Below, piece by piece: positions 1 to 64,000 of a DNA stretch of 64,000 nucleotides (its first letter is position 1; each line of letters begins with the position of its first letter). A model generated the notes under the pieces. That model was not told the DNA's origin. It did no database searches and saw nothing but the letters and a program-made list of their open reading frames with translations. The stretch covers positions 96,833,001-96,897,000 of the forward strand of contig CM027379.1 of the NCBI GenBank assembly GCA_015680905.1, given 5' to 3'. The position numbers and the translations under genes are program-made. The stretch is from Coptis chinensis (taxonomy: Eukaryota; Streptophyta; Magnoliopsida; Ranunculales; Ranunculaceae).

Positions 1-2567
1 AAGGAAGGAAAGGAAGGTTTTTCCTGGTAGATGGTTGATAATCGGAGAGCGCTACAGGTGAGTAGAGTTTATCTCTCACCACTACTAAAACTATGATTTT
101 CGTCTGTTTAATATTTACATATTTTACTGTCGAGTGGTTCCGACCAGTTTTTTTATAATTTTTAGTTCTGTCGATATGTTTAGATTTGATTTGAACTGTT
201 GAATCTCTGAAATCGGTATTGGAACCTGTTGGAACTTCGGAAGTTGTCAATGGCGGCGAGAGTCAATGACAAAGAAATCGCCCGATTTTGTTATTTGAAC
301 TTTTAGGATTATATTTTGTGATCCCGGGGTGGGGAGGTGTCGATCCATCCGATAGAACTGTTGGGAGCTTCGATGAGGCGCCAATGGTGGGCGAAAACCC
401 AAAGATTCGTTTTTGTTTTTTTGTTTTTTGTTTTGCTTTGGTGGATTGTCGGGAGTTTAGAGATGGGTGGTCGAACTGTCGGGGTATATGGGAATGATGT
501 GGGTGTAGGATCGGTTGTGAAGGAGCTGTTCTAGCTCTAAAGGTGCGTTAATGGCGGCCAGAGAATCGCCCAGACATGAACGAAATCCTATTACATTTGT
601 TTGAACTATTTTGGTTGTGGGTTGGGAGTTTGATGAGTAGTTATTGGTTGTGTGTGTGTGTGCTGTCGAGTGGAGCTTGAAGAAGCCATTAATGAGGCCG
701 AAATTTCTTCCAGATCTAGTTTTGGTGATGTTTAGATTGAATGATTTGGGCTTTTTGTTTTCATTAATGTTGTTGGGTTTCTTATGGGGAGTAAAATCGG
801 TTTGATGGGTGGACGAGTGGTGGTCGGAATTCAAGCCGGTGGTGGCTGGTGGGGTGAAGAAGATGACATTGTTTGGTCAGTTGGGCCTTGGGCCGAAAAG
901 TTTGTTCTGTTGGGCCTTGGACCTTAGTTTGGTTCTTTGGGCATTAGGGTGTTTTGTTTGGGGCTCTTTTAGTTTAAGTTGTTTTGGGCCAGATTAAGTA
1001 GAGTGTTGGGCCAGTTTCTAATTTTCTTTGGTTTGGGCCTGGGCTTGTGCTTGGGCCGAACTTAGTGGTTGGGCTTAAGTGTTTTGAATTTTGACATTTC
1101 AGTTTGGGCTAAAGTTATGTTAGATTGGACCTGTGAAAGACTAAACCCTTTGGGCCTTAGTCTTTGGGGTTTTGACTAGAGTTGACTGTTGAATGTTGAC
1201 CAGAGTTGACTTTGACCAGTTGACCTATTTTGACTTTCAACTCGGATTATGATTCGGTCTATTAGGATAGGTCTAGGGCTATTAGCATGCTTGGCTTTAG
1301 GCTAAGACCTTTATATATACGTGGGTATGTATATTAAATACTATGTAATATTTCAGTTTTATACACAACGTTATGACACTTATACATCCATGAAATTAAT
1401 AATGCGTAAATAAAAAATACATGAATCAAGATACTCCTCCGTTCTCTAAAATAATATATGCAATAAAGTTCAATAATGCGTAAACAAATTTACCGCACTC
1501 TTTTAGAACTCTCCACGCCTCAAGTTTTGGATTTGAGTTTTATGACTGATTATGTCATATGTTAGGTGGGCATTTATTGAATGTGCCATAAATGGCCCGT
1601 TAGCGTTATATATGGGTATTCATTGAATGTGCCATGAATGACCCGGGTATTCATTGAATGTGTCATGAATGACCAGATTGTTTGGACTGCTCTAGAGAGG
1701 AACTAAGGTATTCGCCTTGCGGGTTAGTGGTATTAATTTGATTATGCGAGTGTGTTTGGGCTTACTTTTGAATACATATAGGATATCTACATATGTTATT
1801 ATATACAAGTTCTAACTTTCTTTTGCAGGAGGGTAGGACTTAATAATATTTTGTGCAGGGACGCGGTCCTACCCTTATACAGTAGTGGATATCGGTAAGT
1901 TTTAATTCAATGATTTAGAGATTAAAACGAGGTATTAGAATGAGTTAAGATAATATAAGTTTTGCTTGGGAAGAAACTATGCCGGTTGAAATGATGGAAC
2001 TACCTGTCTTCCAAGCTGAGAATGATTAAGTTATGGGAAAATATAACGTGATTGTTTGGATAATTAAAGTATGATAATGGTTTTATGTGGTTAGTCTACT
2101 CATACCAGCAAATTCCATTTTCTTTTGACCCATGTTTGCTTTGTTTTGGCAACGTGGGTGTGTTCTTGGGAACATAGGTGGAAGGCAGTGGAACCGCGGC
2201 GTTTGATTTGGGATTCTTGCCTGGAGCAGTCCATTAGTTTTCTTTTAGGTCTAATTCTTATTGGAAGGATGTAATAACGTAGTTTTCTTTTCATATGACA
2301 TGAGAATACGATGTTGAGGACCTTTTATTCTTAGAATGTTATATTGATGATTTTTGGGATGGAAGATAGACTTTCATAAAGTAATAAAGAGAATTTTGGA
2401 GATTATTTTTGTTGTTAAGATTCTTTATGATGTGGGTTTTAGGTTTTGACATGTGTTGTATCCACCCCGTCATAGCTTGGGTTTTAGACAATTAAATATA
2501 GTGATGTTTGAGATATTTATACTTAGATATTCATTTTTTTTAATGGTTTAGAAATCGGGCTGTGACA
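1..2567 (+). mobile_element. Fossil LTR, probably Ty3/gypsy type (3' portion)
   Basis: The stretch has no gene and is rich in GGGCC(T) and TTGACC motifs. It ends at about 2567 in a segment (AAATCGGGCTGTGACA) resembling the 3' end of plant Ty3/gypsy LTRs. No internal coding domain lies beside it, so it is a solo or truncated LTR remnant. The left edge is not visible. The family call rests on general resemblance only. Confidence 0.38.
1568..1675 (+). repeat. Three short direct repeats inside the LTR-like region
   Basis: A unit of about 30 bp (TTCATTGAATGTGCCATGAA and variants) occurs three times, the last two almost back to back. Each unit is itself partly palindromic. Confidence 0.7.
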
Positions 2568-2589
2568 TATATATATAGCCCGACTCCTA

Positions 2590-2966
2590 AAAGGACTTTA
2601 AATAAGGATCTTAAATAAGTATCAAATCTAAAACACCCACAACTTCACCTACAAAATGATTTAAACCTTAATCTTTTGTGCATATGATGTACTAACCATA
2701 AAGAACATCTCTACAAAAATTCAGCTCGTTTGATATCCTCTAACTTAGATAAAATTTTTTCCACTTTTGAATATATATATAAAGGTCCAGAAATGTCTAG
2801 TTTTTGCATTCATCTTTTGTCAGTGTTAAAAATTGTCAAACGAGTTGAATTTTTGTAGAGATGTTCTTTATAGTTAGCAAATCATATGCACAAAAGATTA
2901 GGGTTTAAATCATTTTGTAGGTGAAGTTGTGGGTATTTTATATTTGGTACTTATTTAAGGTCCTTT
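2590..2966. mobile_element. Foldback MITE 1
   Basis: The two halves are inverted copies of each other. The left arm (CTTAAATAAGTATCAAAT and the CCCACAACTTCACC block) is mirrored by the right arm (ATTTGGTACTTATTTAAGG, GGTGAAGTTGTGGG). The arms are about 170 bp each with a short spacer near 2760-2800. There is no coding potential. The inner arm resembles that of the next foldback at 3057-3450. Confidence 0.75.
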
Positions 2967-2976
2967 GGGGGGGGGG

Positions 2977-3050
<74 letters not shown>
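2967..3050. repeat. Poly-G, (TA)n and (CA)n microsatellite
   Basis: A run of G is followed by about 30 TA units and then CA units. It sits exactly between two related foldback elements. Confidence 0.95.
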
Positions 3051-3056
3051 GAGTAA

Positions 3057-3450
3057 ATTCTCTAAAAAGTAGCTACTTAAGTTAACTTAAAATAAGTACG
3101 TACATAAAACTTTACTTACAAAATGAATTCAAACCTAATTTTTTGTGGTTATGAAGCACTCACCATAATGATTAGCTTCCCAAAATTTCAGTTAATTTTG
3201 AAACCTCTAACATAGATAAAAATGGTTGTCATCTTTTAAAAAAAAAAATCTAACTGTCCATAAATGTTGAATTTTTGTAATCAGTTTTTGCCAATGTTAG
3301 AGGTTTCCAAATGAGCTAAAATTTTGTAGAGATGATCTTAATATTGAGTATATCATATCCACAAAAAAATAGTTTAAATTCATTTTGTTGGTGAAATTTT
3401 ACTTATGTATTTATTTCAAAGTTAACTTAAGTAGCTACTTTTAAGAGAAT
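3057..3450. mobile_element. Foldback MITE 2
   Basis: The left end ATTCTCTAAAAAGTAGC is mirrored by the right end GCTACTTTTAAGAGAAT, and the inner arms also match (AAAATGAATTCAAACC against GTTTAAATTCATTTT). The middle shares the CCTCTAACATAGATAAAA block with foldback 1 (CCTCTAACTTAGATAAAA), so the two belong to related families. Confidence 0.75.
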
Positions 3451-4332
3451 GACTGATATACTGATATGTTTTTTTTTTTCTTTTCAAAATAATTATTCCT
3501 TGAAGTTCCTGTTTTTTTGCACATTTAATTGCTATCTATTCTATGGCTTCTTAACTTTGTTTTCTAGTGTTGGTTACATAGCGCACTAAGTAACTAACTT
3601 TCTTTTCTTTTCAAAACCAATTGTATCCTTACAATTATGTTTTCTTGCACATTTAATTGTTATCTATTTTATGGCTTCTTAACTTTATTTTTTAATTGTT
3701 AGGTGAAGATTCATGATATGATCTCTCAATAGAACACATGAAGATGGGTATATATGGAATATTGAGAAAAGACTTATGTGATGAAACTTGAATTGTAGAA
3801 TGTATTTGAAATATTAGCTCCTTAGTATTGCTAATGATAATTAACATACTTTTATCCCTTAGCCATTCTTTGTACTATATATTAAGAAGTAAGGCATACA
3901 TGACCAAGGCAACAACATTTTTAATGGAGGGTATAGGCAGAATGATCCTGTTTTTGGTATGGGTTTACATGACATATATTCCTTTCACTTTCTCTTCAAA
4001 GTAGGTAACAAGATCTAGAAAATGGGCCCTTTTAGCAAAAAAAAAACTATACACTAACTAAGAGTAGCTCCAAGTCTCGAGGACGGAAGCTAAGCAATGG
4101 CTGTTATGACTGGAACTTGCCCCATTTGACTGAGTACATCCTTCGCCACATGTTGTATGGGAGGGGGGTATGGAAACTTGATTTCTCTATCGTTTTTATT
4201 GTTTCTTGTTGTAATTAGTTTCATATTAGATGTACATTAGTTGATTAGTTTAATGCTTATGCAGCTGGAAGGAGAGACTGCTTTTAAAGCTATTTGACTT
4301 GCTGGTTTGGTGAGTACACCTATATATGTGTA
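3451..4332. other. No gene seen
   Basis: This is AT-rich DNA without a convincing reading frame. A near-duplicate pair of segments (CACATTTAATTGYTATCTATTY...GGCTTCTTAACTTT) lies at about 3521-3560 and 3647-3687, which is a small local duplication. Confidence 0.6.
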
Positions 4333-4365
4333 CTAGGGTATGCCCGTGTCTACGGCCTGTGAGGC
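4333..4365 (-). mobile_element. Possible Helitron 3' terminus (CTAG type)
   Basis: Read on the minus strand, the sequence ends in CTAG followed by T. It is preceded by an imperfect GCCGT/ACGGGC hairpin, the usual layout of a Helitron 3' end inserted between A and T. The element would extend to higher coordinates, over the ATP synthase fragment. I could not find a matching 5' TC end, so the call is tentative. Confidence 0.3.
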
Positions 4366-4639
4366 GTCGACACGCCTGCGGCGCTACCTACCTCGACGCT
4401 CGAAGAGTTATTCTTGAGGTAAACTGGCATGTCCCCACTACCATTTATAATAATTGGGCTTAAATATGTGTGCTGCACGGTGTGCCTGTTGAAATATCTA
4501 AGCTTTGTTAGAATATGCTAACTATATGAGTTTGGTTTTACAGAGTTAGTTCCTGACATATCATTATATACATACTTTGCAGATAGAATGGAGAGATAAG
4601 AAGGATGCATTCAAGAAGCGTGTTGGCCGCATAGTGCGA

Positions 4640-5865
4640 TCAAACGACCCGAGTTATCGTTTTGATCAGCTCCATAATAAGCACAGTCTTTCCGACACCA
4701 GCACCACCAAATAACCCAATCTTTCCTCCTCTCTGGTATGGTGCAAGCAGGTCCACAACCTGTACAATGCAGCAATAATACACATTTAGTTGAGACATAA
4801 TCTTTCCTCCTCTCAAACTCTTGTAACATTAAGTGAAACAGACACTGCGTGCTACTTTTATTCGTAAATTCAGTACAACTGATAATAAACAATATTTACA
4901 TAAGCACATGAAGCTCTTCATACCTTAATACCAGTTACAAGGATTTCTTGCTCGGTAGCCTGCTCAACAAAGGCTGGGGCCTCACGATGGATGGGCAAGA
5001 TATGATCGGTTTCTGGTGAAAAAGGAAATAACATGTCAAAACAGTGAACAAACCAAAACATATGTACCAAGACAAAACTATGATGAGCAAATGAGCACTG
5101 TAATCCAAGCCAACCCACATTACTGACTAACGGTGGATAATCATCTTTCTTAGAGGTACTAAATACAACTCCATGAATGAGCAAACTATGATGAGCAAAT
5201 GAGCACTGTCTCAAAAATTCTTACTGATATCTCCCCTGTGGTCAATGGGTTCCCCAATGATGTTAATAATACGACCAAGAGTAGCCCTGCCTACAGGTAC
5301 CTAATGAAACACCAATAACCCACAGATAAGGAAGGGTAATTACCATCAATAATACCACAACCAAAACAGATAAAAGTTATCCCCCACATTTTAACCACTG
5401 TCGAATACCATGATATGCATTGGAAAACTAATCTCAATGTTTGAAACAATCCCAAATGAATTTATACAACATTTTCCTTACATTACCTCTCATTAGCAAC
5501 AAATAACTAAAGTTAATAAATGGGTCATACTTACAGTGATGGGAGAACCAGTATTAAGAAGCCTTTGACCTCTAACAAGACCTTCAGTACCATCCATAGC
5601 AATAGTCCTAACCGTATTCTCCCCCAAATGTTGAGCCACTTCCAAAACTAACATAATCGAATTATCCAAAACTTCTAAAGCAGTCGAAATAGGTGGCAAC
5701 CCTTCATTAAATCTAACATCAACCACAACACCAATAACTTGACACACTCCTAATCGCACCCGCACCTGTAAACTCATCCGTTATTTTCCCACCTTTATTA
5801 TTATTATTATTATTCATCATTGTCACTGGCTCGGCTACAGCCGCTGTTGCTGAAGTATTCAACGT
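4640..5865 (-). pseudogene. Mitochondrial ATP synthase beta-subunit gene fragment, introns kept
   Basis: Four exon pieces encode the N-terminal third of F1-ATPase beta. Exon 1 (about 5865 to 5535) gives [12 protein letters not shown], then after a 2-bp loss [12 protein letters not shown] and [16 protein letters not shown]. Exon 2 (5300-5225) gives VGRATLGRIINIIGEP. Exon 3 (5012-4924) gives [17 protein letters not shown]. Exon 4 (4759 to about 4664) gives [15 protein letters not shown] and the P-loop GGAGVGKT. All introns between them have GT-AG ends. Homology stops after MELI, and a stop follows at 4642-4640. The catalytic domain beyond the P-loop and the C-terminal domain are absent. The intact gene makes the nuclear-encoded catalytic subunit of mitochondrial ATP synthase. 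Kept introns rule out a processed copy; a partial genomic duplication or transposon capture fits better. Confidence 0.88.
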
Positions 5866-5880
5866 AACGGTTTAAAAGAC

Positions 5881-6825
5881 CGGGGACCATCGTGTACGGT
5901 TTTAAACGATAACTGGTAAACCAATCCAACATATATTGCAAGGTATGCACATACCGATTAAATTTGGTTGACTTGAGAAAATTAGAAACGTGTGAAAATT
6001 ATCCAAATATGGACAACAGAATGTTGTATATTCAATGATATGCAGAAAATAAACACAATAGAAGAAAGTTCAATAAAAAAAAGAAAGCACACATGCTATT
6101 AACTAATTTCCTGAATCTAAGCCTCTGGTCACTAAAATAACCTCAAACCCTCAAGAGTTTAAATCTTTAAGCTGCATGTCATTTGAGTAAAACAAGAGGA
6201 AATAAATTATAAGCTAGTTATCATTCTTCCATTAATTCAAGAAAAGAACACATTAATTCCATTATTTTCGTACTCCTTATGTGCGTGAGTATTATATTAT
6301 TTATTGATCTGGCCATAAGTAGTTTTGTACAACAACTTATACTTTCATTCGAACGAACCGAAGTCAACTCTTGTGAACTCACTTCTCTGTGTGGAGTGGC
6401 GTCGGACTGATAATGCTTCTGCCGTGTTGTTTGCCTCTACTTGGGCTAGCTACTTAATTGTTCCATCTCTAGAAAACTCCCAAGGATGTTTACCGTTATG
6501 AAAGGCTATGTGATTCACATGAAAGAACAAAATGTGCAAATGTGATGAAGATAGAAATTTTAAATTTTAAATTGTTATTTCTTTATGTTCTTATTCTTCC
6601 TTGTATACTTGAAAGCCTAGTTGTTGGCAATCAAAAGCTTGAAAACATTGTAAATTGGAAGTTATCAATGTATATCAATTTTTGAAATGTGTTGTTTTAG
6701 TATGTTGCTTGACTAATTGATTTTATAATCTGAGAAACCTTAAATCAGTAGCAGGGGTGTCAGGAAAAATAGATTTTACCAAAAACAAAATTATTAAAAA
6801 AATTAATTTAAACTAATACAACGGG
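5881..6825. other. No gene seen
   Basis: This is AT-rich DNA with no convincing open frame or splice-linked coding signal. It may belong to the same captured block as the ATP synthase fragment or to the flank of the next CACTA end. Confidence 0.5.
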
Positions 6826-6829
6826 GAAC

Positions 6830-7163
6830 ATTGTTGTTAATTGACTTTCCAAAATGAAATACGACGGAAATACATGTACTAAACTTAGGACACAAATTTA
6901 CGACGGTTGGCTGAGTTCCAATTTTGAAAATACACAGTTCCATTGTAAAGCAAATATACGACGATTATGATTGTCCTATATTTAATGAAGGGAAAAACTG
7001 TCTCAAGCCTGTCGCAATTCTAATTCAGCTTACCACGCTTTTTCCTGTTGTTAATATTAACGACAGCACTATTTCGACAGAGTCAGGGACACCATATCCC
7101 GTCGCAAATCTCGATTTAGGACGGATAATTTAACCGTCGTTTTCGGCCATTTCTGGTGTAGTG
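6830..7163 (-). mobile_element. CACTA (En/Spm-like) transposon end
   Basis: The sequence ends at 7163 in TTTCTGGTGTAGTG, the reverse complement of CACTACACCAGAAA, a typical plant CACTA terminus. Inside it are repeated subterminal ACGACGG/CCGTCG motifs (for example near 6862, 6901, 6959, 7098 and 7132). No matching left CACTA terminus is visible upstream, so this is a truncated element or a relic. No transposase is present. Confidence 0.6.
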
Positions 7164-7627
7164 GTCGCCTAGATCCGCCTAGTCGGTCCACCAATTTTTT
7201 AAACGACTTAGGCCTAGGCGAGTCGGTTGGGCACCGCCTAGCACCTAGAGACCGCCTAGACGGCAGCCTAGACCGATTTTTAGAACAGTGTCTTTCATAT
7301 TACATATACAACTGAGTCTATACAAGGGCATTTGAAAAAGACTGATCGAGTAACTGAATGTTCTTGCTTGACATGCACCAAACAACCGTACTAAGTTTGG
7401 GTCACAACTTACAACTAGCAAAGTTGTTCATTGCTAGAGGCCGGTGTTCTTCAATAATCCAATTGAGCTAAGACTTTTAATCTACCCTTTATAGTGGCTC
7501 TATTGCAGTTTGAGTCTTTGAAATTGTTGAGATCCACTGACCAGGCCCAGATCCAGAGTAATATAGTAAAATTTAAAGTTGGTTGAGCCCAAGTGATAAT
7601 TTACTCAAAAGGCTAATTACCATGTTC
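7164..7627. other. CCTAG-rich repeat-like segment, no gene
   Basis: Positions 7164-7290 are rich in CGCCTAG and its complement and could fold extensively. This looks like part of a non-autonomous repeat rather than a gene. The rest is featureless up to the LINE target duplication. Confidence 0.45.
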
Positions 7628-9760
7628 AAAATATTGATACTTTTTTTTTTGAAGAAGCTTGAGGTTACAGTCCCCCCCTGTTTTATTAAGATATGATATA
7701 TATATATATATATAGTTCCTTCTTTGTCTTCCTCCACAATCTTGAGCAACTGAGCATCAAGGGGAGGCACAAAGTAGTTATATCCATCAATAGATTCTAG
7801 AGCTGCGAGGTAATCAACAACTCTATTAGTCTCCCTATAGACATGTACATAGTCTATTTTACTCATCCTAGATGCAATATCCCATATAGCTGCTCTAAGG
7901 TTCCAGCACATCCATGGCACATCTTCTTTTCTTAGAATCTGAATTGCCCTTTTGGAGTCAGAGGCTACTTCAATGCTTCTCTTGTGTAGCAGTTCACAAC
8001 CAATTAGTCCTTCCAGTATAGCTTTCATCTCTTGATAGAGAACAGAGCTTTGACCTCCACTTCCAGTATATGCTAACAGAACATCACCATTTCTATCTCT
8101 AATAGTCCCTCCCGAGCCAACACTACTGTCAGTTAAAGACCCATCAACATTGAGTTTGATAGTGTTTGTGTCAACTGGTTTAGTCCATGAACATTGTATA
8201 TGAACATGTTCCTTGAATACAGCAGTGATGCCTATTCTGTTGATGAGGCTTATGGCATCAAGGTGAACTTTCGTGGCAGCCAAATAACCTTACAAGTATG
8301 TATTCATTTCACTTATAAGTCGAGTATAAACTACTTGGCAAGATTGTGTTGTGTTCTAAAATCTCCTCGAGTTTCTTTCAGACCATATGGAGTAGACTGC
8401 AACGCATACAAACATTTTGTATATCTCGGCAACTATAGAGTTAGATGAACATGATTTCAAAATGTTGTGCCATTCCCTATTGGAAGTGAGGGTAGCGGCA
8501 TGTAACCCCACAAAAGATTTGATACTGCTCCAGATGCCATTCGAGTATGGGCAATCGAAGAAAAGATGGTTTGAGTTTTCTCTTGAGTTGTTACAGAGAC
8601 AACATGATGAGTGGGTGAGTACTTTTTTCTTGATCAGTCTGTCTTGTGTAGGCAGACTATTGGCAAAGAGTTGCCAAGTTGTGAAAGAATGTTTTGGCAT
8701 AACAAACTTTCCCCAAACCATGTTATACCATACAACTTTTTCTCTTGGGACTCTCAAAGCATCATATGCATTTTTTGAAGAAAAAATGTCATTAACTTAG
8801 GGAGTCCAGATTATCTTATCATGCTCTAGGTAATTGTCAATCTCAATTTCTAAGATATTCTTTTTGAGAGCCCCTTCAGGTAAACTATGAACAATATCAT
8901 TCTAAGATTCATTAGTGATAAGAGTGCTCACTTTTGCATTGAGAGGGACCAATAGAAGATTAGTTGCTCCTGACATATCAATGAGCATGGTAGATTATGT
9001 ACACCATGGGTCATACCATATCCAAGTTCCTTCTCCATTGGCAATGTTATACTTTATAAGAGACTTTGTTGTTTCTCTTGTTTTTAAGATGTTGCGGCAG
9101 GACCAAGAGCAATCTTGAGGTGTCTTTATCTTCCAGAAGTACTGATCTTTGATATTATTCTTTCAAATCCAACTGCTCCATAAAGAATCTTCTTTAGATA
9201 CTAACTTGAAAACTAAGCTATAGTAAGATGCTTTGTTCCACAGTCTAAGGTCTATTAAGCCCATACCTCCTTCAGTCTTTCTCAGAGCTATTCTTCCTTT
9301 ACTTGCATGATGCATTCGCTTCTCCATATCTGGGCCACTCCACAGAAATTTGTTGCAGATTCTAGTGACTTCATCAAGCATTGTCATAGGAAGAACAAAT
9401 GTTTTTGCCCAGTACACATGAAAAGAGGAGAGTACAGAAGAAACTAACTCAAGTCTTCCTACATGAGACAAACATCTAGACTTCCAGTTTCGAACTCTCT
9501 TTGTTATTTTCTCAATAAGGAGTTGACATTCCCTTATACTAAATCTTGATGAGACTAGGGGGAGTCCCAGATACAACACAAGTGGTGTAACCAAATGTAC
9601 TCCCATAATGCTTGCTAAGAAAAGACTCTCTTTATTGCTCAACCCTCCAGTGAGGAGAGTAGTTTTGTTTGTGTTGATCTTGAGTCATGTTATTTGTGCA
9701 AAGGAGAAGAGAATAACTTTAATTGTAACCATTGATACCAAATCTTAAAATATTGATACT
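7628..9760 (-). mobile_element. L1-type LINE insertion, 5'-truncated, with 14-bp target duplication
   Basis: The same 14 bases (AAAATATTGATACT) flank the element at 7628-7641 and 9747-9760. On the minus strand it ends in a poly-A tract (T-run at 7641-7650). Coding remnants in element order are the C-terminal part of reverse transcriptase (9642-9163: GLPLVSSRFSIRECQ, GRLELVSSVLSSFHVYWAKTF), a zf-RVT zinc-binding segment (8757-8356: CCLCN...SNHLFFDCPYS), and an RNase H domain (8283-7690: KLNVDGSL, ASDSKRAIQI, NRVVDYLA). The endonuclease and the first part of the reverse transcriptase are absent, as expected of incomplete reverse transcription. The frame is broken between the domains, so it cannot move by itself. 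Confidence 0.9.
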
Positions 9761-10072
9761 GTTTTTTAATCATCTTCAAAAATAATGGTTTGTTTTTTTG
9801 TCGATAAGATTCAAAAATAGTTGTTATCAACTTCCGTTGTATGTTTACATAATATTAACACAAATAATAGGAGAAACTGCTAAACAACAGTTCTTGACAC
9901 ACAACTATAATCTGCTTAAACTCACTAAATTGTCATATTTTGTGTTTTATGTCAGCAATTTTCAGATTCTTCTAGTAGAAGTCGACTCCTACTGCTAAAG
10001 TGCCAAATTGCCAATGGTCAGTACAATGGGCTTGTAGTTGAAGTTGGGTAAGGCTTTAACACAGTTTTGGGT
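9761..10072. other. No gene seen
   Basis: This is AT-rich spacer between the LINE and the next MITE. The 66-codon open stretch here has no recognisable features. Confidence 0.6.
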
Positions 10073-10075
10073 TTA

Positions 10076-10472
10076 GAGCATTCCCAATGCAGGTCACTAT
10101 GAAAGAAAATTGAGAGTTTTCATCTTTGAATACCAAAAAACCTTTGCCTAATGCAAGAGTGACAAAGTAGGTGATTTGTAACTAAGTCACAATGAGGGTA
10201 GCACTTGTTACTGAGATTTTTACTGAGTTGTGAGCTTCGGACGGAATGTTTTATTCCATCTTGTGTGTTTTTAAAAAAAATGTTTTTGGTTTTTTTTTCG
10301 GACAGAATGTTTCATTCCGTCCGGCGCGTTTTTTTCAATTTTTACATTTAGACGGAATCAAACATTCCGTCCGAAGTTTAAAGTCATCTATGCATTGGAC
10401 AACCTTTTTTTGTTTTTCACCATAAAAGTAGCCAAGAAATGAAAAAAAGTTGCTTGCATATTGGGAATGCTC
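10076..10472. mobile_element. MITE with TTA target duplication (Tourist/PIF-Harbinger-like)
   Basis: The terminal inverted repeats are GAGCATTCCCAATGC at the left and GCATATTGGGAATGCTC at the right. TTA is present on both sides (10073-10075 and 10473-10475), matching the TWA preference of PIF/Harbinger elements. Inside, CTTCGGACGGAATGTT and AACATTCCGTCCGAAG form an inner inverted pair. There is no coding sequence. Confidence 0.8.
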
Positions 10473-10475
10473 TTA

Positions 10476-11720
10476 GGGACTTAGGAGTGACTTCGGCCCG
10501 GGATAACCAAGTTTAAACTCAAAGTGTTAAGAAATGTTGGTTATCATGTTTTCCATCCCATTCGAGGTGAAATTCTCAAATTTTCTCATTCAATTTTATA
10601 CAAGTTTTGTTAGGTTATCAACGCAATGTTCTTCTTTTTCTTTCCTTAATTGATTTAAATGCCAGAACAAGGGTGAGGACGTGAGGTCCATTTTTCATTT
10701 CATTATTAGTGCGTGATTTTCCAATGGTGATTTTTAATCTGCCCTGCAATTTGCGGTTGGTTGGCTTTGCTTTGACGGCCTGGTGTTTTAAGAGCAACAA
10801 ATAAGTGATGCCATTCTCATCGAGTTTAATCCAAGTAATGACTGGGTTTAGGTTGGCCTATTCATGGTTGAACTAGAATTGGGGAGAGGTTGGAGGGCCT
10901 AAGGCTAATCTACTCTGCCGGCCTAAGTCTGGAAGTTCTCAACTATCTTGCACGCAGATTTTGCAAAAGGACCACTCAATTAGGCTTGTATCGACTGTCG
11001 AGGTAATTATTAGTTAGTTCACCTACATTTCCCTGAGTTAGGATTTACTGATTCATTGAGGGTACCCTCTTAGACACGCACGCACAAAAGTGAGAGTGCA
11101 CATTTAAAGTATTAAACCATCAAGAAGCTGTTTTTTAAGCAATACCAAATGGAAGTAGGAGTGTAGGACACTCAATAGTGGTTCAGGCCGACGCGAACTG
11201 CTGCTCCAAATGTAACACTTGATTCATCCTAGCCCTACCAGAGCAGAAGGCCAATTTACCTGCTATCTACGTTCTAGTTTATAAATCCGAATGAAGTGGG
11301 TCTTGGCTCAAGGGGGCTAAAAACCATCTCCGTTCCTCTGCCAGACTTATAAACCACGTACGCTTCTCCAGTCCTCCTGTTCTCTTCCCATTCCTTCTTC
11401 ATCTTCTCTTCTCCGTTTATTTTCTTACATCGCACTCCAGCAAACTTCGTTCACAGTTCACACTGTCGTGTCCCTTGGCCAGTATACTAGTATATGGCAA
11501 GTACGCACTACTTTATCTCAACAAGTAAACTACCAAAATATAGGAAATTGGATCTCAAAGATTTTCAACATTTCAGTTTTCAGATCATTCTCATTAATGG
11601 CAAACTAGATATAAAACAAAAGCCTGCGAGATATATATGCACTAATTTTCTACTAATTGTTCTTGGGAAAGCCATCAGACATTCTGACAAATTAAGTTTA
11701 TATGGGGGGGGACTATTAAG
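10476..11720. other. Intergenic region downstream of the NPF gene
   Basis: No coding feature is supported. A pyrimidine-rich stretch at about 11365-11435 resembles a plant 5' leader, but no start codon with a credible frame follows it. Confidence 0.5.
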
Positions 11721-14322
11721 CTAGGTTAATGAGCTGCTGGGAAACTGATCATTAGTTTTGGACAACAGTCCCTCTTTCAAGTCCTCCCTTTCGTTGGGAA
11801 CCCTAGCTCTCGTCTCTTCGCAAGGTCCATAAGCACGACAACAAACAAGAAAATAAACAAAGTTGAGTAGACTCAAGAATGTAAGCAGACCGTAATAGTA
11901 GTCATACTGACCCTTGTTCAAATCGGTTGATAACCAGCTTATGCCCCCGCTCTTTGTAACATTATTCACAATAGTGAAAATCAGACTCCCTAGCAAGCCT
12001 GCAAAAGCAGTCCCTAGTGTAAAAAGAGCCATTCCTAAGGTAGACATGGTCTTTGGAAGTTGAGAGAAATAGAATTCTAGTTGCGCCACAGAATGAATAC
12101 CCTCAGCTAAGCCAGTCAGGCTGAATTGTGGTATTAACCACATAGCAGACATGTTGCCAACACTTTTGGGCTCATCCCGTAATACCTCTTCAAATGCACT
12201 TTTTCGTCGAATACTTTCCACAATCGCTCCCAATGCCATGGCTAAGCATGAGATAAGTAAACCAATCCCCATACGTAGTGTAGGCCTAGCTCCATGCGGT
12301 TGTTGGCTGTACTTTGCCACTAAGGGAATAACTACTTGGCCATAGAAGGCAGTCCCAAGTGTTGCAGCGATAGCAGTAAACAAACCAAAGGAGCCTGCTG
12401 GAATCTGGAAGTTAGATGTAATATATCTATCCATGCTGTTTGCCTGGAGGACTGTGATAGAAGATTGGCAGAGGGTCGTGAAGATCATGATACCGGTTGA
12501 CCAAATGGGAATGACTCTGATGAGTGCTTTTAGCCCTTCCACTTGATCAACACTGCATAGCTCCCATGGTTTAACAGCTGAACCATCAGAGTCGAAATCT
12601 TCTTCCGGATTTCTTATGATGCATGCTTTGTTTAGGAACCTACATAGCACTATGAATATCGATCAAATTCATATAGACAGCAATGGTAATGATATTGGTG
12701 ACAAGCTGAAGGTGATACCTTAGTTTGTCTGAAGGTTTGACGAAATTTGAGTCGTCTATGTGATAGTAAACTCTGTTTAACTTGTCCGCTGGGAATGCCA
12801 GATTTCTATTTCTAAAAGCTGCCACAATGACTTGAGTAAGTTCCGTAAATAAGCTTTTATGGATCTTTACTTTGACATATAGAGGACATCCCACCAAGAA
12901 GAAGAACGCAGATGACAATAGGAGCACGACTGGAATTCCGAAACCCATTTTCAAGCCAAAATGATCTTGAATATACACTACGAGAGTCAATCCAATGATA
13001 GATGAAAGTCCAATGGAAGCATAGTACCAGTTGAAGTATTTCTGTAACACTCTCTCATTCTTCTCAGGGTTGTCTGTTTTAACCAATTGATCTACACCAA
13101 AAGCAACGGCACATGGTCTAATACAACCAGCTCCAATTGATATGAGCACAAGAGAAGATCCTAGGAGAATTAGTTGAGCAAATGTTGGATTATCGCAGTG
13201 GGTGTGAGGCAAGTTGCAGGGAGCAGGCTTTGCCTGTGGAATCATGGCTGTTAACCATAGCAAGGTCATCCCCTGTATCAACAAAATAGGGTGAAAGCTA
13301 CTTGTTATATTTGGATATAAGACTAATAACAAGTTATATTTTAGTTGTACAAAAAAATGAAAAATCATTTACTTTATGTAAGATCTATGAATATAGCATA
13401 TTAGCATCTGGGTTTTGGTATATGCAAACAAAGCTTTAGATGCGGCTAAGAACAGAGAACACAATGATGTGGATCGTTCAGCTTGAATTTACAAAATTAA
13501 GCACGATAAGATACTGCTTGGGCTAAAATGGATGACAGGGTAATTATACTTGTTTGTTGATGTTTTCTAGAAGCATGTACTTGGGCTAACAACGCTTGAC
13601 GTTGATTAGTACTACTTACATTACAGATAAGATACTGTAAAGTGTAAACTGTAGTAAATGAGTTCATGATTTAATTTAATATTGAGATTTACGGACAACA
13701 ATTAGTCAAGAATGCATTGAGTACTTACACCAAAACTAATGATCGATCCCAAGGCGATTACTCGAAATCGACCCAAATAAGAATCTGAAATGAAGGCCCC
13801 CGGAATTGACAGAAAGGCTGACAAAAAAGACCAGAGAGACAGAAGGCTGGCGCCCTTGGCACCTTCCATGTGATACACTTTGGTGAAGTATAAGATCATA
13901 TTTGGTTGAATCCCAATACTCACGAGCTGTTCAAAAGACTCGTTCACTAAAAAATCATATCAATACACTTGTCATTTCTGCTCAAAAGAATATATACTAA
14001 ACAAAATTGTAAGACTACACAAGTGTGTGCACATGAATTGTGGTGGATGTTGTAGGTAACTAGGTATACGGGTATACCGTATATATGCACGAGGAAAGAC
14101 TCCGTAGTAAAAGCAGGTCCAGTTCAATTACTTGACTTACATGCCCATATGGATATGATGTGTATGTGTGCGCATGTGTATCGTGGTTTGTATGTGTAGG
14201 GAAAGTATACCTATTATGAAGGGCATGGTTCTAAGACCACCCTTCCGGATTGAATCCTCCTGTTTGATAAATTTTTGGTTGCAACAGTGCTCCATGTTTT
14301 CCTCCGTAGCAGTGTAGTTCAT
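11721..14322 (-). CDS. NRT1/PTR family transporter, NPF1-like
   Basis: Four exons join in frame: 14322-14211, 13946-13729, 13272-12719 and 12639-11721, all with GT-AG introns, giving about 600 residues, normal for the family. These are proton-coupled carriers of nitrate, peptides or hormones in plasma or vacuolar membranes. Family marks are KGGLRTMPFII at residues 27-37, AFISDSYLGRFR in exon 2, GAGCIRPC and FGVDQL in exon 3, FNWYY, and the long cytosolic loop before VKPWELCSVDQVEGLK. The region has about twelve hydrophobic segments in two halves. The segment after KGGLRTMPFII (VNESFEQL) matches NPF1/NPF2 members best. The proton-coupling ExxER-type motif reads ESFEQ here, an unusual ending. 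The start at 14322 is used because an in-frame stop lies upstream; the Met nine codons in is an alternative. Substrate cannot be read from sequence. Confidence 0.9.
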
Positions 14323-15056
14323 GTCTTCCTTGTGTTTCAGCCCCTCTTCTCTGCTTCTGTTGTTTCAGACCTGATAACAATTAGAAGAAAAGGAACAGAA
14401 TAAGGTGCACATATTGGTAGAAACTGAGAGTCGTGAAAGTAGTATTTTAATATGCAAACCTCACTTAGATATTAACTATGTGCTTTAATAGTTTGTCTTT
14501 ACTTAACACTAATGTCATGTTTTGTCTTTTTTAACTGGATGGACTTTGATATCATCATCTAGTGCTTCAGCGCTTGCGTGCTGTGGTACATAGAGGAGAA
14601 TACATATAGGAGAATATTTGAATTCAATTCAGTTTTAAGGGATCTGATGGGCTGCTGAATTGCTCACAAAAAAAAAAACAAAAAATTGTATAAATGAGCC
14701 AAGTGCGCTTCACGCAATTCGAAATATGGCTTCACTCATCTTGCCATATTGCTAACTTTTGTCTCTTAGTATCAGTGGATGAAGGAAATAAAATAGAATA
14801 CAATCGTATCTTTCAGGTTCAAGTTCAATAATAACGAATATATACTAGCATTGTAGTGTGCAAGCTTTTGATATTTTTGATGGTTAAGTTGCTTCCAAAT
14901 CTGATTTATATCTGTAAATATTCGTTGTTGAATCGAATTTTGATGTGTACAATTACTGTATATAGTGCGTAACTTTAGATATTTCAAACCATGATGTCTT
15001 CGCCTCTTTTATAGTGCGTAACTTTTGATGTGAACATATATCTTTTTGAGACCATT
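14323..15056. other. Upstream region of the NPF gene
   Basis: This is AT-rich DNA without a gene. It should contain the promoter of the minus-strand transporter, but I see no motif clear enough to name. Confidence 0.5.
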
Positions 15057-15057
15057 A

Positions 15058-15381
15058 GGTAGCATGCGTTTTTTTTTTTTTTTTTCTTTCTTTCTAAAGA
15101 TAACATTTTATTATTAATAGTTCGTCACTCTCTCAGTAATATACCTTGCAAGTCATAAGATAGATTATTTACAGTAAAGGATGGTGACTTGATCCACCAA
15201 AAAGAACACAGAGCAAGTAAAGAAGTGAGCTGATCAGGTAGTTCAGGGTGTTTACAATCCATGGCTGGTTGCTAGCTTGATGAGAAGCATAATTTGCGAA
15301 GCCATCAACTACAAAATTAGCTTCTCTGTAGTTCCATCGCAATTTGTACAGAATTCGCTTATCTAATGGGTAGCACGCATC
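15058..15381 (-). mobile_element. Very short LINE 3' end
   Basis: On the minus strand the sequence ends in a long A-tract (T-run at about 15069-15085). It encodes the end of a LINE RNase H domain (KLRWNYREANFVVDGFANYA at about 15345-15286). Imperfect direct repeats GGTAGCATGCGT (15058-15069) and GGTAGCACGCAT (15369-15380) flank it and look like an old target duplication. Only about 300 bp were inserted. Confidence 0.7.
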
Positions 15382-15560
15382 TTTATGTCATATATTAAAG
15401 GGTTAACGAGTATTACCCCCATTAGATGAGCCAGTTAGGATTTCCTTCCACTAGATAGGAAATTAGGTTTCCCTCTCAAATACACACAAAAAAATAAGGT
15501 CAACCCGGGAGACCCTAATTTCCTCGTCTAGTGGGGAAATCCTAATTGGCTCATGTAGTG

Positions 15561-16069
15561 CAATAATTCTACACTAACACTGAGAATTTGGCACAGTTGA
15601 TCGACACAGTGACGTGGCACTGCAACATCAATGTTGCAATATGAAAAACTACCATTGCAACATCAATGTTGCATCGAAAAGTATCACTGCAACATCGATG
15701 TTGTACTATTCACTACAACGTCAATGTTGCATAGAGAAATATCATTGCAACATCAATGTTGCACCGAGAAATATCACTTCAATGTTAATAGAAATATCAT
15801 TTCAATATCAATGTTGCACCATGAAAACCACTACAACATCAATGTTGCTCTATGAAAAATCAATAAAATGGATGGTTTGGTATGAAGAAAAAATGAGAAT
15901 GGCAAAATAAAAATAAAAAGATGATAATGGAAAGAGAAAAAGTGTTTTGAGTGAGAGAAGAGATTTTTTACTCTTATTTTCACCACTGCAACATTGATGT
16001 TGCAACATGTTACGTCACTATGGTGTCATGACTGTGTCATTTTTCCTGTGTCAGTGTATAGTATTACTC
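15561..16069. mobile_element. Small TIR element with 9-bp duplication and palindrome array
   Basis: Flanking 9-mers CATGTAGTG (15552-15560) and CGTGTAGTG (16070-16078) differ by one base. The termini are similar inverted repeats (AATAATTCTACACTAACAC against the complement of GTGTCAGTGTATAGTATTAC). The 9-bp duplication suggests a MULE-type non-autonomous element. The interior holds about nine copies of the palindrome GCAACATCAATGTTGC. Confidence 0.7.
15618..15852. repeat. Array of GCAACATCAATGTTGC palindromes
   Basis: About eight copies, some with one or two changes, occur every 20-40 bases. One more lies at about 15989 in the right part of the element. Each copy can form a small cruciform or be a symmetric protein site. 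The open frames across it only reflect the repeat. Confidence 0.9.
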
Positions 16070-16847
16070 CGTGTAGTGGGGGTTATACTAGTTAACCCTA
16101 CTAGCAAATATGCACGTGCTCTGCACTTGAATGAAAAACAAAACTTATTGATGAGAATGCCATCATAGTTTAGTTTTCAATTATTAATTTTTGTGAAATT
16201 ATGCAAGTATATACCTATAGGTTATAACTCACATTAGCATTTTGAAATTGGCATAGGGGCTATGGCATATATCTAAACAAAAGTATAAGGCAAGAGTATT
16301 AATTAACAGACTTAAAACGCAAATTGTGGCTTATAGATATGAGCACAAAATCACAATAATATTAAAGCAAAATCAACAATATATTACAGATAATAGGCGG
16401 CTTTGATGCCTATATACACCATAAGTAAAACTCAGTCCAAAATTGTTTACACTACCAATTTGTTGCCGTGTGTATTGAGAATTCGCTATTTCAAAATGGA
16501 TGAAAAAAGCCTATATAATTAACATATAATCATGTACATGAATCTCATAGGCTTTGTGTTCATGCCTATGATATATTATACCAAAAGCAAAAAAAATCCA
16601 AAGAAAAAATGACCTTGAAAATTTATACCTATATATGGATAGTCAAGTAAACACAACTATATCAATCAATGAATAACGCCTGTGATAACCTAGCATTGAG
16701 TATTAATTAACTCTTTAGCTTGCAAAGAAAAACCTTATAAATAGATCACATATCGAACTAAAATGTTTCTAAACCATCGATTAAAAGGAAAGAGGCATAT
16801 GCCTAAGCATTTGCTCAGGGCGCGCCACTTTCTCCCAGAAAAATATA

Positions 16848-16995
16848 ATACAGCTTGTACTCGCACAAATTCCAATGCAGTATAGTGTATACTTGTATAG
16901 AAAATGGCCTCTGAATTTGGACAATACAGCTTGTACTCGCACAAATTCCAATGCAGTGTATACTTGTATAGAAAATGACCTCTGAATTTGGACTT
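16848..16995. repeat. Two tandem copies of a roughly 72-bp unit
   Basis: CAGCTTGTACTCGCACAAAT begins at 16851 and again at 16926. Both copies run on to CCTCTGAATTTGGAC. The first has a 6-9 bp extra segment (TAGTGTATA). The open frames here come from the duplication; no protein is recognised. Confidence 0.9.
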
Positions 16996-17069
16996 GCATC
17001 CTTTGCAGTCACTGGAAGTGCAAAACGGTATCACCAGTCCAATCAATATCTACTTGAATTTCATGCCCT

Positions 17070-19030
17070 ATTGGTACCACCCTGCAATGCTCGACATTCA
17101 AAAATTATAAAAGAGATTTCATAAACATTTAACTACACAATTTAGCTTCAAAGCTAATTAGGACAAACCTTCAATAAGAAGAAAGTCCCCGTGAGACTAA
17201 TTTTGGGGGAATGGATATGGAAAATGGTGACAAATACATTAAGTGCATCATTACTTGAAAAGGTTCATAACATGTAGAAGCTAACGAATTATGATATATA
17301 TGGTATCACACCTAATAAGAAACTCTATATAAGCAGTACTTACCTTGTCCCTTTATCAAGTAGGATACCAATGTAAGTTTTCTAAGACAACATGCATCCT
17401 AAGAAGATCTTTGTTCGAGTGTACCACCATAGCTTCCATATAAATCGCTAGACACCTTAATGAACTCTTCATTATAATAGCTTACATAAAGTCAACTCCC
17501 ATTCTCTATGGCAAGCACCCTATGGGAAACCAACTGTAGCCCACATTCTAGGTCCAAGTTTGTGTATTATACCACCTTGTAAAATGTTTCTGCAGGCGAA
17601 AGAGAATTTTTTAAATTTCCCGACAGCATACTGAAACGCCATACTGGTAGTTAGAGGAAAATGAAAGGGGATGTTAAGCTGGCTTATGCAAATTGAATTA
17701 GGCTATGTGCGACAACAAAATACCAACCTTAACTTCTTTCTTTAGCGGCAGTCTCGAATACAACAATGGGATCTTTAGAGAATTCATTAAGAGTAAACCC
17801 TCCAAGTTTAGTGCAGTCGACTTAAAGAGCATGCAATGCACTCAAATCCAGTCTAATATTAACTAATAATAACACCTGAGAATGAGTTTCCACAAATCTA
17901 TTAGTTGAAGTCATAACAGAGAACCAAGACCTTAAGATTTGTTTTTAAGTAGCAAGGAAGACCACCATCTCTTCTGCAAACTAATTTTTTGAATAGACAA
18001 AAGATTTATATCCTCAACAAAGTTAATTACAGTAAAACAGGACTATACTGGCAAAAACCAAAATCCTATTTTAAAAATAATTAAATATCATATTCAAGGC
18101 ATTCTAGCTCCCCGACCTCATGAATGTCTTAGAGTTATTTTGTTTATCAAGATGTAGAGTTTGTAACAAATTATTTCACATTCCAATTAAATGGCTAATT
18201 TAGAGAAGGGGAAGAGAATTCCATGCCAATGGGACATCATTGGAGACAATACCCCTTGAAACCTAGTTATAAATCACATTCCTATCCTACTCAACAGATC
18301 CTATAATGCATATCTTATACATAAGGATGGCAGAAGTCTTTGGGGCTATTGCATTACCGTACCATATATAAAGGTTAATGCTAACACAACAATAGGTGGT
18401 ATCAAATAAAAGAAAACCTCATTAACCAAACTTTTAAAAAAATACTAATTCAGAAGCACTCACAATTCAGGAAGAAGCTAAACCTTTGTGCATTAGTGTT
18501 TGAGAAAGTACCAACTCGGACATCACCCTCACCTGCAAACTAAAGGGGTTCTCATTAGCCACTTTGCTAAAACTCATTTGCCTATGGTATTTAAAATTTG
18601 TTCATAGTGCTCAGATGTCATGTCTGTATTCTAATTCCCTATCTATTTTCTTTTATATTTTTGAAAATATACACTTGATGAATAAATTTGGTAAAAATAA
18701 TTTATATGATACGGTCATTTACCCTTTGAATTTGGTGGCTGGGTGGGAAGGGGTGAATAAAAGAGCACACAATACAAATGTCAAAGTGAATTTCACAAGA
18801 ATACAATAAAGCAATGTAAATTTTTAATACAAAAGTTCACATAATTTATACTCTATCTCCTTTCTACACTATGCTTGAACCTTACTAAGGCTTCAAGAAG
18901 CGTGTGTCACAGTGTGTATTTCACTCTTAATGCGTCCAACAAAAACAAAAATACCAATAACCACCCCTAAACTCACACAAGAAATTGGGTCTAACACCCA
19001 ATTTTGGAGAAAATGAAGTCTAGAGGACAC
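17070..19030. other. No gene seen
   Basis: This is AT-rich DNA inside the candidate Helitron. I find no coding exon, RNA or repeat that I can support. Confidence 0.5.
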
Positions 19031-19040
19031 GGTTTTTGTT

Positions 19041-19989
19041 GAGTAACTCACAAGGACAAATTCTAGCAATTAATAACTCATGAACCCACGGTTTCAAATT
19101 TTGTAACCCTCAAGGACAAAATAAGCTGGCCCGGCCATTTTACTTTTTTTAAATGTCAGTTATACCCTTTCGTGAAAATAACCCTCAAGGACAAATGGCC
19201 CGGATTTAAAATAAATATTTTCCAATTTTACCCTTTCTGTCATTTTACTATGAACAATGAGCGTTCATACCTTCTGCTAGTGTATGAACAATGATTGTTC
19301 ATATCCAAATAGGTGAATGTACCTTATACAATATATTGATGTATGAACATTGAATGTTCATAGTGAACAATCAATGTTCATACCCAATCAATGTTCGTAC
19401 CCAAAGACTATGAACATTGAATGTTCATACCCAAAGGACCAAGGACTATGAACATCGAATGTTCATACCTAAAAGACTATGAACATTGAATGTTCATACC
19501 CAATCAATATTCATACCCAAGGACTGTGAACATTGAAAGTTCATACTCAAAGGACTATGAACATCGAATGTTCATACCCAAAGGACTATGAACATTGAAT
19601 GTTCATACCCAATCAATATTCATACCCAAGGACTGTGCACATTGAATGTTCATACCCAAAGAACTATGAACATTGAATGTTCACTATGAACATCGAATGT
19701 TCATACCCAAAGGACTATGAACATTGAATGTTCATACCCAATCAATGTTCATACCCAAAGACTATGAACATTCAATGTTCATACTAAATACACCAGGTCG
19801 TTTCGTCTGGGCCGGGCCGTTAATTATTTCGCGTCAGGGTATACTTGACATTTCATCTACTCGATCCGTTTTTTATTTCGCGTCAAGGGTATACTTGAAC
19901 TTTCATCTACCCGGTCTTTGAGAGTTACAAAAATAAAAAGGTGTCCTTGAGAGTTACTTTTTCGGCATTTTTATCCTTGAGAGTCACTC
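19041..19989. mobile_element. Non-autonomous TIR element with a large palindrome array
   Basis: Left GAGTAACTCACAAGGACAAA and TTTGTAACCCTCAAGGACAA are mirrored at the right by GTCCTTGAGAGTTAC and ATCCTTGAGAGTCACTC, so the ends are long, imperfect inverted repeats with a repeated CTCAAGGAC word. The centre (about 19255-19785) is a palindrome array. I could not settle the target duplication. There is no coding sequence. Confidence 0.6.
19255..19785. repeat. Array of TGAACATTGAATGTTCA palindromes
   Basis: About twenty copies of TGAACATTGAATGTTCA, or the halves TGAACAT/ATGTTCA, are linked by ACCCAAAGGACTA or ACCCAATCAAT. The spacing is about 25-35 bases, and higher-order blocks are themselves repeated. 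Confidence 0.92.
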
Positions 19990-19999
19990 CCTCAACTCA

Positions 20000-21048
20000 C
20001 AAGTATCAAATTAATGTAGTCCAATGAACTAAATCTTTCTGGTTTCCTAATAGCAGTTCATATGAAACGTGGATAAGCAAATATGACAGGTAATGTTATC
20101 AAACCAATTATAGCTGCCAAGACATTTATATAAATGGTATCTTAACTGCTACAAAACATGTCAAACATCCAAATACTATTCATAATCCAGCACAAATTGA
20201 ACTTGGACGTGGTTTATTCTTCTTGCATGTGTATGCAAAATCCAAGTTGTCGGGTATTAGTATATCGTAGATATGGAATCCGGATTGGTTGTGACTCACC
20301 ACATATAAGCTTGTGGCATGGCTGAAGTGGGGAAACACAATGCAATTCTTTGTACATGTTCTGATTAGGGCAACGATTAATCATGTTTCACACTTGTCTG
20401 TAAAAAAGGGAAAAAAAGTAGAAAGACCAATGTTAGGTATTGAGTAGACCATGTAATGTAATGCATAATTAATCAAGAAGACGAAAAAGAGTAAGATGTG
20501 AATTTATAATTTGGAAAGAATATGTTCAGAAACATTTTAATAGTAAGACATGAATACTACGAAGATAAATGATAGGCACAAATACACCATAGAATCCTTA
20601 CATAATATAAAAAATGTGTAACTCTGCATTAAAACAATCATATCTATGCCTTGTATAAGCATACAATACACCAAAATCCATTATTTACATCGAAATATAA
20701 CGCAATTCTTGAATGAGTAGGTTGACAGGGTATGGAAGGGTTTCCAGTCATGTCAAATAAGTCAGAGTAATAGCTCTTACTTCATGCACGTTTAAAAAAA
20801 TGCATAAATACATAAACGTTCCACATAAAGTCTACCATTCCCGGCCAGTTCATGTACTGTAAACAACAGTGATAGGATATGAGTTAATTTCCCCATTATA
20901 AAAAAAAACATATATTCCTCTCGAAGTCGATCAGAAAATATAATAGACATTCCGCCACCACATTGAATTAGAACGACCTTCATCATTTTTTTTTTGACAG
21001 TCCAGTAATTGTAAAAAGAATTCCTCATATAGTCTAACTTTGTACCAC
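20000..21048. other. No gene seen
   Basis: This is AT-rich spacer inside the candidate Helitron, with no supported feature. Confidence 0.5.
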
Positions 21049-21098
<50 letters not shown>

Positions 21099-21124
21099 AC
21101 ACACACATTTACACACACATTGTT

Positions 21125-21197
<73 letters not shown>
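21049..21197. repeat. (CA)n and (TA)n microsatellite
   Basis: About 30 CA units with small interruptions are followed by about 34 TA units. Confidence 0.97.
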
Positions 21198-21198
<1 letters not shown>

Positions 21199-24100
21199 TA
21201 ACTACATAACAATCCTCTTTAATTTAAAGCAAAACCAATAAATGGAATCAAAACGCTGAATCATCAGTACCTTAATTTGGCGTGTATATAATAGTGTCAT
21301 TCTTGCTCGTGTGTTTATATCCTCCTAGCTAGAGAAGAATAACTACAATCTCCGCTTCAGTTCGTTATCAAAACAATCCAGAACAACAACTATTACCCTA
21401 CACAATCCATACAGATGAACCGAATATGAATATATCATTGTCCCCTAAATAACAGTAAAAAACTCTTTCATAACATTGTCTTTTGATGATACAATAAAAC
21501 TTTTCTAACGTGCCTTAAAGAAACATGCTTGCGTAAATGTATAATCCATCAATCCATGTTTGTTTTCATTTAAGCATATGTTGCTAGTCTAACATTCAAA
21601 TTATGTTAAAAGCTCGACCTTAGCAATTCTAAAATGCCTAACTGAAATTGAATTTCTACTCCATATAAGAAAAACAGAGATGGATGGATGTACTAACTGC
21701 TTCAAATAATCGCAACCTTAAAAAATGTAATTCCAAAAATTTATGATGGATTGCACTACATTCATTTTGATTTTTCACAGTTTTAAAGTATACATCAATT
21801 GAAAAATGAAAAAGAAATCAAAACCTTGAAAGCTTTCAATCCAACAGGATGCTTGCAATAGCTCCTCCAAAAAAAATTCTCTTTTTATCCAATTTTTTTT
21901 TAGGCTTCTCAGGTTAAGTTTAGCTACATATTGTGACTTTAAGCTTCTTATTACATCCTTTCTACTCAGTAATCACACTAAGTTATTTCCGTACCATATG
22001 TTTCTCTTCTCCTCCTATTTCGTTTTGGTGCCATTCATAGAGTGGGGTGAAACCACAAAGTTCAAATTTCTTTATAATAGTAGTATGCATTAGTAATGTT
22101 CTCTAATCATCCATGAAATTCGCTAAAAACTTTGGTTTCATAGCATAATCAGTATCTTTGATCACTGCAAACATTTTTACAAGCTGCACTTAACAAAGCT
22201 TAACAACATAGTGACCAGAAATTGAGAGGTCAAAATTTTGAATGTATTAAGACAGCAATTTAGGCTGGATAAAGACCGTGTAGTGAGCAATGGAGTAAAT
22301 AGAAAAATTATTTTTCTCAATTAATAGACATCATATATTATACTTTCCCTCACTTCCTCCTGTTCAGGATTCAAATCAAAAGGTTCTCCATTGTAAATCG
22401 TTTTCACTCCATGAGGTTTGTATGTTGGGGGAAAAAATAACACCATTGTGCACTCAGGTAAGTAGTCCACTTATGCCCTTCGCTAGAACTAGATGTTTTT
22501 TTTTTTGTAGATGGTTAAGTTTATATTAAGTAGAAAATATGAACAATGAATGGTAATTGTTTTTATACTTTGGTGGCAACGTTCGAAAGCTATTGTCATC
22601 GCAAGCAAAATGGATATGCAGGAAACCAAGAATGAAGTTAGTTGTTGCTTGAGGAGTGGTGGTACCTTCAAGGAATAGCAGAATGTCATCTAGATGGTGC
22701 CAAAGCAATTTTGAAACCGAAGTTACGTGACGCCGCCACCGACAAGAATGATCTCGTGCCTACATGGTAGCTGTGGAGCAAAAGAAAAATTGGTGTATTA
22801 GCAGTAAAAGTAGCAACTACATTTAATCACATAGCTCTAGCAGCTAAACCAAAAACACAATGATTACATGAAGAGTAGAACACGTAAGTTCACTTTAACT
22901 CCATGGAGAAAGATGCATAAGAGATTCCAGCTGTGCCACAGAGACCTTCAACTGGATTGGATTGGACTGGACTGGTATGATTGTTACAGATTGCAGTAGA
23001 AGCAGTCCAGATAAAATTTGTTTTCTCTAAGTTCGAAAGGCACAATTTGAATAAGGTAAGTTTATTGCTGGTACATATTTTCTAGTTCACCTGCCAAGTG
23101 TTGTGATAATTCAAAAGTTAAAAGGCTGCGTTCAGTCTACCAAAGTGCCTACTTCTTAATTCAATCCCAAAACCCAAGTTCAAAAACTACATGTTGTAAG
23201 CAATACCCAAAAGGCCAAAACCCAAATTCAGAAACTAAATGTACATAGCAATCCTTAATTTCAAAAAGAATATCATGAAATCCACAAATCGACTTCTTTG
23301 AAAAGGATACCAACAACCAAGTCAACTGAAACATCTAAAATTAAAAAAGATCACATTTTCATTTTTGGCACCTTTTAGATTATCCACTCCCTACTTTACC
23401 AATAAAGAGTGTCAATGCAATGGTTCCATGAAAGTTGGTGAAGTTAGGTATAAAATTTCCAAAAAACAGGCCCAAATTTCAATCAATGAGAGAAAATAAA
23501 AATGGAATAAAACTGTTCAAACATAGAGCCTTTACCTTGATAATATGGTAAAAGTATAAACAATCAAAATTGTTTATATTTAGGCCAGTGTCGCTCGCAC
23601 CCCCTCCCCCTCTCCCCAACCTCCTTCAATAATACAATGCTGGTTTATCCCACAAAATAAAGCAGAGGAGTGAGATTTACCTTGGCTATTTCATATGACA
23701 CAGTTGTATTTGCTGTAAGGTCAGGCATGTTTCTAACTTAAAACTTGTCCACATTATCGCTTGTGTAGCGATCAATTTCATTTAACCATTTGCTAGGTTA
23801 TAGACGACAACCCACCCAAGACACCACAGGCATATGAGAATTCACTATGGTAAGAATGCAAGCAGAAAGTAGTTGCAACTTATCAATATCAAGGATAAGA
23901 CTGCTTACAATGATACCTTGAGCTCCACAGTTATAGTTGGTAGTGATCGTCCTGAAATGTTCTTGCCTTTGCAGCGACCAACTACACAGAAAGAAAGTGC
24001 ACACAATTTAGGGCATGAGAAGTTAAGCCAAGAAAGTAAAATTTTCAACTACCAGGGAAAATTGATCTGGAATTTGTATGAAGTAGTTGATGAGATCAGA

Positions 24101-25060
24101 ACAATGTCTTCAATATCAAGTTTCATGGTAAGAACTAAAAAAGAAAAAGTAACCTTCATGCACAACATACATTTAACAATTTTGTAGGTCCATTGTAATT
24201 CGGCTCAATAGAGACGTGACTTCTACATACCACAATTGTCTGATAGGCTGCTTACTCTCTCAGCCCCCCTGTTGAAACAGGTAAGATGAATTAACAACAA
24301 TACGTTCTATATCTAGACAACAGAAAGAAAGCAACCAATCCTTATAAAATTTAGTCAAAACGAAGAAAGACAGAACCATAACAAAAACGCAATACTGAGC
24401 GAGTACCTTTCACTTTATTCTATAATCTATCAAACTCTACTTTGAATCCTTTAAGCTCTCAAACTTGATAAATTGTATAATTAGCTTAGCATCCAAATCA
24501 ATTCACAAGAAATTGTATTATAATTAAGGCAGGACTACTATACAACTTGGAAAACGAAGTACCCAAAAATCGATTTACTGGCACAACCGTAAGTGTTCTC
24601 ACAATCCATCAAGACAGAGAGCATCATTTTGAAAGAATAGCCCGTGTTTTCACTAAATACTAATAGCAATTGCTTAAACATCGGATATTTACCGTTACAC
24701 AAATAAGCTCCATAAGCTGAGCACACAAACGACAATCTCCATCCAACCCAGAAGTATAAAAAAAAAATCCTTGAAGACTCCTAGCGTCTTTAACTGACCC
24801 ATGTACCAAAACAAACCTTCAATAGCCAAATATAAAAAATGAAAGCCTACAAAACAATGAAAAACAAAAGGATCTTATATTTGAGAATTCTATTCTGAAG
24901 TGGAAAGCACAATTTTTTGACATGCATGTGTTCTTTTGCTTGTTCTTGACATGGAAGTAAGTTTGCTCAACTTACTTTCTAAGCTGTATTCATGTTATCT
25001 TTGTCACAATAGACTGATCCCTTCGCTTCATAATAGAAAAATTAAAGAGAACAACATTAC
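21198..25060. other. No whole gene; possible remains of captured exons
   Basis: This is AT-rich with only short open frames. Two stretches have exon-like edges (minus strand near 23690-23760 and plus strand near 23873-24187), but I could not assign either to a family. A GGATTGGATTGGACTGGACT run lies near 22954. Confidence 0.4.
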
Positions 25061-25436
25061 CTTTGTGTGTAACATTCTGAGAATTGCCATAGGACTCAAT
25101 GTCATCAGACTTCCCCATTCGAGCGTTGGATGCACCCATCTTTTTGAAAATTTGTCACCCTGTTGCTTTCCCTTGCACCATTTCAACATAAAAAACAAAA
25201 TCCCAAAACTAATCAGCATGAATGTCGCCACAATTGCAGCCCAGAAGAACTTTTTTGTTTCCCAAAAATTTGTTGATTATGCAGCACTTGGTCCTTGTGA
25301 TGCTGATGGCCCATTGTTCTCTATTCCAGGTCTTACTCCAAAACCTGAGTGCGCGAAAAGAGGTGGTGGTGGGAGTGCAGGTTGATCTGGTGGTGAGACT
25401 GGAATAATAGTAGTATTGAATGGATTTCCATCCTTT
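25061..25436 (-). pseudogene. STRUBBELIG-receptor-family (SRF-like) exon, broken
   Basis: One exon with a good acceptor (TTGTGCAG before 25436) and donor (GTAATG after 25061) encodes KDGNPFNTTIIP, a proline-rich stretch (PDQPALPPPPL), then a membrane span (AAIVATFMLISFGILFFML) and a basic juxtamembrane segment (KWCKGKQQ). GNPFNT followed by prolines and a single span is typical of the STRUBBELIG-receptor family, whose members are LRR receptor-like kinases acting in tissue morphogenesis. An in-frame TAA (25279-25277) lies just before the membrane span. I find neither the LRR exons nor the kinase domain nearby. It is therefore a fragment, lying near the 5' end of the candidate Helitron and on the same strand. 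Confidence 0.68.
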
Positions 25437-26389
25437 CTGCACAACAAATCTATGATTTACTAATGGTTAAAAGAAAATAACTACTGATCTCAAGATAGAA
25501 CCTGCAATATTTTCTCCTAAAGACTATTATTTAGAATAATGATAGAAGCATGCTAGTAGGAGTCAGAGAAGATAATATATTATAAGCTTGTTAAAATTCC
25601 CCAATGAGGACAGAGATATAGTTATTACCCAGTTCATAGAATTGAAGACGACTACTATTCATTCGAGCATTCTTTGGGTTGTGTTAGCTAGATGTGGGGA
25701 AAAAAACTAATAAGAAAGAAGGGAGAGGAGACAAAATGAGAGAAAGAAAGCATGACTGGAATTGTGGAAGATTGAGAAGAAATTATCGGAGGAGAAAGGG
25801 GGAAGGTTGAGAAGAATTGAGTAACATTTAATATTTAATATCTATCCCTTCCATCCTTTCGTATTCTCTCCTTAGACTTTTCATTTTCTTTAACGTTTAA
25901 CGTATAATTAAATTACCCAATTATTACTAATTAAATGTAATTTATAGTAAGGTGTAGAATTCAAAATTGTGTGGAATTGATTTTTTAATATACCGCCACA
26001 TGAAAAGAGTGATTGCTCATATTCAAAGGTGTTAAACAACATTTTAATTTAAGGACAATATAGAATTTACAAAGACATAAAAAGACCAAATAGTCCTCAT
26101 TAATAAATATCTAGGTGTTTGATATAATTATTCATCCAGGGGTATTATGCGTAAGAAAAATACCCGGATAAATTTAAGAGGCCACGATCATTATAGGATA
26201 TGCTACTAGTAGAGATATTAAAATATGTATAGGCAATTTGCACGAGAGCATTTAAAAAAGAGCTTGTTGGGCCTGGGATTAAAAATAGTTTTGGGCTACC
26301 GAATGAGTTGGGCCTGGGATAACCACGTTTATTAGTTTCAAATAAAATACCGTTTGGTTTTTCTACTCCTCTGTAAGAGAGAGAACGAG
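25437..26389. other. Intergenic and promoter region of the next gene
   Basis: It has no coding sequence. The last part, 26255-26320, has TTGGGCC-type words (GGGCCTGGG twice, TTTGGGCTA) about 70-130 bases before the start codon. Such site II-like words are common upstream of broadly expressed plant genes. Confidence 0.45.
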
Positions 26390-29300
26390 ATGATAAAATT
26401 GACGAGAAAATGGAAAAGATCTCGCAGAAATGAAGAAGAAGACAACGGATTACTCCCAACCCGGGATGATTTCCGGCCCATAGATACCCAAGGTGAATAG
26501 TATTCTATTTTTCTCGTTCAATTATATTCAAATACCAATGATTACATAACAATATTATATTATAAGAGTATAGAACTATGCATTGCCACTTAATTGTTGC
26601 AACATAAGAGCAAGTACCACGTTCCAGGCTTAACTACCTTAATTGTCAATATATAAAGCATAATAGTACCATAGTGCACGATGGAGCCAATGATCCAGTC
26701 TAATATCATGCATTGTACATAGAATTGATATTTTGTATAATTTGGAATTATTTCATGTGCCAGAACAAGAGGAAATGATCAGGTCGTTTGAGAAGAAACA
26801 TGCTCAACAAAGTCTATTATGGAGAGTGAGTATTTTCTTGTAGCCTTTTTTTTTACTGGAAATTATAACGAGTTTGTCCAGTTTTATTGAGTATTTAAGT
26901 TTGTTTCTCTTATCTTGTAGAGTGTATTCGTTAGCCTTTTGTTTTCTTACATGGCGTTTCAAATTTTCTCTATCTACAACCAAGCGTTGTCTCCATGGGA
27001 ATTGGTGAGTCTTTCTTGAAACCTTTAAATTTAGATTTTCAGTTTAGATTTTTTTTTTGGCATTTTGGTATTTTGGGAAGCTTGATATAGAATAGGTAAT
27101 TTTATTTGTAACCTTAATGTATCCAATCAATTTCCTTGAGACACCTAGCTGTTTAAAGAACTATAGGAGACTGGAGATCCAACCAGTAGGTAGAACGCAT
27201 TTCTACTGATTGAATTGGCATGTCAGCGTCGGGGGTGAAGAATTTGACTCTTTTGTATTCCAACACATTTTATCATGGCGCTTAAACCCAACATAATAAG
27301 ATGATTCACCACTAAAAGCAAATATTTGAGGAATAAGGTTTATAATATACTGCTGGCTCTTAGAAAAACTCTGAACATTCCATGAAAGTGTTTCTGAGAG
27401 GTGCTGTAGATACTACGCAAGTAACTTATATGAGAATTGAACTCTTTTGATAATGGAACACATACCGTCGTGGCATCTACCAAGCATAATGAGATGATAC
27501 ACTGGGTGCTGTTTTTATATATAATTAAGTCGTTGGTGCAGATGTGTTGTGAATAGTAAGCCAAGCAAAGAATCAAAATGTGAATGTAACTCTTGGCCAT
27601 GTGATGCATTATTGTGGTATGATGAGATATGATGTGATGATGCAGCCTTACCACCTTGTGCTGACAAGTGTCGTTTTGTATCTGAAATGGCCCTGGGGCT
27701 GAGTAGAGTTTGATTAGACACTTAGCAATTTTAGGTTATGACACTTCCATTACTCAGGACTAAAGTCGTACCATAACATTCAAAGATTCCATGCCAGGTG
27801 CCTTTTCTAGCATAACCTTGAGGTATCACATCACTTGTGATCCTTGGCTCTAATGTCACGCAATGACAACCAAACCCACTCTATGATAATACTATCCCTA
27901 GTAAACCATCATCCCCCCCAACTTAGAGGTTTGGGGTTTCATCCAAAAAGACCTTGCTGCTAAATGAAGTGTGATTTATCACACAAGAACCGACATCTTG
28001 GTCCCTTCCTAAACTTGTGCCGCAACCTTCATCCCTTATGGGCTAGGCGCCTTTGTAGCATACCCCCGTGGCATCACAGACGATTACCTTTATTATATGT
28101 TTTAAATGAAATTTGTAAAGTCACAACTACAAGTGTGCCTTTCGTTTCTTTATGATCTTGAAATAGTAATTGACACATTTTCCTTGGATAGATTCTTTTT
28201 ACTAAATTGCTCATGGGTATCACTGTTTGTTTTGTTGAGAATCTAATACTTTTGTTTTCATACAATGAACAGCGTTATCATGCTTACTTTATGTACGAAG
28301 TTGACTCATGGGTTGTCATTTCTGCAGGTATGATTATTTTGGATCTTCTATTTATTTGATTGTGCACCAGTCGATTTTTTATTATGTTTCAATTTGGAAT
28401 CATGACCATGTTATGTTTCAATCTACCTGTTATTGAATAAATTCATTATACATACTGTTGTGGGATACATAAATTGCTTAGGTGGTTTGCACGCCATTAT
28501 TAAGTAATTATATGTTCCTTATTGATTATTCTTCATGGTGTACTTGTATCCTTTCTTTTAATGGGTGAACTATGACCAAGCCTCGACACATAATGGTAAA
28601 TTGCTAACCATTGAAGAAAGTGTTGTTTCTGGAAAACCTAAATGTTAATACATGGATTGTTAAATGTTGGTATCTTGTGGAATTTTATTAAATGCAGCAA
28701 AATGGTTATTTGAATCCGGCAGATAGCGCAATACTCTGCAAAATTTTGTATTTTGTTATATGCTGGCAACTAATCAGACCTTTAATTCTGATTCTTTTAA
28801 CTTTTATTTGCTTTATGGATTAATTGTAATTTATACATCTTTTTAGAAGAAAAAAAAATGCTTCTTTCAGGATTCTTTGTGCCTTTTTAAGTCGGTGGGA
28901 AAAGCTGCTTGGAGAAAAAAAAATATTAGAAAAAGAAAATGAAATGTATTATCATTCATTGGGAGATATTAGTGAAACTCTTAACTCCAAAATAACTCTG
29001 CAACATATCTGCAGATGCAGATTGGTAGATATCAAATTTGATATCAGCTTGAGAAATGACGGAATTTTTATTATAACAGGGAACAACATATCCAAAAAAA
29101 AAAATTAGAAAACAAGAATGCAACGTGCTCTTTTTGGGCTGAGACCGGGTACCTTGTGTTTTATCAGGTTGCGTGAATGTTGAATTTTTTTGAATGCTTG
29201 TGTTATCAATAGCAATATAATCTGAGACATAGTTGTTGGTGGAACTGGTTCATATAGCATGTCTAAATAGTTTGGGTTAGAATACATGGTTATGGCGATG

Positions 29301-30039
29301 CTAATTCTGACTTTTTTTTTTTGTTTTTTAGTTCTTCATCGGGGTTTTTATAGGTCCTCATTGTTTTGTGTCCAGAACTTGCTCTATAGAGAATCAATTT
29401 TAATCATAGTACCTATATTCCATTAATCTGAAATGGCAACATTTTGCAGACTTGCTAGCTGTTATGGCATGTTTGATGGCTATAAAGGGGTTACTTGATA
29501 ATTCAAAGTACCATCGGCAATGGATATTGGGCTCATGTTGTCCTGGCCTTTTACTCATGATCTTCTGGCTGTATCACATGCTGAGGTAAACAAAGTTTTA
29601 AGATATATTTGCTTTGGGAATGATGTCCATATGGTTCGCAAAGAGGAAAAGGAACAAATATATCTGCAATATGTGTTTCTCCATGCTCTTTGTCTTCTTA
29701 GTTCTTACACATGGCAACGTGTTTATTTCTTTACATTCATTTGTATTTTGTAGTTTATGTGTTTGATCGCCATCATTTGCTTAACAATTTTATGTTGCAG
29801 ATTGCCAAAGTTTCGGTGGGAAATTATATGGCTCCCCTTTGGCTCATTGTGGTATGTTTTTTATCATCTGCCCATACCTTCATCAATCTACTTAACTCTT
29901 TGTTGAGCTAAAATGTTCTTTCATGCGTTCAAATTGCAGTGGCTCTGGCATGTCTATGTATGTGGACCATCTTCTGGGTGAGTCTTCAGAAGAAATAAGA
30001 AAACTTCGTGGCTACATGTATGCTTACAAGGCCTCCTAA
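26390..30039 (+). CDS. Uncharacterised plant membrane protein, seven exons
   Basis: Exons 26390-26492, 26764-26825, 26921-27004, 28273-28327, 29450-29585, 29801-29851 and 29940-30039 all have GT-AG borders and join in frame to 196 residues. The N-terminus is basic, then acidic (RRNEEEDNGLLP). Next come a charged helix EEMIRSFEKKHAQQ, a first span at about residues 56-76 (FVSLLFSYMAFQIFSIY), a second at about 102-117 (LLAVMACLMAIKGLL) and a third at about 127-146 (ILGSCCPGLLLMIFWLYHM). The tail ends SSEEIRKLRGYMYAYKAS. I believe this matches a conserved plant family of unknown function, but I cannot name it. The joined frame has no disruption and exon phases agree, so it looks functional. Intron 3 is 1.27 kb and intron 4 is 1.12 kb. 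No enzymatic motif is visible. Confidence 0.85.
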
Positions 30040-30660
30040 ATGTGTTCTTCAGAAATGCATGATGCAATATGAGATTTCTTGTGTCAGTGCTGTCTTGCTT
30101 AACTCGAAGAAGATCGTGTATGGATGTAAGATGTAGCATTATCATGAGAAGTATCAGACAATTTTACACTGTGTATAGTTTTCAGATTTTTCCGTAGATT
30201 AGTTGTTTATCATTTCTGACCATTCCAGAGAAGGTGGTTAGGGAAATATGAGATGTTATTATAACAGAGAATACACATAAGATTCAAGGATTGAAGTCAT
30301 ATCAACCTTTTACAAAGATTCTCTTATAAGCCTGTTTCTCCTGTGTTTTCTTCCAAATGTGTGGGACAATGAAGATGATGGATTATCTGAGATGCTTACG
30401 TCGTCTGGGGAGTCATAACACAAGTTGAGAAATATGCAGCTTAGAAAAAAGGTAGGTAGGTTTTTTTCATAAGAACTAAGAAAATTGAAGCAGGCGCCAC
30501 CAATGTAGACAGCTATTTAGTAGTTCAGAATCACCAAAACAAAACTCACAAGATTGATATACGGACTTAAATTGTGGATTGATTGCTGAAATTCTGAAAT
30601 GAAACTTTTCGTTGAATTTGTAACTTATACCAAATAGCATAGTAGCATGCAATGTTGACT
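30040..30660. other. 3' flank and intergenic spacer
   Basis: This holds the 3' untranslated region of the membrane protein gene and the spacer to the RPL31 promoter. I see no other gene. Confidence 0.5.
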
Positions 30661-30667
30661 TTAGCAG

Positions 30668-30800
30668 AAGAGGCCCAATTTCTTTTGGGCTTAAAGTCCA
30701 TACTAATAAACCTCGTGTTGAGATCATCATCAGATTAGAATCTAAGCTTCTAGATGCACGACACGTGTAAAACCGTTTTAAAACATTTGTTAGGGTTAGG
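30668..30800 (+). promoter_or_regulatory. RPL31 promoter elements: site II and telo-box
   Basis: AGGCCCAA (about 30669) and TTGGGCTT (about 30685) are site II-type TGGGCY motifs on the two strands. TTAGGGTTAGGG (about 30791) contains the telo-box complement. The pair is the known signature of plant ribosomal protein promoters. A G-box-like ACACGTGT lies at about 30762. Confidence 0.7.
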
Positions 30801-30874
30801 GCTTGTGCCAAAAGGTCGCCTCTCATTCTCTGTCTGTTTTTAATTTTATTTGAATATAGTGAAAAGTTGCTAAA

Positions 30875-32538
30875 ATGGTGGAGAAAGTTAAAGGAAGGAA
30901 AGAGGAAGTTGTTACTAGAGAGTACACTGTTAACCTTCACAAGAGACTTCATGGCTGGTAATAGATTAATCTATGTTGTTGTTTTCCCATTTTGTTATGA
31001 GTTGATTGGTATTGTTAATGGTGATGGGGTGGTCTCTTATTTTATGCTATTTGAATTGATTATTTTTGTTGTGAATATTGAAACGATCGATTTTGGATAT
31101 TGTGTTGTTTTGTCTCATACTCTAATGTGTGGAGACAGGTGAAAACTAGCTAATAATCGTAGTCGAGGAAATGTGACATTATAAGTGGAACTTACTCTAT
31201 GTTTTTCAACTTTTTTTTATCAACATGTCAAAGAAACTGATTCTACTTGGTAGATCTTGTAGTTTAAAATGGTGAAAAGTTTGTGTTAAATTCTTTATGT
31301 TTATTGAACTTAGTACTTGTTTAGTACGATATTGCATTTTTAGCATCCTAGATATTTCTATAAACGTAGTAATAGTTGATACTAAGGTTAAAAGTATCAT
31401 ATCTTATGATGAATGTATTTGCACCCAAATAGAGATGAGTTGTTGACTGATCTCTGACGAAGACGTTCTTGGTACACCATTGTGATCATCTTCCCGAACT
31501 TGTTGTCCTCTGATATTATTAGAGATACATCAGAATGTTGCATTGGGGTATGGAACATGTACAAATAGTTATTGAGGCTGAATGTTCCAAATCTGTTATA
31601 CAAGTCCCTTGTGAAGTGTCATTTGTGTTGGTTATAGGCATATCTCAAACTTTTTGTGCTCTCTTTCACTCTTTGTAATTACTTTTTAGCCTATATATAA
31701 CAATTTTCTTCATATGCAAGCCTCCGTTGAGAAGACTAGAACTTCTAGACAGGGATGATCAGTTGTGTGGTCACAGGGTCTCAACGAAAAAGACTTCACA
31801 TTTGCAATTAAGCTAATAATAACAGTAATGAATATTCTATGTCTTATCTTCATGAGAGAAGCCTATTAGCGCTTAATTATTTGATTACTTGGCAATTATC
31901 AATCGGTTCTCTCCTCACAAGATTGACCTAAGCAGTCCAGATGTTAAGTGAACTGAAACATAAATATCGAAAGCTATTGAAGTATTGCAAAACTTAATTG
32001 GAAATATTAACTCTCGAAGAACACCAGAAACATAAATGCACCTTTTTCATATAGAACAGTATTGTGCTTTCCACAACTCTGGGAGTAAAGTCTCTTATGT
32101 ATTTAATCATTTAGAAAGTACTTGGTAATTGTTTTTCAGTGAGAAGAATGTCTTCAGGTACATTGGAATCTATGCTTAAAAGTAGTCATAGTCATTGTAT
32201 ATCATCTGTCACAGGAAAACCTATTTAATGTATATTGCTTTGGTCCTCTTTCCAACAGCACCTTCAAAAAGAAGGCTCCCAAGGCAATAAAGGAGATCAG
32301 GAAGTTTGCTCAGAAAGCCATGGGAACAAAAGATGTTAGGGTGGACGTGAAGCTTAACAAGCACATTTGGAGCAGTGGGATCCGAAGTGTTCCAAGGAGG
32401 GTTAGGGTTCGTATTGCGCGCAAGAGGAATGACGATGAAGATGCTAAGGAGGAACTTTACTCACTCGTTACAGTAGCAGAAATCCCATCAGAGGGTCTCA
32501 GAGGGTTGGGTACAAAGGTCATTGAAGAAGCTGATTGA
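30875..32538 (+). CDS. RPL31: 60S ribosomal protein L31 (eL31)
   Basis: Exon 1 (30875-30957) encodes [20 protein letters not shown] and ends within the Cys codon of LHGC. Exon 2 (32259-32538) continues [20 protein letters not shown] and ends in KVIEEAD. The 1.3-kb intron has GT-AG ends. The product is 120 residues, the usual plant eL31 length, and it keeps the family blocks [33 protein letters not shown] and [11 protein letters not shown]. eL31 sits near the exit of the peptide tunnel in the cytosolic large subunit. Both exons are intact, and the promoter carries site II and telo-box motifs, so this looks like an active gene. Small changes from the usual sequence ([10 protein letters not shown] for the common KGIRGPPRR) are worth noting but not disabling. 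Confidence 0.95.
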
Positions 32539-33594
32539 TTTATTCGGGTTGAAATCATTAATCTTGTCTTAGTTTTGGAAACGGTATTTCATTAAGAAAG
32601 TCTTGAGTAATTTTGTTGAATACCTGAGTAAGGAGTTTTTAACTTTTCTACCTGTTTAAGACCATTGTTTTGGGTGCGATCTGAAATTCGGAATTCATTT
32701 TGTTTGTTTTATGGTATAGTGTATGTGCTGGGTTTGCTGTGGATATGGCTTTGTTAGTCTTTTCTTTTGTTTAACTTAGCGGCTAAAGATTGTATATATG
32801 TGAATGGACAGAACCAGGTGATAAAGCGGTCGTGACAATGTAGCCTTCTAATGGGCTCATGGCTTTCGGGCTTTTGGAAATCCCACAGAAAAAATAAAAT
32901 ATGCGTCTGAAATTGGCAATGTGAAAGCTTTTTCCCCTTACTTTAGGGCAGTAAAACAGTTGACTGTCCACAAATTTATTCTGATGTTTATTCTCCTCTC
33001 CAGCATGATTTAGGCTCCAAATAGCCTTGGATATGAGCTGGAGAGTAGTTTTCTATACCCTTATGGGGCAGCGATGATAGTTCCTCTAGAGCGCTACTCG
33101 GTTATGGTGCATAAGCCTTCCACGGTGGGCAAGTGGCTGCTTATGTGGACCGAATCCGATGTTTGAGGTTGGGCAAGTGACTTCTTATGTGGACCGAATC
33201 CAAAACGAGTCTTCATAGAGATGTCTCGATCCTCTGCGGTAATGAGACTGCTTGCTTAACACTAGTTGCTTGGGTTGTAAAATGTAAACTATGACCACTA
33301 TATATACACGTTATACACACAGGTTTTAATGAGAAAGAAATGTGTGAAGTACCATCAATATGTTTTCCATAACCAAGTGAGGACGCACTGAAGCCTTACC
33401 TGAGCACAAAATTCAGTTGACGTACTTAATGATCAGAGTTTGTCGGTTCTTGACTTCTTGTATAGTTTTAGATTTATACCTTCTGATTTAATTTTTTTCG
33501 ACTCCATCAATTCCTATGATTTCCTTTTCCTTAATTCAAATAAAATAGTATCTTAACCATTTTATCCGAGTAAATAGTCTCGGTCCGTTAACCT
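32539..33594. other. RPL31 3' flank with a short direct repeat
   Basis: There is no gene. A unit, GGGCAAGTG then CTTATGTGGACCGAATCC, occurs at about 33128-33160 and 33173-33203. The rest is 3' untranslated and intergenic DNA up to the target duplication of the FAR1-type MULE. Confidence 0.6.
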
Positions 33595-33912
33595 TAATTT
33601 TCTGAGTCCGAATTTGTTCACCAGCATTTTTGCTAGTGGAATTCACCAGCGCCCATAGTTGTCCACGTGTCCAACAAATAGTTACAAATAAAAGAGATTT
33701 TTTTTCCATTTATTTTAAACTAAAAAAAATATTCTAATAAACCAATATAGAAATAACGATTTTTCCCACGATTTTCTCCTCAAATCATTGCGTACTCTCT
33801 CTCTCTCTCTCCCATTTCCCTCCAACTTCCGTTCTCTCTCCCGCCCTTCTTTCATTCTTCATCTTCTCCACTCCTATACTTTTCTATATTTTTCCTCTGT
33901 TAATAATTAAAG

Positions 33913-36792
33913 ATGGAACCTGAAAGCGAAACCGGAGAACAATCAAATAAACCATTATACGAGGTGAGTCCTGTACTTGGAATGACATTCGAGAGTATAA
34001 AAGAGGCTAATGATTACTACAACAGTTATGCAAGAGCTGTTGGGTTTAGTGTAAGGATTAAAAGATCAAACAGTGGTCGTTTGGATTCTAAAAAAATAAT
34101 AAAGTGTTGTTTTTGTTGTTCATGCGAAGGGGTGTACAAAAAGATAAAAACGCCTGAAAAAAAGAGAGATGAAAGGCGATTTGGATGTTTGGCGGAATTC
34201 GAGATTAGGCTGAAGAATGAAAAATATGTTTTGACTAAGTTTTTTAGTGAACATAGTCACGATCTCGTGCCCCCAATGAATTCTAATTTATTGAGGTCTC
34301 ACAAATCATACGGCTCTCAAGAAGAAATGGTGAAGAAAATGCATTCAGCAGGATTAAAACCAAGTCAAATTCATGCTTATGCTTCTGCTGAAGCTGGAGG
34401 GGCTAAATATCTAGATTACACTCGGAGTGATTTGAATAATCTATTACAGAAAGAGCGGAGAGAGTTTTTGAAAAAAGGAGACGCACAATGTCTTCTTAAC
34501 TACTTCAGAGAGAAAAAGAAAGAAGACAAATTCTTTTTTTATTCTATTCGGTACAACGAAGAGAATGAAATAACAACACTTTTCTTTTGTGATGCAAAGG
34601 CAAGACGAGACTACGGGTTGTTTGGTGATGCAATTGCTTTCGACACAACCTTTAAAACAAATAATTATCATATGATGTGTGCGCCATTTGTGGGTATCAA
34701 CAAATCATGGGGGCATTGACATTATTTTTGGGTCGCGGATTATTAAGTGACGAAACCACAAAATCATTTATCTGGTTGTTTGAGACATTCTTGGAAGCAA
34801 TGGGTGGGAAGCATCCAAAAACTATTTTTACTGATCAGGCTATGGCCATTTCTAATGCGATTGAGGTGGTATTCTCTGAAACTAGTCATCAGCTTTGTCT
34901 TTGGCACTTACGTATGAATGCTTTAAAGAATTTAGGAAAACTTGGTGAGTTCAAAAAAATTGTTAAGCAGTTTACAAAATGCATTTATGAACCAGAGACA
35001 ATAAGTGAATTTGAAGATAGTTGGGCGTCCATGCTTAAAGAATATGGGTTGGAAGAAAATCTTTGGTTGCTGAATTTGTACAAGTCACGCCAAAAGTGGG
35101 CACAAGTATATGCACACGCTTTTTTTTTGTGCCGGTATGACAACAACTCAAAGAAGCGAAAGCATCAATGCATTTCTTAAACAATATTTAGGAAATACTC
35201 TCATTCTTCGGTTGTTTGTTGATCAATATTCAAAAGTTGTGGACCATCTTCGTGAGAACGAACGAGTAGCAGAAACTAAGTCTACACATATCGCACCAAA
35301 CTTATTGTCTACTTGGTCTGTTGAGAGAGAGGCATCGAAAAAATATACAAGAAAGATGTTTAGTATTTTCCAGCAAGAGTATACTAAACTTCTTAACCTT
35401 CGTTTAGTGCAGGAATCAGATGATGGAAATACTAAAATTTACAATGTCAAGGAGAGGGGAAATGATAGAAAGGATCATTGTCGTACAGTGACATATGTGC
35501 AATCAGAACAAACCGTGCAATGTTCGTGTAGAAAATTCGAATTTCAAGGTATCCTTTGCTCTCATGCATTAAAGTTGTTTCATGAATTGGATTTCACAAG
35601 TCTGCATTCTTGTTATTATTTGAAAAGATGGTCAAAAGATTGCATAAATGAAATTATCTACGATGTATACGGGGAGGCTATTCAAGGTGGCTTGGATCCA
35701 TCAACAACAACTCGTTACAGTGAGTTGTCACATATTTCACAGAATGTTATTGCTATTGGTGCAAAGTCAGATTCTTTATGTGCGTATGGGAAGTCAAAGA
35801 TGCTAGAACTCCACAAGGAATTGGAAGCCTTAGATATTTTAGAGAAGAAACATCCTCAGGGAGCTTCACAAAAAAACACATTAGATATTGATGATCCACC
35901 ACAAGACTCATATGATGATGTGCAGCTGAGAGCACCAAAACTGAAGCAGAATCGAGGCTCGTCAAAAAGAAAGAGGGGTGTTATCGAGAGGAACACACGA
36001 AAGAAAAGCCTCCAATCCAAGCAAAAAGGTTTCTATTAGTATGAATTCATTTTTTTTTTAAATATTTTTTTCCTATACATTGTTCACCGGAAAAAGGAAA
36101 AAGAATAGGTAGTAGTGTTCAGTCACGTTAACATTGTGAGTTTTGCAGGAACTGAAGAAGAATATGCAACCATGACACAAGAACACGAGCAAAGTAACCC
36201 AAACAATTTTGATGTTCAAAGTGCTACTCAGGTATGATATGAAAGATTATATAATTGTTTTTTTTTTTTTTTTCCTTGCTAGTGTTTATTTGTGTTAGGT
36301 AAACACTTGGATGGCTACATATTGTTAACATTCATAACTGTACAGGAGTCTTTGACACACCAACCACCAATGAAACCAAACCACGACGGTGGTATTTCAA
36401 ATGTTCATCAATTTTCACAAGTTAAAACTTGTGTGTGTAGCTTGAATTTTCTTGATTTTTTAGCACGATACATATTAGGTAGGTGGTAATCCAAATGTTT
36501 GTATACATGATTCAAGTGGTTTTCTCACCAACCACTATGGAACTCAAATCAGATGTCACTTATGCAGCAAGGAATTTATCCACCAGCTTATATGACGGGG
36601 TACCCAATGATGTATGACATTGATGATGCTTCACAAGTGAATCGTCAACAAGAAAGTGATAGATCATTCTTTTTAACCACTGACCGGGATATGAATCAAT
36701 CATACATTCCAAGCGAAGGTCAAGTACCAATGTTTTACATGCCAACATATCCAGGAGGTCCGGTCCGTAGATTAGATTTTCAAGACTCTTAA
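33913..36792 (+). CDS. FAR1/FHY3-like MULE transposase, four exons, two frame changes
   Basis: Exon 1 (33913-36028) holds a FAR1 DNA-binding domain (FESIKEANDYYNSYARAVGF ... CLAEFEIRLKNEKYVLTKFF, EHSHDLV). After it come the MULE transposase domain (GDAIAFDTTFKTN, IFTDQAMAISNAI, CLWHLRMNALKN) and a SWIM zinc finger (VQCSCRKFEFQGILCSHAL). A basic tail ends SSKRKRG. Exons 36149-36231, 36346-36420 and 36553-36792 join in phase with GT-AG introns and add a Gln/Pro/Met-rich C-terminus ending RRLDFQDS. Two frame changes interrupt exon 1: near 34690-34715, after VGIN, one base short or two extra; and at the T-run near 35119-35127, probably one extra T. The acidic residues in DTTF and TDQA are kept. 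Since TIRs and a target duplication enclose it, this is a transposase and not a domesticated FAR1 gene. It is probably inactive but recent. Confidence 0.9.
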
Positions 36793-38062
36793 ATGGCTTA
36801 CTAATCGGTCGTCGCAGGGAAGAAGAATATATGTGAAGTAGAGAATAATTTTATGTAGACTCTGAATTCTTTCCGTTTTTTTTTGAAGGGGTTATGTTTG
36901 CTTTTGTTTACTCTGGTTTTAAGCAAGTGAGTACTTTCATACTTTTTAGTGTACTTTGGTTTTTAAGCCAATGTCTAATTTATATGCATATGCTTTCTGA
37001 GCTCTTATTCTCTTGAATGGCTGCTCTTAATTCCATGTAGTAACTGAGCATCCTACTTCTGATACGCACTAATGTTACTTGGTCACCAATCGGAAACTTG
37101 CATAGTACGATGAAAGATCAAAGCGCATCAGATGATTTTCAGTAAAACAGGAAATGTGTATTACCGTTTGTTCCCAACTAATATCAAGTTGTCAATGAAT
37201 CAATTGTTCTCGCTCTGGTTGGCTTGTATTTTCTCACAAGAGCTTGAATAGTTACTAAAAGCAGCCTTCAGCACTTTATTTTAATGATAAAATAACAGGC
37301 CTATTAGAATTTAACAGGCCTTTCATCACCCTCAAGCAATGTAGCTAAGATAAAAAACTAAGATTTTTCATAAAAAGCTAAAAGCCTTGAAAAATAAGTG
37401 AGGCAAATGTCTGGACCACTATAGATCACAACAAAAGAAAAGTGCCAGCGATAGTTTGTATTATATTTACTCAAAAATGACTGTACGTCCTTACATTTAA
37501 TGAAACTATTTTGCAGGAAAAAGATATTATGTTTAGTCTTTAGATGAAATGAAATTTTGCAGCAAAACTAATACATTTCAACTTTAACATCACATATAAA
37601 CTCTTAATCAAACGAATTGAAATTAAAGGATTCATATGTGCAGTCAAACTTACTAGAAGTGTACAAGCTAAACCAGCCATCAAGCATGTTGCAAAACCAT
37701 ACAATCTCTGATCATTGAGTCGAGAAAAGCAACAATCAGTTATGAGCTCAGAAAAGGTACAAGTTTATATTTCACAATCAACAAAATGAACCTTCCAAAA
37801 AGGTATGGGTATTTCATGTTTGTATTTTGAGGATACTTCTTCATCTCAAGCAATAAGGCTAACTTGCCAGGAAGATTTCCCAAACAAACAAAGAGAAACT
37901 CCAACATTTTTTGCTGCAGGTGTCTATGACTCTATTAAAGTATTAAAGTGACGGAAAGTAAATGGAAGGTATTCTCAGTTTGCTGGAGGAAGAACTAGCT
38001 AGCACGACTTGGAGGACAAGACACAATAAACGAAATACACGGAATCAATATTTCGAGTCTAA
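36793..38062. other. Right non-coding part of the FAR1-type MULE
   Basis: After the transposase stop there is AT-rich DNA without a second coding gene that I can support. Confidence 0.5.
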
Positions 38063-38151
38063 GGATCTTAGTGGATTCGAACCACCATCTCTTGGGATAT
38101 GTATGCGCCGCATTTTGATCCCAAGCACTTTGCCGTTTAAGCTAAAGATCC
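38063..38151 (-). tRNA. tRNA-like sequence with consensus A and B boxes
   Basis: On the minus strand, 89 bases start GGATCTT and end AAGATCC, a perfect 7-bp acceptor stem. TAGCTTAAACGG fits the Pol III A box, and GGTTCGAATCC fits the B box inside a perfect GTGG/CCAC T-arm. A TTGGGAT/ATCCCAA stem stands where the anticodon arm should be. Its 19-base loop contains ATGC-GGC-GCAT, as if an intron or extra hairpin were present; with a standard loop the anticodon could read CAA. The body does not match a plant tRNA that I know, and no T-run terminator follows. It could be a diverged or organelle-derived tRNA, a tRNA pseudogene, or a SINE head. Confidence 0.42.
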
Positions 38152-39003
38152 ATTTAGAAATCATTGTTTAAATCACATGTCCAATTCCAAGAACATTAGG
38201 GTGAATTGTATCAAGTAGAAGCACACGCATATGGGCTGCTATGAACAAGCTTTTCAGAGAATTTTAGAAGACCTAGCAACAACATTTCCCACTCATTCGT
38301 TGGAAGGTTAAAGCAAACAAACTTTTAAATTAATTATGTATTGTTAATAGAAAGGAAATTCAAGTAGCAGTAGCTACAACAAATTCTCTATGAGCAACAT
38401 CGTTAACAAATATAAGAGTAAGAAATCAAAGAGTATCATTAAACCACACCAAGATGTAAACAGATTTTCCTTTTGAATATGAAATTGTTCAGGTGTGGTC
38501 GCATAACTCCCATAAACAAGCATCAAAACAATTTATAGCATAAATTCATTACATGTATACCGAAACCTCAATCAGTGATTCTTTTTATTAACAATTCCTA
38601 AATTCATAGACCCTAACTTACAAATTCAAATTTATTCACAAATTAAACCAAATTATTTGTATGTGAAGTACTAGCTAAAGATCGAAATTAACTCACATAT
38701 TAAACCAAATTAATTGTACCTGGACTACTAACAAAGATCAATGAGGAGCAACAAGGGTAGGAGCAGAACAATAGAAACCAACAATAGAAAAGGTAGAAAG
38801 TAACATCAACTAGGTTGGTAACGCAGAGAGAGGCGCGAAACTACTTGATAAAGAGGTTCCTCTTTCCGTCGGCATTTCCTTTGCTGGAGAGAGAGAGCGC
38901 GAATTATTTGGTTTCCTTTGGCTGGAGAGAAAAGACGAACAAACCAGTTTTATTTCCTAAAAAATAAAACGGCCTATTTCCATATATATATCTTTATTAT
39001 TTT
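38152..39003. other. Non-coding DNA next to the right TIR of the FAR1-type MULE
   Basis: No coding gene is seen. A purine-rich GAGAGAGAGAGCGCG tract near 38885 mirrors the CTCTCTCTC tract near 33795 at the other end, so both subterminal regions carry a similar promoter-like stretch. Confidence 0.45.
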
Positions 39004-39132
39004 TTGTTTTAGAAAAGAAAATTAAAATGAGAGTTTTATTAGAAATTGATTGCTGGACACGTGGGGTAATATGGGCGCTGGTGAATTCCACCAGCAAAAA
39101 TGCTGGTGAACAAATTCGGACTCTAATTTTCT

Positions 39133-39613
39133 TCCCTTTTACCTAGAGTTGTATATATTTGCGATTTTATTCTGTTTAACATTGCATTCCTTATATATTT
39201 GCGTCAAGAAAACTATAATGTTTTCGACCATTGTGTTGGCGCTTGCTATTAATCTTCATTTTCTCTCATAAAATGTCATACAAGAGACCACACATCGACC
39301 CTAAACACTAAAGGTTAAGTACTTAAGTGATGTTAGTATTAAAAGCTCTCGAGCACATCAGCCAGCTCAGCACTGTCTTCGTGATTATGTTTTTCTAGTT
39401 GTTAGCTAGGGCTATCCTTGAAAAAGTAATATGTTGGACAACATCGTATCTGAGATCTCGTGAGTTTGGCGATAACTTCAGATTGTCGATGCTGAAACTT
39501 GGCACGGCAGATGCCTTAAAACTTTCTCGGCATTTCTTTCTTTTGAGAACAATACTGATATGCCAGATTGCCAGTCGAATGTGGTATCGAAATTCCGTAT
39601 TAAAAATACGATA
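39133..39613. other. Spacer between two MULEs
   Basis: Short unique-looking DNA separates the target duplications of the two elements. The open frames on both strands lack recognisable domains. Confidence 0.5.
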
Positions 39614-39622
39614 AATAAACAT

Positions 39623-40410
39623 GGGTAATTTCCCAATTAGTAACCCATAATGTTAATGTGTTCCCAAGTAGTAACCCACTTCTAATTTTGACTTTTCAAT
39701 GCGGCTTTTGACAATTTTGCCCTTCAAATAAAAACAAAACACTTTTCTCTCTCCTTTTACAATCTCTCATCTCTTACACTTTTCTCTCTCCTTGTCCCCA
39801 TGATGTTGACGTATTTGAGTTTGTTTTTAACAAAACAGTACTCTCTCTCCTCTTACACTTTTCTCTCTCCTCTTACACTCAATCATTGATTTTTGAGTGT
39901 TTTTTTTTTTATTTATTAACTAATTAAAATGACTAAAAATATAATAGATAAAAATAAATAATAAATAATAAAACAATAAATTTAACACAATCCATCTTCA
40001 TTCATATAACAAAATTCATATTCCTTGCAAAATAATAAAAGTTACCTCATAATAAAATTAACAAAATATATATTCCATTAAAATGATAAAATTTATATTC
40101 TTTTCAAATTTATTACATCAATCCAACAAAATCGAAATTCTAAGTCATGAAGTAGTTTCATCAGTAGATGGGATAATTATTAGTCAATGTACAACGCACA
40201 TCAGTAAAGTTGCTGATATACAATGCACATGAGTTTGTCAGTCCCTCACTTATAAGATGAAAATAGACAGATGAATTTGGCGGGAAAACTATTAAGCGGG
40301 AATAATTGAGCGGGAAAACTGTTAGCGAGAAAACAAATAACAGTAGTAAAGTTGCTGATATACAGTGCATGTGAGTTTGTCAGTCTCTCACTTGTAGGAC
40401 AATGATGTCA
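39623..40410. repeat. Left TIR arm of the MULE
   Basis: It is mirrored by 60350-61134. It contains CTTTTCTCTCTCC repeats, an AT-rich middle and two copies of a GAGTTTGTCAGTCYCTCACTT block (40230-40250 and 40372-40394), each matched in the right arm. Confidence 0.9.
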
Positions 40411-40571
40411 TCATAAACCCAAACCCACTGTTTTTTTCCTCTTAATGGCGTCAACTTCTTCCTATATGTATCCATCATCGTTTCCTTTGTGTACCAATGC
40501 ATGCAAAAGTCATATGCACATATTTTACCATCATCGATTGCCTTCATAGCATGGCTACAAGGAAGACCAAG

Positions 40572-41715
40572 CTACTGAAAGAAACTGTAAGTGCAAGTCT
40601 TCTCTAAAAGGTCTACGGTGTCAGTACGTTCCACTGATTGCACAGAATAAACGTGCTCACTTGCCCTTACCACTGTGAAAGGTCTACTCGTATATCTCGA
40701 CGAGATGAGCACATCCTCGCCTGATTTGGTCAGTTTTGTCTTCAACTTTGACGCCATCACCCGGTAGTCATAGAAATGTTTCATTATGTTCAACCTGATA
40801 CCATTGACAAAATGAGATGTCACTTGCATAGCTCTCTCTGGAAGTATCATCTTATTCCAGCTCTATGTGATTTGTGTAACAAATGCCATGCCTTCTCCTT
40901 TTAGCAAAAGCACAACACCACGACTCTTTTGGAATCTTAACAATCTTTGCATAACATTTGTTGTCGCAACAATACATTTGGCTCATTAGTCTTACAAATT
41001 CTGCCTGTTCGTAAGCTTCAGCTGCTCTTTTCACCTTCCCTTTTGTCTATTGCTTAGTCACACAATTTGAAATGTGTTGTGCACAAAAGCAATGAACCAC
41101 ATTAGGAAGTATTTTAGGCACGACCTGAAGAATGCTTGCATGCCTATCAGAGAGAAGAATAAAGTTTAGCTTAGTCCCAACAACAAGGTCTCTCAACTTT
41201 TCCAGAAACCAATCCCAGTGGTCATAGTTTTCCTTCGGGACTATAGCAAATGCAATTGGAAGCACGTGGCTATCACCATCCGCCGCGATAGCAGTTAGTA
41301 TGACTGACTTGTACCTACCTGTCATGAAAGTGCCATCAATCATAATCCATGGACGAAGATATCTTTTGTAAGCTCGGACAATGACGCCGTAGCTAACAAA
41401 CAAACGTTCAAACTTGTGGTCATGGGCGGACGACGTTAATAGCTCGGTGAAACAATCTGAATGCACTCTTTTAAGTTCTTTACAATAATTTGGCAACATT
41501 TGGTACGACTCCCTGAAGCATTCCCTTATCTGCAAGCAAAAAAGGCAAACGAACATAGGTTAGTAGTTGCTATTGTTACGTTCATCACTTGATGATATAG
41601 CTAAGGCTGTTACCTTCTGTATGTTTCGGAGCCATATCAATATTGTCCCTAAGTTTCGATTTCACAACTTCTGAAACCCATTTTGCAATTGCTTGATGTT
41701 GTGAACATATTCCTT
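40572..41715 (-). CDS. MURA-like MULE transposase, partial and broken
   Basis: In coding order, an upstream exon piece (about 41715-41613) encodes KWVSEVVKSKLRDNIDMAPK. A short GT-AG intron (41612-41530 region) follows. The main exon encodes the MULE transposase domain: WIMIDGTFMTGRYKSVILTA with the first Asp, ILLSDRHASI with the second Asp, then VHCFCAQHISNCV. A TAG stop at about 41049-41047 interrupts it; the frame continues with AEFVRLMSQM, shifts near 40855, and ends in a segment with NGIRLNIMKHFYDYRV and the SWIM-type YSVQSVERTDTVDLLEKTCT (only Cys of CTCR-type pattern partly kept). The N-terminal part beyond 41715 is missing or replaced by the repeats at 41740-42790. Not functional as read. 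Confidence 0.85.
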
Positions 41716-41739
41716 AGTATGTAGCTCGCTCACAGTTTA

Positions 41740-42790
41740 ACAAATTACAACGTAGAGAAACTTAAAAATAAAATAAAATAAGAATAATAAGAATAATAAA
41801 ATTAACTGAGTTCAGTTCCAAAACCATAAAAAGTTCTTGACATATGTTTTAAAAGTAACTACGGATACATACAATAGATCCAAGAGATACTTGACCCAAA
41901 TTGTACTTAAGAACCACGAGTTCAACATTCAACCAATATCACTGATTACAGGTAAATAAATTACAACTTAGAGAAACTTAATAAAAAAGAATAATAACAA
42001 AATAATCATAGATATCACTATTTTAGTACCTAAAATATTAAAAGTTACTGACAGATGCTTTGAAAGTAACTACCTAAATATGTACATTAGATCCAAGAGA
42101 TACTTAGCACAAAATGTACTAAAAGAAACACGAGTTCTGCCTTTAACCAATATCATCGATCATAGGTCAATAAATTACAACTTAGAGAAACTTACTTGAA
42201 AAATATAAATGGCTGATAGATGTTTCAAAAGTAACTACTAAATATGTGCATTATATCTAAGAGATACTTAGCTCAAAATGTACTAAAAAAACACAAGTTC
42301 AGCATTCAACCAATATCATCAATCACAAATCAATAAATTAAAATTTGTAGAAACTTAATTGAAAAAAAATATAAAATAAAATAATCACCACCATTTTAGT
42401 ATCCAAAATAATAAAAGTTGTTGAAAGATATTTCGAAAGTAACTACTAAATATGTGCACTAAATCAAAAAAAGATACATACCCATTGACCTAAAATGTAC
42501 TAAAAACACGAGTTCAACATTCAACCATTATCATTTAGAGAAACTTAATAAAAAAGAAAAATAATATAAAATAAAATAATAATCACCATTTCAATACCCA
42601 AAATCATAAAAGTTCTTTGAGATAGTTCTTTGAGATATGTTTCAAAAGTAACTATCATATATATACATAAGGTCCAAAATATACTTAGCCCAAAATGTAC
42701 TTAAATAACACGAGTTCAACATTCAACTAGTATTTTCTATATGTGACAAATATATTTATCGGTTTATAACTTCGATCACAAATTAATAAA
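41740..42790. repeat. Degenerate tandem array, unit about 160-215 bp
   Basis: A block containing CAAGAGATACTTAGCNCAAAATGTACT, ACACGAGTTCAACATTCAACC and ATAAATTACAACTTAGAGAAAC recurs about five times, with the first block near 41884, 42099, 42261, 42470 and 42670. It lies between the MULE transposase and the CACTA insertion. Confidence 0.85.
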
Positions 42791-43084
42791 TTAAAACTTC
42801 GAGGAGATATTTATGCTAAAAAAACAAGCATTTTAAAAATGTATATATTTGGTATGTAAGAAATAATATTTATAAGTGACAAACAGATTCGTCATTATGT
42901 AGCTGATATATTGTTTGAAAGTAACTACCAAATTCGTACATTATAGGCAAGAAATTTTTTACACAAAATGTATTGAAAAAAAACACAAGTTCGTTTTTTT
43001 TTTTCAGGTTCTTCTAAAACACCTGCTCCACAATCAAATATCCAACACTCATTGTCAATCACTACACCATAACTGCTATTTTGT

Positions 43085-43175
43085 AACAGGACAAATTTTC
43101 AATAAGTAACGGAAATAACTGTTACTCATTAAGTAACGGATATAATAATATCCGTTACTTATGACCGCAAGTGTT
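43085..43175. repeat. Left subterminal repeats of the CACTA element
   Basis: AAGTAACGGA, CTGTTACTCATTAAGTAACG, GGATATAATAATATCCGTTACTT and GTGTTACTTA lie within 90 bases of the end. These are candidate binding sites for the TNPA-type protein, by analogy with En/Spm. Confidence 0.8.
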
Positions 43176-43179
43176 ACTT

Positions 43180-44774
43180 AAAACCTTGAATTATAATATA
43201 ATAATATTTTCACATTTTTTTTGGATATGCTAACACTTATATCCGTGAGAAAAGTAGAAAATTAGGCAACAAAATTAAAATAATTTGAAAAAGAAAAAAA
43301 AAACCGGAAGTGGACCAATATTTGGTCACGCGCGCTTGGCTTTCATTCTTTCCCCCCCTTTTTTATTTCGGCTAACACTTAATTAGCCAATTCTAATTTC
43401 GCCGTTTTTAAGTTAGGAAGGAAACAAAAGAAAAAACTCTCTTAAGAACCCTAATCTTGTGAAACGGTCTTGCGATTTCTTTCTCTACTTCTCCAACTTT
43501 CTACAACCCCAGGTTAGTGAGTTGACTCTCTCGATTCCGATTCGTCAAATCAATTTTTACCATATTGTTTTTTTTTATCGATTGAAAAATCAATTTTTTC
43601 TTTCTCTCTCTCATTCTCCTGGTTTAATTATTTGTAGAATTCCAGTGGACTATTAGTAACGAAGTGGACTGATCAAAAGTGGAAGTTCAAAATTCGGTAA
43701 GCTTCCAATCGGTGCTCACTCTACTTTTTAGTCTACCTTGTTTAATGAATCTAGATATAGTTGTTGAATAATGTTTTAGCTGGTTTGGGTACTGGGGCTT
43801 TTTATTAAGTTGCGTCGGGTCCTAGAACTGCGGTTGTTACAAGTGTTATTGGTGGTTTGGTCGCTAGTCTTTATTCTTCTTTGGGAAACATCTTTGTTAA
43901 AAGATATGTTCCTATTTGATTATGACAATTTTCATGCTGTTGTTAGAGAGGGGTAAATTGGGGGTTTAATCGATGGTTTATGTTTTTGTTTTTAGAATAA
44001 ATTACATGTTTTGTTCTGTTACATTTTATGATGATGGTAACTCTATGTTACACAAACAATTTATGGTATTGTACTCAATGTATTGAGTTACACATTGTCA
44101 AGTGCTGAAATTTAAAATCTTTTGGAATCTTAAGTCTTGGATGTTATCTTAGATATAGTTGTTGAAGTAGTTTTCTTTCTCCGGTTTTTTTTTTTCTCGA
44201 TGTCTTTGTTGAGAAAAGATATATCATTATTGTGCACACTTGAATATTTAGTTTGGTTGAATTTACTGTATTATGCGAGTTTATATTTTGCAATCGATGA
44301 TAAAATAAGAGGTTGCTACTGGATTCTAACAATGCTTGTATAATTTGCACATCCTATGAACGACTAGTGATATGTTAGGCGACATTGTTTCAAAAGTAAG
44401 GTTAAATCATATCGAAAATAGACAAAGATTAAATTGGATTATATAGGTTTGAGTATGGAGCTCATTTCAGTATGGGGGTTAATGAACTAGTAATTATGCA
44501 TGATTAGAATCATAACTTCCAGATCATTTATGCATTGGTTTTATCTTGCGAGCTGCGTAGTATTTAAACGTGTTTGTATTTAGCGCACGTGTTGGACTTA
44601 TTGGACTCATTGGACTTATTGGTTTTATTTGGTTTTTATTTTATGTATATAAAGTTTCTGTTATTTATATTTATGATGCCGTTTGTTTCTTGTTTTTTGG
44701 TTGTACTTGGATAGCTAGTTGTGCGTTATTTATCTTTGATCATTATTTCCCTTGGTGTCTAAATATAGTATAGA
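43180..44774 (+). other. Presumed promoter and leader of the CACTA transposase gene
   Basis: No coding frame is recognised. A pyrimidine-rich stretch at 43470-43620 and possible leader introns fit a promoter and 5' leader. A short GGACTTATT/GGACTCATT tandem is seen near 44593. Confidence 0.4.
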
Positions 44775-47700
44775 ATGTCAGAACCAATAGATAAAGAATG
44801 GATGAGTGAAAATGAAAGAGGCGGCGTAGTCTATTCATTGGGAGTTGAGGTTTTTCTTAAATTTGCAGAGTGGAAGTTGGGCGGGAAGAAGTGTCCTTGC
44901 CCGTGCAAGAAGTGTCGGAATAGGTATTGGTTGATGTATAAAGAGGTTGGATACCATTTAATCTCAAAAGGTATAGAGAAGTCCTATCGTATATGGACTT
45001 TACATGGTGAGGACTTATCTAACGCTGCTGTTCATCCTCCATTGGTTGCAAATATTGGAGAAAAAACCTCGGATGATGATGGGTTTGAGATGGGGGACAC
45101 TGAGGAAGAAACCATTGGGGACGTTGGGATTGGGATGAGAAACTTTGTCGACTCTGCTTTTGGATTACATGGTGATGCGGTGGCAGGTGATGACAGTTTG
45201 GGAATTGAATTTGATGAGCCTTATGTTCCTGAACCAGACTTAGGAAAGAGGTATTACGATTATAAGAAAAAGGCAACTGAAAAATTGTATCCTACATGTG
45301 AAGGTCCTGAGACAACTCTCTCAGCACTTGTAGAACTTCATAATGTAAAGAAAGAATTTGGTTGGTCTGGAACTGGTATGACAGTACTCTTATCCTTGTT
45401 GAGGCGATGGTTGCCTAAAGGTAACACCCTCCCTGAGAAGTATCCGGTAATGAAGGAGATGTTGAAAGACTTAGGGATGAAGGCTACGTGCATTCATACA
45501 TGTGAGAACAATTGTATCTTATATTGGAAGACGAACAAAGATTTTGAGAATGTCCCGAAAGTGCCAAGCACCAAGGTTTAAAGTTAAGGAGGGAGTAAAG
45601 GGAAGAAGAATTCCAAGGAGCCTAACAAGGTAATGAGACATTTTCCTTTAATTCCAAGACTCAAAGCGGTTGTATACTATACCATGGATAGCGCATGAGA
45701 TGACATGGCATGCACGAGCAGAGACTTCTGCGGCTTATATGCGTCATCCAATTGATTCAGGTCAGTGGAAAATTTGTAAAGAAAAGTGGCCAAACTTTGC
45801 TAATGAGCAGCGCAATGTTTGGCTTGCAATTGCAACCGATGGGTTTAATCCACGTGGCATTCAATCTACTAGTTATAGTTGTTGGCCTGTTATCACTGTG
45901 CCTTACAATCTCCCCCCTTCTATGTGCATGAAAGCAGAGTTTCAGATGTTGTCTTTACTTATACCCGGTCCAAAGGCACCAAAAGGAGACATAGATGTTT
46001 TTCTTGAACCATTGTACGATGAGTTGAAAGAGTTGTGGAAAGGAGTGTCGGCTTATGACATGAACAAAAGAGAAAACTTCACTTTGAAGGCTATGCTAAT
46101 GTGGGGTATCCATGATTTGCTGCGATATGGAAACTTAGCGGCTGCGTAATACATGGTTACAAAGCTTGTCCTGTTTGTGGTGACAATACTCCTTCCATAT
46201 ATTTGAAGTCTAGTAGGAAAAATGTATACTTAGATTACCGTATATTTCTTAAAGGCAATCACCCGTTCAGAACGGCAAGTACTTTTGGGGCTAGTGGGTA
46301 GCAAGAAAGAAGAGCGTAGAAATCCTCCTCAACGATTAAATGGCGATGTACTTTTGCAAACACCGAAGTTATGTGAAGTATAAACCCGGTCGAGAAACGG
46401 AAGAGAGGTGGTCAAATTGTGGTTGATGACAATGAAGGTAATGAAGTTACATCGGCCTGGTATAGAAAGTCCATATTGTTTTTCCTTGTTTACTGGATCT
46501 ATCACAAAGTTCGTCATGTTATTGATGTGATGCACATTGAAAAGAATGTTGTAGAGCACATACTAGACACGATCCTTAATAAGAAAGACAAATCGAAAGA
46601 TACAGTCTAGGCACGAGAGGATATGAGGGAACTTGGCATACACCGGGATCAGTGGATGCAAACTGACCATGCAAGTGGGAAACAAGTTAAACCTACAGCA
46701 CCGTTCTTCCTAGATAAAGCAGAGAAGATGGATTTCCTTAAAACTTTGAAAACTTTGAGGCTCCCTTCGGGTTTTTCATCTAACCGAGTAACATTGTCGG
46801 TCTTGATCCACTGGTTTGCTTGTAATGAAGTCACACGACTATCATGTGATTATGCAATATCTTTTGCCCCGTGCTACTTCAACATGCTTTTCCAACTCAT
46901 CGATTTGCGGAAAGCTCTTCATCGATAAGCTTATTTTTTAACCTTTTGTGTTCGAAAAGTTGTAATTCGAAAAAAATCCAAGATGCAAAGTACATGGTTG
47001 TAGAGGCGTTGTGCGTCTTTGGAAAAGTACTTTCCACCATCATTTTTGATATTAGCATTCACCTTGTTGTGCATCTAGTGATGAGGCATTGATGTGTGGA
47101 CCACTCAAAATCGTTGGATGTATCTGTTTGAACGGTAAATAATCCTTCTTTCAATCCCAATTCTTTTTTCCTTGCTTTTAAATAAAATTAATAAATACAT
47201 TCATGGGTTTATCACTTAATTAGGTCAATGAAGGAGTGCAAAGATATACCCAGTAACAAACGATTTGTTGAAGGATCGATTGCAGAGTCGTATCTTGTCT
47301 CGAGATGCATTAGGTATGCAATGGAGTACATTCCAAATTCACAGCCCAAGAATCACAAAACCAATGGTCAAGTGTTTCTAGATGAAAATGATGAATATAG
47401 CGATGAGGGTTCTGTGCTTGAAGGTAAAGATGTGATTTTGTCGAAGGAGAAATTTGTACAAATCCGTAGATGGCTACTTTTCCGTTTGGAAGTTGATGGA
47501 CTTGATGATCACTACAGGTGTTAGTTTTTGGCATGGATGTTTACTTCCCTATTAATAAATTCACACATATATACTAACTTATTTGAATAAATTGTAGTGA
47601 GTATCGTGAGTCTTTGCAATCTAGTTCCCGAGGCAGCAGAAAAGGGATAACAAAGACAGAAGTAGAGATACAAACAGATTTTATCGATTGGTTATATAAT

Positions 47701-48380
47701 AAGGTATTTGTTAATTAGGATAGTAAGTTATGTTTTTATGTTATTTTTACTTTTTGAATTGTGGTATATTTTCTTTATAGTTGTTGGAGAATGGCGACAC
47801 TTCATCTGAATTGTGGTTCTTTGCTAGAGGGCCATTGTTCAAAGCTAAAACTTTTCGAAAGTATCGCATCAATGGTTATGTATTTTCTACTAAGTCTCAC
47901 GATGAAACCGTTCTTACGCAAGACTGTGGTGTTTGCATGAGTGCAATTACTACATTTACATCAAGTAGGAAAGATAAAAATCCTATTGATGCGTCTGCTA
48001 AGTGGTATGGAGTCATCAAACAGATACTAGAGGTGAATTACACAAATTTCAAGGAAGTGGTGTTTTATTGTGATTGGGTTAGGGTGGAAGATAAGACCAA
48101 TGGATGTAAGTTATGCCTAGACTCTAACTTGGTGGTGGTAAATTTTAATCGGCTCAAGAGTTCCGACAAAATGTTAGATGAGCCAGCCATTTGTGCCAAA
48201 GAAGCAAATCAAGTATTCTATTCGAGGGATTTGAAATATCCTGATTGGTGGGTGGTCATACATTCACCAAGGCGAATGACTAACGAAGTGGACAAGCTAG
48301 AAGCACCAGAACCAGAAGACTTCCAATCTACTCTTGCAGAGCAACCTCATTTGAGATCACTGCTAGAACCACGTCGTTGA
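44775..48380 (+). CDS. CACTA transposase, TNP2 type with associated domains, degenerate
   Basis: The first open part (44775-45581) starts with a Transposase-associated domain: FLKFAEWKLGGKKCPCPCKK, CRNRYWLMYKEVGYHLISKG. TNP2 follows: VMRHFPLIPRLKRLY, EMTWHA, YMRHPIDSGQWK, LAIATDGFNPRG, MLSLLIPGPKAPKGDIDVFL. After a one-base shift near 46130 it goes on with HGYKACPVCGDNT, then VIDVMHIEKNVVEHIL, MGIHRDQW-like and LRLPSGFSSN blocks. A DUF4218-type part (KIQDAKYMVVEALC, FDISIHLVVHLV) and RFVEGSIAESYLVSRCIRYA follow. A DUF4216-type segment ends it (WYGVIKQILEVNY, FYCDWVRVEDKTNGCK). At least four frame breaks and stops occur, so this copy cannot make a whole enzyme. Order and content match the plant CACTA family. 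Confidence 0.88.
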
Positions 48381-48623
48381 TTGTAGTGTGCAATAATTTT
48401 GAAAATATGTTCAAATGCCTACCTTCCTTTTTTTATGATCATCTTAAGATTTTCTAGTAGTTTGGAAAATTAATTTTGGATATTATGGTTAATTTGATAG
48501 TGCATATTCTTTTATTTCTTTTAGTTCTTTTTGAATAATTGGTTATGTCATATTTTAAGTGTTATGAAATCGTTAATAATTTGTTTTCAAATGTTGTTGG
48601 AAATTGTTAGGCTATTTTTAAAT

Positions 48624-50161
48624 AATGGAATCAGGTACAACCGCGACACCGCATTGCATCGAGATACCTCTTCTCCCACAGGTCAATGTACTTCTCAGTC
48701 ATCCAAGAAGACACAATTAATGGGTCCCTCCGGGAAAATGCTTGTTGAGTTATGGCCTAATGGCCAAATTGTTGGACAAAATGCAAGCAAGTTCAAAACT
48801 GCAATAGGGAACCAAGTGAGGCTTAATATCCCTATCAATACCAAGGATTGGAGACTAGTGGATGGTGGCTTTAAGGATGCAATTTGGAAAGCCTTGACGG
48901 TAATTATTTTTATTTATTTATTTAATGTGTTAATTAAATAATCAACTTTACCATTAAGCTAAGCTATGTCTTAATATATTGTTTCTTATCAACTGTACTC
49001 ATGATAGGAGGAATTCGAATTTAATGTCGAAAACTTTGAAGCTCGTCCGTTGGTCGAGACAAATTATTCTCAAAAACTTAGGACACAGAAAGCGACATAC
49101 AGGGCAAAGTTTTTGGAGAAAGCTGAAAGCATTGAAGCAGCTAAGGAAAACTGCCCACCTGCTATTAATCCTACTCTTTGGGTAGATTTTGTCGACTATG
49201 AGCTTCAGACTAAAGTAAAAGAAAGGAATGCGAAAAATGCGGCAAATAGGGCCATGAATACTATTGGTAGTACTAATGGTAGGAGAACCTTCTCCCAAAG
49301 GCATAACGATTTGGTACGTATCATTTTTTAAATTATTAACCCTTTTGATTATGTATATAGATATGAATACTATTGTCGTCCTTTTTGAAGCACTATTACT
49401 AAGCATTGATTATTTGCCTGTAGCAACAACAAAACCCTCAAGCAAAAATAACTCGAGTTGATGATTGGCTTAAGGGTCGTGAACGCAGTGATGGAACAGT
49501 TTTGGAAAGTGCTCGGGAAAAATATGTGAGTAGAAGTTTTACTGCTTCTATTTTGTAACTTCAGTTTTTGATTGCTACCGGGTATATTTTGGGCTATTTG
49601 ATTGCTTTTAAAAAAAAAAACAAATAAATGCAGGATCAAGTGAAAGCAGTTAAAGAAAGAAGACTAGCATCCGGAGAGACTGACATGGGAGACATCGACT
49701 CCGATGCATTGAATGAAGTACTTGGCAAGGATAAGAAGAACCGTGTTCGTGGAGTTGGTTCTAATGTTTCTAGGAAGCAGCTACAACATGCTGCTGTCGC
49801 AAGCGCTTTACTCAACCAAATGGCTGCTACATCAGTTGCAAAGGTTGAGGCCGATGTGGCTACATTTAAATCAAAGGTCGAGACAGACATGTCTAAGGTC
49901 AAATCAATGCTCAAGGTCAGTTTTTTCTTGGCAATTACGGTTAATGGTTAGAGTTAGTAATATGTGAACCACACTTTAAAATTATCATGTCTTCATCTAT
50001 ACCCGCGATAGGTTCTCCTTCAACAACAACTAGGCAATACTACGACGGGCAATAATGTGATAGCCAATGCCAAAGCACATATGGGTGTGACTACACCCTT
50101 AACTGAAGTTGGTTCAAGTTCCGCTCAACGCCATTCTCCAAAGCAACCCCTCGGAACTTGA
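48624..50161 (+). CDS. TNPA-like protein with Transposase_24 domain
   Basis: Exons joined by plausible GT-AG introns encode, in order, a short leader (MESGTTATPHCIEIPLLPQ), GPSGKMLVELWPNGQIVGQN, TKDWRLVDGGFKDAIWKALT, then FNVENFEARPLVETNYSQ, KENCPPAINPTLWVDFVDYE, NAANRAMNTIGSTNGRRTFS, VDDWLKGRERSDGTVLESAR and a C-terminal Ala/Lys/Asp-rich part likely to form a coiled coil (ALLNQMAATSVAKVEADVAT). The stop is at 50159-50161. This is the layout of the plant Transposase_24 (Ptta/En/Spm) family, the second protein of CACTA elements, thought to bind subterminal repeats. Unlike TNP2 I see no clear break, so it may still be expressible. The exact start and first splice are uncertain. Confidence 0.8.
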
Positions 50162-52285
50162 CTCGCTTTTGGGTCGCTTTGAACAGCCTAGAGTCACATT
50201 ACTAGATAAGTTTGGTACGAAGTTGCTAAAGGGTCTATTGATTTAAGTGCAAAAATTTGTCATGCAGAATTCTTGGTTGGTGGAGAGAAGAGTGTATATT
50301 GATGAAGTATTGGTTCCGATGCTACTTTGTTTATGATGGTCCACAAGATGGTAATGAAATTTTGAATGCTTGGCTTGAAGGAGGGTATATAGCTTGGCTT
50401 GATGGGCGATTGAAGTATGATTGATGTTTGTAGGTTTTAGACCTTTTTTGGATTTCTCTACTTTTTGATCTTCCTGCTTTAGTTGAAGCTCAAGACATAT
50501 TTTTATGTGGTTGTGGTTGCCATGACTTGGAACTTTTTGGGTGTGTTGTCATGCCTTGAAATTTTTATGTGGTTAGTCTTGTCTAGTTGTAATAATATAA
50601 TGAACTCTTTAGCTGTCAAATCTTTTTATTAGTTTTATGTCGTGACTTGCCTTGTTGTAAACAAACCAAGGCCTTTTGTGTATTTAAGTTTAAGTGCGGA
50701 TGGCAGATGTCGAGATATTTTGAGCAATTAGTAGTCAGCCGGGGGATGCGTAAACCCCTGGTTAGTTTTTGTTTATTTTCTTCTTCTTTCTATTAGCTAT
50801 TTTAATATGAAGTTCTTATTTTCATTTATATCACTAATAAATGTGTAATTGTTTGATGCATGCGAGGTTCATACTGTTGGAGAAATGCTGTCGAGTGGTG
50901 ACTTATGCTAAGCCACTAAGGTACCACGAGAACATCTCGAACTCTTTTCATCACTTTCTTGTGTGTGTGTATTGCTTGAAAAGCTTGCGGCTTCTCTTAT
51001 ATCAAGTGCGAACAACTAAGATAATCATATGAATTCTACTAATTGTCTAAAATAGCAAGCCTTTGGTGATTCTACATTGCTCATATGATGATTTGTGATG
51101 ATGAGTTTGGATCTGTTGAATTGTAAACAATCAGAAACATCAATGGCGGCAGCACGTCCTCATAGTGCAGAAACAAGACCTGGGAGCTCTCAGCTATTGC
51201 AGTTTGCTGGAACATTATGGCTTGCTTTTGCTGTTTAATATATGATTCTGTCAATGCCGCAATTAGAAAGTCTGATTTCATCATGCTTAGTCTAATTATT
51301 TTCGATAATTACATTGCCCGTAGGGAGTGCCATCCCCAAGATTGATGGGTTTGATTTGAGTTCGAGATTTCCCAACACTTGGTAATCTTGAAAAAGAATA
51401 CCGAAGTCGCATGATTAACAAGGTTTGCATATTTACCTCATTAAGTTTATGTTTTAATATTTAATGTAATGTGGTCATTTCCAGTTTTTTTGCGTGATAA
51501 GAAATTAGTCCATACTTGAACAGCAGAGTATTAATTTTCTTGACATTTTTTCAGTTTTAGGGTTTGTTGCCTCTTTTCGAAAAAAAATTGTTAAGGGAAA
51601 CAATTTAAGATTTATAATTACCATCAAAGCTAATATTGTTAATCATTGACCTTATAAAAACAAAACATAGGGTGTTCATCATACCAACTCAAAACCCATC
51701 AAAAATCGACTCCTTCGGGAATCCCTTTTGTATTTTAAATTTAGAAACCTCGATATCTAGCTCGTTTAGCTCTCAGAGCCCTGATTTTTTACTTCCGCTC
51801 TCATGAAGCATGGGTATATTGCACGCCTAATGTTCCTCGGTTGTTTAATATGACTGCATATCATGCAACAAGTTGTTGGGTTTTCCAGTGGTCACTTTCT
51901 CTATTCATAGATTTTTCTCTATTCATATCGCGTTCTGCTGTTTGTGGGTTTTCTCACTACAGATTCCATTAGTTGTTAATTATTGTAATCACATGTTCCG
52001 TGTCTCGGATCTGTGGGTCAACTTGTTTCAGCCTTCAAAGACTAGGAACACCGAAAGGGAGATCCAAGTTTCAGAACTAGTGGGTATGCTTATGCTTAAC
52101 TATTCTATCAGGGCACGCAGACCGATATCCTTCATTTGAAATTTTGGAGTTCTTTATAAAGAATTACAATGACACAAGAGACGCGTGTCCATTGTCATCC
52201 GCTTGAAATTTTAGAATTTGAAGTTCTAAATGATAGAATTGAGATTTTTAATTGAACGATTTTGGTTTTCGTCTTGTATTTTCAG
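50162..52285 (+). other. Start of the captured region, no exon recognised
   Basis: The first part holds the 3' flank of the TNPA-like gene. From about 51100 on, the sequence looks like host intron or leader DNA. One exon-like piece (51308-51420, ending AACAAG before GTTTGC) could not be assigned. Confidence 0.4.
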
Positions 52286-53483
52286 AAGTTGAATCTGCAG
52301 ATGCAACCACCGATAAAGGATCTGTTAATACTTGGAAAAGAGACGACTTTCCATATATTGGAGAAGGAGTGCCACCCGGTCGATAAGTGGCGAGAGAGAA
52401 CCCCACCGTATCCCAATCACAATATGCCTCCTCGGCATTTTGAGCCCTATCACATGGTTCCTGTTCATAATCCTCCCGATGGACTTTGGTACAGGGGACC
52501 GCCTAGTATGCCTCCTTATGGACCCCCGGTCGTCCCGGTGGTGATCCACATGAATCATATGGTTACTATCATCCTCATCCCATCCTCAAGATTTAGCTAG
52601 GCCTTTAGCCAACTCACGGACACAAGAACCGAAGTTAAATGGGCCTCACTCAAAGCACGAAGGTTCTTGTCGACCGCAGATGCATGATCCTTACATTTGA
52701 CCTGTTTACCCAATTAGGCCGGTGCTTATTATGGGCCAGCTCCATATGAAAGCTTTTATGGTCCTCCACCTGCAGCTTTTTGCAATCCTAGCAGCCAAGA
52801 TGCCTCTAGGATGGGCGTGTCAAATGGACCTTGTATTTATAACCAAGATCCCAGCCATAATGTGCACACTCACACCGGCATTCTCCAGCCCTAGACCCAG
52901 TGGACAAATTCCCACAAACACCCCATTTGTCGGTGAGCAGGTGGAGTCAGTTGATTACAATACTCGTCGGGTCCATACAAGGTTCTTTTGAAGCAACATG
53001 ATAGTTGGGAAGAAAATGATGGTGTTCGAAGAGGGAGCACACTCCAGTGAGCCATACGCCATATCTTGAAAGAGGGAAGCGGTCGGGGGTTCTTGGAGAG
53101 GATGACTTTCAAGTAGATCGCACAAATGATGAACGGGTTGTTACCGCGAAAAAATCTTTGGGTATGGAGAAGCTTCATCTCAATCTGGCGACCCAAGGAG
53201 GATGCTTTGAAATACCACTGGTGTGAGTTTCTCGTGGGGACACAGACAAGGCAAAACTAGTAAGGATATTCTCTTGAAGAAGCAAGAAGATTTTCCTATT
53301 CCCGGTGGTTCACAGCATATGCTGTCCAAGAGAAGTTCGACTTTGATAGACAAAATAGAGGGCTTAAATACCAAAGCGCGAAATTCTAACCGCTTGGAAG
53401 AAAAGTTAAATGCTGTGGAGGGTGAGGATGCAAGATAAAGGAATGCAGCATTTGCTCCTGAAACAAGTGATTACAAGGCACAG
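52286..53483 (+). pseudogene. Captured exon resembling MOS1 (BAT2-domain protein)
   Basis: The block starts after TTTTCAG and ends before GTACTATC, like one large exon. Read across its frame shifts it gives WKRDDFPYIGEGVP, then KWRERTPPYPNHNMPPRHFE, GLWYRGPPSMPPYGPP, YYGPAPYESFYGPP and MGVSNGPCIYNQDPS. It goes on with GPYKVLLKQHDSWEENDGVR and LIDKIEGLNTKARNSNR. I recall the same order (WYRGPP, GPYKVLLKQHDGW, IQKIEGLNAKAR) from plant MODIFIER OF SNC1 1, a BAT2-domain nuclear protein that controls expression of the resistance gene SNC1 and flowering and cell-cycle genes. Several shifts and stops prevent one product. It lies on the transposase strand, 2.1 kb after the TNPA-like gene. No MOS1 N-terminus is seen. 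The family call is from memory of motifs. Confidence 0.68.
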
Positions 53484-55060
53484 GTACTATCTGTCTCTAT
53501 TGCCTTTCTGCATAGTATGTGTTTCTGCCCGAATTGTGATATTTAATGAGAAACACACACACCCTGAGGCCCCTCAAATTGAGTTGAGGCTTACCGCTTA
53601 CCCCTCACTTTTTTAGACTTGTGCCCACAAAGTAAGGTTGCAACCACAAACCAGCTAATCATGTGACTAAAATGGTCAGAGTATGATAGATGATTTCTTT
53701 GCTTATGTGTTGAAAATACAGCTTTTGGAGTTGATATTCTACACACCATTGGTTACATATATGTGAGATAGGCAGCACAAGAGCTAGGGAAGAAAGCTAT
53801 ATATTTAGGGTGTGCCTTTTGACCTAACCCGGGTTGAGAATAAAGGGCACATCCGAAGTCACAAGTCACAAAGAAGCAAAAAGGTATCTCATTTTCATTC
53901 TACCGCGTTCTATTTTGTAGGTCTTTACTCATAGAATTTTGCTTACTCGCGATTAAAAAAAAAATGATCCAGGGGCTTTCGAAGCTTCAAGAATCGCAAG
54001 AAGACATTCAACATCAATCTAAGACAGACGGTAATGGCCCTCAAAGTGATGTTGAGTCACATACTCGATGTTTATGAAGATGCAAGCAGTTTCGATAGCT
54101 CTTCCGATGAGGATTCACCAAGAGCACTTTCTTATCGAACCCCGCAATCACTCGTGTATGTCCAATTATTCTTCACATCTACCTTCCTATAGGAAAGAAA
54201 AACTACCCCCTTGCCCTTTTATTATGTAGGTTGCCAAGTTCCTACAGAGTGTTGCATTCTATTAACTAAAATTTAGTCAAAATTTTTTACACCGCCAAGT
54301 AGAAAAGAACTTGCCACTCTTATGAAGACAACATATTTTACACTTAGCTATTAGAAAATTGTTATTACTATGTAACGTTGTTATATAACTGTGGCGGGGG
54401 CATAGGGAGACTATTCAGATGTCTTTGTAATCCAGCATATGACGTGGATGATGAAGAGATCGTGTACAAAGGCAAATAATGCTGCCAGATCAGTTTTCAT
54501 AATTAGATACTATCCCCTTGGTAATGCTGAATCCACTATTTTTTAGATTCTATCTATAACGGTAGTGAGCCAATGCAAAATTTTCGATCGTCACACAAAA
54601 TATAGCATTACATCTTGAAAGAAGTTATTCGGATGATCAAATAATGACACCTATCACTTAGTCTTAATGTGTGATGGTTGTGCCCATACTATATTGTCAA
54701 CTGAAATAAACCTGATGAATACTTTCTAGCTCCAATATTGAAGGTGCAATGGGGATCATAATCAGCTTTCATATTCACTTGCAGGATGCATCAGAACCAA
54801 CAACGGTGAGCGCAGGATGGGGTAATGGGATAGGATCTTTGCCTCGTGAACCGAGCCCGAAAGATTGGAGGTGAAGCATGTGACTTCAGGTTACAAACTT
54901 CGTTATGAAAGTCCTTTTTCATCACCTATGGATATATAGTGCGTATTATGTAGTAGCTAAAAGGAGCATATTTCTTTTGTTAAGAACCATGAAGAAAGAT
55001 TAACATCATTTAGCTCATAAGAAAAAGTAAGTCCTCAATTTTTCCCCATTGTTGGTTTTG
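53484..55060 (+). other. Captured DNA between two gene fragments
   Basis: This is probably introns and weak exon remains. A serine- and aspartate-rich piece near 54045-54155 (DVYEDASSFDSSSDEDSP) and one near 54785-54860 have exon-like composition and may belong to the next fragment. I cannot place the junction between the two captured genes. Confidence 0.4.
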
Positions 55061-57275
55061 AAGGTACAGATGCAGATGTGATATCCAACAACCAGGAGAA
55101 GTTTGGATGGGCTGATTTGGTTGGCCGGTTCATGAAAAGATTGTCAAAGGAAGAAACAAGTTTAAAGAAAATGCTCAACAACTTGTAAAGGGTTTCAACA
55201 CCAATTCTCTTGTAGCCAAACATGCAAGCTTAGAGCAAGATCCTCACGGTGGAGAAGAAGACCACTTGTGAAGCTCGATGACTTTTTGTCATTCAACAGA
55301 GGACAACAGAGCTTGGGATGAAAGCATTAATAGGCACGGAAAGGAAGTAAGAAGTTCTTTTATAGCGCCTGCTCCTATAGAGAGCAAAAATGGTGAGAGG
55401 TGGCATGAGAAAGGACAAGAAGAACAAAGCGTAAAGGAAAATGATTCTACGAGAAGACAAGGGATGCGCTAAATTTTCACCGATGCTACCCAAAAGTTCA
55501 TAACATCTTCCAGTGCTACACTTCCGTGCTGTAATGAAGGAAGTATTGCAGCAAGTGGTACCTTCCCTAGGAAGAAACCGAGGCATCCAAAGTCTATTCA
55601 AACACGCTTGGACTCAGCTACAAGCAATGAGTCAACTAAAAACAGTCCATGTAATGAAGAAATAAAAGAAATTGATGTCTTGATTGACTTTTGTAGTGGT
55701 GCTAATACCTTCAGGAGTTTTGAAAAGAAAGACACTCTAGTTGGTCGTAAAGATGTAAGAAATAGCTTCACCGATGGTAAAGCTCGAGAATTAGAGTGTA
55801 AAATAGGGAAACTTGAGAGAGAGCTAAGAGAAGCTGCTGCAGCTGAGGTCTCTCTTTACTCGATAGTCGCAGAGTATGGGAATTCGACAAATAGGGTTTA
55901 TGCTCCAGCTCGACGCCTTTCCAGGTTATACTTACATGCTTGCAGAAATGGATCGCCAGCCTAGTAGGGAGAGTCTTTGCTAAAACCGCTTGTTTACGGA
56001 TTAGTTTTGTTTTTGTGAAAGCATGTGCAATCGATGTCCCAAGGTTCAGATAAACTCACTCTTTTGCTGTTTTTCTTCCTTGAAATTTTCATCAATACAC
56101 CTCCCAGATTTTAAATTTGCAAGTTTGAATCACGGTCAAGACATCAAGTGTATCTAGACTCTTTCCCCGCTTATAAGCGCCCCCTACTCTACTTACATTC
56201 AACCACATGGCTCTCATAAAGTTCAGCCGTGTCATCGGCTTGAGCTTTTGCAAAGCACAAAGGCGATGAAACTTTACAAACCAATATGTCTAGCTTAGAT
56301 GTTCTCCAAACCTGTTTCTTTGTTATCATATCCCAATTGTTGCACATTTAATTCTCCGTGAACTGCATTGCTCGAAGAAGGTGATACGTGAGTGGCTCCA
56401 TCTTTCGCCGATACATTTGCCGCACTGAGAGGAAGAATCAAAGTGGTACGAGACAGAAATCAAACTCTTCCACTTCTCAGTCAGTTCATTGTTTGGACTG
56501 CTTTATTGAAAAATAGGTTAACTTTCTGGCTATCAAATTCAGTTGTCTTACGAGCAAGCATCAAGCAAAGCCGATGAGAAGTTGCGACTACAAGCTCCTC
56601 TACACCCTATATTGAAATCAATGAATCTGGGAAGCCAAACAAAAAGAGATCTTCATTAATGAAACTGAAGGTGTCTCCCCATAGAAAGAAGGGAAGGAAT
56701 TTTGAGTTTACCAATGATTTTGACGACTGGGAGGATCCAAACACATTTACAAGTGCATTGGAAAGAATTGAAGCCTGGATATTCTCTCGAATAATTGAAT
56801 CATTATGGTGGCAGGTAAGCAAGTTAAATCCTAGTGATTTCTTTTTGTTAGATATCTCATATCATCTCATATCATCTCTATCTGAACATACTGAATCCAT
56901 TACAACTTGTATGTTTCGTGTTCTCTAGACTTTCACTCCACCTATATGCGATCGCCACTTGTCGGTATTATTCTCTATCTAGGTGACATGCTAGCTTATA
57001 TACTTTTTAATGTGAGTGGTTGCCTTTAAATGATCTGCTTTGTATTCTTCATTTAGTTATACATTTGCTCATTTTATGTACTGCATTTGTTTTCCTTTTG
57101 ATTTATTTTTGTCGTGTTTAGGTAGCCTATTAGTTCCATTCACACCTGTGACATCTTTAAACTTTTCAGGGGGATTACTTGGACTTTGCTTATCCATTTC
57201 AGTCTTTTCAAGTAGTAAAGACAGCCAGGATGCAGTTTTTGGGGCTGGGGAAGGATTGAAAGATACTAATTGGGT
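55061..57275 (+). pseudogene. Captured C-terminal exons of an EEIG1/EHBP1 (NT-C2) family protein
   Basis: Pieces in order: a coiled-coil exon (55608-55961) with KIGKLERELREAAAAEVSLY and the family hallmark APARRLSRLYLHACR; an exon near 56400-56577 with LTFWLSNSVVLRA; and an exon ending at 56814 with DDWEDPNTF and EAWIFSRIIESLWWQ before a GTAAGC donor. A further piece near 57215-57275 gives FGAGEGLKDTNWV. These blocks, in this order, are known from plant proteins annotated as EEIG1/EHBP1 N-terminal-domain (NT-C2) proteins, where they form the C-terminal half. The NT-C2 domain itself and the far C-terminus are not seen. Frames are interrupted in several places. Introns are kept, so genomic DNA and not mRNA was captured. 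Upstream, 55095-55190 (KFGWADLVGRFMKRLSKEET) may be an earlier exon. Confidence 0.72.
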
Positions 57276-57329
57276 GCGCCCTTCCATCTGTTTTTTAACT
57301 CTTGTTCTATGCTTTATTCTTTAACATTG

Positions 57330-59440
57330 ATAAAATTTCTTATTAGATTCGGTTTCTTTTGATAAACCACTGCACATATCGTTTAAGACATCAAACGTGA
57401 TTTGGTTTCTCAGTATCTTTTACACTCAATGTGGCATAAAATTAGATTAGATTCTCTTGCTATCCGGACTCTAGATTGGTCAATCGGGTGATATCCGTAA
57501 CTGAGTTTCAGCACAAGTTTTTTAATGCTTAGATCAGGGTGCTTAGGATCTGTAGGATTTCCAGATGTTGTTATGTTTTCCCTTTTACTTGCATATATCC
57601 TTGTAGGTCTTTTTGACCAGCTTTTCTTTGATTTAATGAATGTCAAATCTCAACAATGAAATGTTCATTTCACCAAAAAAATAAGGATTTTTGCTTGCAG
57701 TATGCATATTGGTTTTTTAGTTTAGCAGATTTTTGCTTGACATTTTACCCCTTGTCGTCTATATATATTTTGTTATTCTCGTATCCCTAGTGGCTAATTC
57801 TTTTTGATCTTCAGGGATGCGACTCTTCAATACAAAATCTTCTAGTATGGGCAGTACATCTCAGGTAATATTTTTGAGATCTATCAATAATTTTCATGTT
57901 TGGCTTTTCTTCTTAGCTCATAAGAGGATGCTGAATGAATTGTGATCAGAATCATGGATTCCCTGGCTGTACATTTCTTATTCATTCAGGGCGCTCGGCC
58001 GGTACTCCTCCCCTTTCTGTCAGTGGATAGCTCCAACCACTAGTGCAAGTTTTAATCCTAGGGAAGCAAGTCCAGTTCTTTGCGGAAGAGCTGGCTTCCC
58101 ATGATTCTCCCGTTCTGCTTATGGCGAGTGGTTTTTGTGATTGTCTTTTATCATACCATGCTAGCTAACATCAGAATCCTTAAATTTCTTGCAGGTCACT
58201 GCATCATCTTAATTGGTTAAGTGATCTACGGGATCAAGTTGAGCATTTGGAATTTTGAATGTTGTTTATCGACCTGATCGCTTTAGGATCACGCCTACCC
58301 TCTATAGCTAGCGCCAAGAGCAAGGGTTCTTTGGGGGCAGGTGCCATTTTGCCCGATCTCGAGTAGTACTCGAGGTAACTTTGTACCAACTTTGAAAACT
58401 TATGTCCGGTTTTGAGCAACTAGGGATGTGGTTTATTGTGCTAAATGATTCGTTCGAACAATTGATGTTACAAACTTCTTATGCTTATGTTAGAATTTAA
58501 GGAAATAATATTGTCTTTTGCTAACAAGTATTAGGCTGCAAAGAGGATAAATTGCAAGGCATTGCCTTGGTGGTTTGGCCTTTCTCTTTGGTACTTTAGT
58601 AGCACATTAAGCTATGTGACATGGACACTTCATATTTTGAAAGCCTCAGTAATGAATTGACTCTTGCAGAAAAAAAAAATCTTTCTAGTAGGGAAAGGTT
58701 TGTGGTGTGTCTCCTAAACAAATGCTAATATGTGCCTAATAAGATAAGTATCCGCATATCCGTGTGGACACAAACACATTGACGCATAAAATTTCTAATT
58801 GTGGTTACCCTGATAGACTAAGAACACTCTCTGTTAACATATAGTCACAATTCCATGAGATGACCCTAGCATTGATTTCCTTGTAAGGAGGCGCTTTATA
58901 AGGTTTTAACCCCAAGAAATATTTGTGTAACTAGAGGATTGAAATATTTTTTTACCTAACTATGTCCTACTTCATATAGGTTGCCATGTCAGAAACCAAC
59001 ACACACCTGTGTCAATGTTTCTCAGATATTTCAATTCTTGCCAGGCTTTGTCAAATAAGTGGTGATATCGTGGGAGAAGTTATGGGAATTGCAGATGTGC
59101 ACCCCTAAAATGATGGGGAACACTCGAGAGAGCAATAACAGAGCGACCGTGTGGCGACCAATACAATGGGATATTCTATGACAAACATATTAGACATCCC
59201 AAGATTAGGTTAGGTGAAGTCATTTCTATATAAGTTTGATTTGTAAATTGGGATTTGGACTAGTGTCTATATTTTTATAATAATGTTTAATTGATTAGTG
59301 GTTTTGTTTTTGTTATTATATGTTGATTAAGTTTGTGGAATGTGATATCTCTATAAGATGGAATATTCATATGTGTGGTGAACTTTTTTGACATTTTGAC
59401 CGGAAAAAAAATAAATATATATATTTTTTTAATCGACAAA
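57330..59440 (+). other. Rest of the captured region, no clear exon
   Basis: This has intron-like T-rich DNA and short degraded open pieces. Some may be later exons of the EEIG1/EHBP1-like gene, but I cannot support any. Confidence 0.4.
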
Positions 59441-59444
59441 AATT

Positions 59445-59850
59445 TAGTAACGGATATATCCGTTACACACATCGATATCAATAGCAAGTGGCACATTTAT
59501 TACTAACGGATGTATCCGTTACACATATCGATATTAATAGCAAGTGGCACATCTATTACTAACGGATATATCTGTGACATATGAAAATTGATTTCCCTTG
59601 AAGAAAAGTAACTAAAGCAGCGCCAAACGTTACTAACAATTATATCCGTTAGAAATGAATAGATTAAACTGCCGATCAACAGTTGGCTATCCGTTACAAA
59701 GAATTATAGTAACGGATATAAGCGTTACTAAGATTAATTTAAGTAACAGTTATATCCGTTACTAAATTTTGCCTAAGTGACTGTAACACCCCAGAGCTAA
59801 CGGATATAAGCGTTAGTAAAAATATAAGTAACGGATATAGCTGTTAGTAA
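59445..59850. repeat. Right subterminal repeats of the CACTA element
   Basis: About ten copies of GTAACGGATATA or TATATCCGTTAC occur, several fused into the palindrome GTAACGGATATATCCGTTAC. A TACACATATCGATATTAATA-type block (including AGCAAGTGGCACAT) is repeated twice. The motif is the same as in the left subterminal region. Confidence 0.9.
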
Positions 59851-60349
59851 AAACCTTTTTTGGTGTAGTGAATTCAACTTATCACATTAGAATTTTTTCT
59901 CCATTAGATAATTTACCTTTCAATTTTGAACGTCTTCAAACTACTAAATGAAAAAAGATAGATTGGGAATACCTTTTGACAAAGTTGTTACTTGACAACT
60001 TACCTTTCTTACGTCTTGGAACTATGATAAGGTTTTAGCGTATCCAAACACACAAAAATCAGTTCAACAAGTTGATATTTGTTTATTCCGTGTGAATTAT
60101 ATATGAACAAAAACTTTAAAATGGATAATATAATTGGTTGTGAGAGATAAATGTAGGATAATGAAAATGGTAAATGGGGAAAAATGAATAACAAGAGAAT
60201 TGAAGGATTAAGAAAAAAAATTTGAAAAAAAATAAAAGAAATTATGTGGAAATGAGCTGAGTAATAAGAAATGTAAGAAGAAAATGAGATATCTTGTTGT
60301 TTTCCCGCCTAACTATTTTCCCGCCCAATTATTCCCGCCCAACTATTTT

Positions 60350-61134
60350 CCCGCCCAATTTATTATGTCTTTTGTCACCTTACAAGTGAGAGACTGACAA
60401 ACTCACATGCACTGTATATCAGCAACTTTACTAGTGTTAATTGTTTTATCGCTAATATTTTTCCCGCTCAATTATTTCCCGCCTAACAGATTTCCCCCCA
60501 AATTCATTTGTCTATTTTCATCTTATAAGTGAGGGACTGACAAACTCATGTGCATTGTATATCAACAACTTTACTGTTATACATTGACTAATTATTATTT
60601 CATCTACTGATGAAACTACTTCATGATTTAGAATTTCGGTTTTGTTGGATTTTGATGTAATAAATTTGAAAAGAATATGAATTTTATCATTTTAATGGAA
60701 TATATCTTTTGTTCATTTTATTATGAGACATCTTTTATTATTTTGTAAAGAATATGAATTTTGTTATTTGAATGAAGATGGATTGTGTTAAATTTATTGT
60801 TTTATTATTTATTAATTATTTTTATTTATTATATTTTTAGTCATTTTAATTACTTAAGAAATAAATAAAAAAATACTCAAAAATCAATGATTGAGTGTAA
60901 GAGGAGAGAGAAAAGTGTAAGAGGAGAGAGAGTACTGTTTTGTTTAAAAACAAAACTCAAATACGTCAACATCATGGGACAAGGAGAGAGAAAAGTGTAA
61001 GAGGTGAGAGAAAAGTGTTTTGTTTTTATTTGAAGGGCAAAATTGTCAAAAGCCGCGTTAAAAAGTCAAAATTGGAAGTGGGTTACTACTTGGGAACACA
61101 TTGACATTATGGGTTACTACTTGGGAAATTACCC
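60350..61134. repeat. Right TIR arm of the MULE
   Basis: This is the inverted counterpart of 39623-40410, with the same order of blocks and small differences. It ends directly at the 9-bp target duplication. Confidence 0.9.
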
Positions 61135-61159
61135 AATAAACATTATAAAAAGGTATTTG

Positions 61160-61844
61160 TTACTGCCGGACCCCAATTTGTGTTGGGCGGACTAAAAAAA
61201 ACGATTATTACAAGTGTGCCATTGGTTTCAAAAAATCTAAAAAAAAAAACAATTATTACAAATATGCCATTGATTCCCAAAAAATTGAATTCGAAACCCC
61301 AAACTTAAACGACCCGGCTAGGTCGTTTGGACTAAGTCCCAAACGACCCGGCCACACCGGTTAAGAGCCCAAAAAACAGAACTTTGAATTTTTTTTCAAA
61401 GTTCAAATCCCAAACGAGCCGTCTGGACTGAGTCCAAAACGATGTGGCCATGTCGTTTGGGATTTGGACTTATAAAAAAATGGCCACACCGTTTGGACTT
61501 AGAAAAATCCCCAACGATATGGCCACACCGTTTGGACTAAGTCTCCAACGATATGGTCACACCGCTTGGACTTAGTTCAAAACGATGTGGCCATGTCGTT
61601 TGAGATTTGAACTTTGAAAAAAAATTCAAAGTTCTGTTTTTTGGGCTCTTGACCGGTGTGGCCGGGTCGTTTGGACTAAGTCCCAAACGGTGTGGCCAAG
61701 TTGTTTGGGACTTAGTCCAAACGACCTAGCCGGGTCGTTTAAGTTTGGGGTTTCGAATTCAATTTTTTGGTAATCAATGGCATACTTGTAATAATTGTTT
61801 TTTTTGTGGGAGTCCGCCCAACACAAATTGGGGTCCGGCAGTAA
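61160..61844. mobile_element. Long foldback element with CCAAACG-rich arms
   Basis: It starts TTACTGCCGGACCCCAATTT and ends in the exact inverted copy AAATTGGGGTCCGGCAGTAA. The arms continue to match inward (ACAATTATTACAA, AAACGACCCGGC, TCAAAGTTC) for nearly half the element. The centre is a set of short inverted and direct repeats of CCAAACGGTGTGGCCA type. The open frame on the minus strand is a by-product. I see no clear target duplication. Confidence 0.85.
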
Positions 61845-62100
61845 TAGGACCCTTATAAAAATGAATTGGAAATCTCTCACTTCTCTATCTTTCTTCCTTT
61901 TATCATACACTCTATTCTTTCTCTCTCTAGCTCTTTTTGGCTGAGGTGTTCACAATAGGCATTCTCTCTCACTGCGTCTCTGCATAGTGTTTATCACACT
62001 ATATAATAGATACAGAGCCAACCCATGCATGCATTTGTTAATACACACTTACAACCAAGAAAAAAAATATTCTTCTCTTCCAAGAAACTAAAAATTTGAC
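61845..62100 (+). promoter_or_regulatory. Possible promoter and leader
   Basis: A TATA-like CTATATAATAG at about 61999-62009 is followed by a typical A-rich plant leader (ACAACCAAGAAAAAAAATAT) before the ATG at 62101. CTCTCTCTC tracts lie upstream. Confidence 0.4.
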
Positions 62101-62193
62101 ATGGCTCAAAACCTACGGGTTTATTTCCAAGTTGACCAGAGAGTCAGACCACCTCCGGTCGTTCCTCTTCCAGGAAATGTATTAGGGGCATAA
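62101..62193 (+). CDS. Possible small protein or first exon, 30 codons
   Basis: The ATG follows a TATA-like box and an A-rich leader, and its context (ATTTGACATGGCT) is good for plants. The peptide begins MAQNLRVYFQVDQRVRPPPV and ends GNVLGA before TAA. I do not recognise it. It could be a small gene, the start of a gene cut by the next element, or chance. Confidence 0.3.
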   Translation: MAQNLRVYFQVDQRVRPPPVVPLPGNVLGA

Positions 62194-62479
62194 GAAGAAA
62201 AAGAAGAAAAGCTCACATCTCTATTCAATCAGGGACGGAGCTAGGATTCTAAGCCAGATTATGTGCACACCCCACCCCACCACAAAAAAAAAAGTATGCA
62301 ATTTTTTTTTTTTTTTTGGTCAGAAGGTCTAAATAATAAATATCAACAAAATTATGTATTTATTTTAATTCATAAAACTAGAGTGTGTTGACTACTAAGA
62401 ATTTAATATGGACTGATGAAGTTAATAACTTAAGCACTTATGCCATTAATTGATACTACTATGTCTATATATATCTACA

Positions 62480-64000
62480 CTAGCTTTCGAACCCGTTCTA
62501 CGAACGGGTGCCGTTATATTAAATTATTCTAAAAAATATTAGCAACTATACATAGTTGTTATGAGACATGAAAATTATATTAATCACTCATTCAAATTTC
62601 TTGCACCACTCTCTATAAAAATGAAGCACTAAACCTTGATAAAACTCATCAACTTTTTTTTGTTGTTGTTAGATTTAATAATAAAAGTGTGTTTGAAGTT
62701 TTGTGAGAATGCCCAATGTGGCGAAGATAATATTGAAGCTACTTGAATAGCAAGTCATTCCCAAGCATAATAAAAGAATTATGATAATCACTACTTAAAA
62801 TGCAAAACTATATTTGTTGAGACATTTATTCCCACACTACATATAATACAAACATGTTTTAGGGTTATTAGTTCAATGCATTTGCACCAAGTTTCTGATT
62901 TTCCATTAATTATTTTTTGAGGTTAGTTCAATGTAGTACGTTGCATCCAGTTTCCAATTTCTCATTAATTATTCTTAGAGGTTAGTTCAATGCAGTTGCA
63001 TCAAGTTTTCGATTTTCCGTTAATTATTATTTGAGGTTAGTTCAGTGCAATTGCATTCACTTTATGATTTCCTGTTAGTTATTCATTAAGGTTAATTCAG
63101 TACAGTTACATCCAGTTTTCGATGTTTCGTTAATTAGTCTTTGAGATTAGTTCATTGCATTTGAATCCATATTCTAATATCCCGTTAATTACTCTTTGAG
63201 GTTAGTTCAATACATTTGTATCCAGTTTCTGATATTCTGTTAATTATTTTTTTAGGTTAGTTCGATAGTTTACAATTTCTAGTTATTTATGCTTTGAGGT
63301 CAGTGTAATGCAGTTACATCCGGCTTTCGATTTCCAGTTAACTTTTTTTTGATGTTATTTCAATGCATTTGCATCAAATTTCTGATTTCCCATTAGTTAA
63401 TATTTGATTTTAGTTTAATGCAGTTGCATCCAGTTTTTGATTTTCCGTTAATTATTCTTTGAGGTTAGTTCAATGTAGTTGCATCCAATTTCCGATTTTA
63501 TGTTAATTGTTCTTTGAGGTTAGTTCAATGCATTTGCATCAAGTTTTCGATTTCCCGGTAATTAGTTTTTGAGGTTAGTTCAATGCAGTTACATCAAATT
63601 TATAATTTCCAGTTAATTATTCATTTAGGTTAGTTCGATCAGTGCAGTTTCATCCATTTTTCAATGTTTCATTAATTAGTCTTTGAGATTAGTTCATTGC
63701 ATTTGCATCTAGTCTTCGATTTTCCATTAATAACTCTTTAAGGTTAGTTTAATACATCTGCATCTAATTTCTGATTATTTATGCTTTGAGGTCAGTTCGA
63801 TACAATTACATCCAGTTTCTGATTTCCTGTTAACTATTCTTTGAGGTTATTTTAATGCATTTGCATTTAGTTTCCGATTTCCCACCAATTATTCTATGAA
63901 GTTAGTTCAATACAGTTGTATTCAATTTTTTATTTTATGTTAATTATTTTTTGAGTTTAGTTCAATGCATTTGCATCTAGTTTCCGGTTTCCCATTAATT
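62480..64000 (-). mobile_element. Helitron 3' end with an internal minisatellite, runs off the window
   Basis: On the minus strand the element ends in ACCCGTTCGTAGAACGGGT (an 8-bp hairpin at 62491-62509), then TCGAAAG, then CTAG at 62483-62480, followed by T. This is the standard Helitron 3' layout. The element would extend right, over the tandem array and out of the window, so its 5' end and any Rep/helicase gene cannot be checked. Confidence 0.62.
62868..64000. repeat. Minisatellite, unit about 54 bp, about 20 copies
   Basis: The unit reads GAGGTTAGTTCAATGCAGTT, GCATCCAGTTTCCGATTT, CCCGTTAATTATTCTTT with 5-15% variation between copies. Starts are seen at 62921, 62980, 63034 and 63089 and onward to the window end, so the array continues beyond 64000. 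Confidence 0.93.

Follow-up and report, generated by a model that had tools for sequence, protein, structure and literature searches.

Pieces of at least three host genes in a decayed CACTA element of Coptis chinensis, probably acquired by gene capture

Gene capture is already well known in plants. For instance, the soybean CACTA element Tgm-Express1 is described as a 5.7-kb copy with five unrelated gene fragments that gives rise to chimeric transcripts (PMC1947982), and 140 CACTA capture events with 145 genes are given for wheat chromosome 3B (PMC4290129). Pack-CACTA elements of Arabidopsis, maize and rice hold captured coding DNA between CACTA termini, and maize Pack-TYPE elements often contain more than one locus, the Pack-CACTAs most (PMC8903248). 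In Ipomoea nil, the Tpn1 family combines subterminal repeats, 3-bp duplications and genic capture, and one of its elements yields chimeric transcripts (PMC5105172). Furthermore, Chenopodium CACTA-like elements combine transposase domains with captured gene fragments, the latter located on the 5' side, ahead of ORF1 (PMC8978399).

The element reported here is a further example. It resembles Tgm-Express1 in bearing several unrelated host gene fragments that retain exons and introns, but it is larger (16.8 kb), contains at least three fragments and has kept decayed transposase domains. Like Pack-CACTAs, it holds its cargo between CACTA termini. However, Pack-TYPE elements are defined as non-autonomous, and elements matching a transposase are placed in another class (PMC8903248). 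Since our element still matches transposase domains, though broken ones, it is a transposase-bearing CACTA with cargo and, strictly speaking, falls outside the Pack-TYPE class. Its likeness to the Tpn1 family is drawn from published descriptions, and here transposase domains and cargo coexist, whereas in non-autonomous Tpn1 copies host DNA has taken the place of the interior. It differs from the Chenopodium elements in that the cargo lies 3' of the transposase region instead of 5'. In view of the soybean and maize precedents (PMC1947982 and PMC8903248), the earlier note's view that two genes in one CACTA copy are unusual finds no support, nor does its proposal of a best candidate for an undescribed element, as multi-gene capture by CACTAs is documented. 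What the locus adds is a well-bounded case in which a CACTA with transposase domains still recognizable has captured three or more genes. Among the matches listed for the literature on transposon capture, EEIG1 was absent and, by title, none dealt with the plant gene MOS1.

Limits and nesting of the element

The window is the whole stretch of C. chinensis DNA that was analysed (64,000 nucleotides of contig CM027379.1). Its outer and inner element ends are as follows.

39,614-39,622, no strand: left 9-bp target duplication of the MULE, AATAAACAT, an exact match to 61,135-61,143
39,623-40,396, + strand: left terminal inverted repeat of the MULE (aligned stretch), sharing 91% identity over 780 alignment columns with the right end in reverse complement
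41,050-41,559, - strand: MULE transposase domain (Pfam PF10551, E 8.7e-18)
43,057-43,059, no strand: left target duplication of the CACTA, AAT, equal to 59,871-59,873
43,060-59,870, + strand: complete CACTA (En/Spm) element of 16,811 bp, with paired ends, 3-bp duplication and subterminal motif
43,107-43,248, no strand: left subterminal repeats of the CACTA, few and diverged (3 of 19 motif matches, 2-3 mismatches each)
59,448-59,846, no strand: right subterminal repeats with the TAACGGATATATCCGTTA-type motif, 8 places, each on both strands (16 of 19 matches)
59,871-59,873, no strand: right target duplication of the CACTA, AAT, equal to 43,057-43,059
60,381-61,134, - strand: right terminal inverted repeat of the MULE (aligned stretch), pairing with 39,623-40,396
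61,135-61,143, no strand: right 9-bp target duplication of the MULE, AATAAACAT, an exact match to 39,614-39,622

The outer element, spanning 39,623-61,134, is a MULE by its long inverted repeats, its 9-bp duplication and its transposase domain, and the CACTA is nested inside. One and the same MULE is found to the left and to the right and is itself bordered by an exact 9-bp duplication, so that 43,060-59,870 is an insert in a single element. The insert begins with CACTACACC at 43,060 and finishes with GGTGTAGTG ending at 59,870; the two are in inverted orientation and identical in their outermost 10 of 10 bases, while they agree poorly further inwards. The left end was located by reading; a search with the right end's 17 bases did not recover it at up to 3 mismatches. 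The subterminal motif has 19 matches in the window, 3 in the left end region of the CACTA, 16 in the right one and none elsewhere, where shuffles predict 0.11; the motif was picked after inspection of the right end. Inverted ends, 3-bp duplication, subterminal repeats and a tnp2/TNPD-type transposase place the insert in the CACTA (En/Spm) superfamily, and the size of 16.8 kb previously given for this copy agrees with the distance between its paired, AAT-flanked ends. End-like strings also occur inside the element without subterminal repeats (CACTACA at 47,510 and 51,955; TGTAGTG at 47,593, 48,382 and 55,692). Additional CACTA ends within the insert were considered and rejected, the subterminal motif being absent from 43,248 to 59,448.

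The transposase region occupies the left part of the insert.

44,769-45,578, + strand: ORF with transposase-associated domain (Pfam PF13963, E 1.9e-18)
45,736-46,356, + strand: tnp2 (Transposase_21) domain of a TNPD-like transposase (Pfam PF02992, E 6e-52 in one frame)
47,201-47,359, + strand: DUF4218, second half only, covering 57-109 of the 114 profile positions (Pfam PF13960, E 7.4e-10)
47,781-48,377, + strand: ORF with DUF4216 (Pfam PF13952, E 1.1e-12)
49,008-49,774, + strand: weak TNPA-like region (Transposase_24, Ptta/En/Spm; Pfam PF03004)

PF13963, PF02992, PF13960 and PF13952 follow one another in order, all on the + strand, and the PF03004 matches (1.4e-4, 0.0027 and 0.0062) all lie under the curated Pfam cut-off. 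The reading frame is broken: the PF02992 match runs on in a second frame (profile 131-199, E 1.6e-11), and Pfam did not find the first half of DUF4218. With tnp2 split over two frames and half of DUF4218 not found, this copy lacks an intact, autonomous transposase, a feature that is optional for the superfamily.

Composition of the cargo

Pieces resembling three unrelated genes follow the transposase region on its 3' side and precede the right end, all on the same strand as the transposase.

about 51,131-53,483, + strand: probable captured fragment of a MOS1 (BAT2-like) gene (tblastn), with introns, stops and frame changes
53,484-53,721, + strand: putative hybrid intron, GT after 53,483 and AG at 53,720-53,721
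about 53,715-54,479, + strand: captured DnaJ-X gene fragment, 3' part to the stop codon (Pfam PF14308)
54,786-55,470, + strand: exon-like stretches, no Pfam match
about 55,590-56,814, + strand: probable captured fragment of an EEIG1/EHBP1-like gene, middle part of the protein (tblastn), introns retained
56,929-56,957, + strand: possible next EEIG1 exon (TFTP...), damaged, with AG at 56,927-56,928; resembles At3g01810 by eye
57,170-59,400, + strand: rest of the insert, about 2.2 kb, no credible Pfam or PDB match

The earlier note had recognized intron-bearing MOS1-like and EEIG1/EHBP1-like pieces on the transposase strand before the right end, and both reappear in tblastn with Arabidopsis queries: the best E values are 1.8e-13 (followed by 7.6e-5) for MOS1 and, for At3g01810, 1.2e-20 (residues 492-585) and 2.6e-18 (residues 326-461), with the matches of each protein in order on the + strand, whereas shuffling, 20 times for each protein, gave no E value below 0.021 in 40 queries. 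Both queries were unverified versions of the Arabidopsis proteins rather than library entries, and the fragments are presumably MOS1-like and EEIG1/EHBP1-like insofar as these versions, on which the two identities rest, are accurate; the DnaJ-X identity comes from a library. Pfam assigned neither piece to a family; BAT2_N and NT-C2, domains of the MOS1 and EEIG1 families, were not matched.

MOS1 residues 136-161, 235-258 and 280-461 are matched in order, followed weakly by 511-540. The match at 53,340, in order within the cargo, scored E 0.71, or 0.052 in a narrower search; a second MOS1 match at E 0.71, which lies outside the cargo on the opposite strand (31.3-31.5 kb), was set aside as chance. 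The MOS1 part begins at about 51,131, some 1.15 kb before the start at 52,286 first proposed, and ends near 53,483.

The cargo is not confined to two genes, as a third piece, DnaJ-X, had been missed. PF14308 was matched with E 1e-6 in one read-through frame and with 6.9e-13 once exon pieces had been assembled by hand across frames and joined; the tail from the domain to the stop codon is presumably part of the same gene. Weak matches of the joined piece to PET117 (0.099) and Herpes_UL24 (0.24) were regarded as chance, and four of the six pieces submitted to Pfam alongside had no family at all. The intron at 53,484-53,721 may be a hybrid, with its donor from the MOS1 part and its acceptor from the DnaJ part, in which case the capture junction should fall in or near it.

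The exon-like stretches at 54,786-55,470 may belong to the EEIG1-like gene as exons further upstream; At3g01810 reached at best E 0.90 by tblastn in 53,480-55,600. Downstream of 56,814, the same query gave nothing convincing, including no match at 56,929-56,957. A pattern search for relatives of the EEIG1 piece hit 6 stretches in viral_contigs and 95 in genome_contigs, none of which was confirmed by tblastn. Pfam in six frames over 50,421-52,300, 53,450-55,600 and 56,800-59,440 gave DnaJ-X as the only credible match, followed by SPRY (0.011) and Glycoprotein_B (0.027), and a PDB search with the EEIG1, DnaJ and tail pieces gave noise or no match. CpG depletion did not single out the cargo. Splice motifs, GT or AG, stand at 12 of the 12 proposed exon borders, which were chosen by eye for those motifs.

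Origin of the cargo

We favour, at a probability of roughly 85%, the reading that a transposase-bearing CACTA, now decayed, captured pieces of at least three unrelated host genes together with their introns and was inserted in the MULE. Capture by the CACTA, as proposed before, is well supported by the single end pair with its 3-bp duplication, by the same MULE on both sides and by the intron-bearing pieces of unrelated genes. In our model, a CACTA (En/Spm) element that once bore its own TNPD/TNPA-type genes would have taken up genomic DNA of three or more host genes (MOS1-like, DnaJ-X and EEIG1/EHBP1-like) in the part between its TNPD/TNPA-type genes and its right end. The pieces were likely copied from other loci through an accident of transposition or repair, which may have been either complementary deletions at the termini of adjacent CACTAs or a template switch while a gap was being repaired. 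Capture would have come first and insertion later, by a cut-and-paste move into the MULE that left the AAT duplication, with decay since then. Should the number of pieces in each of the other copies come to light, the succession of captures could be deduced, which would help in testing the mechanisms proposed for them.

Helitrons are usual carriers of several gene fragments, and three unrelated intron-bearing pieces on one strand would also fit a Helitron that jumped into the CACTA with its cargo, an origin that we consider unlikely. For maize, PMC4290129 mentions Helitrons with captured genes. A single weak candidate for a 3' end lies just left of the cargo, at 50,629 on the - strand, but it needs a 5' end to the right of the cargo, and none was found on that strand right of 47,669 within the CACTA; nor does the + strand hold any 3'-end candidate inside the element. 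No pair of Helitron ends (5' TC, 3' hairpin and CTRR) was found to bracket the cargo, although diverged ends could escape a scan whose assumed 5' motif was allowed at most 1 mismatch. The 12 candidates for hairpin, CTRR and T in the window compare with 5 to 17 (mean 9.7) in 12 shuffles, so that the scan, being at chance level, weighs little either way. The Pfam-scanned stretches contain no Rep/helicase domain, but non-autonomous Helitrons do without it anyway.

Under capture by the CACTA, transcripts starting from the element might be spliced so as to join exons of the host, and the three pieces might even form a working chimeric gene under the element's promoter. Their sense orientation relative to the transposase, the retained splice motifs and a 163-aa stop-free frame at 55,473-55,964 in the EEIG1 part are in line with such a gene, as are the chimeric transcripts known for Tgm-Express1 (PMC1947982). 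Against it, the matched MOS1 frame at 52,409-53,032 holds six stops and the EEIG1 stretch at 56,515-56,814 one, and there are repeated changes of frame in the MOS1 and DnaJ parts. Neither of these latter two parts is likely to give a working product, and we regard a functional chimera as very improbable.

We give equally little credence to a broader version, in which a transposase-bearing CACTA has a preferred 3' pocket where exons of the host accumulate and are transcribed in sense with its own genes. If this were true, its copies would make spliced chimeras, or small RNAs acting on the parent genes, including MOS1, a regulator of immune-receptor expression.

Finally, resident host genes or pseudogenes that merely happen to have an unrelated CACTA end on either side, a possibility the earlier note had raised and that we deem close to negligible, could appeal to the restriction of perfect end agreement to 10 bases and to the roughly 1 in 64 chance agreement of a 3-bp duplication alone, but the subterminal motif is common to both ends, and the same MULE on both sides with its exact 9-bp duplication speaks strongly against them.

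The CACTA element and its transposase region

We consider the stretch below, with a probability of about 0.85, to be a CACTA (En/Spm) element that captured pieces of at least three host genes and lies within a MULE.

43,060-59,870: CACTA element, 16,811 bp
39,623-61,134 (39,614-61,143 with target duplications): MULE enclosing the CACTA element
41,050-41,559, minus strand: MULE transposase domain (PF10551, E 8.7e-18)

The outermost 10 bases of the CACTA ends are inverted copies of one another and are flanked by AAT on either side, while beyond these ten bases the two ends match poorly. Indeed, a 17-base query taken from the right end failed to retrieve the left end even with up to 3 mismatches allowed; the left end was recognised by reading. 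The subterminal motif TAACGGATATANCCGTTA, picked after the right end had been seen and searched with up to 3 mismatches, matched 19 times across the window (0.11 expected; at most 2 in any of 100 shuffles), and all 19 matches were confined to the end regions, 3 on the left (43,107-43,248) and 16 on the right (59,448-59,846). Elsewhere, at 7,147-7,163 on the minus strand, a CACTA-type end, CACTACACCAGAAATGG, differs by 2 mismatches from the end of the studied element; it perhaps belongs to another CACTA, and the same CACTA-end search gave no partner for it.

On the plus strand, Pfam matches within the element follow the order PF13963 (transposase-associated domain), PF02992 (tnp2), PF13960 (DUF4218), PF13952 (DUF4216) and PF03004 (Transposase_24), the last being sub-threshold. 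The tnp2 open frame closes at 46,149, the remainder of the domain lying in a different frame, and only the second half of DUF4218 appears among the Pfam matches; judged from these defects, the transposase is probably dead.

Probable captured gene fragments

As Pfam assigned no family to the MOS1-like and EEIG1-like pieces, sequences of Arabidopsis MOS1 and At3g01810 (which we take to be of the EEIG1/EHBP1 family) served as tblastn queries against the window; both names are provisional and depend on these query sequences. MOS1 matched two linked pieces at 52,288-53,032 (E 1.8e-13) and, collinear with these, 51,131-51,208 (E 7.6e-5); a weak match at 53,340-53,429 keeps the order (E 0.71; 0.052 in a narrower search). 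A further MOS1 match outside the cargo (E 0.71) was ascribed to chance. At3g01810 matched 56,515-56,814 (E 1.2e-20) and 55,590-55,946 (E 2.6e-18), compared with a best E of 0.021 among 20 shuffles of each query. Both genes named by the earlier note were matched by tblastn, though not by Pfam, and its count of two proved too low.

The third piece, DnaJ-X (PF14308), was detected by a Pfam scan of frames across 53,450-55,600 reading through stops (E 1e-6; 28.9 bits, slightly below the 29.4 cut-off). Joining its exon pieces across frames exceeded the cut-off (E 6.9e-13, 49 bits); this joining was done by eye and could bias toward a match, a bias from which the single-frame result is free. A stop codon (54,477-54,479) seems to mark the end of the piece. 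Pfam gave no family for 54,786-55,470, and neither Pfam nor PDB a credible match for 57,170-59,400.

All three fragments share the strand of the transposase, as the earlier note had claimed for two of them. Matched exons are separated by intron-like gaps, so the cargo probably derives from genomic DNA and not from spliced RNA; GT/AG was present at 12/12 proposed exon borders, which had been picked by eye beforehand. The interval 53,484-53,721 could be an intron whose donor comes from the MOS1 part and whose acceptor comes from the DnaJ part; a capture junction would then lie within it.

Known gene-capturing CACTAs

Several genes within one CACTA, which the earlier note held to be unusual, are already known from published cases and so not unusual. 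Soybean Tgm-Express1 holds five unrelated gene fragments in 5.7 kb, with exons spliced into chimeric transcripts (PMC1947982), as against at least three in 16,811 bp here; maize Pack-TYPE elements often contain two or more loci, the number being highest in Pack-CACTAs (PMC8903248); and on wheat 3B, 140 CACTA capture events involved 145 genes (PMC4290129). Also described are Ipomoea Tpn1 elements that take up genic regions, one yielding chimeric transcripts (PMC5105172), a transposase-bearing soybean CACTA of 20.5 kb (PMC2613891), and, in a review, capture via neighbouring elements with complementary terminal deletions (PMC13317346). In Chenopodium CACTA-like elements, captured pieces are placed upstream of ORF1 (PMC8978399), whereas those of the present element lie 3' of the transposase region. 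What sets the present element apart is that its transposase domains are broken, that at least three pieces occupy a 3' position and that it is nested in a MULE, all in one copy; this makes no new kind of element.

Alternative origins and the enclosing MULE

The serious rival, improbable in our estimate, is that a Helitron sitting inside the CACTA brought the cargo: a candidate 3' end lies just left of it at 50,629 (minus strand), yet a search with a 5' motif, allowing up to one mismatch, found no partner end right of the cargo on that strand within the CACTA. Within the CACTA, the plus strand held no 3'-end candidate and the minus strand two (50,629; 49,664). The scan, which could overlook diverged ends, is at chance level: it returned 12 candidates in the window, and between 5 and 17 (mean 9.7) in each of 12 shuffles.

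The broken frames make it unlikely that the cargo works as a chimeric gene: frame changes recur in the MOS1 and DnaJ parts, six stops interrupt the matched MOS1 frame (52,409-53,032) and one the EEIG1 stretch 56,515-56,814. The EEIG1 part does retain a stop-free frame of 163 aa. Ordinary resident genes interrupted by CACTA ends, a possibility raised in the earlier note, are strongly disfavoured, because a single MULE lies on both flanks and the sequence between the CACTA ends is therefore an insert. The inverted repeats of this MULE align over 780 columns with 91% identity, and the 9 bp AATAAACAT are duplicated exactly at its borders.

Tandem repeats with periods of ~163 and ~214 bp occupy ~41,730-42,733 within the MULE. 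Its right end is adjoined by a fold-back of ~720 bp (61,141-61,863) with arms of 121 and 79 nt (complementarity 95 and 97%; outermost 53 nt, 85%), whose outer arm starts inside the 9-bp duplication. Further out, 62,868-64,000 is tandem-repetitive, with numerous shifted self-matches, up to the window end; a tRNA gene lies at 38,062-38,151 on the minus strand (Rfam 50.4 bits; gathering score 29), and overlapping open frames at 33,907-36,039 resemble, by eye, a FAR1/FHY3-type gene.
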